Of a stretch of DNA of 64,000 nucleotides, positions 1 to 64,000 are shown in pieces (position 1 is the stretch's first letter; each line of letters begins with the position of its first letter). A model generated the notes under the pieces. That model saw nothing but the letters and a program-made list of their open reading frames with translations. It was not told the origin of the DNA and did not search any database. The position numbers were made by a program, and so were the translations under genes. The stretch is taken from contig NC_080559.1 in the NCBI RefSeq assembly GCF_030253575.1, positions 28,918,501 through 28,982,500 of the forward strand, in the 5' to 3' direction. The DNA is from Rhododendron vialii. Lineage: Eukaryota; Streptophyta; Magnoliopsida; Ericales; Ericaceae.

Positions 1-138
1 AATTTATTTGGGTAAAAGTAAAAAAAAATACTTTTTTGATTCGTCTTGTCAACCAAAAAAATAAGGTGCAAAATTAACGCGAAAAAAATTTAAATAAAAA
101 AACAAAATCCCAAAAGTAAAGTCCGTACTGGACAGGAT

Positions 139-531
139 TGGGTACATTTTACTTCTACCACGGCAAGTCTGAGGTCCCGACGGGGAAATCCTGACCGGAT
201 TCCCGACCGCCCGTCGAGCCCACTCCGATCACCGGACGGCTGATTCGAGTCGTTCAAAAATTCTAAAAAACAAAATCGAGTGGGCCCATTGGAAATCAAC
301 GGGCATCCGACGTGTGTAGATAAAAAATGGAGTGTTTGGATCGGCCACGTACACACGTTGGATGCCGTTGATTCTTGCGTAGGTCCACTCAGTTTTTTTT
401 TATAAAATTTTTGAACGGCTCCGATCAGCCTTCCGGCGGTCGGAGTGGCCTGGCGGACCATCGGGATTCCGGTTGGATTCCTCCGTCGGGAACCGTAGCA
501 CCACTCAATCTCGATTGTATTTGTACCCAAA
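139..531. mobile_element. GC-rich foldback (inverted-repeat) element, copy A
   Basis: Two long imperfect arms fold back on each other around position 335. The left arm reads GGGTAC near 139 and continues through the CCGGACGGCTGATTCGAG and ATCAACGGGCATCCGACGTG segments. The right arm carries their reverse complements (CGTTGGATGCCGTTGATTCT, GAACGGCTCCGATCAGCC) and ends at GTACCC near 530. The arms are far richer in GC than the flanks. A related element sits at about 27375-27745. No protein is encoded; the open frame across it is a by-product of the palindrome. I take it for a non-autonomous DNA transposon (MITE or foldback type), superfamily unknown. It ends about 450 bp upstream of the HSP90 start codon. 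Confidence 0.7.
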
Positions 532-731
532 AAGAATTGACACACTAAACGACGTCGCACTGGCTGCTGAAAATCTGTCAGCTCATGTCATCTACCCTTG
601 GTGAACCAATAGAAATCGCGGATAAAAAAAAAAAAAAAACCAATGGAAATCCCAAATCCCCCCTTGAAAGATTCAAAAAAGCCCAAAGCAATTTTAAAAA
701 AAGAAAAACAGGAAAATCGAAAATATCCAGA

Positions 732-821
732 CGAAGGTAGAAGCCTCCAGAAGCAGAGGCTCCCGCCCCTGTTTTGTTGGCTAACAGAAGGTCCTGGAAC
801 GCTTCCCCTCCACTATATATA
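732..821 (+). promoter_or_regulatory. HSP90 promoter: heat-shock-element-like motif and TATA box
   Basis: At 739-753 the sequence AGAAG CCTCC AGAAG fits three alternating 5-bp heat-shock-factor units (nGAAn nTTCn nGAAn) with one weak middle unit. A further GAA unit lies at 732-736, and GGAACGCTTCC at 796-806 is similar but off by one base in spacing. A clear TATATATA lies at 814-821, about 165 bp before the ATG, so transcription should start near 850. A CT run at 907-927 lies in the leader. A heat-inducible promoter is expected for cytosolic HSP90; the motif match is by eye. Confidence 0.6.
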
Positions 822-985
822 CCCATCGTCTTCTCCACGCGAAGAACAACCCAGCATCAATTCGTAATCCAAGTACCAGTGCGATCGCATTCTCCAATCA
901 CAAATCCCTCTCTCTCTCTCTCTCTCTACATATATCTTTGCACTTGTTTCTCTCTCCGAAGCATTCATCTGTCTAAGATTCCTCG

Positions 986-3900
986 ATGGCGGACGTTCAG
1001 ATGGCAGACGCTGAGACCTTCGCCTTCCAGGCCGAAATCAACCAGCTTCTGAGCCTAATCATCAACACCTTCTACAGCAACAAGGAGATATTCCTCCGTG
1101 AACTCATTAGCAATGCCTCTGACGTAAGTACCGATTCCAACTCCTATTCCACTCGTTGATGTATAGTTATATGTGTGTGCATACTTCTGTTCTGTTGTTT
1201 GTGACACTCAATTGGGGTTTTTTGGTTTTTGGTGTAGGCGCTGGATAAGATCCGATTCGAGAGCTTGACGGACAAGAGCAAACTCGATGGCCAGCCGGAG
1301 CTATTCATCAGGATCGTCCCTGACAAAACCAACAAGACTCTCTCTATAATTGACAGCGGTATTGGGATGACCAAAGCAGGTTAGTACCACCAATCCAATC
1401 CTCGTTCCCTGCCAATTTGCACAGAAATAAAAGAATCTATACGCGGAACAACTGAACTGTACAAGTTTTTTTTTCCACCAGTATTGTATCTTAATTTTGG
1501 CCTAATTCTTCATATGATCGATAGGAGAAACTTCGGTTTATTTGAATTGATTTTTCTTTTTCTATGTACTCCCTTCGTCACTAACCTCAAAAGGTTTGTT
1601 CCTGAATTCAACGATTGAAATAGTAACGATCATAACTCCTAAAATACGCAGTACATAAATAGAATTATTTTTCTTCTTACAGTGCAATTTTTTTGGGGGG
1701 GGTACTTGAGCATATTTTTCTCCTTTACTTTGGGGACTTAGTTAGAGTAAGGGGAGGCTAAAAAAGCAATGATTCATTTGTTTTGCTCGCCTGGTTAAAA
1801 GAGAATTATGGGACATCTAATAGAAGAAATAATTGATCAAAACTGGTGACGGATAGTTGTTTTGGTTGTTGTGGAGGGGTTGATGCTAATGTATTTTGGG
1901 TGGTTGTTTTGCCAGATTTGGTTAACAATCTGGGGACAATTGCGAGGTCTGGGACCAAAGAATTTATGGAGGCATTGCAGGCCGGGGCTGACGTGAGCAT
2001 GATTGGGCAATTTGGTGTTGGGTTTTACTCGGCGTATCTTGTTGCGGAGAAGGTGATTGTGACGTCAAAGCACAACGATGATGAGCAATACATTTGGGAA
2101 TCACAAGCTGGTGGCTCATTCACCATCACAAGGGATGTCAATGGTGAGCAGCTTGGCAGAGGAACCAAAATCACCCTCTTCCTCAAGGAAGATCAGGTAA
2201 CTAGACTACCCAATGAGTTAATGTTTGGTTGATTATAAGTCGTGGAGATGGGATAATTAGATGGAAAATTGAGATGCATTAATTTTTTTTTGGTATGCTC
2301 ATATATTCCATTTTTTGGAACATCATAATTTAGATATCATAACTTAGATCCAAGAAGCATTTATGTAGGGATTCCATTACATTACATGAGTAGATAAGAG
2401 CTACCATCGCTTTAATGTACCGCGGGATTCAAAATCAATTAGTGCATACTTGAACAACAAACCATACGTATAATTTGGGAATATTGTCAATTAAGATATA
2501 GGCAGTAGAGTTTCTAACAAATGAGTTGGCAGTGGAGATTTTAGCGAATGAGTAGCTTTAATTAATGGAAACGGTTATAAATGAAGTCGGTGATGTTTTT
2601 GCGGAAACATAACTCTAGTCTCTAAAGGGTGCGTAGCCCCGAGGAAGAAGAAAACACTTCACAAAGGTGCAGAAAAATACAACAGGGAGAAATAGTACTC
2701 CTAGTCTGATCTGCAACCAGTTAGGCAGTTATTCGGACTTGCTATTTAAGGCATTGATTAATTTTGGAAGGTGAACTGGAGATGCATAACTTGAAAGTTT
2801 TGAGATTGGCTATTTGGTTCTGGGACAACGAGAAATTTAGTTTTCATCTAACTTGCCTGCAACTTAGGAGGGAATTGCTGTGAATATTTGCAGTATTTTT
2901 AGGCATTCAATGTGTTGTTTCTGTTGCTGACTTTATAATCTGTTTCTTCAGTTGGAGTACTTGGAAGAGAGGAGGATCAAAGACCTTGTAAAGAAGCACT
3001 CCGAATTCATCAGCTACCCCATCTACCTCTGGACTGAAAAAACAACAGAGAAGGAAATTAGCGATGATGAAGACGATGAGCCAAAGAAGGAAGAAGCAGA
3101 GGGTGAAATTGAAGAGGTTGATGAGGAGAAAGAGAAGGACAAGCCGAAGAAGAAGAAGGTCAAAGAGGTTACCCATGAGTGGCAACTTATCAACAAGCAG
3201 AAACCCATCTGGCTTCGCAAGCCAGAGGAAATTACCAAGGAGGAATACGCCGCCTTCTACAAGAGCTTGACAAATGACTGGGAAGAGCACCTTGCTGTCA
3301 AACACTTCTCTGTCGAAGGGCAGCTCGAATTCAAAGCCATTCTCTTCATCCCGAAGAGAGCTCCTTTCGATTTATTTGACACCCGAAAGAAGATGAACAA
3401 CATCAAGCTCTATGTTCGGAGAGTCTTCATTATGGACAATTGTGAAGAGCTAATTTCGGAGTACCTTGGATTTGTCAAGGGTGTAGTAGACTCTGATGAC
3501 TTGCCACTCAACATCTCTCGTGAGATGCTGCAGCAAAACAAGATTCTCAAGGTGATTAGAAAGAACCTGGTGAAGAAATGTATCGAGATGTTCAACGAGA
3601 TTGCAGAGAACAAAGAGGATTACAACAAGTTCTACGAAGCTTTTTCAAAGAATTTGAAGTTGGGTATCCATGAGGATAGCCAAAACAGGGCGAAATTGGC
3701 TGATTTGCTCCGGTATCACTCAACCAAGAGCGGTGATGAATTGACTAGCTTGAAGGATTATGTCACAAGGATGAAGGAGGGTCAGAAAGATATCTATTAC
3801 ATCACCGGTGAAAGCAAGAAAGCTGTAGAGAACTCCCCATTCTTGGAGAGACTCAAGAAGAAAGGGTATGAAGTACTTTTCATGGTTGATGCCATAGATG

Positions 3901-4508
3901 AGTATGCTGTTGGGCAATTGAAGGAGTATGATGGGAAGAAGCTTGTTTCTGTAACAAAGGAGGGTTTGAAACTTGATGATGAGACGGAGGAAGAGAAAAA
4001 GAAAAAGGAGGAGAAGAAGAAATCGTTTGAGAATCTCTGCAAGACAATGAAGGACATTCTTGGAGACAGGGTGGAGAAAGTGGTGGTTTCTGATAGGATT
4101 GTGGATTCCCCTTGCTGTTTGGTGACTGGGGAGTATGGTTGGACTGCGAATATGGAGAGGATCATGAAGGCTCAGGCGCTGAGGGACAGTAGCATGGGGT
4201 CCTACATGTCGAGCAAGAAAACAATGGAGATCAACCCAGATAATGGAATCATGGAGGAGCTGAGGAAGAGAGCTGAGATCGACAAGAACGACAAGTCGGT
4301 GAAAGATCTTGTGCTGCTGCTGTTTGAGACGGCTCTGCTCACTTCTGGGTTCAGCCTTGATGATCCCAATACATTTGCAGCGAGGATTCACAGGATGCTG
4401 AAATTGGGTCTGAGCATTGATGAGGATGAGGGAGCCGAGGATGATGCCGACATGCCTGCTTTGGAGGAGGAGGGAAATGAGGAGAGCAAAATGGAGGAAG
4501 TGGACTGA
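986..4508 (+). CDS. HSP90: Cytosolic heat shock protein 90 (HSP90)
   Basis: Complete gene, four exons: 986-1123, 1238-1379, 1916-2196, 2952-4508; all introns are GT-AG and phases agree. The product is 705 aa, the usual size for cytosolic plant HSP90. It is an ATP-dependent chaperone dimer that matures kinases, receptors and NLR immune proteins. The N-terminal GHKL ATPase signatures are seen: [15 protein letters not shown] (about residues 32-46), [19 protein letters not shown], and [13 protein letters not shown]. An acidic/lysine-rich linker follows (about residues 215-257), then the middle and C-terminal dimerisation domains. The protein ends MEEVD, the TPR-cochaperone docking tail that marks the cytosolic form. 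There is no signal or transit peptide and no KDEL. The start is the first ATG after the TATA box and gives the family N-terminus [18 protein letters not shown]. Intron 2 (536 bp) and intron 3 (755 bp) show no other gene. Confidence 0.97.
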
Positions 4509-7064
4509 GGCTAGTTGAGGGTAAGAGAAGTTGGGTTTTTTCTTTTCTGGTACAAAGGGTATGAGTTGTTGATAACTAGCAGTTGTAATTGTCTCGAGTC
4601 TCTTGACAAAAGTTTTGTGTGTCTGGGAGGAGAATTCCTCCCTCTGATGGTCCAGTCTTGTGTTCCTTTTTGGGTTTGAGTCCTGTGTGGATGTAAGTCA
4701 CTGGATTGTCCACTTGGGATCATAATGAAATAGTATGTATTGAGTCTTGGTTTTGGGCTTCCATTGGTTTGCCTCAGCCAATTCTGAAGTCATCGAAATT
4801 GGCTTAACAACCCAGTTCGGTTTTGGACCCCCATTTTGAGTGAAATTACAAATCCTGAAGATTTTTTTCCCCTTAAAATGAAAGGAAAAACGGATGGATC
4901 CTACTAAACCACTATGCCAAATAACTTTGACCTAGGTGGAAAAATTACACAACACATACAGCGCTTCAACGCAAAAGTGTAGCACTTTGACGCCATACTT
5001 CGGCTTTAAGACCAAAATTTTCTCCAACAGGTATCCATTTGGGGAGCCAAAAAATTAGGTGTTCAAGAAAGGCAATATACGGATCAAAAAAAAAGAAAAA
5101 GAAAGGCAATATAACCGCTAAACTGATCTGATTTGAATTGAACTATTTTATTTGGTCTTAGACTGCGGTTTATTGATCTGGTTATGGTTTTGAAAAATTA
5201 GATTCGGTAGTTTTAATTCAGTTACTAGTTATCGCTTTAAGAACCACGGTTAAAACCGAATTAGACCAGATAATACCAATACATATACGTGCACATGAAC
5301 ACACACATATAACAATGTAATTTAATTTGGTAGGAAGTCTTTACAAAATTACTACTATAATCATTCCATCAAGAATAATACGTAAGTATTTACTATTCAT
5401 TATTCAACCTACCCAATATTGATCTTTTCTTATTCCAAATTTCACGACTTCATTTCAGCCTTCAAATCCTGTTGGGACTTGAGGAATGAGAGAAAAAGAA
5501 GAGAAAGGGAAATGTGAGGGGAATGTACCATTTACAGTTCTAAATCTTTTTACTTTCTCTTCTCTTTTCCTCCAAACCAAACAATTGGAAAGAAATTTTT
5601 TTAATTTTTTCTTCCTTTTTCGTCTTTCTCACAAGTTCCAAACAAAGGTGTGGATTCCATACTTTTAATTGTTTGCTTCGTTTCCTATTACCCATTGAGA
5701 ATCTCTCTCTTGATCTCTTACAACCTTACAAGAATTAACAGGTTATTTTGTGGACGGCTGTTTGGATGGTAATAAGGTAGAATTAGAACCGAACCGAATC
5801 GAACTGAACCAAAACCAGTCTTGTATTGCAATTTGGATTTGGATAGGATTTACTCATATATTAGTTATGTTTTGATTCCTAATTTTCTGAAACTCCTGAA
5901 TGATCCAGTTATTGAGTTTATAGAGAATTGGACCACTTTGGACTGCATGCATCCGTACAAGAATGCAAGTGGTTAACGGTAAAAAATACTAACAAGGCCA
6001 TAATGATTTTATCACAATTGAAGTATTTTTGCCAAATTTTGTTTAAATAACACAATAGTAAGTTAAAAAATGACTTTCGCTCTTAAAAAATTGGCCACAA
6101 TCATCCAAGATCTTGCAACATAATTGCATTTAATGACTTTCTACCTGCATAAGAAGTTAAAAAGTATTTAAAACATCATTTACTAAGGATGTGTTCCACT
6201 TAGGCCCCATTTCACTAACGTTATTTTTTAAGTTTTTATTTTTCACTTCACAAAACCGGTTATTCCTTCACAATATATCATTTTTAATTCAAAAAATAAG
6301 TATTAATTTCTCTTAACACAATAGGACCTTAACTAAAATAACTACACTTATTTTTCAAATAAATACTTATTTTTTGAATTAAATGTGATGTAATATGAGA
6401 GAATGACATATTTCGTAAAACGAAAAATAAGTAATAACCTTAGCGGAACGGGACCAAGCGAATCGCGTTTACCATATCAATAAACTCGCCAAGGACATAA
6501 ACAAAAAAAAAATTCAGACATAAATATATGACGGGTGACGTGGCAGACAGTGATTGGATTAGTGACACCCCACGTTTTTGTCTCTATCACTACACTATTA
6601 AAATAGCCTTTTTACCGCGTACAAATCGACGGGTCGCGGTCTTAATTTCCATTCCAGTATGTTCATCGGCTCCGAGCCTCGTCCCTCCCTTTTCAAAACC
6701 TCATTTTCGTTCCACTTTTTACAGTAACAAAACTCAAAACACGCATTGGACATGATCACCTGATCCCTTCCTTGTCCAAAAACCAGATACATAATTCTGC
6801 TCTGCTGCATGGATCAGTGATCAAACGTTTTGGTTTCTACTCCTCTGATCGTCAACTTGCAGCCCAAGCTCGATTCTCCCGCTCGAACTCCACTGATTTT
6901 AGGGGTTTTGACTGCAAATTGACCAAGATCAGATTAGGTTTGATCAACATTCCCACATAGAGATCACAATGTGTTTGATGTGAAGTTAGACTTGGATTCA
7001 GCTGCTTATTACTGCATTGATCGGACACGAGTTGACAAGTGATTATCAGGTTTGTGTAAATGTA
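4509..7064. other. Intergenic: HSP90 3' UTR, AT-rich DNA, one MITE, promoter of the next gene
   Basis: The HSP90 3' untranslated region runs to about 4735, with AATGAAATAG near 4725 as a possible poly(A) signal. The next 1.4 kb is AT-rich, with degenerate 'gaaccgaa/aaccgaat' stretches near 5130-5280 and 5780-5830 and no credible ORF. A MITE lies at 6203-6455. At 6528-6545 there is GACGGGTGACGTGGCAGACA, containing a G-box/ACGT core (GACGTGGC), followed by a CCACG motif; this fits the promoter or leader of the gene starting at 7065. Confidence 0.6.
6203..6455. mobile_element. MITE with GGCCCC...GGGACC ends (PIF/Harbinger-like group)
   Basis: Terminal inverted repeats GGCCCCATTTCACTAACG (6203) and TTAGCGGAACGGGACC (ending 6455) enclose about 250 bp of AT-rich DNA. 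Internal AAATAAGTATTAA and AAATAAGTAATAA motifs resemble those of the elements at 28114, 29484 and 40560. There is no coding capacity. The 3-bp target duplication is not clean here, so the superfamily is inferred from sister copies. Confidence 0.6.
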
Positions 7065-10000
7065 ATGGCGATTATGTCTGAGAGAATGAAAATGAGTGGT
7101 AAAGCAAAGGAAGATCGATGTACGAAATTACACAAAGCTACGCCCAAGTAAGTTGATTATTGTTTAGTCTATTGGATAGTTGTGTACGGTGGAGTAAATA
7201 TTTGCTTAATGTGTTCTCCTAATGATGCAGAAGCTCGAAGGTCACATATAGAGATGTTCTTTTAGTACCGTTTAAGAAAATCCGTAAAGACCTACCTCGC
7301 AGAGTCGACCGGTCCCGTTCGCGGTAAGGCACCGCTTTGTTTGATTAATTTACTGTTTCTATCGCTGTTGTTGCTGAGATTACTATTTATTGGAGTATAT
7401 TTCTATGCAATTTAATGGTAATTTCTGAAGTGCATATTAGCAATGACTTTTTCTGTGCTGATCAATGTAGTAGAAAAAAATTAGGAAGTAACCTAGTTGT
7501 ATGGTGGATCAGTTAAAGATCATAACTACTTTCGTTTTCCAATTGCTCAGGCATTCGAAAATTTGCTATACAAGAGCTTTCCTTTTGTCTTTGAGTCAAT
7601 TGGAAGTTTGCAAAAGGTTACCGTGTGGATTCGATCCATCAACTTCATGGTAATGAACCTCCATAACTGCAACTCTTTGGTTTTATTGTAGTTGTTCACT
7701 AAAAATGTTCCTAATCCCACTTGCCTTTGCGCAGCAGTGAATCTAATGCTTCTTGCACTAGCTTATTTGACATGCAAAAAATACTTCGTACTAGTTTGCT
7801 ATCACATGAATCTCGGGTTAGTCGATGTGGTTCATCTTCTGCTGCTAGAGGTGATTCTGGCAACTCTTCTCAAGGTTCAGGTGGAAAACAGGATGGTCAT
7901 TCACGGGGATGGAACAACCAAGACAGAGGCTCAAAATGTGATCGTGATTCAGGTCCGTGTTGATATCGTTATTGACTGTCTCAATAATTTCGCACTTCTG
8001 TTTTACCAAGAGATGTATATTTCTCCAACTCAGTTATCTCTGTCTTTTATGGTTCTGAGTAGAACAAGTTTGTTCAAAAGAAGCATATCTTAGTGCCAGA
8101 TTTTTTGTAGACAATTTCTCTTGCATGAAATTCAATATTGAGTAGTTCTTCGAACACATGTGGATTGGTGGAAGTAGAATTCTTGCATAGGTATGTATCT
8201 CTAAGAATTTAACTCAAAGATCTAGGCTTTATAGGACCGGTTGTGGTTCTTGGTTATGACTTATGAGGTTTTCAAGAAGTAATAGGTGTTCAGATTTTAA
8301 GTATCAAGAAGAACCTCGGTTAACTTAAGATCATAAAACCTAGTAGCCTCCTTGTTTTGCGTCCTGTAGACTTGTCAATCCATTGAAATGTGGGTGAATG
8401 TCATTAGTGTGGTTGCTTATTGATCCTATGTATTAACGGACTTTTATCAAAATTATTAAAAACATGCTTTCGTGAAACACTGAAAACATTTAAAATAGCC
8501 TCACTCAATGGGATGGAATTCACTCACCTGAGGTGTGGAGCTAAATTCATAAAAGTTCATCTGAGCTCTGCAGTTGGTGTGCTGATAGCCGATAGGCATT
8601 CAGGTTAGCTTTGTTGGCTCTTGATTAACACTGATAGTCAACAGATCAGTAGAATTGACACAGTCATTAAAGTATCCATATTGTTGATTGACAATTCAAC
8701 GGGATGAGACATATAGGATGGAATTGCATTTGCATTGTCGTCTTCTTGTCTAGTCACCAAATGATGCAAAATCAAGAAGTTTCTTTTCATGTTGTGGATG
8801 CGGAACTCGTTAGACAGCTGAGCACTAATAAACATTGGTCTCGGCATGATTTTTGATGGTTTGCTGAACCAATTATTTTGTCATGCAGGCGATGAAAGCC
8901 ATTATGGTCCTCGTTCTCAATATTTCAGGCAATTTCCTGGAGATGGACTTTTGGGAAGTCGTACTTCTCCAAATGTGTTCCAATGTACAGCTGGTACTTC
9001 AGCACCAAAAATTGAAGCACAACTTCAATATGAGCTTAGAAAGAGTGATAACCCCTATCCTCTTCCGCGTTCTTACAAGGTCGGGTGAGCTGCTTAAAAT
9101 TTTGATTGGTTCCAATACATGGGCACTTGGTACTCTTAATGAACTTCAGATGGTGCTTAACCATGTTATTTGCAGTCTTTTAGCGAAAGAATTGACTGAA
9201 AAACATGTAAGGTAGGACATCTGGTTGAAAATTGTGATGTGCTATTCTTTCAGGAAGTACCTAAAGCAGGGGGGGGGAGTGACTCATATACCAAAGAAGC
9301 ACAAATTTCTGCTGACAGCCTGAACAAGGAGAGAGTAGAGGACAAAAAACCAAAAGGAGGTAAGATTGCCTACATTGTTTTGTTGGATGTTCATCTTCTT
9401 GAGGGTTTCAGCTAATGAAAAGTTTCTAGAATGTTAAATGCTATCTTGATAGCGCACTATGATACAGGGTGGCATCTCTGTTCTTTTTTCCTTTCTTTGC
9501 AAACATAAAATTCCATCCAACAACAAATTTTCCCTAGTAGAAAGTGGGATGCTGGGAGCTGTGTGCTTCAAACTTCAATAGAGGGAAATATTACAAACTA
9601 AGAGGAAATTCAAACTCTCAAATCATATGTTTCCTAAAGGATTTTGAATCTGATGACGTCCCTCTCTCTGTCCTAAGACGTTCCGGTGGTACTGTTTCAG
9701 GAACTGTGACTTCAAAGCTTGATGGATTTCCGATTTCAGTGGCAGGAGATAATATCCTACATCTTGGTGATAAATATCAATCCGCTGTAACCAGTTCTCG
9801 AGGCATTAAATCTGGAAATCTTTTTGAAATAACTCAGGTGGATAACACTCAGGTGAATCAGTCTTACGATGATGATTGGGCTGAAATTGTATCAATACTC
9901 CTTAAGGAGCAGGAGTCAGAACTCAGTGCTATACCTGAAATTGCACCAAATCTCCCAACAGTGGAATCAGAGCTCAATCCGGTACCGGACTCTAATGATT

Positions 10001-10632
10001 CGGCATCTGAATACTGTTTGCCTGATGAGGACAGTTTGATATCATTCGATGACCTGATAATTCCTCAACATTTTGTTTCTACTTCTGGTGGAAGTTCATC
10101 CAAAGATTGTATGTTGCCTTCAAATGTCAAAACGGAAGTTTCGGACAAGTATCTGGCTCAAAGTGTTATGCACTGGGATGAAAGATCTACTGTACCTGGA
10201 TATTACGGTGTGACGAGCCTGGAAAACTTATATCATAATCAACACTCTCAACTATCTTATCCACAATTCTGCCTTCCTCAGACAAATCCGGGACGGCCAT
10301 CTTTCCGAGGATTATATTCTCATCAAGCTCAGATGAATTGCCAAAAAAAGTTCTTGGATCCAAAGACCACTTGTGGTACTTCACCTCTCGAACCCCATTT
10401 TAATGCAAGGTGCCGTCCTTCTGGAAGCAAGGCCAAGTCGAAAAAGCCAGATCTTTTTTCATGTTATTCACTGTTGCAGCAGCCAACCGTTTTCCCTCAT
10501 TACCAACCAAATGAACTTTACATGGCACAAGTGGCTTCTCTTGCACAGGGTTTAAACCGCATGGAAATGCGGCCCTCAATCTATCAACAACTTAGCCACG
10601 ATGGTTTCAGATTGCCAAATCCAGGTAGGTAG

Positions 10633-10720
<88 letters not shown>

Positions 10721-11502
10721 TGGATATATTCTTGGCCTCTCTTGGTGGGTGACCTAGAGTTACCTGTCCTCCTTGTTTAAGCATATCCGTCCAGTATGCT
10801 TGAGGTAATTCACAATCCAGGACATATAGTTAACATTGAGCTGCCTTTTCGGAATCAGCTTATACATAGGAATGAATTCATAAGAAACCCTTATCTCATT
10901 AGTAATTTGGAGATCTCCTTTTATAAAATGTTACCTTGATGTACGTCTAAGGGGACTTTTCGGCATTGCAAGAACTGGGGTGAAACGAGTTATTTACATC
11001 ACATTTGTTGGAAGCACTCTTTCATACTTTTTTATTTGGTGTCATTTTGAAGGAAATAGAACATGTGGCAAATGATCTTTGATTTAGTTGATTCTCTATT
11101 TCTCTTTGCTTGATATGCGACTGTATTCCTTTTGGAAATTTCTGGCATTTTGAGGGAATCATTCATCGGATGATATATTAGTTAGAAACCATAGAGTTTG
11201 CATCGACCCGGCTGGGTCTGGGAGTCTATCCTTGAATCTGTTGGGCAGTACTTCCAGTATTAAAGAGAATCCAAAAATACACGTTAGTTGTGCAATTATG
11301 AAGATATTTGACCTTGTTGAGCATCAAATTCAATATTATGGACAGGGCCATATTCCTTTTAGTTGTATGGTATGCAGATCCCAGTGGTGGCGCTGGATAC
11401 AGCAATCAAGTGTCGTGCAACAATTTCACCAAGACAAATCAGGAGCAAAGCTGCCATGGCGGGTCTAAACAGCTTGGCCAAGGATATTGGTGGGGCCATT
11501 AG
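7065..11502 (+). CDS. Unrecognised plant protein, about 579 aa, seven exons
   Basis: Proposed exons: 7065-7147, 7231-7323, 7735-7952, 8889-9079, 9254-9359, 9701-10624, 11378-11502; the total is exactly 580 codons with stop, and phase holds at every junction. The N-terminus is basic (residues about 1-60: MAIMSERMKMSGKAK..., with YRDVLLVPFKKIRKDLPRRV). Then come a Ser/Gly/Arg-rich segment, an acidic middle with DDDWAEIVSILLKEQESEL, and a C-terminus rich in Gln, Tyr and Pro that ends GYWWGH. No transmembrane helix or enzyme motif is seen. Basic, acidic and low-complexity stretches suggest a nuclear or regulatory protein, but I do not recognise the family. Least certain points: the donor at 9080 (GTCGGG) and the acceptor at 9700; an open frame extends upstream to 9544, so exon 6 may start earlier. 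Intron 6 begins with a (CT)40 array. Confidence 0.6.
10637..10717. repeat. (CT)n microsatellite, about 40 units
   Basis: An uninterrupted CT run begins 12 nt inside intron 6 of the unknown gene at 7065-11502, just after the donor GTAGGT at 10625. Confidence 0.97.
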
Positions 11503-13227
11503 ATCAAAATTGGTTCTGATAGTTTGGTTAGATGATTTCACATGAATTTCATGCTAAGTTTAGAGATTGAGATTCGTATAAAGGTAAGGTTTAGCAAAAG
11601 TATATATACGTATATAACAACTTCTTCATTTCAGTTTTAGGAATGATAAGAACAATTGCTTCGAAGCCTTCACTGCGGCTTTCTTCTAGTGTATACTTTC
11701 TTGCTTATTGTCGTGACCTGGTTTAGGCTTCGTCTTGGCTTTAGTCCCTCAAGTTAACGAATACTCCCATTTTGAGTGGTTTAATTTCAATACAACACGC
11801 CAGTTCCTTTGAAACAGAAAAATCGCATGTACAAGGACAGTATGCAACCGGAGCATTTTCTGTTCCGCTCATCCACCTCTATATGATACATAGTTCTTTA
11901 GTTTTTGCATCTCCCAATCAACGATGTCAATGGGATGGCGTTTCTGATTTATCCGTCCATCTTCTATTTGGGGGACTTAGGAGGACATTATATTGAGCAG
12001 GCCCAAGATAATGAGGGAGATTTTAATAACGCGTTTGGGTATAGGGTGAGATCGCCGATAGGGTTTTTAAGGTCTCCCCCGAATCTTCCCAAATACTCCC
12101 ATCTCTGTCTTGATCATACACTTCTCACTCTTTTCTTTTGGAAATTTGTACACTTCTATCTCTGTATGCAGCATTGCTGAGCAAATTACGGGCAAAGAGA
12201 TATGTGCATTTTTAAACTAGTTTACAAGTCAAATGGATCTTAGACCTGGGTTCCCTGGGTGCTCCCTTCACCGCTATGACAAACTGGGTTAGATTCTGAA
12301 TGTGAGGTTCCACTCCCCACCAACCTTGGTTAAATTCATTAGCTGATTAGATTTGACAAACTGGGTTAGATTCTGAATGAGAGGTTCCAATCCCCACCAA
12401 CCTTGGTTAAATTCATTAGCTGCTTAGATTATATAATGTTCGTACATGCACTTAAAAAATGAAAACCAAGCTTAGACCTGTAAGCCGATCACAAACTGAG
12501 CGCTTAATTTTTCTTTTTTCCTATACAATCTAACCTTTCTGAGCAAAGTTCGAGCCAAAAGATGAACAAGGTTCAAACTATAACCAAGCTTGATTTGTTT
12601 ACACTAGGAGGTAATCTCAAACAAGCTTTTACCATGCAAACACGACTCCAACTCAAGCAACTTGGTTCGCTTTACTGTCCTGGCACCCAATGCAACTCTA
12701 CTATCAGGTCCTTTTTACCAATGAGTTGTTTGTGGTTCTACTTATTTGGGTTTTGCACTGCGGTAAATATCTGAACATCACATGCAACTATGGTGAAAAT
12801 ACAGTGGTCATACTCCACAAACTTTATAGATCAGCTCTAGTTTCAGACATTGCATCCTGCTAAAACAACTTGGACACAAACTCGAATTTACAACTGATCT
12901 GTACAATTCACATTCCTGCAAACATCATTTTGTACAGTTCTTTCCATAATTTTCTTGTACTTGGTATACACAATAAAATGACGACTACCAATTAAAGAAT
13001 TTGGCAGCAGAAGATGTAGCAACAGTGAGTAGTTCTTACAAACCAGCACAGCAAGGGACTTTCATAGCTTAGTAGCTCACAGAACATCCCGACATCCTGG
13101 CACTTTCATCCAACTAAAATCAGCCTTGTTTGAGTAAGCAAATGAAATCAGATAGACAACCATCATGCCCGATCAGACCTGCGAAGCTTATTTAACCTGC
13201 TATCATCCAGCATTGTCAGATAGATAA
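11503..13227. other. Intergenic between two convergent genes
   Basis: This 1.7-kb stretch lies between the stop codons of the unknown gene (plus) and the RVE6-like gene (minus) and must hold both 3' untranslated regions. The only structure I see is a 77-bp tandem duplication at 12278-12431. The ORFs are short and without recognisable product. Confidence 0.6.
12278..12431. repeat. 77-bp tandem duplication
   Basis: GACAAACTGGGTTAGATTCT starts at 12278 and again at 12355. Both copies run on through CCCCACCAACCTTGG to CATTAGCTG with only a few differences. Confidence 0.9.
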
Positions 13228-16200
13228 TCATGGGGTATTCTTGTTCAAATCACCAGAATTGTCCTTCTCCGCGTCAATTACGTCGGATGAAAGCAACCTC
13301 CTCTGCACAGGATATGAAGAGTGCCATGAGACTAAAGGACTAAACGGTAATCATCAAGTATTAGGCCAGTTATCCATAAGGCACGGCAACCAAATGATAC
13401 AAAAATAAAATGGAACTTAAGAGGTAACATCTATCCTCATGTCCACACACTGATCATGTAGTTGATGCTAAAAGTATTAAGCAACACTTGAGTGGAAAGG
13501 GCACTTACGTCTTCCTTAAATTCAGGGCTGGTCAAATTGATGGAGAGGTTTCGCATTAACAGTAAAACCTGAAAAGGAGAAGAAAAGAAAAATCACAAAT
13601 GTGGTTTTTGAAAGCACAAGTATACTCATAGGAGCAACTCTTCAGCATTTATTCAACCTCTGAAATCACCAAGGGAAACTTTATTGAAGTTGATTTAATG
13701 TACATTAAAGCTCAGAGAGCGAGGGCATCAAAGATTTAAGTCACAGACTGATCAAACAACAAGCCAGAAAGCATACTGTCTCAACATCAATAGGGTCCAT
13801 CTTCTTTAGTTTCCCCAACTGACCGGTGACATTTGGGTCAAAAATGCTACCAATAAAGCTGTATACTTGCACGAAGTCAGGCAGAACTGCATCAAAAAAA
13901 GAAGTATCAATAAGTAGAAATGGTACAGAAAAGCAGAAACCAGAAAGCATACAATAAATATCATGCCCTAAAAGTTTAAGACCAGGAAATGGAAATGTGC
14001 CAAGAAACGGGAGAATTATATATGGTATACCGCATACTCATAATAACCACAGTGAAGAAGGAGGAGGAGGAGGTTTATGACCAGTTAAAGGAAATATCCC
14101 ACAACAAATGGAAGAATTATCTATGGTATACACATGGTAATAACCATGATCCAACACCTTCAACAACAAAATAATTCAGCAGCAGCAGAAGAACTAAGAA
14201 GGTCAAAATCTACTAGGACTTCACAAATGCTTACTAAGTTAAATTTTTTCCTACACTCAAAAAATTTAAATTTTCACAAGCAAGATATTATGTGCAATGG
14301 AATGATTGTTACCTCTCAATGGCGGGCCATGATTGCCTTGAACTAACATTTCTCCCGATGGCCATGTTCTTGGAGTGCTCTCGGCACTACTGCAACAGTT
14401 ACTTGCTGAAGGTTTCCCTTCAGATCTCATATCACCTGTAAAAATTAAACTATCATCAAATGTAGTTGAAACTGGAAGTGATCATAGCATATCACTAAAG
14501 ACAATGGGGATAATGACCTTGAGTCGCATGTGACAAGCTGCCTGCTTGTACAGAGTTGTCAGTCCGGGAAGATACCGCTGCACCTTTAACAGGCTTCCCA
14601 AGTAATGAAGAAGAATCAGGCCTTCTTACCAATCCAAGTTCAGAAACAATAGGTAAAGCTTGAAATGATCCTGTGACTTGGGAGAGAGCTAAAGCTGCAA
14701 AAATGAGCCCGGGTTTCAATAAGTAGGCCTCAAAAGACATGACAATGAATAATCATCATGAAATTGCTCTGCCTAACCATTTTTTGAGGCTTTTTGCGGA
14801 TAGGGGTGCGCAGCTTTCCTTTTTGGACGAGGTGGGGGTAGATGTTCACCGGTCCCACTCTTCTGAGCCTTAAGAAAGTACTTCTGTGCATGGCTACGTA
14901 TCTGCAAAATTTATCTTCCACTATTCATGTCTCTGCTTTTGGAGTAAGCTATCAGCTACCCTACACTATAAATCAGCTCTCTTGTATAATAGAATTATAC
15001 AAAATACAATATCGGAATACTTTATGTAGCACGGATACGAACACGGACACGGCTGGAGACACAAACACAGATCCGAGACACCATAATTCCCAAAAAACTG
15101 GGGACATAGACATGACGGGGGACACGGCAATTATTTTTAAAATAATTTTTCTAGTTATGCACACATACATGTTACAACTAAATATTTAGGTTAGGACTCA
15201 TGTAAGATGCATTATCAACTGGTGGTATATGCCTATTTTCATACACATGACATTACACTTTTGGACCAATAATTTGAAGTTAAAAATATTTTACCCCCAA
15301 AAAGCTTTTAATATTATGAAAATCCCAGCACATCCCACCATAAAAAATTTACAATTTAATGGACACAACACTCCCTGGCGTGTCGTGTGTCCCCAGAGTG
15401 TCCGACATGGATACGGTTCTAGAAGTGTCGGTGCTTCATAGGGAACACTAGATGGGTGTAGAACACTTGTTCTGATATGTCGTCATTCTTGCAGCACAAA
15501 ACTGTGGAGTGCTGGTTAAGTGGACAAAAACAAGAAGCTACTCTAGGATAAGCAAAATAAGTTCCTTGGATGTTCAAAATGAAGAACAATACGTGCACAT
15601 AAGCGGAAGAGCACATTTCTCAAGTCTAACCACCCAGCGTTCATTAATTTTATACTGTAAGTGAAATTAAAATAATCAACTTGATATTACCTGGATAACA
15701 CTCTTCGACCCAATAAATGCTTCAATCTTTTTCCAATCACGGTCAAAGCTATACAGATCAAAAGATGGACAATATTAAAATTTAAACCACCATTGCTAAC
15801 AGTTACGAATAATAGGAAATAACGGGTTTTGTTCCATTGTAACTTGCCACCCTTGAAGAGCCAAATACTCCTAACGGACGTAGGACCAAACCAACAACCA
15901 AATATTCAAAAGTCTTGCCAAGGAATGAATTGCTCGCATCTACAAACACAAATCTATCAAGATTCATTCTACATAATACACCACCTATCAGTAGACACTT
16001 GGTAACCTCAACACAAAAAATCTTACTACTTATTCCTAAAATTGTTTAATTCCATCCCCCTCCCCAAGCCTTCTTCTCTTTCCCGCAAAACTTGCCATTG
16101 CTCCTGTATCAATATGTCCTGCCTAAAGTTTGTTCAAATCTGGGCTAAATGAACAATAAGACACCCTAAGCTTACAGTAGTTTCAATTAAAGCACTACAG

Positions 16201-17805
16201 CAAACACGAGTGATGGCTTCAAACTAACAAACTGGATGCTAGCAGGGACACCATCACCGTATTCAACAAACTTGTTAATGATTTATTTTCTGAAATTGAC
16301 TATGTCTACTTTACCTTACACTTCCTCACATTTCATATGCATGACAAATAAGCTTCAAATGTGTCCTTTACCATCCTCATTAGGCTCTTCTGGAATCAGA
16401 ACTCACATTGCCTCCAAACTAAAATTGTATTACGAAAACTTTTTTAACTAGAGCTTCAAAATCGAGATAAATAAACGAGCACAGAACCTCTACTCCAACC
16501 ACACAACCGATTAGGCAAAATTTCATGAAAACTTGGGCTCTGTTTGCTTGGACGTAAAATATTTTGGAGGAAAATATTTTAGGCATTTTCAGTTGTTCGG
16601 CTGCTTAAAAATCAAGTAAAATATTCTTTGGGGGAAAATAATTTTCATCCGAGACCGTAAAATGACTTACATGACGAACCATTGTAAGTTATTTTCCAAA
16701 ATTGATCAACCTGCTATGAGGGCAAGGTTCCGCCTTAATTCTCACGCACCAGCAAGTTCAATATCGTTTGTCTCTCTCTTGTGCTTCCCACCATTTATGC
16801 TTCACCACGTCACCCTCCACCAAAATTAAAGAGCACTCCAAGAGCCAATGCCAACACGAATGTAAGAGAACCGAATCACTTTGTTCTTGGTGAAAGATCA
16901 TGTCAACCAAACACCGGAAATTAAAAGTACGAAAAATGTTTTTATGAAAAATTATTTCCAAAAAAAAATATTTTTCATTGTAAAATGTTTTATGGCAAAA
17001 CAAACGGAGCCTTGATTTGGAACAACAAAACCCTAGCCCATTCTACTCACCACAACAACAAAACACTTTAAATTCCCAACGAATTCCACTTGACTACCCA
17101 CAAAAAAATGCAATTCAAAACCCCAGCTCAATTCAACTAGAATGAAGCTTCGAATGGGTATTAGGCTCTTTTGCAATCAAAACTAGTATCACACCCAAAC
17201 CAAATTCGTATTTTGAAAACTTTTTTAATGAGACCATCAAATTGTGATAAAAAAAAAAAAAGAAAGGTCTTGCTAACCTACGCCTAGTAGGTTAATATGC
17301 AAATAATGCTAAACAAGTACAGATTTCAATGCATATCTCACGGATACTAATAGACTTCCACACATATCAATACACTTTTCTATGATATCAATGCACTTTT
17401 TATATAAAACTTTCTATGGAACGACAAACCCTAACACGTTCCCCACGCCATTATCACAAAACACTGGAAATTTCCAAAATTGCAATTCAAAACCCTAACT
17501 CAATCCAATAGTCAATATTCAATTACCAAAATCCGAATGAACGTGGACTGGTGGACTACTTACAGTTGGAGGGCTTCGAGGAACTTGTCGTGCTCGGGTT
17601 CCGTCCAGCTCTCGCGGGACTTGGTAATGGTGTAGGGTTTTCGGACCTTCTTCGAAAGGTCATCGGACGACGACGTTGTAGACGCTGCGGCGGCGGCGGG
17701 AGTGGAGAAAGCGGCCAGACCCGGGAGGGCCATTACGGTCGGGTCCAAGAAGAAGGGTTCGGGTGGGTTCGGGTTCACGGACACCATGTGTACTGGGTTT
17801 GTCAT
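13228..17805 (-). CDS. RVE6: REVEILLE6-type (RVE4/6/8 clade) clock MYB-like transcription factor
   Basis: Eight exons in transcript order: 17805-17564, 15748-15691, 14901-14778, 14694-14518, 14435-14313, 13886-13777, 13568-13509, 13302-13228; 322 aa, all introns GT-AG, phases consistent. A single MYB-like repeat (about residues 64-113) reads [17 protein letters not shown], then [19 protein letters not shown], with the diagnostic SHAQKYF at 103-109. [20 protein letters not shown] follows. A C-terminal LCL domain (about 242-300) reads [19 protein letters not shown] and [19 protein letters not shown]4/6/8 proteins bind evening elements and activate evening clock genes with LNK coactivators; they act in the nucleus. 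The N-terminus after Met7 (MVSVNPNP...FFLDP) resembles RVE6 more than RVE8, so Met7 (codon 17787-17785) is a possible start. Introns 1 and 2 hold transposon remains. The exact orthologue within the clade is not certain. Confidence 0.93.
14998..15440. mobile_element. Short inverted-repeat element with TAGCACGGA ends, in RVE6 intron 2
   Basis: Begins near TGTAGCACGGATACGAACAC (about 15025) and ends near AAGTGTCGGTGCTTCATA (about 15440). The ends are imperfect inverted repeats, with 'acacggacacgg' and 'gtgtccgacatgg' motifs inside them. A relative lies in a PrimPol intron at about 45195-45665. No coding capacity; superfamily not identified. Confidence 0.55.
16536..17011. mobile_element. MITE with GGCTCTGTTTG ends, in RVE6 intron 1
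   Basis: Inverted termini GGCTCTGTTTGCTTGG (16536) and CAAAACAAACGGAGCC (ending 17011) are flanked by a 3-bp direct repeat TTG (16533-16535 and 17012-17014). The subterminal parts are also complementary (GTAAAATATTTT against AAAATGTTTTA). Size 476 bp and 3-bp target duplications fit a PIF/Harbinger-type MITE. A minus-strand 81-aa ORF inside has no recognisable product. Confidence 0.65.
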
Positions 17806-18477
17806 TTGTGTGCTTTCTGTTTGTGTAGTAGCAATAATAATTTAATTTTTTAAAAATACATATATATTGATTACGATAAGATCAAGGATATTGATATCCA
17901 CCCTCCCCAATTTTTCTTTTTTTGTCTCTATTAGGGTGAAATTATTAAAATGCCCCTGTAAGATGTCATTGATTTAATATTGTAAATTATAAAGTACAAG
18001 GACATTTCAGTAACTTCACCGTAATAGAAACAAAAAAAATTGTAGGTGAAGAAATGGAGAGTGTGGATATCAATTCCCTAACATCACATCTCAATGCCTC
18101 ATATTTTAATACTAGTTGACAATTTCAGAAACTTACCCATATTATCTTCGCATTTTAAAAAGAATATTTCAAAAAATTCCTCCTAGATTTCTCTAAATTT
18201 TTCTACTTCCAACATTTCTTTCTCTATCTGTCTTCACTTATTATCCCTACTATTTTTCAAAAAACTTTTCAAAATACAAACTAAACACAGCATTAACTTT
18301 TCAAGATGAACTAAAATTTTTGAACATCCCAAAATAAAAATAGTGGACCAATAATTAAGAACGAATGGAGTAACTCAAGCCTTGTTCCTCGAAGAGTTTT
18401 AGGGGCTTTTTGAGCTTTTTAAGTTTTGTTCTTATTCAAAAAAGTTGCATTTTTTAGTTTGGCTTCAAACTTTAGAT

Positions 18478-18675
18478 TATTGATTCGTCATGACCAGAGA
18501 AATCAGAAAAGTAAAAAAAATTAATTTTAATTAAGTATTTTTGGAAATATCCAAGATATAGCCCAAAAGCCGGTTTTTTGGTTTTTTAGGTTTTATCTTG
18601 GATATTTCCGAAAATATTTGGATTAAAGTCATAATTTTTTACTTTTCTAATTCGTCTCGATAAGACGAAATAATA
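18478..18675. mobile_element. AT-rich foldback MITE
   Basis: The arms GATTCGTCATGACCAGAGAA...GGAAATATCCAAGATA and TATCTTGGATATTTCC...TTCGTCTCGATAAGACGAA are complementary around a loop near 18580. Similar right-arm sequence (TTTTTTACTTTTTCGATTTC) recurs near 61592. Non-coding. Confidence 0.5.
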
Positions 18676-18714
18676 ATTCACAAAAATTTGACAAAAAACT
18701 AACAAATACGAAAA

Positions 18715-18845
18715 CAATTGATTGAAGACAAAACTGAGTCGATAGAGCACGTAACGAGCACATCATTCGATAAGGGTTCAACCCCCAGGAGAATAGTGTA
18801 GATTCTGTAGAATAGAATTTTTTTCCGGAAAAAAAAAAAAAAGAA
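18715..18845 (+). mobile_element. Possible tRNA-derived SINE fragment
   Basis: GATAAGGGTTCAACCCCC at about 18768-18785 fits a Pol III B box, and GAGTCGATAGAGCACG some 45 bp upstream is a rough A box. A poly(A) run follows at 18828-18842. There is no full cloverleaf, so it is not a tRNA gene. Target duplications were not found. Confidence 0.3.
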
Positions 18846-19384
18846 GGTACTCTCGCCCATTCATGAATGTAATTTTTCTTTCTTCATGTTTTTGTGTGTG
18901 CATGGCCTCATGTAGGAGTATGAAGTTTGTCTTACGGAAAGGCAGTTTTTTATTGTCAGTTTGATTGTTTCTAGTGAATTTTTTTCAACATTAATCTATA
19001 TTTTATATTCTTACGTTCGATTTCTTTCATCGAGACGAATACTGTGGTGTAAATTTTGACCCGAATCTAATACTAAAAATTAAGAGAAAGCAACTCCTCC
19101 TATATAAAGATGGTATTGCCGAAAAGTCACCAAAGAGTCAGGTCAAAGGGGGTCTTGTCGTAGTAGCAAACCTTGTATTTACGTACGACATTAAAGCCCC
19201 GATAATGATTTTAGGAGGCCGCTAAATAGTTTCTAATTTTTAATATATACTGTAGTACTGTACTATGTATGTTTGGGCTCAAACTTCGTACAAGTTTTGA
19301 TTGATGGGTGATTTACGGGCCGATCCATTTTTAATTGGAAGCAACATCTAATCTTGCTTATACCAAAGCTTTCCAATCTGAGTT

Positions 19385-19565
19385 TTTTTTTTTTCCTTTA
19401 TTTTTTTTTTTTGGTAATGTCATTTTCATTGAAAACCAAACCATTACAGGGCATTCTTCCGAAAACAAATCTTACACTCAAAGAATTCTAGTTAAACCCA
19501 GGACCTCTAATCAACAAGAACTAATAAACCAAACCTACCTAACTACCACTAATTCAACAGACTAG
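19385..19565 (-). mobile_element. LINE 3'-end-like fragment (minus strand)
   Basis: Read on the minus strand, the block ends in CAATGAAAATGACATTACC followed by a run of A (the T-rich tract at 19384-19412), as plant L1 3' ends do. It is too short to carry reverse transcriptase. The same block is present in the right duplication unit near 26655-26830, so the insertion predates the duplication. Confidence 0.4.
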
Positions 19566-21403
19566 TTTCAAACTAGACTAGTGATGTGATAACCCCATCG
19601 TCATTGGTTTTCTTCACGTGCCTCCTATAGCTCACGCAAGCTCTCAATTCTCCGCCAACTCTATAATTTAACCCAGTTCTAATTTGTTTTCTTCACATGA
19701 CTCAATAAGCGATAAACCCATATCCCCTGACCGGGACAGAAATGAGAGTACCCAATAATTACCCGGTCGGAGTTCAGGTCAAGGGTCGGGACCGCCTCAT
19801 AGTGCTTTTCGGATTGGGATCGATACAGCAAAACCCGGCCCGGCCAATGCCATGGACCATAACTTCAAAGAAAGGTGCTGATTGATGGGGGCTAGCTGTT
19901 GAATTAAATGCTGGGAACTTTCCATCGTCTTTTTGACTACCTTTTTGGAAAGTCATGAAGTGAGCACCACGGAAGCAATAGTACTGCTCTGTGATAGGCC
20001 ATTTTTGGAGCACTACAAGGCTACATTACGTAACAATAATACATACTTCCTCACTAACCTGAGAAACGGGTGTGAAACCGACATGCTCCATTATTTTTCT
20101 GAAAACAACTTAATTAAGACACACATCTTCTTCTTCTTCTTCTTCTGTTTTTGTATTTGATGTGGAAGGGATGCGGAAACTACATTTAAAGCTGAAATGT
20201 GAAGTGCGTTCCACGTTCAAAATTTGTACGGAAAATGGAAATGATTACTTGTAAAAATATTACCAAAATCGTTAAAATAGCATCAGGAAGTCTTACACGT
20301 ATTATATTTAATTATCAGTTAAATAGTATGGCAACCAAGTAACTTATACTCTCGCGCTGATGGATGGTAAATTTGTAATTCCACAAGAATTAGTCGAGTT
20401 ACGAGTAAATTGGTCTGAACACCTAATTGTAAAAAAAATCAAGTTACTTGCCAGAAAAACTACGAAATTGTAGGCAAAATGTTCAAAAGCATATTTGGAG
20501 AGGTTGTGAGAAGTGCATGAATTTCGAAGGTGTAGAGAGATTGACAAAATTACCGAAACTGAAGTTCAGGATTATTCTGTTGCCATTCCAAAACAACTTA
20601 ATAACTCCTTAAGTAGTACTACCTTGTAATTACATTTCAAAGTTTTAATTACCTTGAAAACTGCAAAAATTTCAGAGTTTTCTGGTTAGAGGAAACTAAT
20701 AAATTTTTCGGTGTCGAGGGGATATTATCATGTCTGCAATTTCAGTCGTTTAAACGTGTTTTAAAAAGTTCGAATTTTAGACATGGAAAAAAAAGAAGGG
20801 AGAGTGATCGGGTGAGAGGAGAGAGAGTGGAGAAATCTGGACCATCCAAATGTGTTGAGTACTGCCACGTGGTACCCACTCGGGATCCAAAAATTTCTGG
20901 CAGGAGACTCCCATTCAAAGTTGATGACCTTTTCTTACTATTGTGTGTGCGTTGACTAGGAACTAGGAAGAGTCGTGGCACGTAGTTTATGGCTACGCTA
21001 CGCGTGTACGATTCCCATTCAGAGAGAGAGAGAGCGGTCGCCTTTTTCGCCTGAGGAAGAAGTGAGGGGGAATTGCTGTTCAGTGGGGGTTGGGGCAATT
21101 TATGCCTAATTCATGGGACACTTTTTCCAAATTGTCCAGCCATGGAAAGGAAAAGAATAATTCCCGATACATGATATTGAAGACAAAAATACCCCTCTCT
21201 ATTGTAATACACACTCAGGGAGCAATGAACACACATTCAAGGAGCAATGTACACACACTCAGGGAGTAGTATTATATGATTGAAAGTGCAATATTATGTG
21301 ATTAAAAGAGCAGTGAAGTTACGTCCAACGATTCCCAAGTCAATGAATTTCCACCAATACCTTATGTACATGATGCCGTTTTGGAATTTTTTTTTGTGTT
21401 GAA

Positions 21404-22305
21404 ACATTTGGTTTTATCATTCTCTTAGAACTCTTCAACGAGAGCCCTAGAGCTAAAAATTAATTATGATTCTTTAGGATAAAATGATCAGAAAAATAAA
21501 ATTTTTGCACCAGTTCAACCGGATTGAAAATCAAAACACTTAATTTTTTTCATTTGGTTTTATGGTTCTCTTAGGGCTTTTCAACGAGAGCCCTACAGTT
21601 AAAAATTAATTATGATCCTTTAAAATAAAATAATAAAAAAAATAAAATATTTGCATCAGTTTAAAATGATTGAAAAATTGAAACACTTAATTTTTTCATT
21701 TGGTTTTATTGTTCTCTTAAGGCTTTTCAACGAGAGCTCTACAGTTAAAAATTAATTATGATCCTTTAAGATAAAATTATAAGAAAAATAAAATCTTTGC
21801 ATCGGTTCAAAATGATTGAAAAATTGGAACACTTAATTTTTTCATTAGGTTTTATTGTTCACTTAGGGCTTTTCAACAAGAGCCCTACAATTAAAAATTA
21901 ATTATGATCCTTTAAGATAAAATGATAAGAAAAATAAGATCTTTGCACCGGTTCAAAATGATTGAAAAATTGAAACACTTAATTTTTTTCATTTGGTTTT
22001 ATGGTTCTTTTAGGACTCTTCAATCAGAGCCCTAGAGTTAAAATTAAATTATGATCTTTTAAGATAAAATGATTAGAAAAATAAAATCAATTTTTTTCTT
22101 AAATGATCATAATTAGGTTTTAGCTCTAGGACTCTCGTTGAAAAGCCCTAAGAGAACCACAAACCAAATGAAAAAATTAAGTGTTCTAATTTTTAATCCG
22201 TTTGAACTAGTGCAAAGATCTTATTTTTCTGATCATTTTATCAAAAATGATCATAATTAATTTTTAACTCTAGGACTCTCGTTGAAGAACTCTAAGAGAA
22301 GGACA
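21404..22305. repeat. 146-bp tandem array followed by inverted copies
   Basis: ATTTGGTTTTAT recurs at about 21404, 21551, 21697, 21842 and 21990, a period of 145-148 bp. Each unit carries TCTTAGGGCTTTTCAACGAG, TTAAAAATTAATTATGATC and ATTGAAAAATTGAAACACTT. From about 22100 to 22305 the same modules appear reverse-complemented (CTCGTTGAAAAGCCCTAAGA, then CTCGTTGAAGAACTCTAAGA), giving a large palindrome. Confidence 0.9.
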
Positions 22306-22324
22306 ACAACAACAACAAAAAAAT

Positions 22325-22830
22325 CCAATCCCAGATTCAACTTAGATCCATAAAAGGGGCAATTTAGATTCATAAAATAGGCAATTTAGGTCCAAACCTA
22401 GATTCAACTACATATCGACTCATGATCTTATACAAGGGGCAACTTAGATTCATAGAAGGGACAACTTAAATCAATGGAAGGGGCAACTTAAATTCATAGA
22501 ATGGGCAATTTAGGTCCAAACCCAGATTTAACTACATATCGACTCATGATCTCATACAAGGGACAACTTAGGTTCATAGAAAGGGTAACTTAAGTTTATA
22601 GAAGGGGCAACTTAGGTCCAAACCCAGATTCAATTTAGGTCCATAAAAGGGGCAACTTAGATTCATAGAAGAGGTAACTTAGGTCCAAACCCAGATTCAA
22701 CTACATATCAACTCATAATCTCATACAATGGGCAACTTAGGTTCATAGAAGGAGCAACTTAAATTTATATAAGGGGCAACTTAAGTTCATAAAAGGGGCA
22801 ACTTGGATCCAAACCCAGATTCAACTACAA
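22325..22830. repeat. Minisatellite of GGGGCAACTTAGRTTCATAGA units
   Basis: A 20-23 bp module, variants of AAGGGGCAACTTAGATTCAT, is repeated about 15 times. It alternates with a longer module GGTCCAAACCCAGATTCAAC plus TACATATCGACTCATGATCT. The result is a higher-order repeat of roughly 110-170 bp. Confidence 0.85.
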
Positions 22831-23698
22831 ATTGACTCCATGTATGGGGAATTTCTTTTTCTCCGTTTCATGTATTGGGAATTTTGTTTTCTCCGTTTCA
22901 TTTATGTGCAATTTCACAAAAACTTGAGGGCATAATAGTCATTTTAGGTGGCCCTTTCCATGTATTGGCAATTTCTTTTCTTCTTTTCATGTCTAGATGA
23001 ATTTGGAAAAAAGTGGTCCATGAGTTTGGCATTATTTGCCCTTCTTACCACTGTCTGGTAATTCCCCCAAGAAGTGATCTCTGCAATAAACAATGGCTAA
23101 TGATGGGCCTTCGATTTGAAAATTACTTCTTCCATAACGACTGTTTGCCGTCACAGGTTGGCAATTCCGTCGTCAAATGCCATCGCGGTAGGACCCAATA
23201 ATCTGAAACTACACGCCGTTCAATGCAGTATTGAAACCAACGACACCGTTTCGTCAGGCTTCCTTTTTGTCTCCGTTTGGGGTCGGATTTTCTTACATGC
23301 CATGTATGTGTGCTCGTGCGCAAGGAGGAGTGTGAGAGCGTCCGCAAATAACACTCCAAACTACTCTGTATTGGAATTTTCTTGAAAAAAAATTGAAAGT
23401 GCTAGTACAAAATGATGATTAAAAACTGGAACATATGATTTATTCAAGGATTATAAGTGATCACATGACTGCACATTATTACCGGCAAAAAAAATAAAAG
23501 AAAAAACGACTGCAAATTATTGTGTGCAGTGAGACAAAGAAAACCTTGACTCTCTCTCAATATAGTAGTATAAAAATGTAGTTGAAGACAAAAAGATCCC
23601 AACTCTCAATTTTAAATTCTTAGAATTTAGAGTTTTGTTTTAAAAAAAAATGAAAGAGAGAAAAACGTGGAAGGGGAGGAGGAGAAGAGAGAAAAAAC

Positions 23699-23722
23699 GG
23701 GGGGGGGGGGGGGGGGGGGGGG
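23699..23722. repeat. 24-nt poly(G) run
   Basis: Uninterrupted G tract inside the left-unit-specific insertion. Confidence 0.95.
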
Positions 23723-23769
23723 AGAGAGAGAAACTTATGAAATGTTATTCTATGTCCTAACAAGGTATC

Positions 23770-24570
23770 TGTTTACCAATTTTTTCCTTAATCGAAATCG
23801 ATAGAAATTTCGAGAAACAATGCCAACAACAAAAATAAGGGCGAAATATGACTTGTCTCCACAAACGGATTTGAGATTCCTAGCCGTATTTCAGGACTCC
23901 ACCGGAAAAGAAATGGCGAATGAATCAAATGCTATTTTTTGGTGGTGATGAATTGACTCGTAAAAGAAGACTGTCACCCGCCAATCTTTAAGAACCGAAT
24001 CGACCAATCGATTTGGGGGCAGAATGGATTGATGGTTTAGTGAAGTGGGGTGGAGCGGAAGAAAAATAACAAATGGACTATGTTATTTTTCCGAGGTAGA
24101 ATTACAATCAAGAAGGACGGATTCTCATCAAAAGTAAGAAAATTAAGTTAATTCTACTCCTACTCCTAATTATACCCGAATGGGTTGATAAGACAAAAAT
24201 TAAGAACAAAGTTAAGACTTTGATTTTGTTGGAGAGATTATAATGAAGCCAAAAGAGACTATTTATAGGAAATAACAAATGTGTAAGAAATAACTTTCTA
24301 ACTTTTCGCTACTCTTCATTCTTTTAATTTGCTTCCAAGTGTCCAAATAACTTCCCTTCAACTTCAAAGTGTGTAGGACAATGACAAGTGTCTTTTTAAC
24401 TTCCAAATGTGTAGGAGCATGTCAAGTGTCCTGCACTTTATTAAAATACAAACAAATAAAAGAAATAAAAAATAGTTATATTATTAATACGAAATAATAA
24501 AATAGGAAGCATTCTCATAATTACCACATTTCGGTCGATTATCGACAAGCGGTGAAATATGATACAAACA
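23770..24570 (-). mobile_element. Solo LTR, older relative of the LTR element at 33058-36854
   Basis: Starts TGTTTACCAATTTTTTCC and ends ATGATACAAACA. It shares with the 701-bp LTRs the segments CGTATTTCAGGACT, ATTCTACTCCTACTCCTAAT, GACTATTTATAG and GGTCGATTATCGACA in the same order. It is flanked by GTATC and GTACC, a near-match 5-bp duplication. It is about 800 bp, and its divergence from the young LTRs shows an older insertion. No coding part is left; a fossil solo LTR. Confidence 0.75.
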
Positions 24571-24697
24571 GTACCGTCACGTAGTATTCTAAATTCATTT
24601 TACACAATATATGTCGGTTAGTGTACAGAATGAGACTAATGTTATCATGCATCGAACATGAGACAAAAAAAATATTAGATTATATTTTTTAACACTA

Positions 24698-25067
24698 GAG
24701 TTGTGCCCGTTCGATACACATAGTCGAAAAAAACTAATGTTAATTTTTTATCTAATGCATTGAACGGGTACAATATTTGATTTTTTTGGGAGTACAAATT
24801 AATTTGATTTAGCTTTTTTTAAGTAATTTAATTTGATTTAATATTTGTTGCAATCTGAGTCGTTCATTGCCTAATATGGACGGCCCGGATTTGCCCAACA
24901 CTCATGTTGTTCCTGAGGTATAGCACGCACTCTGGGTTTCTTTTCTATCAACTAGCGCCGTTCCTGTTCGATGCACGGGACAAAATATTCGTGTGGCTCT
25001 GCTACAAAATTTCGAAACTCACAAAAATTATTGTTTGTCCCGTGCATCGAACGAGAAACGACGCTAG
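24698..25067. mobile_element. Helitron-3'-end-like motifs (three occurrences)
   Basis: CACTAGAGTTGTGCCCGTTC (24701) and ACTAGCGCCGTTCCTGTTCG (24951) are reverse-strand, and CCCGTGCATCGAACGAG...CTAG (25040-25067) forward-strand, versions of a hairpin-plus-CTAG terminus. The last two face each other and form an inverted pair about 115 bp long. Confidence 0.4.
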
Positions 25068-25085
25068 TATATATGTGTGGTTCAG
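25067..25085 (+). promoter_or_regulatory. TATA box of the left HIPP gene
   Basis: GTATATATGTGTGGTTCAGT lies about 145 bp before the ATG and matches the right copy (CTATATATATGTGAGG near 30757). In the left copy the upstream neighbour is the inserted element, not the original CT-rich promoter DNA. Confidence 0.55.
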
Positions 25086-25216
25086 TGATACATCCATTCA
25101 CTCCTCTCTATCTTTTTGGAATTCTCCGCTCTAAAATATTCTCTCCTTTCTGTTTTGATCTTACACTTTTCACTGAGGAATTCTCCCTCCTCCTCAGATA
25201 ACCAAAACTCGAGAAA

Positions 25217-26683
25217 ATGAAGGTTTGTTTTCTTACTCTGGAGTCTGGTCCATCTTCAGCCCATTCTATACCCACCGATTCTGATTCCCCCAATCCCTTT
25301 TGTTAGATTCTGATTCTCCCAACCCCATTTTTGCGACTCTTGCTTTTGTTTCCTTCAGTACTGTCTTTTTAACAGAGTTCAGATTTTATGATTAAGCTGA
25401 TTAAAGTTTAATTTCATTAATCCCTAATTCAGATCCTTTTTTTGGGGTTTTGTTTATGACAGAAAGTGGTGCTTAAATTGGATTTCCACGACGACAAAGG
25501 CAAGCAAAAGGCCATGAAGAAAGTCTCTGGCCTCAACGGTATACTGTTTTTAGAAATCTCAACAACAACTATTTTACTGTAAAATTCAATTTCTGTTTGG
25601 ATAGTTAATATTGTGGGTTTAAAATAGAGGGACTAGTGTTCAATTTCACCATTCATACAATCTTTCTATATATGTAGTAGTAGTTAGCTTCTTAAACTTT
25701 AATAGATGATACGATAGAATCAAGGGAATTTACTCTCTTCGGATACTTGTGCAACTAGATTGGATTTCCAATCTTCTCGATCGTATTTTAAACGGTCATG
25801 CTATTGACAACCCAAGTGTCAATAAGTAATAAAAATACAAAAATGTTATGATTTATGGAGAAAATGTTACTTATGGTATTGCTAAAAAGTTGCGATTTTA
25901 GTATAAAAGTTACGAATGCACCAAAATATTATGAATCATAATGAAAATGTTACGAATCGTATTGTTGAAAAGTTATGAGTTCTAGAACAAAAGTTACGAA
26001 ACACACTAAAATATTATGAATGAACCATACAATATGTGCATATCGTACACACTTTTAAAGGATATGTATTGTAGACTTTCCCTAGTTTTCATGCACATTC
26101 AACATTTTTCAAGGCATTTAACACAAAAAATTGGTCTGTGTGTTTTTTTGGCCATTTTCTAGCTTTATTGCATTTTTCTATGTTAAATCCTTGCATTTAA
26201 AGTCCGGATGCAGAAACAGAGAATCCAAGAAACAAAACCCAGATCAATTTTACAAAGATATTGATGACTTTTTTGTGTTTGTTATTTGCAGGGGTTGATT
26301 CAATTGCTATGGACATGAAGGACAAGAAATTGACGGTGACAGGGGACATAGATCCAGTGAAGGTGGCGGCTAAACTGAGGAAGCTCTGCCACACGGAGAT
26401 AGTCACGGTCGGGTCGGCAAAAGAGCCGGAGAAGAAGAAGGAGGAGCCTAAGAAAGAGGAGCCCAAGAAATCAGGAGGAGATGACAAGAAGAAAGCTGAG
26501 GCTGTGAAGCTCCATCAGATAGCCTATCCCAATTATTACCCACAATATCCCCATGCAGATCATCCTCCCCCTTACCTGCAGCACCAGAACTTTTACAGGA
26601 TTGCAGAAGAAGACCCCAATTCTTGCTTATACCAAAGCTTTCCAATCTTAGTTCTTTTTTTTTTCCTTTTTTTTTTTTTTTAA
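25217..26683 (+). CDS. HIPP: HIPP-type heavy-metal-associated domain protein, left copy, altered C-terminus
   Basis: Exons 25217-25222, 25463-25538, 26292-26683; 157 aa. Residues 1-70 form an HMA fold ([20 protein letters not shown], then [18 protein letters not shown]). The CxxC metal-binding pair is absent, as in the HIPP subclade with MKKVVLK starts. A Lys/Glu/Pro-rich linker ([16 protein letters not shown]) and a Tyr/His/Pro-rich tail follow. The right copy ends SCVIC, a CaaX prenylation box. Here, after Cys139, the duplication junction adds [18 protein letters not shown] and a stop, encoded by the T-rich start of the next unit. Prenylation should therefore be lost and a hydrophobic tail gained. 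The gene's own 3' UTR is also replaced. It may be expressed, mislocalised or a pseudogene; the sequence alone does not say. Confidence 0.85.
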
Positions 26684-27272
26684 GGTAATGTCATTTTCAT
26701 TGAAAACGAAACCATTACAGGGCATTCTCCCGAAAACAAATCTTACACTCAAAGAATTCTCGTTAAACCCAGGACCTCTAATCAACAAGAACTAATAAAT
26801 CTAACCTACCTAACTACCACTAATTCAACAGACTAGTTACAAACTAGACTAGTGATTTGATAACCCTATCGTCATTGGTTTTCTTCACTTGCCTCCACGA
26901 GCTCATGCAAGCTCTCAATTCTCCGCCAACTCTAGATCTAACCCAATTCTAATTTGCTTTCTTCACATGCCTCAATAAGCGGTAAACCCATATCCCCTGA
27001 CCGGGACAGAAATGAGAGTGTTCAGGTCAAGGGTCGGGACCACCTTGTAGTGCTTTTCGGGTTGGGATCGATACAGCAAAATCCGGCCCGGCCAATGCCA
27101 TGGACCATAGCTTCAAAGAGAGGTGCTGATTGATGGGGGCTAGCTGTTGAATTAAATGCTGGGAACTTTCCATCGTCTTTTTGACTACCTTTTTGGAAAG
27201 TCATGAAGTGAGCACCAAGGAAGCAATAGTACTGCTCTGTGATAGGCCATTTTTGGAGCACTACAAGGCTAA

Positions 27273-28030
27273 GGGCTCATTCCGGAATCGAAATAAGAAC
27301 TTATTTTTTGTCTAATAAAAAGCTTTGTTCCCGAAAATAAGAAGGTTGATACTTATTTTAGAAGAATTTATATAGGTACCGACCGGCCGAGGAGGGAAAT
27401 CGTATCGACGGCCACGTCGGGCCGTCTCCGGCTACTGGACGGTCGATCCGAGCCGTCCAAAAATTCTAAAAAAAAAAACCGAGGGGGCTTTCACGAAAAT
27501 CAACGGCATCCGAGGTGTGTAGGGTGCTTGATCCGAGCACCCCTTTTTTGTGTGAAATCATATACACGAAAAATGGGTGCTCGGATTAAGCACCCTACTC
27601 ACCTTGGATGCCGTTAATTCTCGCGTGTAAGCCCCCTCGGTTTTTTATTTTAGAATTTTTGGACGGCTCGGATCGGCCGTCCGGTGGCCGGAGACGGTCC
27701 GGCGCGGCCGTCGGTACGATTTCCCTCCGCCGGCGCCCATTCTCATAGCAACAATCTTTTTTTTTTTTTGTATAAGGCAACTTCAAGCTCAAAAATTATG
27801 TGTTTACGCAAATAATTTTCTTATCACTATGGATCTTGTTTGATAAATCTCATTGAGATTTTTAATACGGTGCAAAAAAAATTGAATTTTTTTTTTCATT
27901 TACATTATTTTTAAATTTGAAAATGTGAAAGGAACTTTTTATTTGGATTTTGTGGAATGACCCTTCTTATTTTTTAATGAAAAATTTCAAAATAAGTACT
28001 TATTTTTTAAGAAAGTTTCGGAACGGAGCC
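27273..28030. mobile_element. PIF/Harbinger-like MITE carrying a nested foldback
   Basis: Ends GGGCTCATTCCGGAATCG (27273) and GTTTCGGAACGGAGCC (28030), flanked by the 3-bp duplication TAA (27270-27272 and 28031-28033). The left unit has the uninterrupted site (GGCTACATTACG near 20020). AATAAGAACTTATTTTTT and AATAAGTACTTATTTTTT lie just inside the ends. The middle is interrupted by foldback copy B. No coding capacity. Confidence 0.8.
27375..27745. mobile_element. GC-rich foldback element, copy B
   Basis: The arms around a centre near 27560 pair over about 180 bp: GACGGTCGATCCGAGCCGTC against GGACGGCTCGGATCGGCCGT, AACCGAGGGGGCTTTC against AGCCCCCTCGGTT, and GGTGCTTGATCCGAGCACCC against GGGTGCTCGGATTAAGCACC. 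Related to the element at 139-531 (shared AAAAATTCTAAAA and ATCAACGGCATCCGA modules). It is inserted in the MITE at 27273-28030. Confidence 0.8.
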
Positions 28031-28113
28031 TAAATTACGTAATTCATACTTCCCCACTAACCTGAGAAACGGGTGTGGAATCGACATGCTCCATTATTTT
28101 CCTGAAAGAACAA

Positions 28114-28352
28114 GGCTCCGTTCCGGAAAGGAAAATAAGTACTTATTTTTTAAGAAAGTAATTTTAAGCTAAAAAATCATGTACTTACGCAAATTATTTT
28201 CCTATCAATATGGATCTTATTTGATAGATCTCATTGAGATCTTTAATACGGTGCAAAAAAAATTAAAAAATTATTTTTCATTTATATTATTTTTGAGTTT
28301 AAAAATATGAAATAAGTACTTATTTTTTAAGAAGATATTCTGGAACGGGGCC
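28114..28352. mobile_element. MITE, GGCTCCGTTCCGG...GGAACGGGGCC
   Basis: Inverted ends GGCTCCGTTCCGGAAAGG and TATTCTGGAACGGGGCC with AATAAGTACTTATTTTTTAA at both subtermini; 239 bp, same family as 27273 and 29484. Absent from the matching site in the left unit (about 20105). Confidence 0.8.
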
Positions 28353-28365
28353 TTAATCAAGACAC

Positions 28366-28412
28366 ACATCATCATCATCATCATCATCATCTTCTTCTTC
28401 TTCTTCTTCTTC
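28366..28412. repeat. (ATC)n/(TTC)n microsatellite
   Basis: About seven CAT/ATC units followed by about seven CTT units. The left unit has only a short CTT run at 20127-20145. Confidence 0.9.
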
Positions 28413-28790
28413 TGTTTTTGTATTGATGGGGAAGAGATGCGGAAACTACCTTAAAAGCTGAAATGTGAAGTGTGTTCCACGTTCAAAATTTGTACAGAAA
28501 ATGGAAATGATTACTCTTTTAAAATTTACCAAAATTGTTAAAATGGCATCACGAGTCTTACATTATATTTAATTATCAGTTATGGCAACCAAGTAACTTA
28601 TATCTCGCTGATGGGTGGTAAATTTATAATTCCACAGGAATTAATCAAGTTATGCGTAAATTGACCCAAACACTTATTTGTAAAAAATAAAATCAAGTTA
28701 CTTGTCCGAAAACTACGAAATTGTAGGGAAAATGTTCAAAACCATATTTGGAGAGGTTGTGAGAAGTGCATGAATTTCAAAGATGTAGTG

Positions 28791-29422
28791 TGTAGGGGGC
28801 ATAAATATTCATAGTTCGGAAGGTCCAAAGGGGTCGCGGACTAATTCAGCATTTGCAATGGACATGTCACTCTGTGGATCCATTCGCATTTGGAGCTACA
28901 GGAAGCGCCAGTTTCTGTAGATGTCCCTAGCGTTCAGCGATCATTTCCCTAACATTGAACGGTCAATTCCTTAACGTTTGGCGGTCATTTCCCTAACGTT
29001 TAGCACTTATTGTAACGTTCAGCTGAATTCTACTCCCTAAAGATCTAACAAATAGCCAAATGTCAGTTAGAAGCTTCTGTGAACAGATGGAAGACATGTG
29101 TGATAGAGCAAATTTCTTGACGTATGACGTCGCCCGAACGAGACAAGTGTAAGAGGGCGTGGGACGCACGCCTAACTTACTCAGTACTCGAATCCTAGCC
29201 TATAAATAGCTCAGTACCCCTACGCACATGAGGGATTGCATTCCTGACCAAATAACACACCCTTCTCTCATTCTAAACACATCCTGCTTGTACTAACTTA
29301 CTTGTTGGAGCTTCTTCCTGGAGGTACACCCCCTTCGATTTTCAGGTGCCAAGTTCACCGTTCTATCCCTCCATCGTTCAAACAAAAGGGAAGAAGGATA
29401 CATGGTTGTTTCAGCCCCCACA
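28791..29422 (+). mobile_element. Solo LTR of an LTR retrotransposon (632 bp)
   Basis: Begins TGTAGGGGGC and ends GCCCCCACA, flanked by a perfect 5-bp duplication TAGTG (28786-28790 and 29423-29427). A TATAAATAG box lies at 29201, as in an LTR promoter. The left unit has the empty site (AAGGTGTAGAGAGATTGACA near 20528). It therefore entered after the duplication, and the internal part has been removed by LTR-LTR recombination. Family not resolved; unrelated to the 701-bp LTRs. Confidence 0.88.
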
Positions 29423-29483
29423 TAGTGATTGACAAAATTAACTGAAGTTCGGGATTATTCTATTGCCATTCCAAAACTACTTA

Positions 29484-29812
29484 GAGCCCGTTCCAGAAAC
29501 CTTCTTATTTTATAAGTACTTATTTTGGAGCTTTGTTCCATAAAATCCAAATAAGCAGCTTATTTTCACATTTTCAAACTCAAAAATAATGTAAATGAAA
29601 AATAATTTTTCAATTTTTTTTGCACCGTATTAAAGATCTCAATGAGATCTATCAAACAAGATCCATAGTGATAGAAAAATTATTTGCGTAAGCACATGAT
29701 TTTTGAGCTTGAAATTACCTTTTTAAAAAATAAGTACTTATTCACCCATTTATGAAACACACTTTATTATTAGACAAAAAATAAGTTCTTATTCCGGTTT
29801 TGAAACTGGCCC
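29484..29812. mobile_element. PIF/Harbinger-like MITE with TTA duplication
   Basis: Ends GAGCCCGTTCCAGAAACC and GGTTTTGAAACTGGCCC, flanked by TTA at 29481-29483 and 29813-29815. The left unit shows the empty site (CAAAACAACTTAATAACTCC near 20590). Non-coding, 329 bp. Confidence 0.85.
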
Positions 29813-30909
29813 TTAATAACTCCTGAAGTAGTACTACTTGTAATTACATTTCAAAGTTTTAACTACCTTGAAAACTGCAAAAAGAAGAGTTTTCTGGTCA
29901 GAGGGAATTGATAAATGTTTTTTGGTGCCGAGCAGGTACTATTCTGTTTGTAATCACAGTCGTCCAAACTTATTTTGAACGGTTCGAATTTTAGACTGAG
30001 AAAAAAAGAAAGAAAGTGGGGAGTAAAGAAATTTGGACCCAAATCTGCTCAGCACCGAAAAATTTCTCGCAGGAGACTCCCATTCAAAGTTGATGACCTT
30101 TTCTTGCTATTGTGTGTGCGTTGACTGGAACTAGGAAGAGTCTTGGCACACGGTTTATGGCTATTCTACACGTGTACGATTCCTATTCAGAAGGAGAGAG
30201 AGAGGAGTCGTCTTTTTCGCCTGAGGAAGAAGTTATCTGCAATAAATAATGCCAATGATGGGCCGTTGATTTGAAAATTACTACTCCATAACGACTGTTA
30301 GCCGTCACAGGTTGGCAATTCCGTCAAATGCCATCATTCCCGGTAGGACCTAAAAATCTGAAACTACGCCGTTCAATGCAGTATTGCAACCAACCACACC
30401 GTTTCGTCAGGCTTCCTTTTTGTCTCCGTTTGGGGTCGGATTTTCTTACATGCCACATATGCGTGCTCGTGCGTGAGGAGGAGCGTGAGAGTATCCGTAA
30501 ATAATCCTCCAAACTATTCGGTATTGGAATTCGTGTGAGAAAAGATTAAGAGCGCAAATACAGAACGATGATTAAAAATGGGAACAAATGTTTATTCAAG
30601 GATTATAAGTGACTAATCACATGACTGCAAATTATGCAAAAAAAAAAAAAAAGAAAAAAGAAAAAACGACTGCAAATTATTGTGTGCAGTGAAACAAAGA
30701 AGACCTTGACTCAGTCTCTCTCCCTCTCTCCCTCTCTATCTCCCTCTCTCTCTCACTATATATATGTGAGGTTCAGTGATACATCCATTCACTCCTCTCT
30801 ATCTTCTTGGAATTCTCCGCTCTAAAATATTTTCTCCTTTCTGTTCTGATCTTACACTTTTCACTGAGGAATTCTCCCTCCTCCTCAGATAACCAAAACT
30901 CAAGAGAAA

Positions 30910-32104
30910 ATGAAGGTTTGTTTTCTTACTCTGGAGTCTGGTCCATCTTCAGCCCATTCTATACCCACCGATTCTGATTCCCCCAATCCCTTTTGTTAGA
31001 TTCTGATTCTCCCAACCCCATTTTTGCGGCTCTTGTTTTTGTTTCCCTTAGTACTGTCTTTTTAACAGGGTTCAGATTCTATGATTAAGCTGATTAAAGT
31101 TTAATTCCATTAATCCCTAATTCAGATCCTTTTTTTGGGGTTTTGTTTATGACAGAAAGTGGTGCTTAAATTGGATTTCCACGACGACAAAGGCAAGCAA
31201 AAGGCCATGAAGACAGTCTCTAGCCTCAACGGTATACTGTTTTTAGAAATCTCAACAATAACTATTTTAAAATTCAATTTCTGTTTGGATAGTTAATAAT
31301 GGTTTAAATTAGAGGGACTCGTGTTCAATTTCACCATTCGTACAATCTTTCTATGTAATAGTAGGTAGCTTCTTAAACTTTAATATATGATGACATGATA
31401 GAATCAAGGGAATTTACTTTCTTCGGATTCTTATACAACTAGATCGGATTTCCACTCTTCTTGATCGTATTTTAAACGGTTATGCTGTTGACACTTGGGT
31501 GTCAATAAACCGATAAAAATACAAAAAAGTATTGTTTTCATGCAAATTCAACATTTTTCGAGGCATTTAACACATTAAAAATTGCTGTGTGTGTGTGTGT
31601 GTGTGTGTGTTTTGCCATTTTCTAGCCTTATTGCATTTTTCTATGTTAAATCCTTGCATTTAAAATCCGGATGCAGAAACAGAGAATCCAAGAAACAAAA
31701 CCCAGATCAATTTTACAAAGATATTGATGACTTTTTTGTGTTTGTTATTTGCAGGGGTTGATTCAATTGCGATGGACATGAAGGACAAGAAATTGACGGT
31801 GACAGGGGACATAGATCCAGTGACGGTGGTGGCTAAACTGAGGAAGCTCTGCCACACGGAGATAGTCACGGTCGGGCCGGCGAAAGAGCCGGAGAAGAAG
31901 AAGGAGGAGCCTAAGAAAGAGGAGCCCAAGAAAGCAGGAGGAGATGACAAGAAGAAAGATGAGGCTGTGAAGCTCCATCAGATAGCCTATCCCAATTACT
32001 ATTACCAACAATATCCCCATGCCAATCATCCTCCCCCTTACATGCAGCACCAGAACTATTACAGGATTGCAGAAGAAGACCCCAATTCTTGTGTCATTTG
32101 CTAA
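30910..32104 (+). CDS. HIPP: HIPP-type heavy-metal-associated isoprenylated plant protein, right copy (intact)
   Basis: Exons 30910-30915, 31156-31231, 31755-32104; 143 aa. N-terminal HMA fold ([38 protein letters not shown]) without the CxxC pair, so direct metal binding by the usual pair is unlikely. Then a Lys/Glu/Pro linker, a Tyr/Gln/His/Pro-rich segment, and the terminal CVIC CaaX box for farnesylation and membrane attachment. HIPPs act in metal handling, stress and pathogen interactions at membranes and in the nucleus. Compared with the left copy it differs at a few residues (for example Lys to Thr in MKTVSSLNG) and has one extra Gln. The promoter has a CT-rich block at 30712-30755 and TATATATATG near 30759. 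Intron 2 has a (TG)n run at 31588-31611. It keeps the original downstream flank, so it is the complete gene. Confidence 0.93.
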
Positions 32105-33057
32105 TTGGCCAATATGAAAAAAGTTGGGTGAGAAAAAGATAAGTAGTTGGTGATATATAATATAATGTGTTTGGGAATCATTTTGGGGTACTCTGAGGGG
32201 TAGAACCCAAAAGGGGAGTTTCCGTGTACAGTAAGCAGTGGTGTGCTCACTTAATTAAACTTCGTTTATTTAGTTTTGTTCTAAATTCTTGCTATTAATT
32301 ACTCCTATACGAGAATTGGTTTTCACTCTTTCCTCTTTTACCATCAGCACGTTTTAGCTCTCTGTGTACGAACTTTTAAGATAAGTTTTTCCAATTGTCT
32401 AAACGGACTAAATCCACGACACACGAAGTTTTCTCAATTTGTCTAAAGCTCTTAAGTTATAGACAAAAAATTTAGGAGAAATCCGACTTATTCCAGGAAG
32501 GGGAGTGCAAACAATACCAGCCCATTCATAGAGGGTGTTGTGGTTTCTTTCGGTTCTTCGGCCACCCTATGGATTCTCGACTAGAAAACCAGGCAACAAT
32601 AACTCAGCGCACTGCCGCTTACAAATGAAAGAGAGTTCGTTGAGCCAATACAGCGAGCCAGGACGAGTAATGGCTGGGCATTATACTGACAGAAAATGGA
32701 AGATCTGATCTTATTTGGTTTTTGGAACCCAGGGTCACTTCTTTTGTTCGTTGGAAGTACAAGTCAAATTGAATGCCAAGTTTCACCTAACAATATAACA
32801 TTCTCTATCAGCTTTGAAGTTTCCTTCCACCAACCTTGTGCTCAATACCCACTAAATTGGTCAAAGTCTTGAAAGTTCATGGAAATGTTCCAAAATTCAA
32901 AGTTTTTGTATGTGCAAGTTGTTGGAAATAATAATACAGTATATATTTATAATGGTACTACGTACTGTTGCATGTTAAACTGCGGAATTAATTATTTGCC
33001 GCCCAACTTTCGCTCTCCACACAGCTTTCGGACTCTGTCCTCTTCGGTTTGGGTTTC
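32105..33057. other. Intergenic downstream of right HIPP
   Basis: The first 250 bp is the 3' UTR of the right HIPP gene. The rest has only weak ORFs. A CT/TCGG-rich stretch at 33003-33057 is interrupted by the LTR element and resumes at 36855. Confidence 0.55.
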
Positions 33058-33758
33058 TGTTTACCAATATTTCCTCAATCGAAATCGACGGAGATTTTGG
33101 GAAACAAAGCCAACAACAAAAATAAGGGCGAATGCGGCCATGTCTCCACAAGACGGATCCGTGGTTCCACGCCGTATTTCAGGACTTCACCGGAAGAGAA
33201 ATGGCAGTCGAGTCAAATGTGAGATTAAGAACGAAATTGAAGACAAATAGAAGAGACTTCCATCAATCTTCAACGATTGATTTATCGCCGTGAGCGACAC
33301 ATCGAAGATCCTAAGTTAAGCTTAGAATATGAAATTCTACTCCTACTCCTAATTATAACCCGAATGGGTTAGTAATGCCAAAAATTAAGACAAATAAAGA
33401 TAGACTTTGATTTGTTGGAGAGGAATTACAATGAAGTCTTAAAAGACTATTTATAGAAAACAACAAACGTAGGAAATAACTTCCTAACTTCTCCACTAGT
33501 CTTCATTCAATCTTTTGCTTCCACTTGTCAAAATAACTTCCCACTTCCCTTCAAATGTGTAGGAGCATGACAAGTGTCCTTTTAACTTCCACATGTGTAG
33601 GAGCAAGCCAAGTGTCCTGCATGCAAATAATAATAAAAGGAATACTAATATTAGTTCTAATATTAATACGAATACTTAATAATAATAAAATAGGAAGCAT
33701 TCTCATAATTGCCACCTTTCGGTCGATCATCGACAGGCGGTGAAATATGGTGTAAACA
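33058..33758 (-). repeat. Left LTR (3' LTR in element orientation)
   Basis: 701 bp, direct repeat of 36154-36854; a TATA box CTATAAATAG is on the minus strand at 33448-33457. Confidence 0.95.
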
Positions 33759-36153
33759 ATGCCCCCCTTATTCATTTGGGTGAAGAGCTAACGTAACCCA
33801 AGTGAATAATTTCACTAGTTTTAAATCACCCCTCTGTCGATATCGACGGGTAATAACTCTTTATGGTGTAAACATTTATGCCCTCCAACTCAATTGGGCA
33901 ATCAATTGATACCAGAAACAGATCATGTTGGACATACGTGGCCTATCGAATAAAGGCCTATATATCAAAACTCTACGAATGGCATATCGATAAAAGGATT
34001 TATGCCATGAGCCTTAATCAAGCACAAGCATTTGTTTACTTAATTTCTCCCCCAACATTTGATAAAGAAAAGGCCAAAACACGCGCGTAGCAAACGACAA
34101 ACATTCCCCTTGATCAAATTATGGGAGTTGAGATTCTTTCAATAAAGAAAAGGCCAAAACACGCTCGTAGCAAACGACAAACATTCCCTCTATCGAATTC
34201 ATCCGAGATTTCGGAAAACAAAGTTGAAACAAGAGTAAGGGCCAAAAGCAAGTAATAACCTTTTACAGTGAAAACATTTATGCCCCCAACTTTCGAAGAG
34301 TTTTTGATAAATTTTACACCAATCTTTTCATTTTTCGACTGGTACCATAAAGCCTTCAAGGCTTAATAACCACCGTCGAATGGTGGCATGCCTCAGTCGA
34401 TTAGTTTCCCTTAGGCTTTGATTCCTACAGGAAGGAAACCGGGAACGTCAAAACATGGTTAGTCGATCAGAGCACTACGCATATGCCATGAGCCTTGCCT
34501 AATCCCCACAATAATGAACTTTAAAGTCACAAACAACAGCCAATTAATAGGCATCATTTGGCTTCACACGTTGGCTACTATATATATGCATTAATACCAA
34601 ATACCAACATCTATTAGCCAACTCCATCAAAAACTAATTTTCCGTGTCCTCCAAAAATGTATATTGATCGACAGAAATCAATACGCAGAGTATTTATAGC
34701 CATGTTTGGCTGAAAACATTCTCCATGGTTAAATTTTCACCATTACTCTTCTTAACCAGTACGGAGGAATGGGAGGATCATTTTCTACGTCGACCATCTA
34801 TGGTCTAAATTGAAAAACTCTAGTCGAATGACTATTTTCATGATTCGACTTGCTTGAGTTTCAAATTTTCGAGCCCCTAATTGGCTCTTCTAAAGATGAG
34901 TTTGCCCCCCTTGCAAACTCGATATCAAAAGAGGCCTAATTCTCATTTCAATCATCCTTACTAAAATCTGGATGAAGGAGACATAGATGCCAACAAGACC
35001 TTTGAAAATTTTCCAGTCGCCAACGATGAACCATGGCCTCTTTTTAAAATAGTTGAAAATCATAAACTATGAAGGCCTTTAGGAACACAGGTGGCGCCCA
35101 AAATTACAAGTCTCTGCATGTCCATTATCGACTGCAAAGTGTTCAAAATCGACTAGACCAAGCAACCAATCCAATCGTTGCCATATATCCAAAGATGAAT
35201 TTCTGCCCCCCAAATTCATCATTGAAGGGAGGATTATTTCTCATTCTATATTTGCCCACCAAATTTGTTGGCGCCGTGTTTCCTCCATAAAAACCATTCT
35301 TGTGGTTTTCGGTTAAAGGCAAAACCTTCAAAACTACTGTCATGGCTTTACAGTTCCCCAGTCGAATCATTTTACCCGAGGCAAGGACATCGTCCAAACC
35401 TTTAATACAAGATTGAGAAACAATTTTGTTTCCCATTTGATATAAACCACTGAGAATTATTCCAAGAGGTAGCCAGTGAATTAATGGCTTCTTTGCACAA
35501 ATAAATGGTCAAACCCTTGCAAGGTTTTTCAATCAAATTATTCTCATGACACAACTCCTTTTGAGTTTCAACGCCAAAGCCATTTACTTCATATGATTTG
35601 GCTCTTTTGAAAATGAATTTTTGCCCCCCAAATCCATTGTCGGAAAGAGGGTCATTTCCAATTCCGTAATTTGAAAAACATGCTTTTCATCCTTATGAAA
35701 TTCTGGATGAGAGGGATACAATACCAGTAAAGCAATTCAAATTTTTCCGTAGCCTATGATAAATAATGGTCACTTTCATAGTTAAGCACTTGAAGACCGT
35801 GAATAATCTTCTAACACCCATGAAAAATGGCATGAAGGATTGGTCTTCTATGTAATTAATTGATGCCAAAAATCCACAGATTGTCCCACTTAATAATGGT
35901 TAATCTTCCTATTGGATGACATTCTTTAAACACATAAATTGGTTTCTTATGAACCCTCTGATTTTGGCCAGTTGGCCATTAATTGGCCGTTTCACTTTCT
36001 GTCGCCCAGAATGATTCCAAAGTTGGCCAATAAATGGCCATTATTTCATTTTTGCAAATTGTTCAAGCCTTACATGCAAGGCTTGCATTTTCACATTTAA
36101 TCTTTGCCATTACTTCCGATTTAGTAATGTTGCCCTCCTTCTAGCGCCAAAAT

Positions 36154-36854
36154 TGTTTACCAATATTTCCTCAATCGAAATCGACGGAGATTTTGGGAAA
36201 CAAAGCCAACAACAAAAATAAGGGCGAATGCGGCCATGTCTCCACAAGACGGATCCGTGGTTCCACGCCGTATTTCAGGACTTCACCGGAAGAGAAATGG
36301 CAGTCGAGTCAAATGTGAGATTAAGAACGAAATTGAAGACAAATAGAAGAGACTTCCATCAATCTTCAACGATTGATTTATCGCCGTGAGCGACACATCG
36401 AAGATCCTAAGTTAAGCTTAGAATATGAAATTCTACTCCTACTCCTAATTATAACCCGAATGGGTTAGTAATGCCAAAAATTAAGACAAATAAAGATAGA
36501 CTTTGATTTGTTGGAGAGGAATTACAATGAAGTCTTAAAAGACTATTTATAGAAAACAACAAACGTAGGAAATAACTTCCTAACTTCTCCACTAGTCTTC
36601 ATTCAATCTTTTGCTTCCACTTGTCAAAATAACTTCCCACTTCCCTTCAAATGTGTAGGAGCATGACAAGTGTCCTTTTAACTTCCACATGTGTAGGAGC
36701 AAGCCAAGTGTCCTGCATGCAAATAATAATAAAAGGAATACTAATATTAGTTCTAATATTAATACGAATACTTAATAATAATAAAATAGGAAGCATTCTC
36801 ATAATTGCCACCTTTCGGTCGATCATCGACAGGCGGTGAAATATGGTGTAAACA
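36154..36854 (-). repeat. Right LTR (5' LTR in element orientation)
   Basis: 701 bp, direct repeat of 33058-33758; followed by the 5-bp target duplication GTTTC. Confidence 0.95.
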
Positions 36855-36859
36855 GTTTC

Positions 36860-39475
36860 GAGGGAGATTTTCGAGAGTAATAAGTGGAGAGGGATCGGAT
36901 AGATAGAGAAAATTTATTGGAGACCGTGCTCAGCAGTTTTAATACCCCAAAACGAATAGAGAAAATGATTGCCTAGGACGTGTTTTGATAATTAACACCC
37001 GACAATGACATACTGAGAATATTTGTTAATACTCAAAATGTCATTGGCAGATATTAATTATCAAAACACGTCATTGGCCATCATTCTCCCAAAAGAATAA
37101 GGCTCCGACGTGGTGACGGATCAATATTTCCTCCCGGCAGGACATTTTGAGATCAGATGAGTTCTCCAACTGATTGAGAGATCGCTACGCTGGTTCAATC
37201 CAACCAGTCCACACTTTCCAACAGAAGCATTCCCGTAGTGCTGGTTTTATCATATCATACTAGAAGATTAGGATAACCTCGGTTTGGCGTTCAGAAGAAG
37301 CTGACAAATCACAAGAGTTATTTCGCCAAGCCTTTTGAATAAAGATTAAAAAGTCTCTTTCTAAGCATGAGGAACAGTTGTAAAGTTTCATCGAGTGTTC
37401 GATCGGCCTTTAGTGACAAGTTGGTGATAGTAATTTTAATTGAAATGAACACGATGCTCATGTACTTTTCATATACATGTTGAATTAATTATGGCTTGGA
37501 AATTAAACAAGCCAAACCAATCACGCAACAGATTTCAGTTATTGGTTGGAATAACTTGATATGCAAGGATGGAGCAAGCGGATAAGTGGCGGCAACCACC
37601 GCCGCTGCAAAAAAAAAGCTATTTTTGTATTAGAAATCATTTCTTGTCATTAAATTATATAGGCCTGCTGCTACTAGATTTTTTTCATTCTCTCTTATAT
37701 GGAAAGTCTTTAGTGCTTTTGTTTTTCTTTGCTAAAAGAGGCCCAAAAAAATATTCCAAGACCAAGTTTGACGGGCCAAGTGAAATATTCAGAACATGAG
37801 GTTCTGAGGTCTAAATTAAGAAAAATCGAACTTCAAACTTTGTTTATCATCCAAACTCTGTTTATCATCAGGTGTTAGATCAAAATAAAACGGATTAAAC
37901 CTATCAACAAATCGAAGAAAGAAGCATTGGGCAAAATTCAAGATACCTCAACTTAATTAGTAGATAGTGTAAATTACTCTTTCTGGTACTCTACTTACAC
38001 ATGACAAACATCGTTCCTATTGTAGTCCATCTTTTCTTTTCTTTTTTAAACGTATATCTTTGTCATTATTAAAGTAAAATCCTAGCTCTGTCTTTGTCGG
38101 TATGGATGGAGTCTGTCTTCAAAGGTTGATATATGATATTTCCTACGAATTTTGGTCTCATGCTCGCGGAGTTGTAAAGGGGAATAAAAGAGATCGAAGT
38201 CGAATTAAATTATCTGTTCATTTTCCGATTTGTAAAAAAAAATTGTCCCGAAGACGAATTCAATTCTTCTACGCAAATTTCATTAGTTCATCTCCCAAAG
38301 ACTCAAGAGTTATGCACTGCATTTAGATCATCATACTGTGGCATGATCTGATGATTTGAGTAACAAATTATTTTGTGCCAACGAACACGAATGTCTCCAT
38401 CAACTTTGAAGAAAATCTATTTCTCTTCTGTGTCTTTTTATAAGTGACTTTTTTGGTATGCTTTGGTACCATCTGAATTAGTGGGAAATCACTTCACCTT
38501 TTACATCATCAAATTAAATCTTTTGTGTTAACATCAACATGCGTATTATGTTATGTGGTTTTTTTTTTATATATATATAAATGATGTATTTGGGCCAATT
38601 TACGCGCACATCGACAAACTCTGGGGCCCGACTCCACTGCTCATTTGCTGGAAGCCCAATTAAAGGTGGAGAAAAATTTTGTATTGACTGATTTCAAAGG
38701 AATTAATGACACCTGAAAAATTTTGAACCTGAGACATTAGGAGGGAGCAACCCCCAAAGTTCCAAACCTTATCTACCCGGTCATTCCCTTGGGTCCTGGG
38801 ATGCATACAAATTAGTACTGATTGTCGTCTTCAATTTGTGCACATATTCGTGGACCTCATGGTGCCGTGTGTGTCGAGCATGCTTTTTGGTACCACTTTG
38901 TCAATGTTGGCCATACTCTTATTCAACTTCGTCCATTTCAGAAAGAAAACAATGTCAAGAGCATATGCCAATTTGATTCGTGTCCAAATTTGTAGTGGTT
39001 CATTCAAGTGTACCTGTTTATGCCAAAGTGACTTGTCTAAAGTGTACCTGTTAAAGGCTTATACTTGGGTGTTAAAAGGTCAAATAATATCATCTGAACT
39101 AGGTTGGTGGATGACGTGACAAATTTGATGAAGTCAAAATTACTGGTGAATTCAAAATTAGAGATGACTTTTTCATTTGTTGACGACAACATTGACTTCA
39201 GAGTAAAGGAAAAATCGTTTTTATCTCGGTCGTATAACGTGCCGCATTTGAACTAACCTAAATGGCTCAAGAATTAGCTTGCTCTTATCCTAAGAAAAAC
39301 GAGGCAAATATAACAGATCTCCTAGCAAGATATACTGCAGATAAACTAGATGAAATAGGATATCCATTGCTCATGAAAACCTATCACATTTGGGTAGAAT
39401 TACTCATTGGAGAATTTTGATTGGAATTTGGAATCACATGCTCATTTCCCACCATATACTATCATAAATATTGAA
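36860..39475. other. Intergenic, one small foldback, no gene seen
   Basis: AT-rich DNA without exon-like structure. The open frames at 37569-37799, 38102-38326 and 38838-39119 have no family features and no splice partners. A foldback MITE lies at 36964-37085. Confidence 0.5.
36964..37085. mobile_element. Small foldback MITE (about 122 bp)
   Basis: AATGATTGCCTAGGACGTGT...GACAATGACA pairs with TGTCATTGGC...ACACGTCATTGGCCATCATT around a short loop at 37011-37038. Non-coding. Confidence 0.75.
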
Positions 39476-40039
39476 CTATTCCTTTTCCTCTCTCCAAATA
39501 TCTGTCCAATTCTTCTGTGCTTCTTCAAACCCAAGAGGTGACCCCTTCTTCTCTGCATCCCAGCTTGTAGACAAAGTTCCATAAGCAATCCCAAGAGCTG
39601 AAGCCCCAAAAGTGATAAAAGTTGTCAAGAATGCAAACCAGAGTGGCACGTCCCACACATGTTGTTCCTTCAACACATCGAAAACTCGCAGAAGGACTAT
39701 GCCGGTGACCAGGGGAGCCCCAACATAAAACAAGATTCTCCCAATCATTCTCTCAAACACCACTTCTGGTATCTTCTCGTCGTTGTCGTTGTCCTTGCCG
39801 GCATTTTTCTCGTCGGACTTTTTTTGAACAGGTTCTATGCGTGCATTCTTTTCCTTTTGCGAATTTGCTGGTGGTGTATTGAAGCCTTTGGCTTTGGCAT
39901 GAACTCTCCATATTCTGTTGTGGAGCTTTGGGGTTGTTGGCTTCACTGGAGATGGGCTGGTAATGTGGGTAAGTGGGTGTTCTGCGAAGGTAAGAGTTTT
40001 CATGGTTCTTTTGGATTTGTCACTTGGGATAACACGCAA
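39476..40039 (-). CDS. PAM68L: PAM68-like protein, chloroplast (DUF3464)
   Basis: Single-exon frame of 187 aa; stop at 39476-39478. The N-terminal 50 residues are Ser/Thr/Lys-rich like a chloroplast transit peptide. A charged segment (about 60-90) follows. The conserved core is PEVVFERMIGRILFYVGAPL, KEQHVWDVPLW, and the C-terminal FGASALGIAYGTLSTSWDAE with GFEEAQKNWTDIW. Two membrane spans are seen, about 101-119 and 134-154. PAM68 helps photosystem II assembly, and its paralogue PAM68L helps assembly of the thylakoid NDH complex. I prefer PAM68L because of length and position next to PrimPol and SARD4, as I recall for At5g52780, but PAM68 itself is not excluded. Met13 (codon 40003-40001, MKTLTFAEH) is a possible start. 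Confidence 0.88.
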   Translation of the reverse strand: MRVIPSDKSKRTMKTLTFAEHPLTHITSPSPVKPTTPKLHNRIWRVHAKAKGFNTPPANSQKEKNARIEPVQKKSDEKNAGKDNDNDEKIPEVVFERMIGRILFYVGAPLVTGIVLLRVFDVLKEQHVWDVPLWFAFLTTFITFGASALGIAYGTLSTSWDAEKKGSPLGFEEAQKNWTDIWREEKE

Positions 40040-40196
40040 CTATTTGTGATTGTTAGAAATCTTATCCAGAAGATTGAACGGTGGTGGTGGTTTCTGTATT
40101 GAGATCTTTGAGTTTTTGTCAGTAAGCGCAATTTGACGAGCAACTTTGTTCATGGCCTTCACTAATTCACGAAAGTAACTTTATTTACAGTCACTC

Positions 40197-40363
40197 CGGA
40201 CAGGGGCCTGTTCGATCCACTCTCGGTCGTTGATCTTGCAAATTAACGGTTGAGATGTGTCGAGCACTTTTTGTTCCAAAACGACGTCGTTTTGGCTCGA
40301 CAAATCTCAACCATTGATTAGTGAGATCAACGGACGAGAGGGGTGAGACAGGCCCCTGTCTGG
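40197..40363. mobile_element. Small foldback MITE, CAGGGGCCTG...CAGGCCCCTG
   Basis: CCGGACAGGGGCCTGTTCGA pairs with AGACAGGCCCCTGTCTGG, and inner arms TCAACGGTTGAGATGTGTCG-like against CGACAAATCTCAACCATTGA. The centre is ACGACGTCGT. It lies between the divergent PAM68L and PrimPol genes. Confidence 0.8.
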
Positions 40364-40424
40364 ATTGGGGTCGGACGAGGATCTCGGTCCATCACTTCAT
40401 CATAATTTAATGAACGGTCTTGCT

Positions 40425-40548
40425 ATTGTCAGCCCACTGGGCTGACGATAAACACACTAAAAGACAAGAAAAACACGTATTTCTGTGCACTTTTTACATC
40501 CTTTAATACACATTCACACACCTACTATCGTCAGCCCATTGGGCTGAT
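40425..40548. mobile_element. Short inverted-repeat element, TGTCAGCCCA ends
   Basis: GCTATTGTCAGCCCACTGGG near 40427 and TATCGTCAGCCCATTGGGCT near 40527 flank 80 bp of AT-rich DNA; each end is itself a small hairpin (AGCCCACTGGGCT). A decayed relative of the MITE at 6203 follows at about 40560-40677 (AAAAAATAAGTAATTAAAAA, CAAAACGGGATC). Confidence 0.5.
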
Positions 40549-40677
40549 TTTAGAATTTTCTTTTAACGAAATAGCGCAAGTTAAGCTTTAAAAGTGATGT
40601 ATTGTGAGAGAATGATTTGTTTCGTAAAACAAAAAATAAGTAATTAAAAAATAATAATCTTACCAAAACGGGATCTA

Positions 40678-41360
40678 AGTCATATAAATAAATAGGCTGG
40701 ACCATCAAAACGAGAAACACAACCGATCTCACCACATATGATACAATTATTCTCGCTTGTAGTGAAATTAAAATCTATACTGTATTTAGTAACAGGGTCA
40801 ATGAACGAAGCATTTTTAAACGGCAGCATCATCAAACTGTGCTACTAGCCGTTCAAAAAAATCGAACTGTGCTACTAGCTGTTAAAAATATCAAACGGTC
40901 CTACTATCACATAGTGTCCCAAGCCCACTTTCTACTGAACGAACTACGAAGTCTATTCATTTTATTGTAAATCTTGTCGCGTATTCATATTTAGTGACAG
41001 GCCAACGAACGAAGCATTTTTAAACGAGACAATATCACCAAACTATGTTACCACCACATGATGTCCCAAGCCAATTTTCTACTACACGAACCACGTAGTC
41101 TATACATTTTGTTGTGAACCCCGCCACACGAACCGTGGTGAAAAAGGCGCCCAACAAATGAGCAAAACAGCGCAAGTCCGAACAGATGGCTCCGAACCCG
41201 AATAACGATTAGGTCTCTTCCGAAAATTGATTTCCCGCTCGAGAGAAAGTAGAGAAGAACTACGCCAATACTCCTTTAAAAAAAAAAACCAGAAAAAAGG
41301 CTCGGAGCCAGTAGATCATGTCCCGTTTGGGGGAAATCACGGGGAAAAGTGCGTGAAGCC
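40678..41360. promoter_or_regulatory. Upstream region of PrimPol
   Basis: Two similar stretches, ACAGGGTCAATGAACGAAGC (40792) and ACAGGCCAACGAACGAAGCA (40997), each followed by GTGCTACTAG- or ATGTTACCAC-like text and CACATAGTGTCCCAAGCC / CACATGATGTCCCAAGCC, show a degenerate duplication of about 200 bp. No clear TATA box was found. Confidence 0.4.
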
Positions 41361-41417
41361 ATGGACGATGTTGATCGATTGTTTCAGTGCTTCAAATGCG
41401 GCGTCTCTCCTCCTCGT

Positions 41418-41468
<51 letters not shown>

Positions 41469-44400
41469 TTGCATATATGATTCTTCATCTTTTAGAGCAC
41501 TTTTGCTCACACACTCCGGTTTCTAGTTAGGACTACGTTAGGGAACATTAATTTCGCATTTCGTTGCTTCAGTAATCGGTTAATAACAGATTCAAGCGGA
41601 AATTTGGATAATTCATATTTTATCGATTAACTTATTAAACCGAAGCATGTAGATATGTTATATACAGATGTGCAAGTATACACATGGGTGCATTTAGGAA
41701 TTGCTGCTCTACATCATTTACTGAAGAAGCCTCAGTTTAAAAAAATGAAGACTACTGTATATTACCCAAAAAATTCGTATCAATTTTGGGTGTACCGTAC
41801 ACCCCTAGTGGAGCTTGACCAAAAAATGCATCACTGATATCGTTAAAATGTGTTACTAATGAGCCAAAAATATGCATACCATACGCCAAAAATAAGCGTG
41901 CCACGTACCAAAAATATACGTATCATCCTTCAAAACTATGAGTACAATACACTTCGACGTATACTTCTGCGTAACTTATAAAAAATAACGTGTAACATAC
42001 ACTACTGACTACACCAAAAATATGCGTTGCATTAACCAAAGGCATGCGTAACATATATATGGTAGACATAGGTGTGCCATAGCTTCCTACATGTTTGAGT
42101 CATTTTGAGATTTCATTGGGCCACTGATGCAAGCATATACGAGAAGCATCTACATTTGGCACAATTTCCATGGCTTAGGTATCTCGTGCGTCATCTTTCT
42201 CCACTTGGTGAGTGAAACCTTAACCTTCAAGTCTATGTATGAGCTAACTTGAGGATGTCATGGCTTACATTTCAATCAAAGTCCTCATATTCCAAACTTG
42301 GTCGTTGAGCCAAATTTGGTCCTGAAGTTGTGGAGAAATTTCTGGTTTTCGGGCAAGGAAAGGAATTAAATATTGTCGGCCATGTTGGCATAAGTTCGTA
42401 ATTTTCTGTCAATAGTCAATCTAATGGTCGTAGCCTTCATGCTTTTTCTGGTTTCAATTTCAAAATATGTCTCTTATTATTCTTTACGTGTTTCAGAATC
42501 AGCTGCTAGAGAAAGAAAAGCAATCAAACACAAATTGGAGCAAATAGATCCAAGTCCAACAGAAGAGGTGCCTGGATTTTCCAATACTCCACTTTCGGGA
42601 TCACCCAAAAAAAGACAGCAACCCGCAGCATATGTGCAGGTCTGTATAAAATGCGACCCTTTTTCCTTCTTACTTTGTTATTCTGTCTTGTTACGTCCCA
42701 TGTTGTAGATGCACTGGATGGATGATGTAGGCTTGTATCTACTGTGTTCATTGGTTACAAATGCCCTGCCACACAATGTTGGTTTCTACACTATTTAATA
42801 TGGCTATATATCATTTTCCTGCAGTTTACTTCAACGACAAATTACGCAAACGAATGTAACAAAAGGAAGCATTTCTCTCCAGTTGTATTCTATGGCTCTC
42901 CACATGGTGTGCCTCCAAAAAGACCAGCCAAATTGTTGCGACTGTTACGTGAAATACAAGTTGATCTCTCTGAACAAATAAAATTGAGGTACTATGCCTT
43001 TCCTTCTGATTCTGCTTGTGTCATTTGCTACTTCTCTTTTTTCTTTCCCTTTTTTTTTCTGGTTAGTGACCTTAGTTGGATTTTCTTTTTCTTTTTTTTA
43101 TCACCTCTTTTCTTTGTTGAATCGGCTATAAGTTTAGTTTCATATAGGGAGGAAATATGGGCTACATTCCCTAGGCAAGATGAAGCAATGAAGTATGCAA
43201 AAGAGCATCCACATGTTCGTGTTTTCAGTTATCAAGATCATATGAATGGACAAAGGAGGTTCCTTGTCTCAACATACGAAGAGTTTTGGCGGAGGTTGAC
43301 TCTGAGCTTTGTGTTGGCAGAATTCCATTTTGTAGCATTGCTTGTAAAATTCTTTATGTTTGTGCTGGTCATCTTAATATTAGGTACAAGAACATGAATC
43401 CTAGATTCCGCCACCATTATGAAGTGATTCAGGAGGTAACACCATTTTCCATTTTCTTTTAGAATGTCAGTAAAAGAGGCCAAAAGTGTATACATTTTGT
43501 CAGAGAACATGGACTGATTCAATGGTCGGAACTTGGCCTCTTCTCTTTTGGTTGTGTGTGTGTGTGTGTGTGTGTGTGATTTAGTTCATGGGCGATGAAT
43601 ATTTGCTTTTGTCAGGGATTACCATGTCACCTCTATTTCGATTTGGAGTTCAATAAGAGAGACAATACTGAAAAAGATGGAGATGAGATGGTTGATCTCC
43701 TGATAACTGTAGTCTTTGATGCCTTATCTGACAAGTATGGTATTCAAGGGGACCATGACTGGATTGTAGAACTTGATTCTTCAACTGAAGGTATGGTGTC
43801 CATAGTGACCGCTTGATATGCTGTCTATAACTTCTGTGTCAAAAAGCAGTTATTGTGACACTATAACCAATCAAGCAACCATATTGCCATTCTATCAACA
43901 AGAGTTTCAGTTTATGAATTGTCGGTCTTCCAACTACTAAATCTCAAGTTTACCTGCGTCTCTCTTAATGTGATCTCAAGTTGGGGAGTGAGTAGTGCAT
44001 CTATTAACTGTTGCAGCTGATTGAACTGGGGGGAAAATACACTGACCATTTGTTACGTGTCCATTTCTGGCCATCATTTTTGCTTGTACTCACACCTTAA
44101 GCCACCCTTGCAAGATTAGTTTCACCAGACTAGGTGCCATTTGCGCTCTCTATCCTTATTCATAGCATGCTAAATGGTTGTCTAATCTTACTTCCAATGG
44201 CGTAAAAAGTCTGTTTCAAAGGCATGAGAAAAATATGGCACTCACTTTGTTTAAAAATCTTTTCTTTTATGGGGTTATATTTATGTATGTTGCAACTAGA
44301 AAGCTTCAAGCCTAGGACCATGCAGATGTTAGTAAACATTTTGTCTTCAGAATAAGAATATGGAAATAGAATCTTGATCTTTTATTGATACGTTCCTATT

Positions 44401-47400
44401 ATAATGCATGCTGGAAGCAAAATTTTCGCGTCACCTAATTATCCGCTTACAGAAGACGGCTTTTAAAGACAATTCACATGCTGGTGCATTTATTGCTGAG
44501 GTACGTCCAAATAGAATAGAAAGTGATTCCAATGCACAATCCAACATAAACATGTCTTTTGTACATTTATCCAGTTGTCAATGAACTGTTTGATGACATC
44601 TGTTCAGATATGCTCACGGATTAATAATGAGAAAGGGAGTGATAGAAGGTTTGAAAAGTTGTTTGTTTCAAAAGACTCGAGTTCTGCTGATATCCCTTCC
44701 CAGATTTTTGTTGATACTGCTGTCTATTCAAGAAATCGTTGCTTTCGCTTACCTCTGTCATCAAAAGCAGGGAAGAATTCTGTTCTTCTACCTACTGGGC
44801 GATTTAAATGTAAGAACATGGTAAGAAACTCCTTTTTGTGCATTGATAAATGAATCATTCTTTTTTTTCCAACAGAGTTTAGACATATGTGTCCTATTGA
44901 GACCAGGGAATCTTTTAGGCGAAGTCTGAACTAATTTGCTTGCCTTAGGTGATGTATCTGTTAACGTGTTTTTCCAAATGATGTATCACTGCTAAAGTGA
45001 ACCTTCTACTAGTGATCCCAAAACATGAAAATAAAAGCTTATCTTTCATACTTGTCAATCCTCAAAGATAGGATTTAATGGATTTCATTGCCTGTTTTGG
45101 AATAAATACTGAAGCGTTTACCCATTCTTAAGAGGAAATCCATATTCATCAGTTTCCTTGTCTAGAAAACAAGTAACTTGCATATGTCCTCGTCTATGTA
45201 GCACGGACATGGACACGGATACGACACGACATGACACTGACTCTCCAACATGATAATTTTAAAAAAATTGGAGGACACGACATGATGGGGACACGTTTTG
45301 AATATTGGTTATGCGCTTCATCATATGAATAACGAAGGCTCTAACTCTAAAATATGTAACACCATTCACAAAAGTATTCCAGAAAAAAAGCTTTTTATCA
45401 TCTATGTGTGTCTTTATAATCAATAAACTATCATGACACAAAGAAGATAGATTTTGCTAAGCTTTAACAAGAGTGTTAACTATTTCATTTAACACTCCCG
45501 ACATGTCATGTGAATGTTCCAAGAGTGTCTTCGGAGTTCCAGAGCATTTTTTAGAGTGTCTCCTAAGTGTCCAAACCAGCAATGTTGAGAAAGAAAAGGA
45601 TGCTTTGGATTTGAGTGTCGGTGTCCGAAAATTGTCCAACACCGGTAATTGACTCCAACGAAGTTTCCATGCCACATAGGTCCTGTAGTACCATTGCATG
45701 CGGAAATTTCTCATGGAATACAAGGCTAGAGCTGCAGGATGATATTTTGAGATGCTCACCATGTCAGTGTTAACTGTTAACCTTTGACAAACAGAGCATA
45801 CGAAAGAGGAACACAAGGACATATGCTGTTCTGTCATGTGCGAATTATAAGTACTTCACACAAAATGTTAAATCTTTTATGGATGTACTTGCATTTTGTG
45901 ATTCGATTAATGTCACATTGACCTATTTCAGAGTGAGGAAAATGTATTCATGGCATCCTTGATCTGCAACATGGATGCTGACTGTAGGAAGCTTCTTATC
46001 TGCAAAATGGATTCAGATTGCGTGAAGGCCCTGCAATTTGATACAGAGGTAATATGGGCTGTCCTGAGAAGAATTTTTTTCAGAAAAAAAAAAAAAAGAT
46101 ATATGTGATCCACGGCTGAACTCTGTCCAATTTCCAGAAAGCTAGATTTATCTTGTGAAGTTTTTGGGATATGATTCCATGTCTTTCAAACATTAATACT
46201 CTTGGTGGGTCTAAAGACTCTAAACATGTCCTGCTGGCAATGCTGACCGTCAAACGTAGCTGTTCTGTGTTTCATATTCTTGTAGTTGATGCGTTGGAGC
46301 TTATATATCCTTTCTTATTTCAGATAAACAGCGAGTTCCAAAAGCAATCGAGTGCCTCACATGAATTCATGTTGAATTCTTGCACAAGTGATCTTTCAAG
46401 GACTTATTTGATCGGGAAATCACCATTTCCAACCTTGGACGTGTTTGTGGAATCTATTGGCACTATAGGAAATGTATCAGGTGGTGCCTTCTTCAGAAAA
46501 CTACATTTGTAGGGCAACCATATGAACGTCAGAAACTTGGTTTCTGTCTTCCTTATTTTTAACATCTCATTTTTTATTTATTTCTATATTGCTTCTACTT
46601 ATGAGGTAGTCCACACACTAAAACAGCTTGTAAATTTGTTCCTGCCGTGATATGCTTGGAAGGTTGACTGTGAGATGGTTGGAGTGGATCCTCTGGGAAG
46701 ATGGTAGGTACATACTGAGCTGATCAGGGACCATCAGATGTGGGTAGTTGAGAATAGATGGTGTGAGATTGAGAGAGAGGGTGCCTTTTGGAGGTGATGA
46801 AGGCACAAATTCTGAAGGGGTTCATAGGTCCACCTGCTGATCTAGAAAGGTATCAGTAGCATGAGGGTGCCTTTCGGAGGCAAACTTTATGTGAGATTGG
46901 AGTATACTTCAGAACACCAACTTATTGTCATCTCCTTTGTCGATATGGAAGGAGACTGATCTTGTTCTTGTACCAAAACTTTTAACGTTTTCCATCTATG
47001 CCTTCAGATTCGTGTTAGTTTATTGTTGTATGGAAATACAACTTACATGTTCCATTACTGATTTTTGGTGTAATTCTAGGAAAAATCCGAAGTTGGTACT
47101 GGTTCTCAGAGTATGGAATGATGGTGTACAGCATGTCAAGAAATAGATACTGTGAACGAATTGGTAGAGAACATAAAAGCAATCACGGTAAATTTCATTC
47201 CTTGTCTTCCCTTTTAAACCATAAGCCTTCAAACAATCTTTCAATTTTTGTTTTGAAGATTTTTTTACATTGAAGCATTCATGCTTTTCAGTTCCCAGTA
47301 GAAGCTTTTTCATTCTTATTTTTGCACAATTTAGTTATGTTGTCTCTCTGCTGCGAAATTAAGAATTTGACTTGACTTGTGTGCTTAGTAACAACTCCAT

Positions 47401-48786
47401 CTGGTACAAGGCCTTAAGTAGTTGTTAGAACCTGGCCTCTTAGTTGGACCCTGCATGCGAAATTAGTATGACCATTCCACTTATGACTGTCTTAATTTGT
47501 TAAGAAAGCTCATGAATCAACTTCAGACTCTTTCAGTCAAAATCAGGGAGTAGCAGTGTTTCTCTTGTGTGCAGTGTGCACTCTCCCGATTATGATGATA
47601 TCCTTCAACCAGTAATTTCGTTCCCAGTTAATAAGTTATGGTTTCATTTTCGTCAATCTCAGTTAATAAGCTGAGCAATCAGTTGAAATACCTAAAAATG
47701 ATTTTTTTTTTTCTTCAGATTGTTCTGTTTAGAAGAACAGTAATATATACATTGACGTTTTCTTCCTTCCTTTCTCTTTCAGTGATCTACATTGTTGACT
47801 TAAGAAAGGCTGTTTACTATCAGAAATGCCATGATCCTGATTGCAGAGGTCTAAATGAGTCTTTTCCCCACGTTTCGTTAACTACCAAAGTGAATACTTT
47901 TCGCTGAGCTGATTGATTGTAACAGGTTACCGATCCCCTTCACGTCCAATCCGCAAAGATGCAATTCCCGATGATACAATTCTATTCAATTTTGGTTCGC
48001 ACAACATAGGAGGTTCCGCAGATGAGAACCTCGAACATCAACTTGTTCAAAATGGGCAGGAGCACATGAAGTTTTACAGTGACGAAAGCATCACAGACAG
48101 CTGCAGGAAGGATGGATGGTGGATTGAAGCCATAAGAGCTGCAGAAAAAATTGAGAATATGCCTAGAACACTAGATCTCACTGAAACGGTTAGTCTTACT
48201 AGTTCTTGAGTTCTATGCTTTTATGCTTTGATTAATCATAGTACATGGTATCGTCAATGCTTAGTAGCGAATTAGTCTCATTGTCATATTCTCAGTTTGT
48301 ACTAGTCACAGACCATGAAAATGTTTCCATCCATGTTTGCAGGATTGAATGCTCTTCAGTTAATTGTACTGAAACTTTCATACAAACAAAATAGGTATAA
48401 TAGGAGTACTATAATCAGTATTTGCAATTATAAGAAAACTTTATTAGTCCATCTGCTTCGAAGTCTTTCACTTAATACACATGGGTTGGCTAAATGAGCT
48501 AATTTGAAGGGGGTTGGCAAAACTTTTCAATATTTCCGATGAGCTCCTTTCAGTGATTTGCTCTTTTGTAGTTTGTAATCTTAAATGATGATACACATTT
48601 TTCTTCGTTTTGTCATGATTTGAAGCTAGTAGAAATCTGAAGTCGATCTTTCCCCTGATTCCGATATTTGTTCCTTTTTTTAACCTCTGTTATACCAAAC
48701 AGGACAAAATGCACAGTGGAGACGAGGACTGGTGGATGGCTGTCGAAAAGACCTTATCCCAGGCTGAACTAACCCACATTTTATAA
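41361..48786 (+). CDS. PRIMPOL: PrimPol: DNA-directed primase/polymerase (archaeo-eukaryotic primase family)
   Basis: Fourteen exons: 41361-41415, 42497-42639, 42825-42988, 43148-43294, 43384-43435, 43616-43790, 44418-44500, 44608-44820, 45932-46048, 46324-46480, 47080-47187, 47783-47848, 47926-48188, 48703-48786. The total is 609 codons with stop (608 aa); all phases fit. PrimPol reprimes stalled forks in nucleus and organelles. Catalytic motifs are present: motif I DLE (Asp196, Glu198 in LYFDLEFNKRDN), motif II SxH (Ser249, His251 in KFSRHLIIR), motif III Asp309 (FVDTAVYSRNRCFRL). A UL52-type zinc knuckle follows: Cys460, His467, Cys487, Cys492 (NRYCERIGREH, QKCHDPDC), with the same C-x6-H spacing as I remember for human PRIMPOL. 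The N-terminus MDDVDRLFQCFKCGVSPP is the plant family start. Exon 7's acceptor gives Ala where most plants have Gly before KFSRH. Introns carry CT and GT microsatellites and one repeat element. Confidence 0.95.
41420..41462. repeat. (CT)n microsatellite in PrimPol intron 1
   Basis: About 20 CT units starting 5 nt after the exon 1 donor (GTAACT at 41416). Confidence 0.95.
45195..45665. mobile_element. Relative of the RVE6-intron element, in PrimPol intron 8
   Basis: Starts TATGTAGCACGGACATGGAC and contains GACACGGATACGACACGACA; the right part has AGTGTCGGTGTCCGAAAATT. The ends and inner motifs match the element at 14998-15440, though the interiors differ. Confidence 0.5.
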
Positions 48787-50103
48787 CTTGGACTGTGTAT
48801 AACCCTTCGTCCATCACCGCTGCAGTGGTTTTGCGCTGCTCTTACATGATGCCAAGGCAGAAGAACATGGAAACCTGACAAGCTGAATGTCGGATTGTAA
48901 TCAGATATTGATACCGGGGCAACGTCAACAGTGAGTCTACGGATTCCTGGAAATAATTCCTTATTCGAGTCTTCGTATCTATGTTTAATCTGACTTTTTT
49001 TCATCTGTATCAGGGAAAATGAAACAATGTAGTAAGGATTGTTGTAGAATGTAGATCCTGCTGGAGTATTAACAGTATCTTTTTTAGAGAATGTTAATAA
49101 ATTTCAAAATCCATTTCGTCGTCCAGTAGCGACAACCGTCTTCAACCGTTTTTTTGATTGGTACGGCACTGGCTCTTTGGTTGGGTATTGGCGCAACATT
49201 ACCGATTGATAAATCCATAACATTAGGTTTTTTTTAAATTGATTCATGAATTGTGAGATAAAATATTACAACGTTTGTTTCCAAGGAATAGTCGCTTCAA
49301 AGTGAATTCTCCCTAGATACATCTATTTAATTTAATAGAATCTATGTATTGTGCTAAAATCTTAAAAACCCATTTTTCTCTTTTGTGAAAAAAAAAAAAT
49401 CCTGTTTGTGGAACACAATCATACATCAACTTGTTGACATTCGTCGGTACGATTTAGGACGCTAATATTTTCAATTCGACAAGGATTCATAGGTTAACTT
49501 ATAGGAGTAGATAAAAACACTGATGTCTACTGAACTTTTTTTTTTTTTTTCTTTCTTTCTTTTGTGGCAAGATATGCAATAGGAAAACGATGTTTACATG
49601 GTAAGTGAGAAAGTTTGAGTAAAGACTACTACTTTTTCATGGTTTCTTTTCAATTTTTTAGTGTGCGTTTGGAACAGGGAGAAAGAGGGGAAAGGAAGGG
49701 GAAAATCCCTAGTTTGTCCCGTAAAAAAAGATAAGAAAGTCATACTATAAAATAACCAACAAATTTTCTCTACACTTTCTCTTTAGTTACTTTATATATT
49801 CTTTTCTCTTCCTTTACTTAGGAATCGTTTGATTAAGAAGAAAAATATAATAGAAAATAAAAATTTGTTAAATTTTCTCTCATTCTTTTTTTCTAATTAG
49901 ACACGTAAAAAGTCATTTGAATATTTCTTCTCCTCCCAATCATTTTTCTAGCTATCTTCGTAGACTTTGGAGTCTTTTTTTTTTTTTTTTTTTATAGGCT
50001 TGGGAGTCCGTCAAGTCAATTTGGTCATCACCAAAATTGCCTCCTCGATTCCACCTTCATCACTCTCATCTCCATAACCACATCCACCTCCAAAATCTCA
50101 TCA
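48787..50103. other. PrimPol 3' UTR and SARD4 promoter region
   Basis: The PrimPol 3' UTR probably ends near 49100 (AATAAATTTC at 49097). The rest is AT-rich, with poly(T) runs at 49537 and 49978-49994 and a pyrimidine-rich 5' UTR just before 50104. No further gene. Confidence 0.55.
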
Positions 50104-51758
50104 ATGGCCGCCGCCGCTGCTCCGCCCATCTTCATCGACGCCTCCACTCTCCGCTCACTTCTAACCCCCGGAACCCTAATCCACCACCTCCAAACCTCCC
50201 TCCCCACCGCCTCCACCGCCACCCACTCCCCTCTCCGCCACCACCACCAAACCTCCCCCACCGCCTCCCTCCTCCTCATGCCCTCCTGGTCCCTCTCCCC
50301 TTCCCTTCCTTACACCGGCGTCAAACTCGTCACCCACCACCCCCTCAACACCTCCTCCCTCCCCTCCATACACGCCAGTTACGTCCTCTTCCACTCCCTC
50401 ACAGGCCAAACCCTGGCCACCCTCGACGGCACCGAGCTCACCCTCCACCGCACCGCCTCCGTCTCCGCCCTCGCCTCCCTCTACCTCTCCCACCCTAACT
50501 CCCAAACCCTCCTCATGGTCGGTGCAGGTGCACTGGCACCCCACCTGATCAAAGCCCACCTCACGGTTCGCCCCAGTTTAAACCGCATCATAATCTGGAA
50601 CCGGAATTTCGACAAGGCCAAAGCCCTAGTCGATAACTTGAAAACTGAGGCAGAGTTTACAACAACTAGGTATCAATCTTGCACATCTTACTTAAGAAAA
50701 ACTCTTTTACGGGAGGTTCCCGGGCGCAAAAAAAGTTTTACGGAGGTGGATTGTGCGGTCCGGATTTTAAAAGAATTTTTTCGGAAAAGAGTTAAATTTT
50801 TTCCAGATTTTTTTAAAAAAATTTGGACAGTTAATTGGAACGGGTGAGATTTGCCGCTTTTGTGAACAATATATTCACGACTCTTTCGTGAATAAGTATT
50901 TCTCATCTTATTTTAAGTCTAATTTAAGTAGCAATGTCGCTGTAGCAAAAAAATTTCTAGAGGTTTTGTTCGGTTGCTGGGGCTTCTTTTTTTTTCCCCT
51001 TTTTCAAGTTTTGACTATGTAAAATATATCTGTATAAAGTACCACCCTTGGGTTGCCCCAGCAGGAGGCGAAGGGCTTTGCCTAGATTTGGGCAGGTTGG
51101 ATTCCTCTCTAAGGTAATTACTATGATTTACCTGTTAGGTCGAGGTAGTGGTTTGCTTCAAATCATCCAGAGGTTTATGCCCTATGGGTGGATCCAATTA
51201 GTAGCACAGTGATCCGGAGGTTTATGCCCTTGGGTGGATCCAATTAGTGGCGCAGTTGTGGGATGGTTCTTTCGTCATAATAAAGTTAATATCTATAAAG
51301 TTAATTTACCTAATTGGGTGTACTTGTTCTTACTTACTAGGGTTTGTTTCGAGAGTAGTAAGGAGTTGGAGGCAGCGGTGGGGGTTGCAGATATAATCAG
51401 CTGCGCGACAAATTCGGAGGTGCCGCTGGTGATGGGGGCAGGGATGAAGGCCGGTGCCCACTTGGACCTGGTGGGGTCGTTCAAGGAGTCGATGAGGGAG
51501 TGCGACGACGAGGCGATGAGAAGGGGGAGGGTGTTTGTGGACCACAAAGCGGCGGTGGAGGAGGCAGGAGAGCTGGTGGGGGCGTTTAAGAGAGGGGTGA
51601 TTGGGAGGAGTGACGTGGTTGGGGACTTGGTGGAATTGGTTAAGGGGGAGAAAGTTGGGCGGAGGGATGAGGAGGAGGTCACAGTGTTTAAGTCGGTTGG
51701 ATCCGCAGTCGTGGATCTTGTGAGTGCTCAATTGGTGTATGAGACTTTCATCAAGTGA
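50104..51758 (+). CDS. SARD4: SARD4 (SAR DEFICIENT 4): ketimine reductase of pipecolate synthesis
   Basis: Two exons, 50104-50669 and 51341-51758 (327 aa); AG|G at the junction gives Arg. The protein belongs to the ornithine cyclodeaminase / mu-crystallin family. A Rossmann NAD(P) motif, LLMVGAGALAPHLIKAHL, spans about residues 136-153. C-terminal family signatures are DIISCATNSEVPLVMG, GAHLDLVGSFKESMRECDD, EAGELVGAFKRGVIGR and TVFKSVGSAVVDLVSAQLVY. In plastids SARD4 reduces 2,3-dehydropipecolate, made from lysine by ALD1, to pipecolate. FMO1 then makes N-hydroxypipecolate, the mobile signal of systemic acquired resistance. Exon 1 is unusually C-rich and Ser/Pro/Thr-coding, exon 2 G-rich; the intron is AT-rich. 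It sits 1.3 kb behind PrimPol in the same orientation, as in Arabidopsis. Confidence 0.94.
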
Positions 51759-53657
51759 GTGAAAATCTATGACACGCCATTTGTATTGTGTATGAGGGCC
51801 AAACCATGATTTGTTCAAATACCTAAGCTATAAGTGTAGAATTTGGTTGAGTTTAGCAATAATAAAATGGCATAAATTTGATTATTATAGGGTCCATTGA
51901 TTATTTTATTATAGGCGATCTTTTTAACTTGATGGGGTTACAACATTTTATCGTGAAGACGAAAAAGTTGGTTATTTTTCTGTGAGAGAAATGAAAGGAA
52001 TTACTATTTAAATCTTGTCTTTGATCTTCATGTTTCATAGTTTCTCAATATTTTGCCCCTCATTTAGATTCAAATTTCAACAAGAACTCGTACTTTATTA
52101 GTAGTACTATTTTGCGCCTCTTTTAGGACTCGATATAATTATTGGGTACGCCAAATGCACAACGCGTTGTGTGAGACCTATCTCGAGGTTCCCCACAAAT
52201 GATCGGAGCCTCTCAATTTATTTAAAATGTATTTTTAAAGATCTTTATAAAAAAATCAGCTCAGTCGGATAACAATAAGGGTTTGATCAGTTTTTGCTCA
52301 ATTTTTTGATAAGAAATTGAGCAAAGAATTGATTAAACCTTAAAGAATATTAGACTAGGCTGATTTTTTTTTATACGGATTATTAAAAATAATAATTTTA
52401 ACAAATTAAGCAACTTCGATCATTTGTAAGGGACCTCGAAGTGGATCTCATACAATGAGGTGTGTAAATGGCATACCCCAAATGATACACCCATAGAAGG
52501 ACTCGGCAGGACTAGACCATAGCCTTGAGTTTTGTTTGATGAGGTTGAGAGAATCGGATTCTTCCCCGCCCACCATTGACAATTCAACTTTTTCAAGGTA
52601 AGTAACGACATCTCTTTCCTAGCTTATCTCTTACTCTAAGAGCATGTACAATGGTAATAATCAAAATCAATAACAAAAATATGTTACGTCAGCATTTGAT
52701 TATCTATTTAGTCCATAATTAAATTTAACAACTTTTACCTTCACATTGGTTATTTTTGCATCCCTAATAAAAAAAAACCTTACAATACACAATGCACATT
52801 TGTCCAATCGCAAATGAGATTTAATCACTCACCCGACCAAACCAAATCGATGAGACAATTTCAAAGCTGGGTGTTTTTGAGCTATAGAGTGTTTTTTAGT
52901 ATTGTTGTTAAATTTGCTTATCCACACCTATTTCCTTATTATAATAGGGATGCTCTAACCCGACAAGAGCAGCAAAGAGAGAACTATATAGGAAAGGCTT
53001 ATATCCAAATAAGTGATATGATATTCATTTCTTCTCTTTCTTTTCCTACTTTATCTTGGAATCCAAAAGGGGTCGTTTAGTGTTTTCAGCTGCCACTTTT
53101 GAATATGATCATTCGCAAGATGTATCGGTGATGTCGAAAAAATTGAATTATACGCTGGTGCAGTGAGTTATGAACAAGCACAAGATTGTTGTTAGCAGTT
53201 AGAACGAGTCTGGTAGCTTAGTACTTTGATTGTATGTGGATGATACACTTTGTGTTGCTTGAATACTTGTGTCCATTTTAGCACATCAATGATGTTTTCT
53301 TTGACCGAACACTTATGGGCGAAATGTTATTCTTTTGATAAAAACAAAGGAGAATTAGGGCAAGGGCTAGTTGCACCGCGCAAGAGTGAGACTCCAACTC
53401 AGGTATCATCCGTATCCGGTTGAGGTGCGATACCTATGCATCCGTTTCAATGTCTATTGGTCCAACAACCTTAGTTAAGCTGTACACTTGAAAGTTTTAC
53501 CATAGAATCGGCAAAGAAATGGACTTTCAGAATTAAACAAATACAATAAGCTGGAACTGAGCAGGAAATGTTCTCCCTGCTATATTCAGTTCTCAGCTCG
53601 GGAGAGGTACAACAAATACCATTCGAGGTCAAACTCAGAATCTTGTATCAAACACGG
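51759..53657. other. Intergenic between SARD4 and the convergent At3g49140-like gene
   Basis: SARD4 3' UTR to about 51870. A foldback MITE is at 52144-52481. The rest is AT-rich with short ORFs (for example 52814-53080) that have no family features. The last 200-300 bp should be the 3' UTR of the minus-strand gene. Confidence 0.55.
52144..52481. mobile_element. Foldback MITE, GGGTACGCCAAATG...CATACCCC
   Basis: GGGTACGCCAAATGCACAAC...CTCGAGGTTCCCCACAAATG pairs with CATTTGTAAGGGACCTCGAA...GTAAATGGCATACCCC; inner arms TAATCC/GGATTA and AAAATCAGC/GCTGATTTT add to it. About 340 bp, non-coding. Confidence 0.75.
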
Positions 53658-56600
53658 TCACAACTCCGTCTGGCTTGCTTCTCTCTTCTTCTGGGGGTTG
53701 TAGTGGGTTCTTGGGAACAGGAGATCATTCAGTTGTCTCTCAGCACTATACTCCGAAGATGCCTGCAAATACAATTCAGTTTGGGCAAAGGAGATTATCA
53801 ACTACAGTAGGAACTCAACCTAAAGAATAGGCATATTGCATTTGCACTCGAGTCCACCATCCAAGAAGTACTGTTAAAACACTGTCAATGTATGAGCGAA
53901 ACCTACCGCAGCTTCAATTTCTAATTGAACATTTATGAAGTCAAAAGTTCGAGTTACAGGCCATTGTGTTTGGGACCACTTTGGGTTACAACATACCGAG
54001 CACTGTCTACACATCATACTGTACCCTGAGCACATTGAATCTATGTACGACAAGATGTAAACTTGTAATGACCGAGGCGCTTATTGTTACAAGCCAATGA
54101 GCACTGAATTATAGTGCACCTTGTGCTCACCTTTTAGGGACTAAAGAGTGACCCACGATATAAACCATGCAAACAGGCACTGTACATGAAAAAATGTAGC
54201 TGTTGCTGGAAAGAGCTGTTCATAACTACTAGTAAATGAACTAGGAGATTTTTGATAGATAAATGTCGGGTATGGCAGAGAGAAATACCCGTGCATTAAA
54301 TGTAAATCGCAGTGTTTGTATTTGCTTTCCGGAGCTAATTCTCAAATCAAAACCAAGGGTATCTACACCAATGATTGATGCCTCCTGTCAATAGTTGCAA
54401 AATGATTAGAATACGATGAATTCTGTGGAAAACCCTCCATACATCCCACAAGATTGAACCAACACATTAGAGAAAAAATAATATCCATTCTTAATTGATA
54501 TTATTCAGCGACGTCTTACTTTTTCTCCCAGTCAGATGTCAATGTATGTCTGCTATTATGGTATAACTTTCAGAAGCTGGGATGTGATTATGTGAATAAG
54601 GAACTAAACTTCCAACCTACAGTGATCTAGATATTTGCCAAAAAACAACAGCTTAACCTTACAGAAATAGGCGCCCACTGTCCACATTTTGAATTATAAT
54701 GAAAAGGTAGCTACATCATATCAAATGGCATAAGCAAACCATATTACAAATGGATTCAGACACAGGTCATAGGTCAAGTGGGTTACCTCTACTTGAATAC
54801 CCTTGCATCTCCAACAGAGTGATTTAAGGGCTTGCGTGGTCTTTTCCCCGCCAGCTTTAAGACGAGATATAATATTTGCCGCTGAATGTGCAATAGCATC
54901 AGGTTTCGCTTTCCTTAAATCTTGAACTTCAACGGACTGCAGGATAATTCATGAAATACTTTAACTTGGTTCTTCCTTGGTAGACATGATTGAACCCTAG
55001 ATCTCCATGCTTTAACCACATAATTTCTCAGCCTTTTTACCTTACGTTTTTTACCACATCATTAGCCAGACGAACATTAAAAAGCTAGAGGCTTTGTTTG
55101 GTTTAAGTTTTGAGGGAGGTTTTTGGGGTAAGAGTGGAGAGAGATAGAACACAGTCAGAGTGTTTGGTACCACGCTCACTTTTTCAGCACATGAACCCAA
55201 AAAGAAGGGGAAAAAAGCACAACTGTGCAGACAAAAGAATCTGGTTTAGTATACAGCACCATTAGTTTTGAGGGAGGTTTTTGGGGTAAGAGTGGAGAGA
55301 GATAGAACACAGTCAGAGTGTTTGGTACCACGCTCACTTTTTCAGCACATGAACCCAAAAAGAAGGGGAAAAAAGCACAACTGTGCAGACAAAAGAATCT
55401 GGTTTAGTATACAGCACCATTCCAAGGAGGAGGACATCATGCATGTATTCACAAGGAAAAATGATAAATTATATGCAAACTTTACCATGACCACGTTCAC
55501 CAGCAGAGTACCTGGAACAAGATTTCATAGCCACGTTTCAACATATACGAAATAAAATGGTAAAATTTTTGCCTTTTAACCATATGTATCCATCTGCTCA
55601 TCTCAGATTCTCAAGCCAACTTGTTGAAGCACCCAAATTAGGTGAAAGATTTCTGTATCATACATTCCCTTCAACCATAAAGTATCTACCTCAAGCAACC
55701 TGGATGAATTAGAGCACGACAAAAAAGCACCTCGAAGTACTGGTGCATGATTCCACTGGATGACAAGTAAATTTTGTATGGCCAATGTATAATTGGCCAA
55801 AACAAGTGCACAAACAACTGCATTTCCAACGTAAATATGTGGAGCTGGGTAGGACGACATTCAGAACAGGGACAAGGTTTAATTTATGACATCAACAACG
55901 CGTGTTTCCATCACTGACATGAGAAACCACTGAGGCATTGACAAATTTTCAGAATTTCCCCGATATAATTGACACTTGACAGCTAATTCAAGGTATGTCA
56001 AGCATGATAAAGGGAAATAAAAAAATAAAAAAAAAAGGAAGTGTCAGAATGAAGATAAGCAATTACTCCACTTAAAGAATGACGGAAGGAAACCTACAAA
56101 TATACCTGTTGTCCTTGTGATGAAATCAACTCAATCTTAATCATCTCTAGCTTGTAGAATGAAGTACCATTTCCAAGGCTTTCACCCTTTTCCAATTCCT
56201 CTGCCGAAGTTGAGCTATCTTGGGATAACTGTCTGTCATCATTAATGATTCCAAGGTTTTCTACCTTGTCTTCGTCATGTATCCCAGTTTGCTTCAAGTC
56301 ACTGGTACCAGAGTTATGGTCGGCTATGTGCTTTTGAATGACAGAGTGCTCTTCAATTAAAGCTGGTCTTAGAAGGCCCTGAATAACTAGCCCATCAGGA
56401 GGCTGATCCATACAATCCACAGGATCAACTGTTACAACCTGAGCAACCATCACAAGTCCATCCGAAAACATGAAGCTGGGTAGATATAATATTCAGTCTG
56501 TCAAACAGAGTAGAGGAACGAGAAATTGCGAGAAGAAGAAAGACATAAATCAAAAGAAAAGGAATAGGAATGTTGTAAACTGTTCTACAAGACAACTACT

Positions 56601-59600
56601 TCAAAAATTTACCTCTGCAAGTCTTTTGGCAAAATACATCGGATGAGAAGTTCTCATGGTGTCCAACTTTGCCCAGTCCCCTAGTGATTCATCATCATCA
56701 TCATCCTCTTCACCTTCGTCGTCTTCTAGATCAGAAACCCATTCCTATACATAATCATTTAAAATAGGTTACGCAAGATTTCAGAGGTACACTAATATGC
56801 TTGAAAAGCCCAACAAATTAAAAGAAAGAACAGCCACCTCGTCATAGTCTTCATCCTCATCATCTTCATCCTCATCGACATCAGCATCATCTTCGTCGTC
56901 GTCGCTTTCTTCATCATCATTTTCGTCAGTATCAAGATGGATTGCTGTTGGACCAGATACATCCAACTCGCGAACCAATTCTGGAGTATCCAGGCCTATT
57001 ATGACTTGCTGCATTGAGTTCAAAACTTACTTTTAATGTGAAAATCCCATGATCACCGAATTTATCTATACAGATTATTGTCAGTAAAGTACTTTACTTC
57101 TTTTCCTAGTTTTAAATACAATAGCAACATTTTTTTTCTCAAAAAGTGATTCTGACTACAAACTATTAACTTGCAGATAACCCTGCCAACGGCAATCACC
57201 CTTCGCGACACATCACAGTTGGCGTGGACAACATACTCCACACGCATGCATATCATCCAAGTAATACATGAAGAAATAAAGAAACCAAGAACTGAACTAC
57301 CTGAATGTGATCCGGAAACGAAGTTGAGAAAAAACAAGAAAATATAAAACAGATATAAGTTATACAACTACAAAGCTTTTACTCATATATTCATGGCTAT
57401 GGAAACGCACAGGACACGAATAATGGTGAAAACCACTGCACATGGAAACAAATACACGCTTTAAGATACCAACAAAGATGGCCATGAGAAGCTGTGCAAA
57501 ACCATGATTGCATAACTATGATTGTTTTCTATCCTTTTTTATTTCCTCATTCTGGATGCAAGAACAGTTCCAAAGGATGTGTTGGGGATTCTGCTGATGG
57601 CCAATTTTCATGACACATGGCCCGCCAAATCAGATTCTCAGTACACACGGCCATAATGGTAATCAGGTCTCGTGGGTATTGTGGGTTTATTGAGGAGTTC
57701 ACGGGCCACAAAGGTGTATGGGGCTAAGAGTCCAATTCACTCACAGAACTTGGAATTCGGCATTAGATACATCATTCGTAGTAATTGGCGCACTGGCATT
57801 GGTTATTGGGATTCTGAAATCGCCATGAGCCAGGATATACTCAAGATGCCCGACCAGCTCAGGGATACAGATATCAGTTTATCCCGGAGATTGAGCTTAA
57901 GTCTCACACGAAGCTACTTATGACTTCGAAACTGATGCATAGCTCATAGGAAAAACGTTCATGGAGGGATTTGACTGTGTGAAGTAATTTTGGCAATCTT
58001 CAGACAGTGGAATTCTGGGTTGGGTCCACCCGTATTCAAAATAGCCCAATGAGTCAAACTCGGGGCTTCACCATAAACAAAGCCAGATTTTGGCGAAAAT
58101 CACTCTCTTGGACTTTTATAAGGAAAATATAACACCAGTTTAGTTTTCCAGAAGTCAACTACCATACCACGTAGTTATCCTCAGCAGTTAGGGTCTGCAA
58201 AATGTCTTCGTCATTTTTAACCTGAAAGTAAATATCTGACAAGAAGCCAGAGCACATCACACTTCAATAGAGTAAATGGTGCCAATGACAAACTGCAAAA
58301 CTAAGTAATATAATTAGAACCCAAAGTACGAAAACTTACTTGCATGTTCATCGGTCACGTAAGGCAAATCTGGCCAGAAAATATTCTCATGAACTTCATC
58401 ACCAAGAAAACCTGAAAACATCAATGTTGCTCTGCTGTTAACCTGAAATAAAATGAGAGCATAAACTTTAGACAGGCATAAACATCCAGGCACCAAGTGA
58501 TAAATAAAAAAGGTGGTTCCAATAATAGGCATGGCGGATGATTAAGATTATGGGATCATTGCAAAGCAAGGAAGGATACATTTGGCCACGTAATTCAGAT
58601 GGTTTGACAAGGAGAGGGCGGGGGGAAAGGTTCTTGGGATTGTAAGTCTGGAAAATCACCATTTGAGTTCCAGTAAAAAAATTGATGCAATAGAACTGAA
58701 AAACATGCACGGAATGCAAATCATGGCACACAACATCACAGTTCAAGAAGAAATCAATGTAACTAATACTCAATGCATATGGTATTCATAAGCTCTTTGT
58801 CGCGAAACTAAAGTCGATTTCTTGACACTGAACAGTTAAGCATAACAGATATCTTAAATAACTAGACAGACAGCATCAGCAAGTAACAATCCCTTTTTGT
58901 TAATTCATCAGCAACTTGGAAGGCGCATGCATACAGATGACCTCATACAATAACAAACCATTATCATCTCAAACTCTTTAACAATGAGACTCGAACCAAC
59001 AAAGTAAATCCTCCTAACAAGCTTTAACTTCATCAAAATAGGTTCAAATGCAATTTGTCTTCAGAAGAACCAAAAGCCAATATCTGACACAGACTAATTC
59101 AACATTGGAAACCTAGGGCCGCAAACGAGCCGAGCTTTGAAGTGTTTGAGCACGGCTATAAGTAGTCTAGCTCGAGCTTGGCTCATTTACTATCAAGGTG
59201 TTTGAGCTCGATTCGTTTAATTAAACAAGCCTAGCCTCTACAAAGGAGCCGAGCTTTCATAAACAAAGTTACAACCAACTCGAGCTCGGCTCGTTTGTTA
59301 AATGAGCTTTGAAGTATTCGAGCAGGGCTAAAACTAGTCTAGCTCGAGCTCGGCTCATTTTAGTATCAAGGTGGTTCGTTTAGTTAAACGAGCCTAGCCT
59401 CTACAAAGGAGCCTGCTTTCATAAACGAGCCAAGTTACAGCTCGGCTCGTTTACTAGACAAGAGGTCAAAACTCGAGCTTGAGCTCGACTCATGTAATAC
59501 TAAAAGGTCGAGCAGAGCCGAACCTCGAGCTGCTCGCGAACGGCTTGGTAAATAAATAAACCGTTCCCACCCCCCCCCCCCCCCCCCCCCCCCCCCCACG

Positions 59601-59989
59601 AATTGGAATAGTAATACCTCAATGATGGTCCTAGTTCTCTCCGCTAGGGTTAGTCTGGATTCTCCACCTTCAATCAATTCCGGTTCCGCAACCTCCTCGA
59701 ACGGGTGGTACCGCGACGCCCTCGGATCTTCCGCAGACGCTCTGATTTTTCTGTTCTTCACATAATTGCAACTCCTCGCGTGAGAAGCATCAGCTGATCT
59801 CTGAAACTTATTCCTACAAATCAATTCAACAGAGTTACAAAACTTTCCGTTTTATTTTCCCCAAATGCATTGCCGGAAATGTAAAGAGAAGTACCAGGCG
59901 ACGGAGAAGCTGCCGGAGTGAGAGAGACGGCGGGTGGAGGTGGGGTCGAAGCTCAATCGGACGGCTGTGGTGGGTTCGATCATCAGCAT
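53658..59989 (-). CDS. Uncharacterised chloroplast protein, At3g49140 family (FMN-binding split-barrel type)
   Basis: Ten exons in transcript order: 59989-59895, 59813-59618, 58442-58340, 58235-58168, 57008-56838, 56744-56613, 56438-56106, 54936-54787, 54384-54289, 53762-53658; 483 codons with stop (482 aa), all phases fit. The first about 55 residues are Ser/Arg-rich, like a transit peptide. Then RYHPFEEVAEPE, RTRTIIEVNSRATLMFSG, DEVHENIFWPDLPYVTDEHA, NIYFQVKNDEDILQTLTAED, and a long Asp/Glu run (about 182-230). The remainder reads GDWAKLDTMRTSHPMYFAKR, PPDGLVIQGLLRPALIEEHS, NGTSFYKLEMIKIELISSQG, DAIAHSAANIISRLKAGGEK and a final SSEYSAERQLNDLLFPR. The family is plant-specific with no firmly known function; homologues carry a split-barrel flavin/haem-binding-like fold. 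Intron 7 contains a 158-bp tandem duplication, and intron 2 a 28-nt G run on the coding strand. Confidence 0.92.
55106..55421. repeat. 158-bp tandem duplication in intron 7 of the At3g49140-like gene
   Basis: AGTTTTGAGGGAGGTTTTTG starts at 55106 and again at 55264. Both copies end TATACAGCACCATT and appear identical throughout. Confidence 0.95.
59120..59530. mobile_element. CGAGCTCGGCTCG-rich interspersed repeat in intron 2 of the At3g49140-like gene
   Basis: Begins AGGGCCGCAAACGAGCCGAG and ends AGCTGCTCGCGAACGGCTTG (inverted ends). The inside repeats AGCTCGAGCTCGGCTCATTT and AACGAGCCTAGCCTCTACAA modules two or three times (period about 170 bp). No coding capacity; DNA-transposon-like, superfamily unknown. 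Confidence 0.6.
59570..59597. repeat. 28-nt poly(C) run (G-run on the gene strand)
   Basis: Uninterrupted C tract on the plus strand; on the transcribed minus strand it is a G tract beginning about 20 nt after the exon 2 donor at 59617. Confidence 0.95.
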
Positions 59990-60628
59990 TTCGCTGCGAT
60001 CGTTGTGGTGAAGGTGAGGTGAAGAGATCTGAAAGTGGTGGAGCTTTTCTTCGTTCGTGGTGGCTCTATTGCTATTTTATCCGATGAGGTAGTGTCGTGC
60101 TGTGTGCAGAGAGGAGTTGTACCTACAAACCTTCTCTTGAGGATATACTACAGTAGCACGACGGATCCTAGAAGGGATTTTTTTTTATTTTAATAAAATG
60201 ACGGATCTCTTTTCTTTCTTTTCTTTTTTTTTTTTTTATCAAATTTTGATAATTTAAATTGTTTAATGTGTTTTATAACGTGATTTTAAGAATTTTTTAG
60301 AGAAATCAACAAATAAAAAGAGAGAGTAGTATATATAAATATATATATATATGAAAAAAACGTGTAGTTTAGATTGTCTGTGACAATTCACTTTCTAATC
60401 ACTATAACTGAACCTTGGTCACATTTTTTTTTAATCTGAACCTTGGTCACATGACTCTCACTCGGCTTTATATTTGAGAGTATGGATGTGACATATATTT
60501 GAGAGTATGGATGTGACATATTGATAAAATTTTTTGTATTTTATTTTTTATTTTTCTTTAATTTTTTTGCACTTTATTAAAGAATATTAAAAGGATACAT
60601 CGTTCTTTCAAAAGATTCAAAAATGCTA

Positions 60629-60990
60629 GGGGTACATATGAAATGTACATATTATGTACATATTAGTTTTGTGGGGCCCACCTCGGGTCTCACAAAGATA
60701 ATTCAAACCGCCTATTATTTTTCAAACATTTTTTTATAGAGCTCTGTCAAAAATTAGCACAACTTGATATCGGTAAGGATTTTTTTCTTAATTTGTGGAG
60801 GCAAAACTACTTAACTGTTTAGTTTCGCCCCAACAAATTCAGAAAAAATCCTTACCGATATCGGGTTGAGCTGATTTTTTACAGGGCTCTATAAAAAGAT
60901 GTTTTAAAAATAATGAGTAGTTCGGATCATTTTGGTGGGACCCGAATTAAGCCCCACAAAATCTATATGTACATACATATTATATGTACC
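60629..60990. mobile_element. Foldback MITE, GGGTACATATG...TATATGTACC
   Basis: The outer arms GGTACATATG...GTGGGGCCCACCTCGGGTCT pair with GTGGGACCCGAATTAAGCCC...TATATGTACC. The inner arms AACTTGATATCGGTAAGGAT and ATCCTTACCGATATCGGGTT pair around a centre near 60812. 362 bp, non-coding. Confidence 0.85.
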
Positions 60991-61088
60991 AATAGCAGCA
61001 CTCCAAAAGATTCGGAGACCCAACCATTTTTTAGTATTCAAATATATCCATTGTAGACCCAACCATTTTTTAGTATTCAAATATGGGA

Positions 61089-61439
61089 CGGTTCCGAAGA
61101 CAATTAATTAGACACCTAAAAAAATATCTCATAGTTCCCGATCAAATTTTAATGATTCGAGCCGTTCAATGTGATCAGAACGTGATTTTAAGGGTACTCA
61201 TAAAAAATCAGAAAAAAAGACCGGTAAGTGCTTGATCTGAGCAGTTTTTAACTTAGATTTGATAAACGGTTCAATTAAAAATTGCTCAAAACAAGCACTT
61301 TTCAGTCATATTTTTTGCTAATTTCTCTCGGGCACCCTTAAAATCATATTCTGCACACATTGAACGGTTTGGATTATAAAAATTGATCGAAAACTATGAG
61401 ATTGAGATTTGAGGTGTTCTCTATGGGTTTCTTGAACCG
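61089..61439. mobile_element. Foldback MITE, CGGTTCCGAAGA...TCTTGAACCG
   Basis: The arms TCTCATAGTTCCCGATCAAA...GCCGTTCAATGTGATCAGAA and GCACACATTGAACGGTTTGG...GATCGAAAACTATGAGATTG are complementary, as are AAGTGCTTGATCTGAGCAGT and TTGCTCAAAACAAGCACTTT. 351 bp, non-coding. Confidence 0.8.
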
Positions 61440-62049
61440 TTCCGTTCAAATATAGACCCAAAAGTAGATTATAATTTTTACTCAAATATTTTTCAAAATA
61501 TCTAAATTTTATCATTTTTAGCTCAGTCTTTTTAGACGAAAAGTGTTAAATTTTAAATATTTCTACAAAAAAAATTAAGTAAAAATTATAATTTTTTACT
61601 TTTTCGATTTCTCTCGCAGAAACAAACCAATATTTTACAAAAATTTAATGTAAAATTAAAAAATAAGAATTTTTTTAAATAAGAAACAAATAAGAAAAAC
61701 TTAAGATTTATTTCGGGAAACTAGATCCGCTACATATTATATAGTGAGGTGCATACATTTTGTGATAGTCCAACCAGAATGTACAGCGGAGAAGGGTATA
61801 AGGTACCACGTGACGTGGGGCAATGAATAATAATTTTTTACAGAGACCTTAAACGATATATTTTGAATAAAATAAGCGGCTCCGATCATCTTTGTGTTAC
61901 CCGAAGCGGGAGGAAAAAGCTGCTGTGCACAGCAGTTTGTGCACGAATCATTTCTGATTTCGCTTCCCCGAGTCGACTGGATAGAATCCCTGGTGAACAC
62001 ACACAGTAATTTCCATATTTGGTTTTCCCTGGTAATAATTACCAAAGCC

Positions 62050-62160
62050 ATGGAAGAGAAGAATACAGAGAGAGAGAGAGAGTCATCTTTGGAGGGAATA
62101 GAAGGAACGAAATCTGAGAACAGGGTTTTTGATGCGCCGAAAACTCCTCTCTCTGTCTAA
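62050..62160 (+). other. Possible upstream ORF (36 codons) in the leader of the PPR gene
   Basis: ATG at 62050, stop TAA at 62158-62160. The peptide begins MEEKNTERERESSLEGIEG. A donor-like CTGGTAACTC at 62199-62208 suggests a leader intron afterwards. It counts as a uORF only if transcription starts upstream of 62050, which is not shown. Confidence 0.35.
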
Positions 62161-62407
62161 CCACAGCCACAATTTCTCTCTCTCGCAAGCTTCTTGCTGG
62201 TAACTCTCTTTACCTGAATAATTTTCCTACTGTGTGGTTCATTGGCCAGAAATTTGGAACATACCTATGTGCAAATCTCAGTTTCGGACTGTGGTTTGGG
62301 TTTATCTGTTGAATTAGAAATGGCCCGTGGGGTATTGTGAAAACCTAATGAGTTTGTTCTTATTGTTGCTTTTTGTTCTACTTTTCGTTATGAAAAGATT
62401 CAGGAGG

Positions 62408-64000
62408 ATGCTTGATTTGAGCTACTCTCCGGGAGTTTTCACCAGAAGACTGTTATTGTTTCAATTTCCGAGGAGGAAAGGCAGTGCAGACTGTGCAGTG
62501 GTGAGCTTCCTCATCTGTAGAGCAAGAATTTTAGTGCACTGTCTACCTTGATTTCCAGTTTTATCGTTTATAATGGCAGAAAAAATTAAAATCGATTGCT
62601 GGAATGGTTGCATTATTCGTGCCATTTTTAGCCCAGTGCAATTATTTTGCTTTGGTGCTTAAAGCAAAAGTTCATCGCCCAAAAGTCATGCCATCAAAGA
62701 ATCACAGTGAAGTTCAATACATTCAGCGATATATTGTTATTTTCCCCTCCCTTGGAAATAGGTAAAGGAATTATCACCAGAGGCCCCATTTCTGATGTTG
62801 CTTAATTCAGGTTGACGGAATGCACATTGAAATGCTATGTATAATATCTTGACAAGCAATAATTCAGTGGGATTTCAAACCATATAACAAAACCTTTATT
62901 TTAAGAGGCACGAAAGCAACTTATAGCAATCTCTTTATTTAAAGACGGGACATTTAGTGGTTTAGCCCCCTTGATATGTAGCAATCATATTCACTGATGA
63001 AGACCATCTCTCAAATCGAATCCATGCTAAGTTTGAGGCCCATTCTTGACATTAATGTCCTTCCAGTTGAATTAAGTTACTTATGAATTTCTTTCACAAT
63101 ACCTTCAGTAGCATTTGGCTCATATTGGAAATGCCCCTTTCTTCTACTTGTTTTTTGGCATTCCTTTCAATTAAGGGAAGAAAAAAGATGTGTGCCTTTT
63201 CTGGCTTTATCTAGGAGTTCAAGTGTCATTCTTTTGTTGAGTGACCGCTTTTCCTCCACGATGGCTTTTAGAAGACTGTCAGTATTGACATCCTAAGAGG
63301 CACCGGCATTCTTCATGGGCTCACGAGTCTTTCTTCAGGATTAGAAATCTAGGAACAGATACTTACCAACAAATCACTTACATGTGTCTGACGTGCAAGA
63401 TGTTTCATTGGCTGCCTATTCAAAGTGCTCTTATCTTAGTCCAATCTTTGCCCCACCATCTCTTTTTAAACTGTGTTTCTTCTTCCATATAGTATTTAGT
63501 TTAGTTTCTTTTTAGTTGTTAGCTTTTTATGGACCCAATTAAGTGCTAGTATTTCTCAGGTATGCGCAGCAAAAGGTCCTCGACCGAGATATCCCCGTGT
63601 ATGGAAAACCAACAAGAAAATTGGAACCATCTCCAAGTCAGTGAAGCTTGTTGAGTGCGTAAGTTCCTGCTAACTGTTTAATTTACTTTTTGAGTTCTGA
63701 TTTGACTGTGTACGTACTCAGTTAGTTAGTCAATGACTCATTTCTTGTGAAGTTGGTCATAGATATTACTTAATAACTAGGATTTGTTGATCTGTTTGGA
63801 TTGTTTAATTGATAACTGTTTAACAAGGCAATGCTTATACAGATAAAGGGATTATCTAATGTCAAAGAGGAAGTATATGGGGCTCTTGATTCTTTCATTG
63901 CATGGGAGCTAGAGTTCCCTCTCATCACTGTGAAGAAAGCTTTAAAGACCCTCGAGAATATGAGAGAATGGAAGAGGATAATTCAGGTTCATCCTTCCGC
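62408..64000 (+). CDS. EMB1417: PPR protein of the At4g21190 / EMB1417 type, 5' part (runs off the window)
   Basis: Exons 62408-62500, 63560-63658 and 63843-63986; the frame stays open and the gene continues beyond 64000. Seen: [16 protein letters not shown] (possible organelle-targeting N-terminus), [32 protein letters not shown], then [20 protein letters not shown] and [20 protein letters not shown]. This is the conserved start of EMB1417-like short PPR proteins, chloroplast RNA-binding proteins needed for embryo development in Arabidopsis. I chose ATG 62408. In-frame ATGs at 62350 and 62391 would add a hydrophobic MSLFLLLLFVLLFV stretch, unlike the family. The sequence after 63986 (GTTCAT...) could be an intron start or coding (IIQ-V). 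Confidence 0.85.

What the first reader, a model, noticed from the sequence alone, without database searches (positions are those of the whole stretch)
19352..32091. Tandem segmental duplication with a base-level junction
Two units in direct orientation, about 7.3 and 5.5 kb, share four homologous blocks in the same order. The left unit starts at CTAATCTTGCTTATACC, the right unit ends at AATTCTTGTGTCATTT, and between them lies AATTCTTG|CTTATACC. That is exactly what a single tandem duplication with TCTTG microhomology would leave. No transposon sits at the join. Identity of roughly 95% in a 250-bp sample, with several private insertions, means it is not an assembly artefact of identical copies.
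Basis: seen in the sequence. Interest (0 to 1): 0.75.

Follow-up and report, generated by a model that had tools for sequence, protein, structure and literature searches.

The report
Plant gene duplicated without its membrane anchor
A plant gene appears to have been copied head-to-tail in one step, with the break inside its last four amino acids, so one copy lost its lipid-attachment signal and gained a new tail; it is a clear example of a common kind of event.

Summary
Units 19352-26625 and 26621-32091 are direct tandem copies: eight collinear local alignments, 3,373 aligned columns, 93.4% identity, joined at exactly 5 bp of microhomology, TCTTG. Private insertions in both units show an old, real duplication, not an assembly echo. 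Each unit carries a three-exon HMA-domain gene. The 3' breakpoint falls in the codon of the CaaX cysteine. The right copy ends ...[12 protein letters not shown], as a HIPP does. The left copy reads ...DPNSC, then [22 protein letters not shown], encoded by duplicated upstream DNA: it was most simply born without the prenylation box. The four nearest paralogs in the genome end CVIx. All five datable amino-acid changes in the HMA part fall on the left copy, dN/dS between copies is 0.98 on few changes, and a 1.5-kb insertion ends directly before the left TATA box. The left copy is most likely a decaying partial duplicate, the right the working gene. Its frame is still open, however (10-15% expected if neutral), so a retained protein with a hydrophobic tail in place of a lipid is not excluded. 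Ordinary mechanism, well resolved.

The parts
19352..26625 (+). Left duplication unit
   Evidence: blastn and global alignment
26621..32091 (+). Right duplication unit
26621..26625 (+). Junction microhomology TCTTG (also 19352-19356 and 32087-32091)
   Evidence: exact string search; 0.67% of random junctions share 5 bp or more
25217..26683 (+). Left HMA/HIPP-type gene, exons 25217-25222, 25463-25538, 26292-26683; 157 aa; CaaX replaced by [18 protein letters not shown]
   Evidence: GT..AG at both introns, Pfam HMA 3.3e-9; gene model inferred, transcription not tested
30910..32104 (+). Right HMA/HIPP-type gene, exons 30910-30915, 31156-31231, 31755-32104; 143 aa; ends CVIC
   Evidence: Pfam HMA 2e-9
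26626..26683 (+). Novel C-terminal coding stretch of the left gene, read from the start of the right unit (homologous to 19357 onward)
21066..23068 (.). Left-private insertion, 9-bp target duplication AAGAAGTGA, GGGGGAATT inverted ends (MULE-like, label recalled)
   Evidence: with flank included in the query, 37 of 40 other matches begin at 21063-21067 and none earlier
23563..25067 (.). Left-private composite insertion ending directly before the left TATA box (25068); contains an LTR-like piece (24150-24572, 81% to the LTRs at 33058/36154)
   Evidence: full-length family matches stop at about 25066-25074 while the right unit's match starts at 25068; its 5' boundary was not tested this way
25840..26083 (.). 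Left-private short element in intron 2 (ends approximate)
   Evidence: 39 other substantial matches from 40 scored candidates, most spanning query bases 19-21 to 261-268 of a query with flanks
27273..28030 (.). Right-private insertion, GGGCTC.. ends, possible 3-bp TAA target duplication (MITE-like, label recalled; palindrome 27391-27728 inside)
28114..28352 (.). Right-private MITE-like insertion, no clean target duplication found
28791..29422 (.). Right-private insertion, TAGTG target duplication, TG..CA ends (solo-LTR-like, label recalled)
   Evidence: copy number not measured
29484..29812 (.). Right-private MITE-like insertion, possible 3-bp TTA target duplication
   Evidence: a 4-bp alternative ranked just above it

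Best explanation
In an ancestor of this plant a segment running from far upstream of an HMA/HIPP-type gene to the codon of its CaaX cysteine was tandemly duplicated by end-joining or template switching at a 5-bp TCTTG match (structure shown; enzyme pathway inferred). The right copy kept the original 3' end (CVIC, stop, 3' flank) and received duplicated upstream DNA. The left copy kept the original 5' flank but lost its last three codons, stop and 3' flank; its frame runs into the duplicated upstream DNA and ends after 18 new, mostly hydrophobic residues. Later both units received separate transposon insertions. The left copy, without its prenylation box and original 3' end, and with a 1.5-kb insertion directly upstream of its TATA box, is most likely a decaying duplicate (inferred), while the right copy remains the functional gene (inferred).
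For: Junction and collinearity. Flanks not duplicated. Private insertions: with boundaries checked against family members. Gene models with intact splice sites and frame; HMA domain; 23 solved sequences match, led by an integrated HMA domain of Rmo2 and the rice protein Os03g0111400, with HIPP6 lower. CaaX loss is derived: the four nearest paralogs end CVIM, CVIM, CVIS, CVIC. Relaxation: dN 0.034, dS 0.035, ratio 0.98 over 138 codons; of 14 codon substitutions 5 amino-acid and 1 silent polarise to the left copy, 1 amino-acid to the right, 7 are ambiguous; in the HMA part amino-acid changes are 5 to 0. Insertion directly before the left TATA box.
Against: The left frame is still open, with one in-frame 3-bp indel in 416 coding columns against 12 indels in 887 noncoding columns nearby; two of those 12 are pieces of the intron-2 element. 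A neutral simulation of the left branch keeps the frame open in 10% of runs with all 12 counted and 15% with 10, and at those rates one indel or fewer is expected with probability 0.02-0.05, so some constraint on at least one copy is likely. Splice sites and a TATA box at -149 are intact. The counts are small (11 amino-acid, 3 silent), the polarising rule is lenient (a match to any one of five paralogs), and no expression data exist here.
Confidence: 0.8

Rival explanations
1. The left copy is a retained, expressed gene: an HMA protein without prenylation (HPP-like), or one anchored by its new hydrophobic tail.
For: Open frame with intact splice sites; 10-15% open under neutrality; the tail [15 protein letters not shown] has mean Kyte-Doolittle 2.67 against a maximum of 0.79 for any 15 residues of the right protein; all 25 poly-T length combinations tried (-2 to +2 in both runs) give an F-rich tail, though many contain a P or S and 8 read on to a longer end.
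Against: dN/dS 0.98; five of five datable HMA amino-acid changes on the left branch; insertion directly before TATA; original 3' end lost; the frame ends in poly-T runs that slip easily.
Confidence: 0.14
2. The tandem copies arose by unequal crossing-over or repeat-mediated recombination rather than at a microhomology junction.
For: A weakly repetitive T-rich stretch lies 27-46 bp inside the unit.
Against: The two breakpoints share only 5 bp and lie in otherwise unrelated sequence; no flank matches inside the units.
Confidence: 0.04
3. The CaaX box was lost later (deletion or gene conversion) and not at birth.
For: Cannot be formally excluded without a relative.
Against: The loss coincides to the base with the duplication junction, so a second event is not needed.
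Confidence: 0.02
4. Assembly artefact (false tandem duplication).
For: No reads were available here.
Against: 6.6% divergence and seven private insertions; false copies are near identical.
Confidence: 0.01

Closest known systems
Partial and chimeric gene duplicates (Katju 2012, PMC3449122; passages read)
   Same: The derived copy lacks part of the ORF and completes it with other sequence; the passages give such duplicates as 56-86% of all duplicates in C. elegans and D. melanogaster.
   Different: Here only the last three codons are lost, and the new end comes from duplicated upstream DNA of the same gene.
HIPP and HPP families of plant HMA proteins (PMC12835825; passages read)
   Same: HMA domain, and in the right copy a C-terminal isoprenylation motif; HPPs lack that motif.
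   Different: The left copy lost the motif at a duplication breakpoint; no expression shown. Neither copy has a CxxC in its HMA segment (read from the sequences).
PEP1 of Arabis alpina (PMC3527215; passages read)
   Same: Partial tandem duplication of promoter and gene parts in a plant.
   Different: At PEP1 the first exon is duplicated and two transcripts share downstream exons; here nearly the whole gene is duplicated and the 3' end of one copy is lost.
Transmembrane segments born from thymine-rich DNA (PMC7005711; abstract and outline seen)
   Same: Hydrophobic residues encoded by T-rich noncoding DNA.
   Different: Described for emerging yeast ORFs, not for the tail of a duplicated gene.

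Membership tests
Tandem segmental duplication | Direct, adjacent, collinear copies with unduplicated flanks | tested here: met
Tandem segmental duplication | Single copy in an outgroup species | not testable with these tools
   The genome tool states that G000 has no relatives held
HIPP (right copy) | HMA domain | tested here: met
   PF00403, 2e-9, 38.1 bits against a cut-off of 24.8
HIPP (right copy) | C-terminal CaaX isoprenylation motif | tested here: met
   Sequence ends CVIC; prenylation itself not tested
HIPP (left copy) | C-terminal CaaX isoprenylation motif | tested here: not met
   The cysteine is followed by 18 further residues
HPP (left copy) | HMA domain without isoprenylation motif, in an expressed protein | tested here: inconclusive
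   Sequence features met; expression not testable here
Pseudogene (left copy) | Disrupted reading frame | tested here: not met
   Frame open over all shared codons; signs of relaxed constraint only

The most novel reading that the evidence does not exclude
The duplication swapped one membrane anchor for another in a single step: the left copy lost its prenyl box and gained, from T-rich upstream DNA, a hydrophobic C-terminal tail that could act as a tail anchor, giving an HMA protein on a different membrane. A variant reading is that left exons 1-2 splice onto right exon 3, so that the CaaX-bearing gene gains a second promoter.
Probability: 0.06. Interest if true: 0.6.

Novelty: new member of a known kind. 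Interest (0 to 1): 0.27.

Why it matters
It shows to the base how a HIPP-type gene can become HPP-like in one event, and that a breakpoint a few codons from the stop can change the predicted membrane fate of a protein whose domain stays whole. HMA proteins of these families are recurrent pathogen targets and occur at plasmodesmata, and mutating the isoprenylation motif compromised that localisation in two of them (PMC12835825, passages), so copies without the box are worth noting. As a genome event it is ordinary.

Tried and rejected
Transposon at the join: none found. tRNA genes or Rfam families at gathering score in the window: none. Relatives in other plants: no plant collection is held; viral, prokaryote, phage and plasmid collections were not searched. 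Settling the direction of the TGA/TTA difference in the tail (the left-unit start reads TGA, the junction copy TTA) failed: of the two loci with weak matches looked at, one printed a sequence that does not align at that position and the other printed nothing. The figure 'actual 28' compares the duplicated copies with each other and is not used. No structure prediction was run, because the spliced proteins are not letter-for-letter translations of the window.

Mended on checking: searches had queries ending exactly at the supposed element boundaries and so could not test them; searches repeated them with flanks and do. The neutral simulation counted the intron-2 element as two indels; one search gives the result with and without them. 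I raised the retained-gene rival from 0.13 to 0.14 for that reason, and lowered the crossing-over rival from 0.05 to 0.04 to keep the sum.

Literature: the listings (18 of 18 papers; 15 of 38; 6 of 6; 15 of 23) show no title or abstract start that describes loss of a CaaX box in a HIPP at a duplication junction; most listed papers were not opened, and the library is open-licence only.

Species, inferred only: the genome (532,647,506 bp in 13 contigs; C1 49,052,500 bp) is close to haplotype A of Rhododendron vialii in PMC10338486 (532,733,691 bp, 13 scaffolds, largest 49,061,468; passages read), but the figures are not identical.

Full report
Observation. The window is 64 kb of a genome held as 532,647,506 bp in 13 contigs, a plant by its genes. 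Self-comparison confirms two direct units, 19352-26625 and 26621-32091. Eight plus-strand local alignments lie in the same order in both. A global alignment gives 3,373 aligned columns, 93.4% identity, 136 transitions, 88 transversions, K2P 0.070; the six blocks of 400 columns or more range from 88% to 96%. The quoted strings occur as stated, once each. The sequence shared by both ends is TCTTG, 5 bp and no more; of about 200,000 random junctions from the window 0.67% shared 5 bp or more. The flanks outside the units match nothing inside them. In a genome search the first 1,359 bp of the left unit matched only this locus (40 of 122 candidates scored), although the right unit's version of the start gave two short weak matches elsewhere. 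This is the footprint of one tandem duplication.

Age and reality. Both units carry private insertions. Left: 21066-23068, with a 9-bp target duplication and GGGGGAATT inverted ends; with flank in the query, 37 of 40 other genome matches begin at 21063-21067 and none earlier. 23563-25067, composite: full-length family matches end at about 25066-25074, where the right unit's homology takes over at 25068. About 25840-26083, a short element with many copies. Right: 27273-28030, 28114-28352, 28791-29422 (TAGTG target duplication) and 29484-29812; the 3-bp target duplications proposed for the first and last are weak evidence, the second has none, and the copy number of the third could not be measured. 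Class names are recalled labels. These differences argue strongly against an assembly echo.

The gene. Each unit carries a three-exon gene. Left: 25217-25222, 25463-25538, 26292-26683 (157 aa). Right: 30910-30915, 31156-31231, 31755-32104 (143 aa). Introns begin GT and end AG in both. Both proteins match Pfam HMA above its cut-off. Of 23 solved sequences matched, the best are an integrated HMA domain of Rmo2 and the rice protein Os03g0111400; HIPP6 stands lower. The right protein ends NSCVIC, a CaaX box, and so fits the definition of a HIPP (PMC12835825, passages).

The breakpoint. AATTCTTGTGTCATTTGC encodes N-S-C-V-I-C. TCTTG covers the serine codon and two bases of the cysteine codon. In the left copy the frame passes from the cysteine into duplicated upstream DNA and gives [18 protein letters not shown] before a stop. 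The simplest reading is that the duplication itself removed the CaaX box. The ancestral state is the CaaX: the four nearest paralogs (two on C2, one each on C7 and C1) end CVIM, CVIM, CVIS and CVIC. The fifth (C3, L028) does not align through the C-terminus and its listed frame ends without a CaaX. Over all 13 other places, 6 have a cysteine four residues before the end of the listed frame and 7 do not; several of the 7 are distant or cut short.

Fate of the copies. There are 11 amino-acid and 3 silent substitutions in 138 codons: dN 0.034, dS 0.035, ratio 0.98. With five paralogs as outgroups, calling a change derived when only the other copy matches any outgroup, 5 amino-acid and 1 silent substitutions fall on the left copy, 1 amino-acid substitution and one codon indel on the right (both in the poorly aligned C-terminal region), and 7 substitutions are ambiguous; in the HMA part amino-acid changes are 5 to 0. 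Against decay: the left frame is intact with one in-frame indel, and a neutral simulation keeps it open in 10% of runs, or 15% if the two gaps made by the intron-2 element are left out. TATATA stands at -149 in the left and -153 in the right copy, but in the left copy the 1.5-kb insertion ends directly before it. I conclude: relaxed and probably decaying left copy, constrained right copy; retention of the left copy is not excluded.

The new tail. Its last 15 residues have mean Kyte-Doolittle hydropathy 2.67, against a maximum of 0.79 for any 15 residues of the right protein. It stays F-rich for all 25 poly-T length combinations tried, though many bring in a P or S and 8 read on to a longer end. 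Thymine-rich DNA is reported to have wide potential to yield transmembrane domains in yeast (PMC7005711, abstract). A swap of a lipid anchor for a tail anchor is therefore the boldest open reading; nothing here shows that it occurs. The left-unit start has TGA where the junction copy has TTA, so the tail may at first have ended after SFPI; the direction could not be settled.

Context. Partial duplicates that complete their frame with other sequence are a recognised, frequent class (PMC3449122, passages), and PEP1 is a functional partial tandem duplication in a plant (PMC3527215, passages). A review of plant prenylation has a section on gene duplication with the HPP/HIPP family as its example; that section, read whole, does not mention loss at a breakpoint (PMC12609287; elsewhere passages only). 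The listings show nothing that reports this event. The case is a new member of a known kind.

Noticed in passing
33058-36854: A young LTR-type element about 950 bp downstream of the right gene: its two 701-bp LTRs are identical and it is flanked by GTTTC on both sides. A relative of its LTR, 81% identical, sits in the left-private insertion at 24150-24572.
   Followed up: partly
L041 (G000:C2:45111000-45120500): Two further HIPP-type genes of this genome lie in tandem about 3.9 kb apart; both end CVIM.
   Followed up: partly
55106-55421: Perfect tandem duplicate of 158 bp, two identical copies.
   Followed up: no
2931-4505; 39479-40039; 49921-51755: Neighbouring genes: HSP90 (PF00183), a PAM68-type protein on the minus strand (PF11947), and an ornithine cyclodeaminase/mu-crystallin gene in two pieces (PF02423).
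   Followed up: partly
21405-22300: Inside the left-private element, a 146-bp unit repeated 4.7 times (21405-22088) followed by inverted copies to 22300.
   Followed up: no
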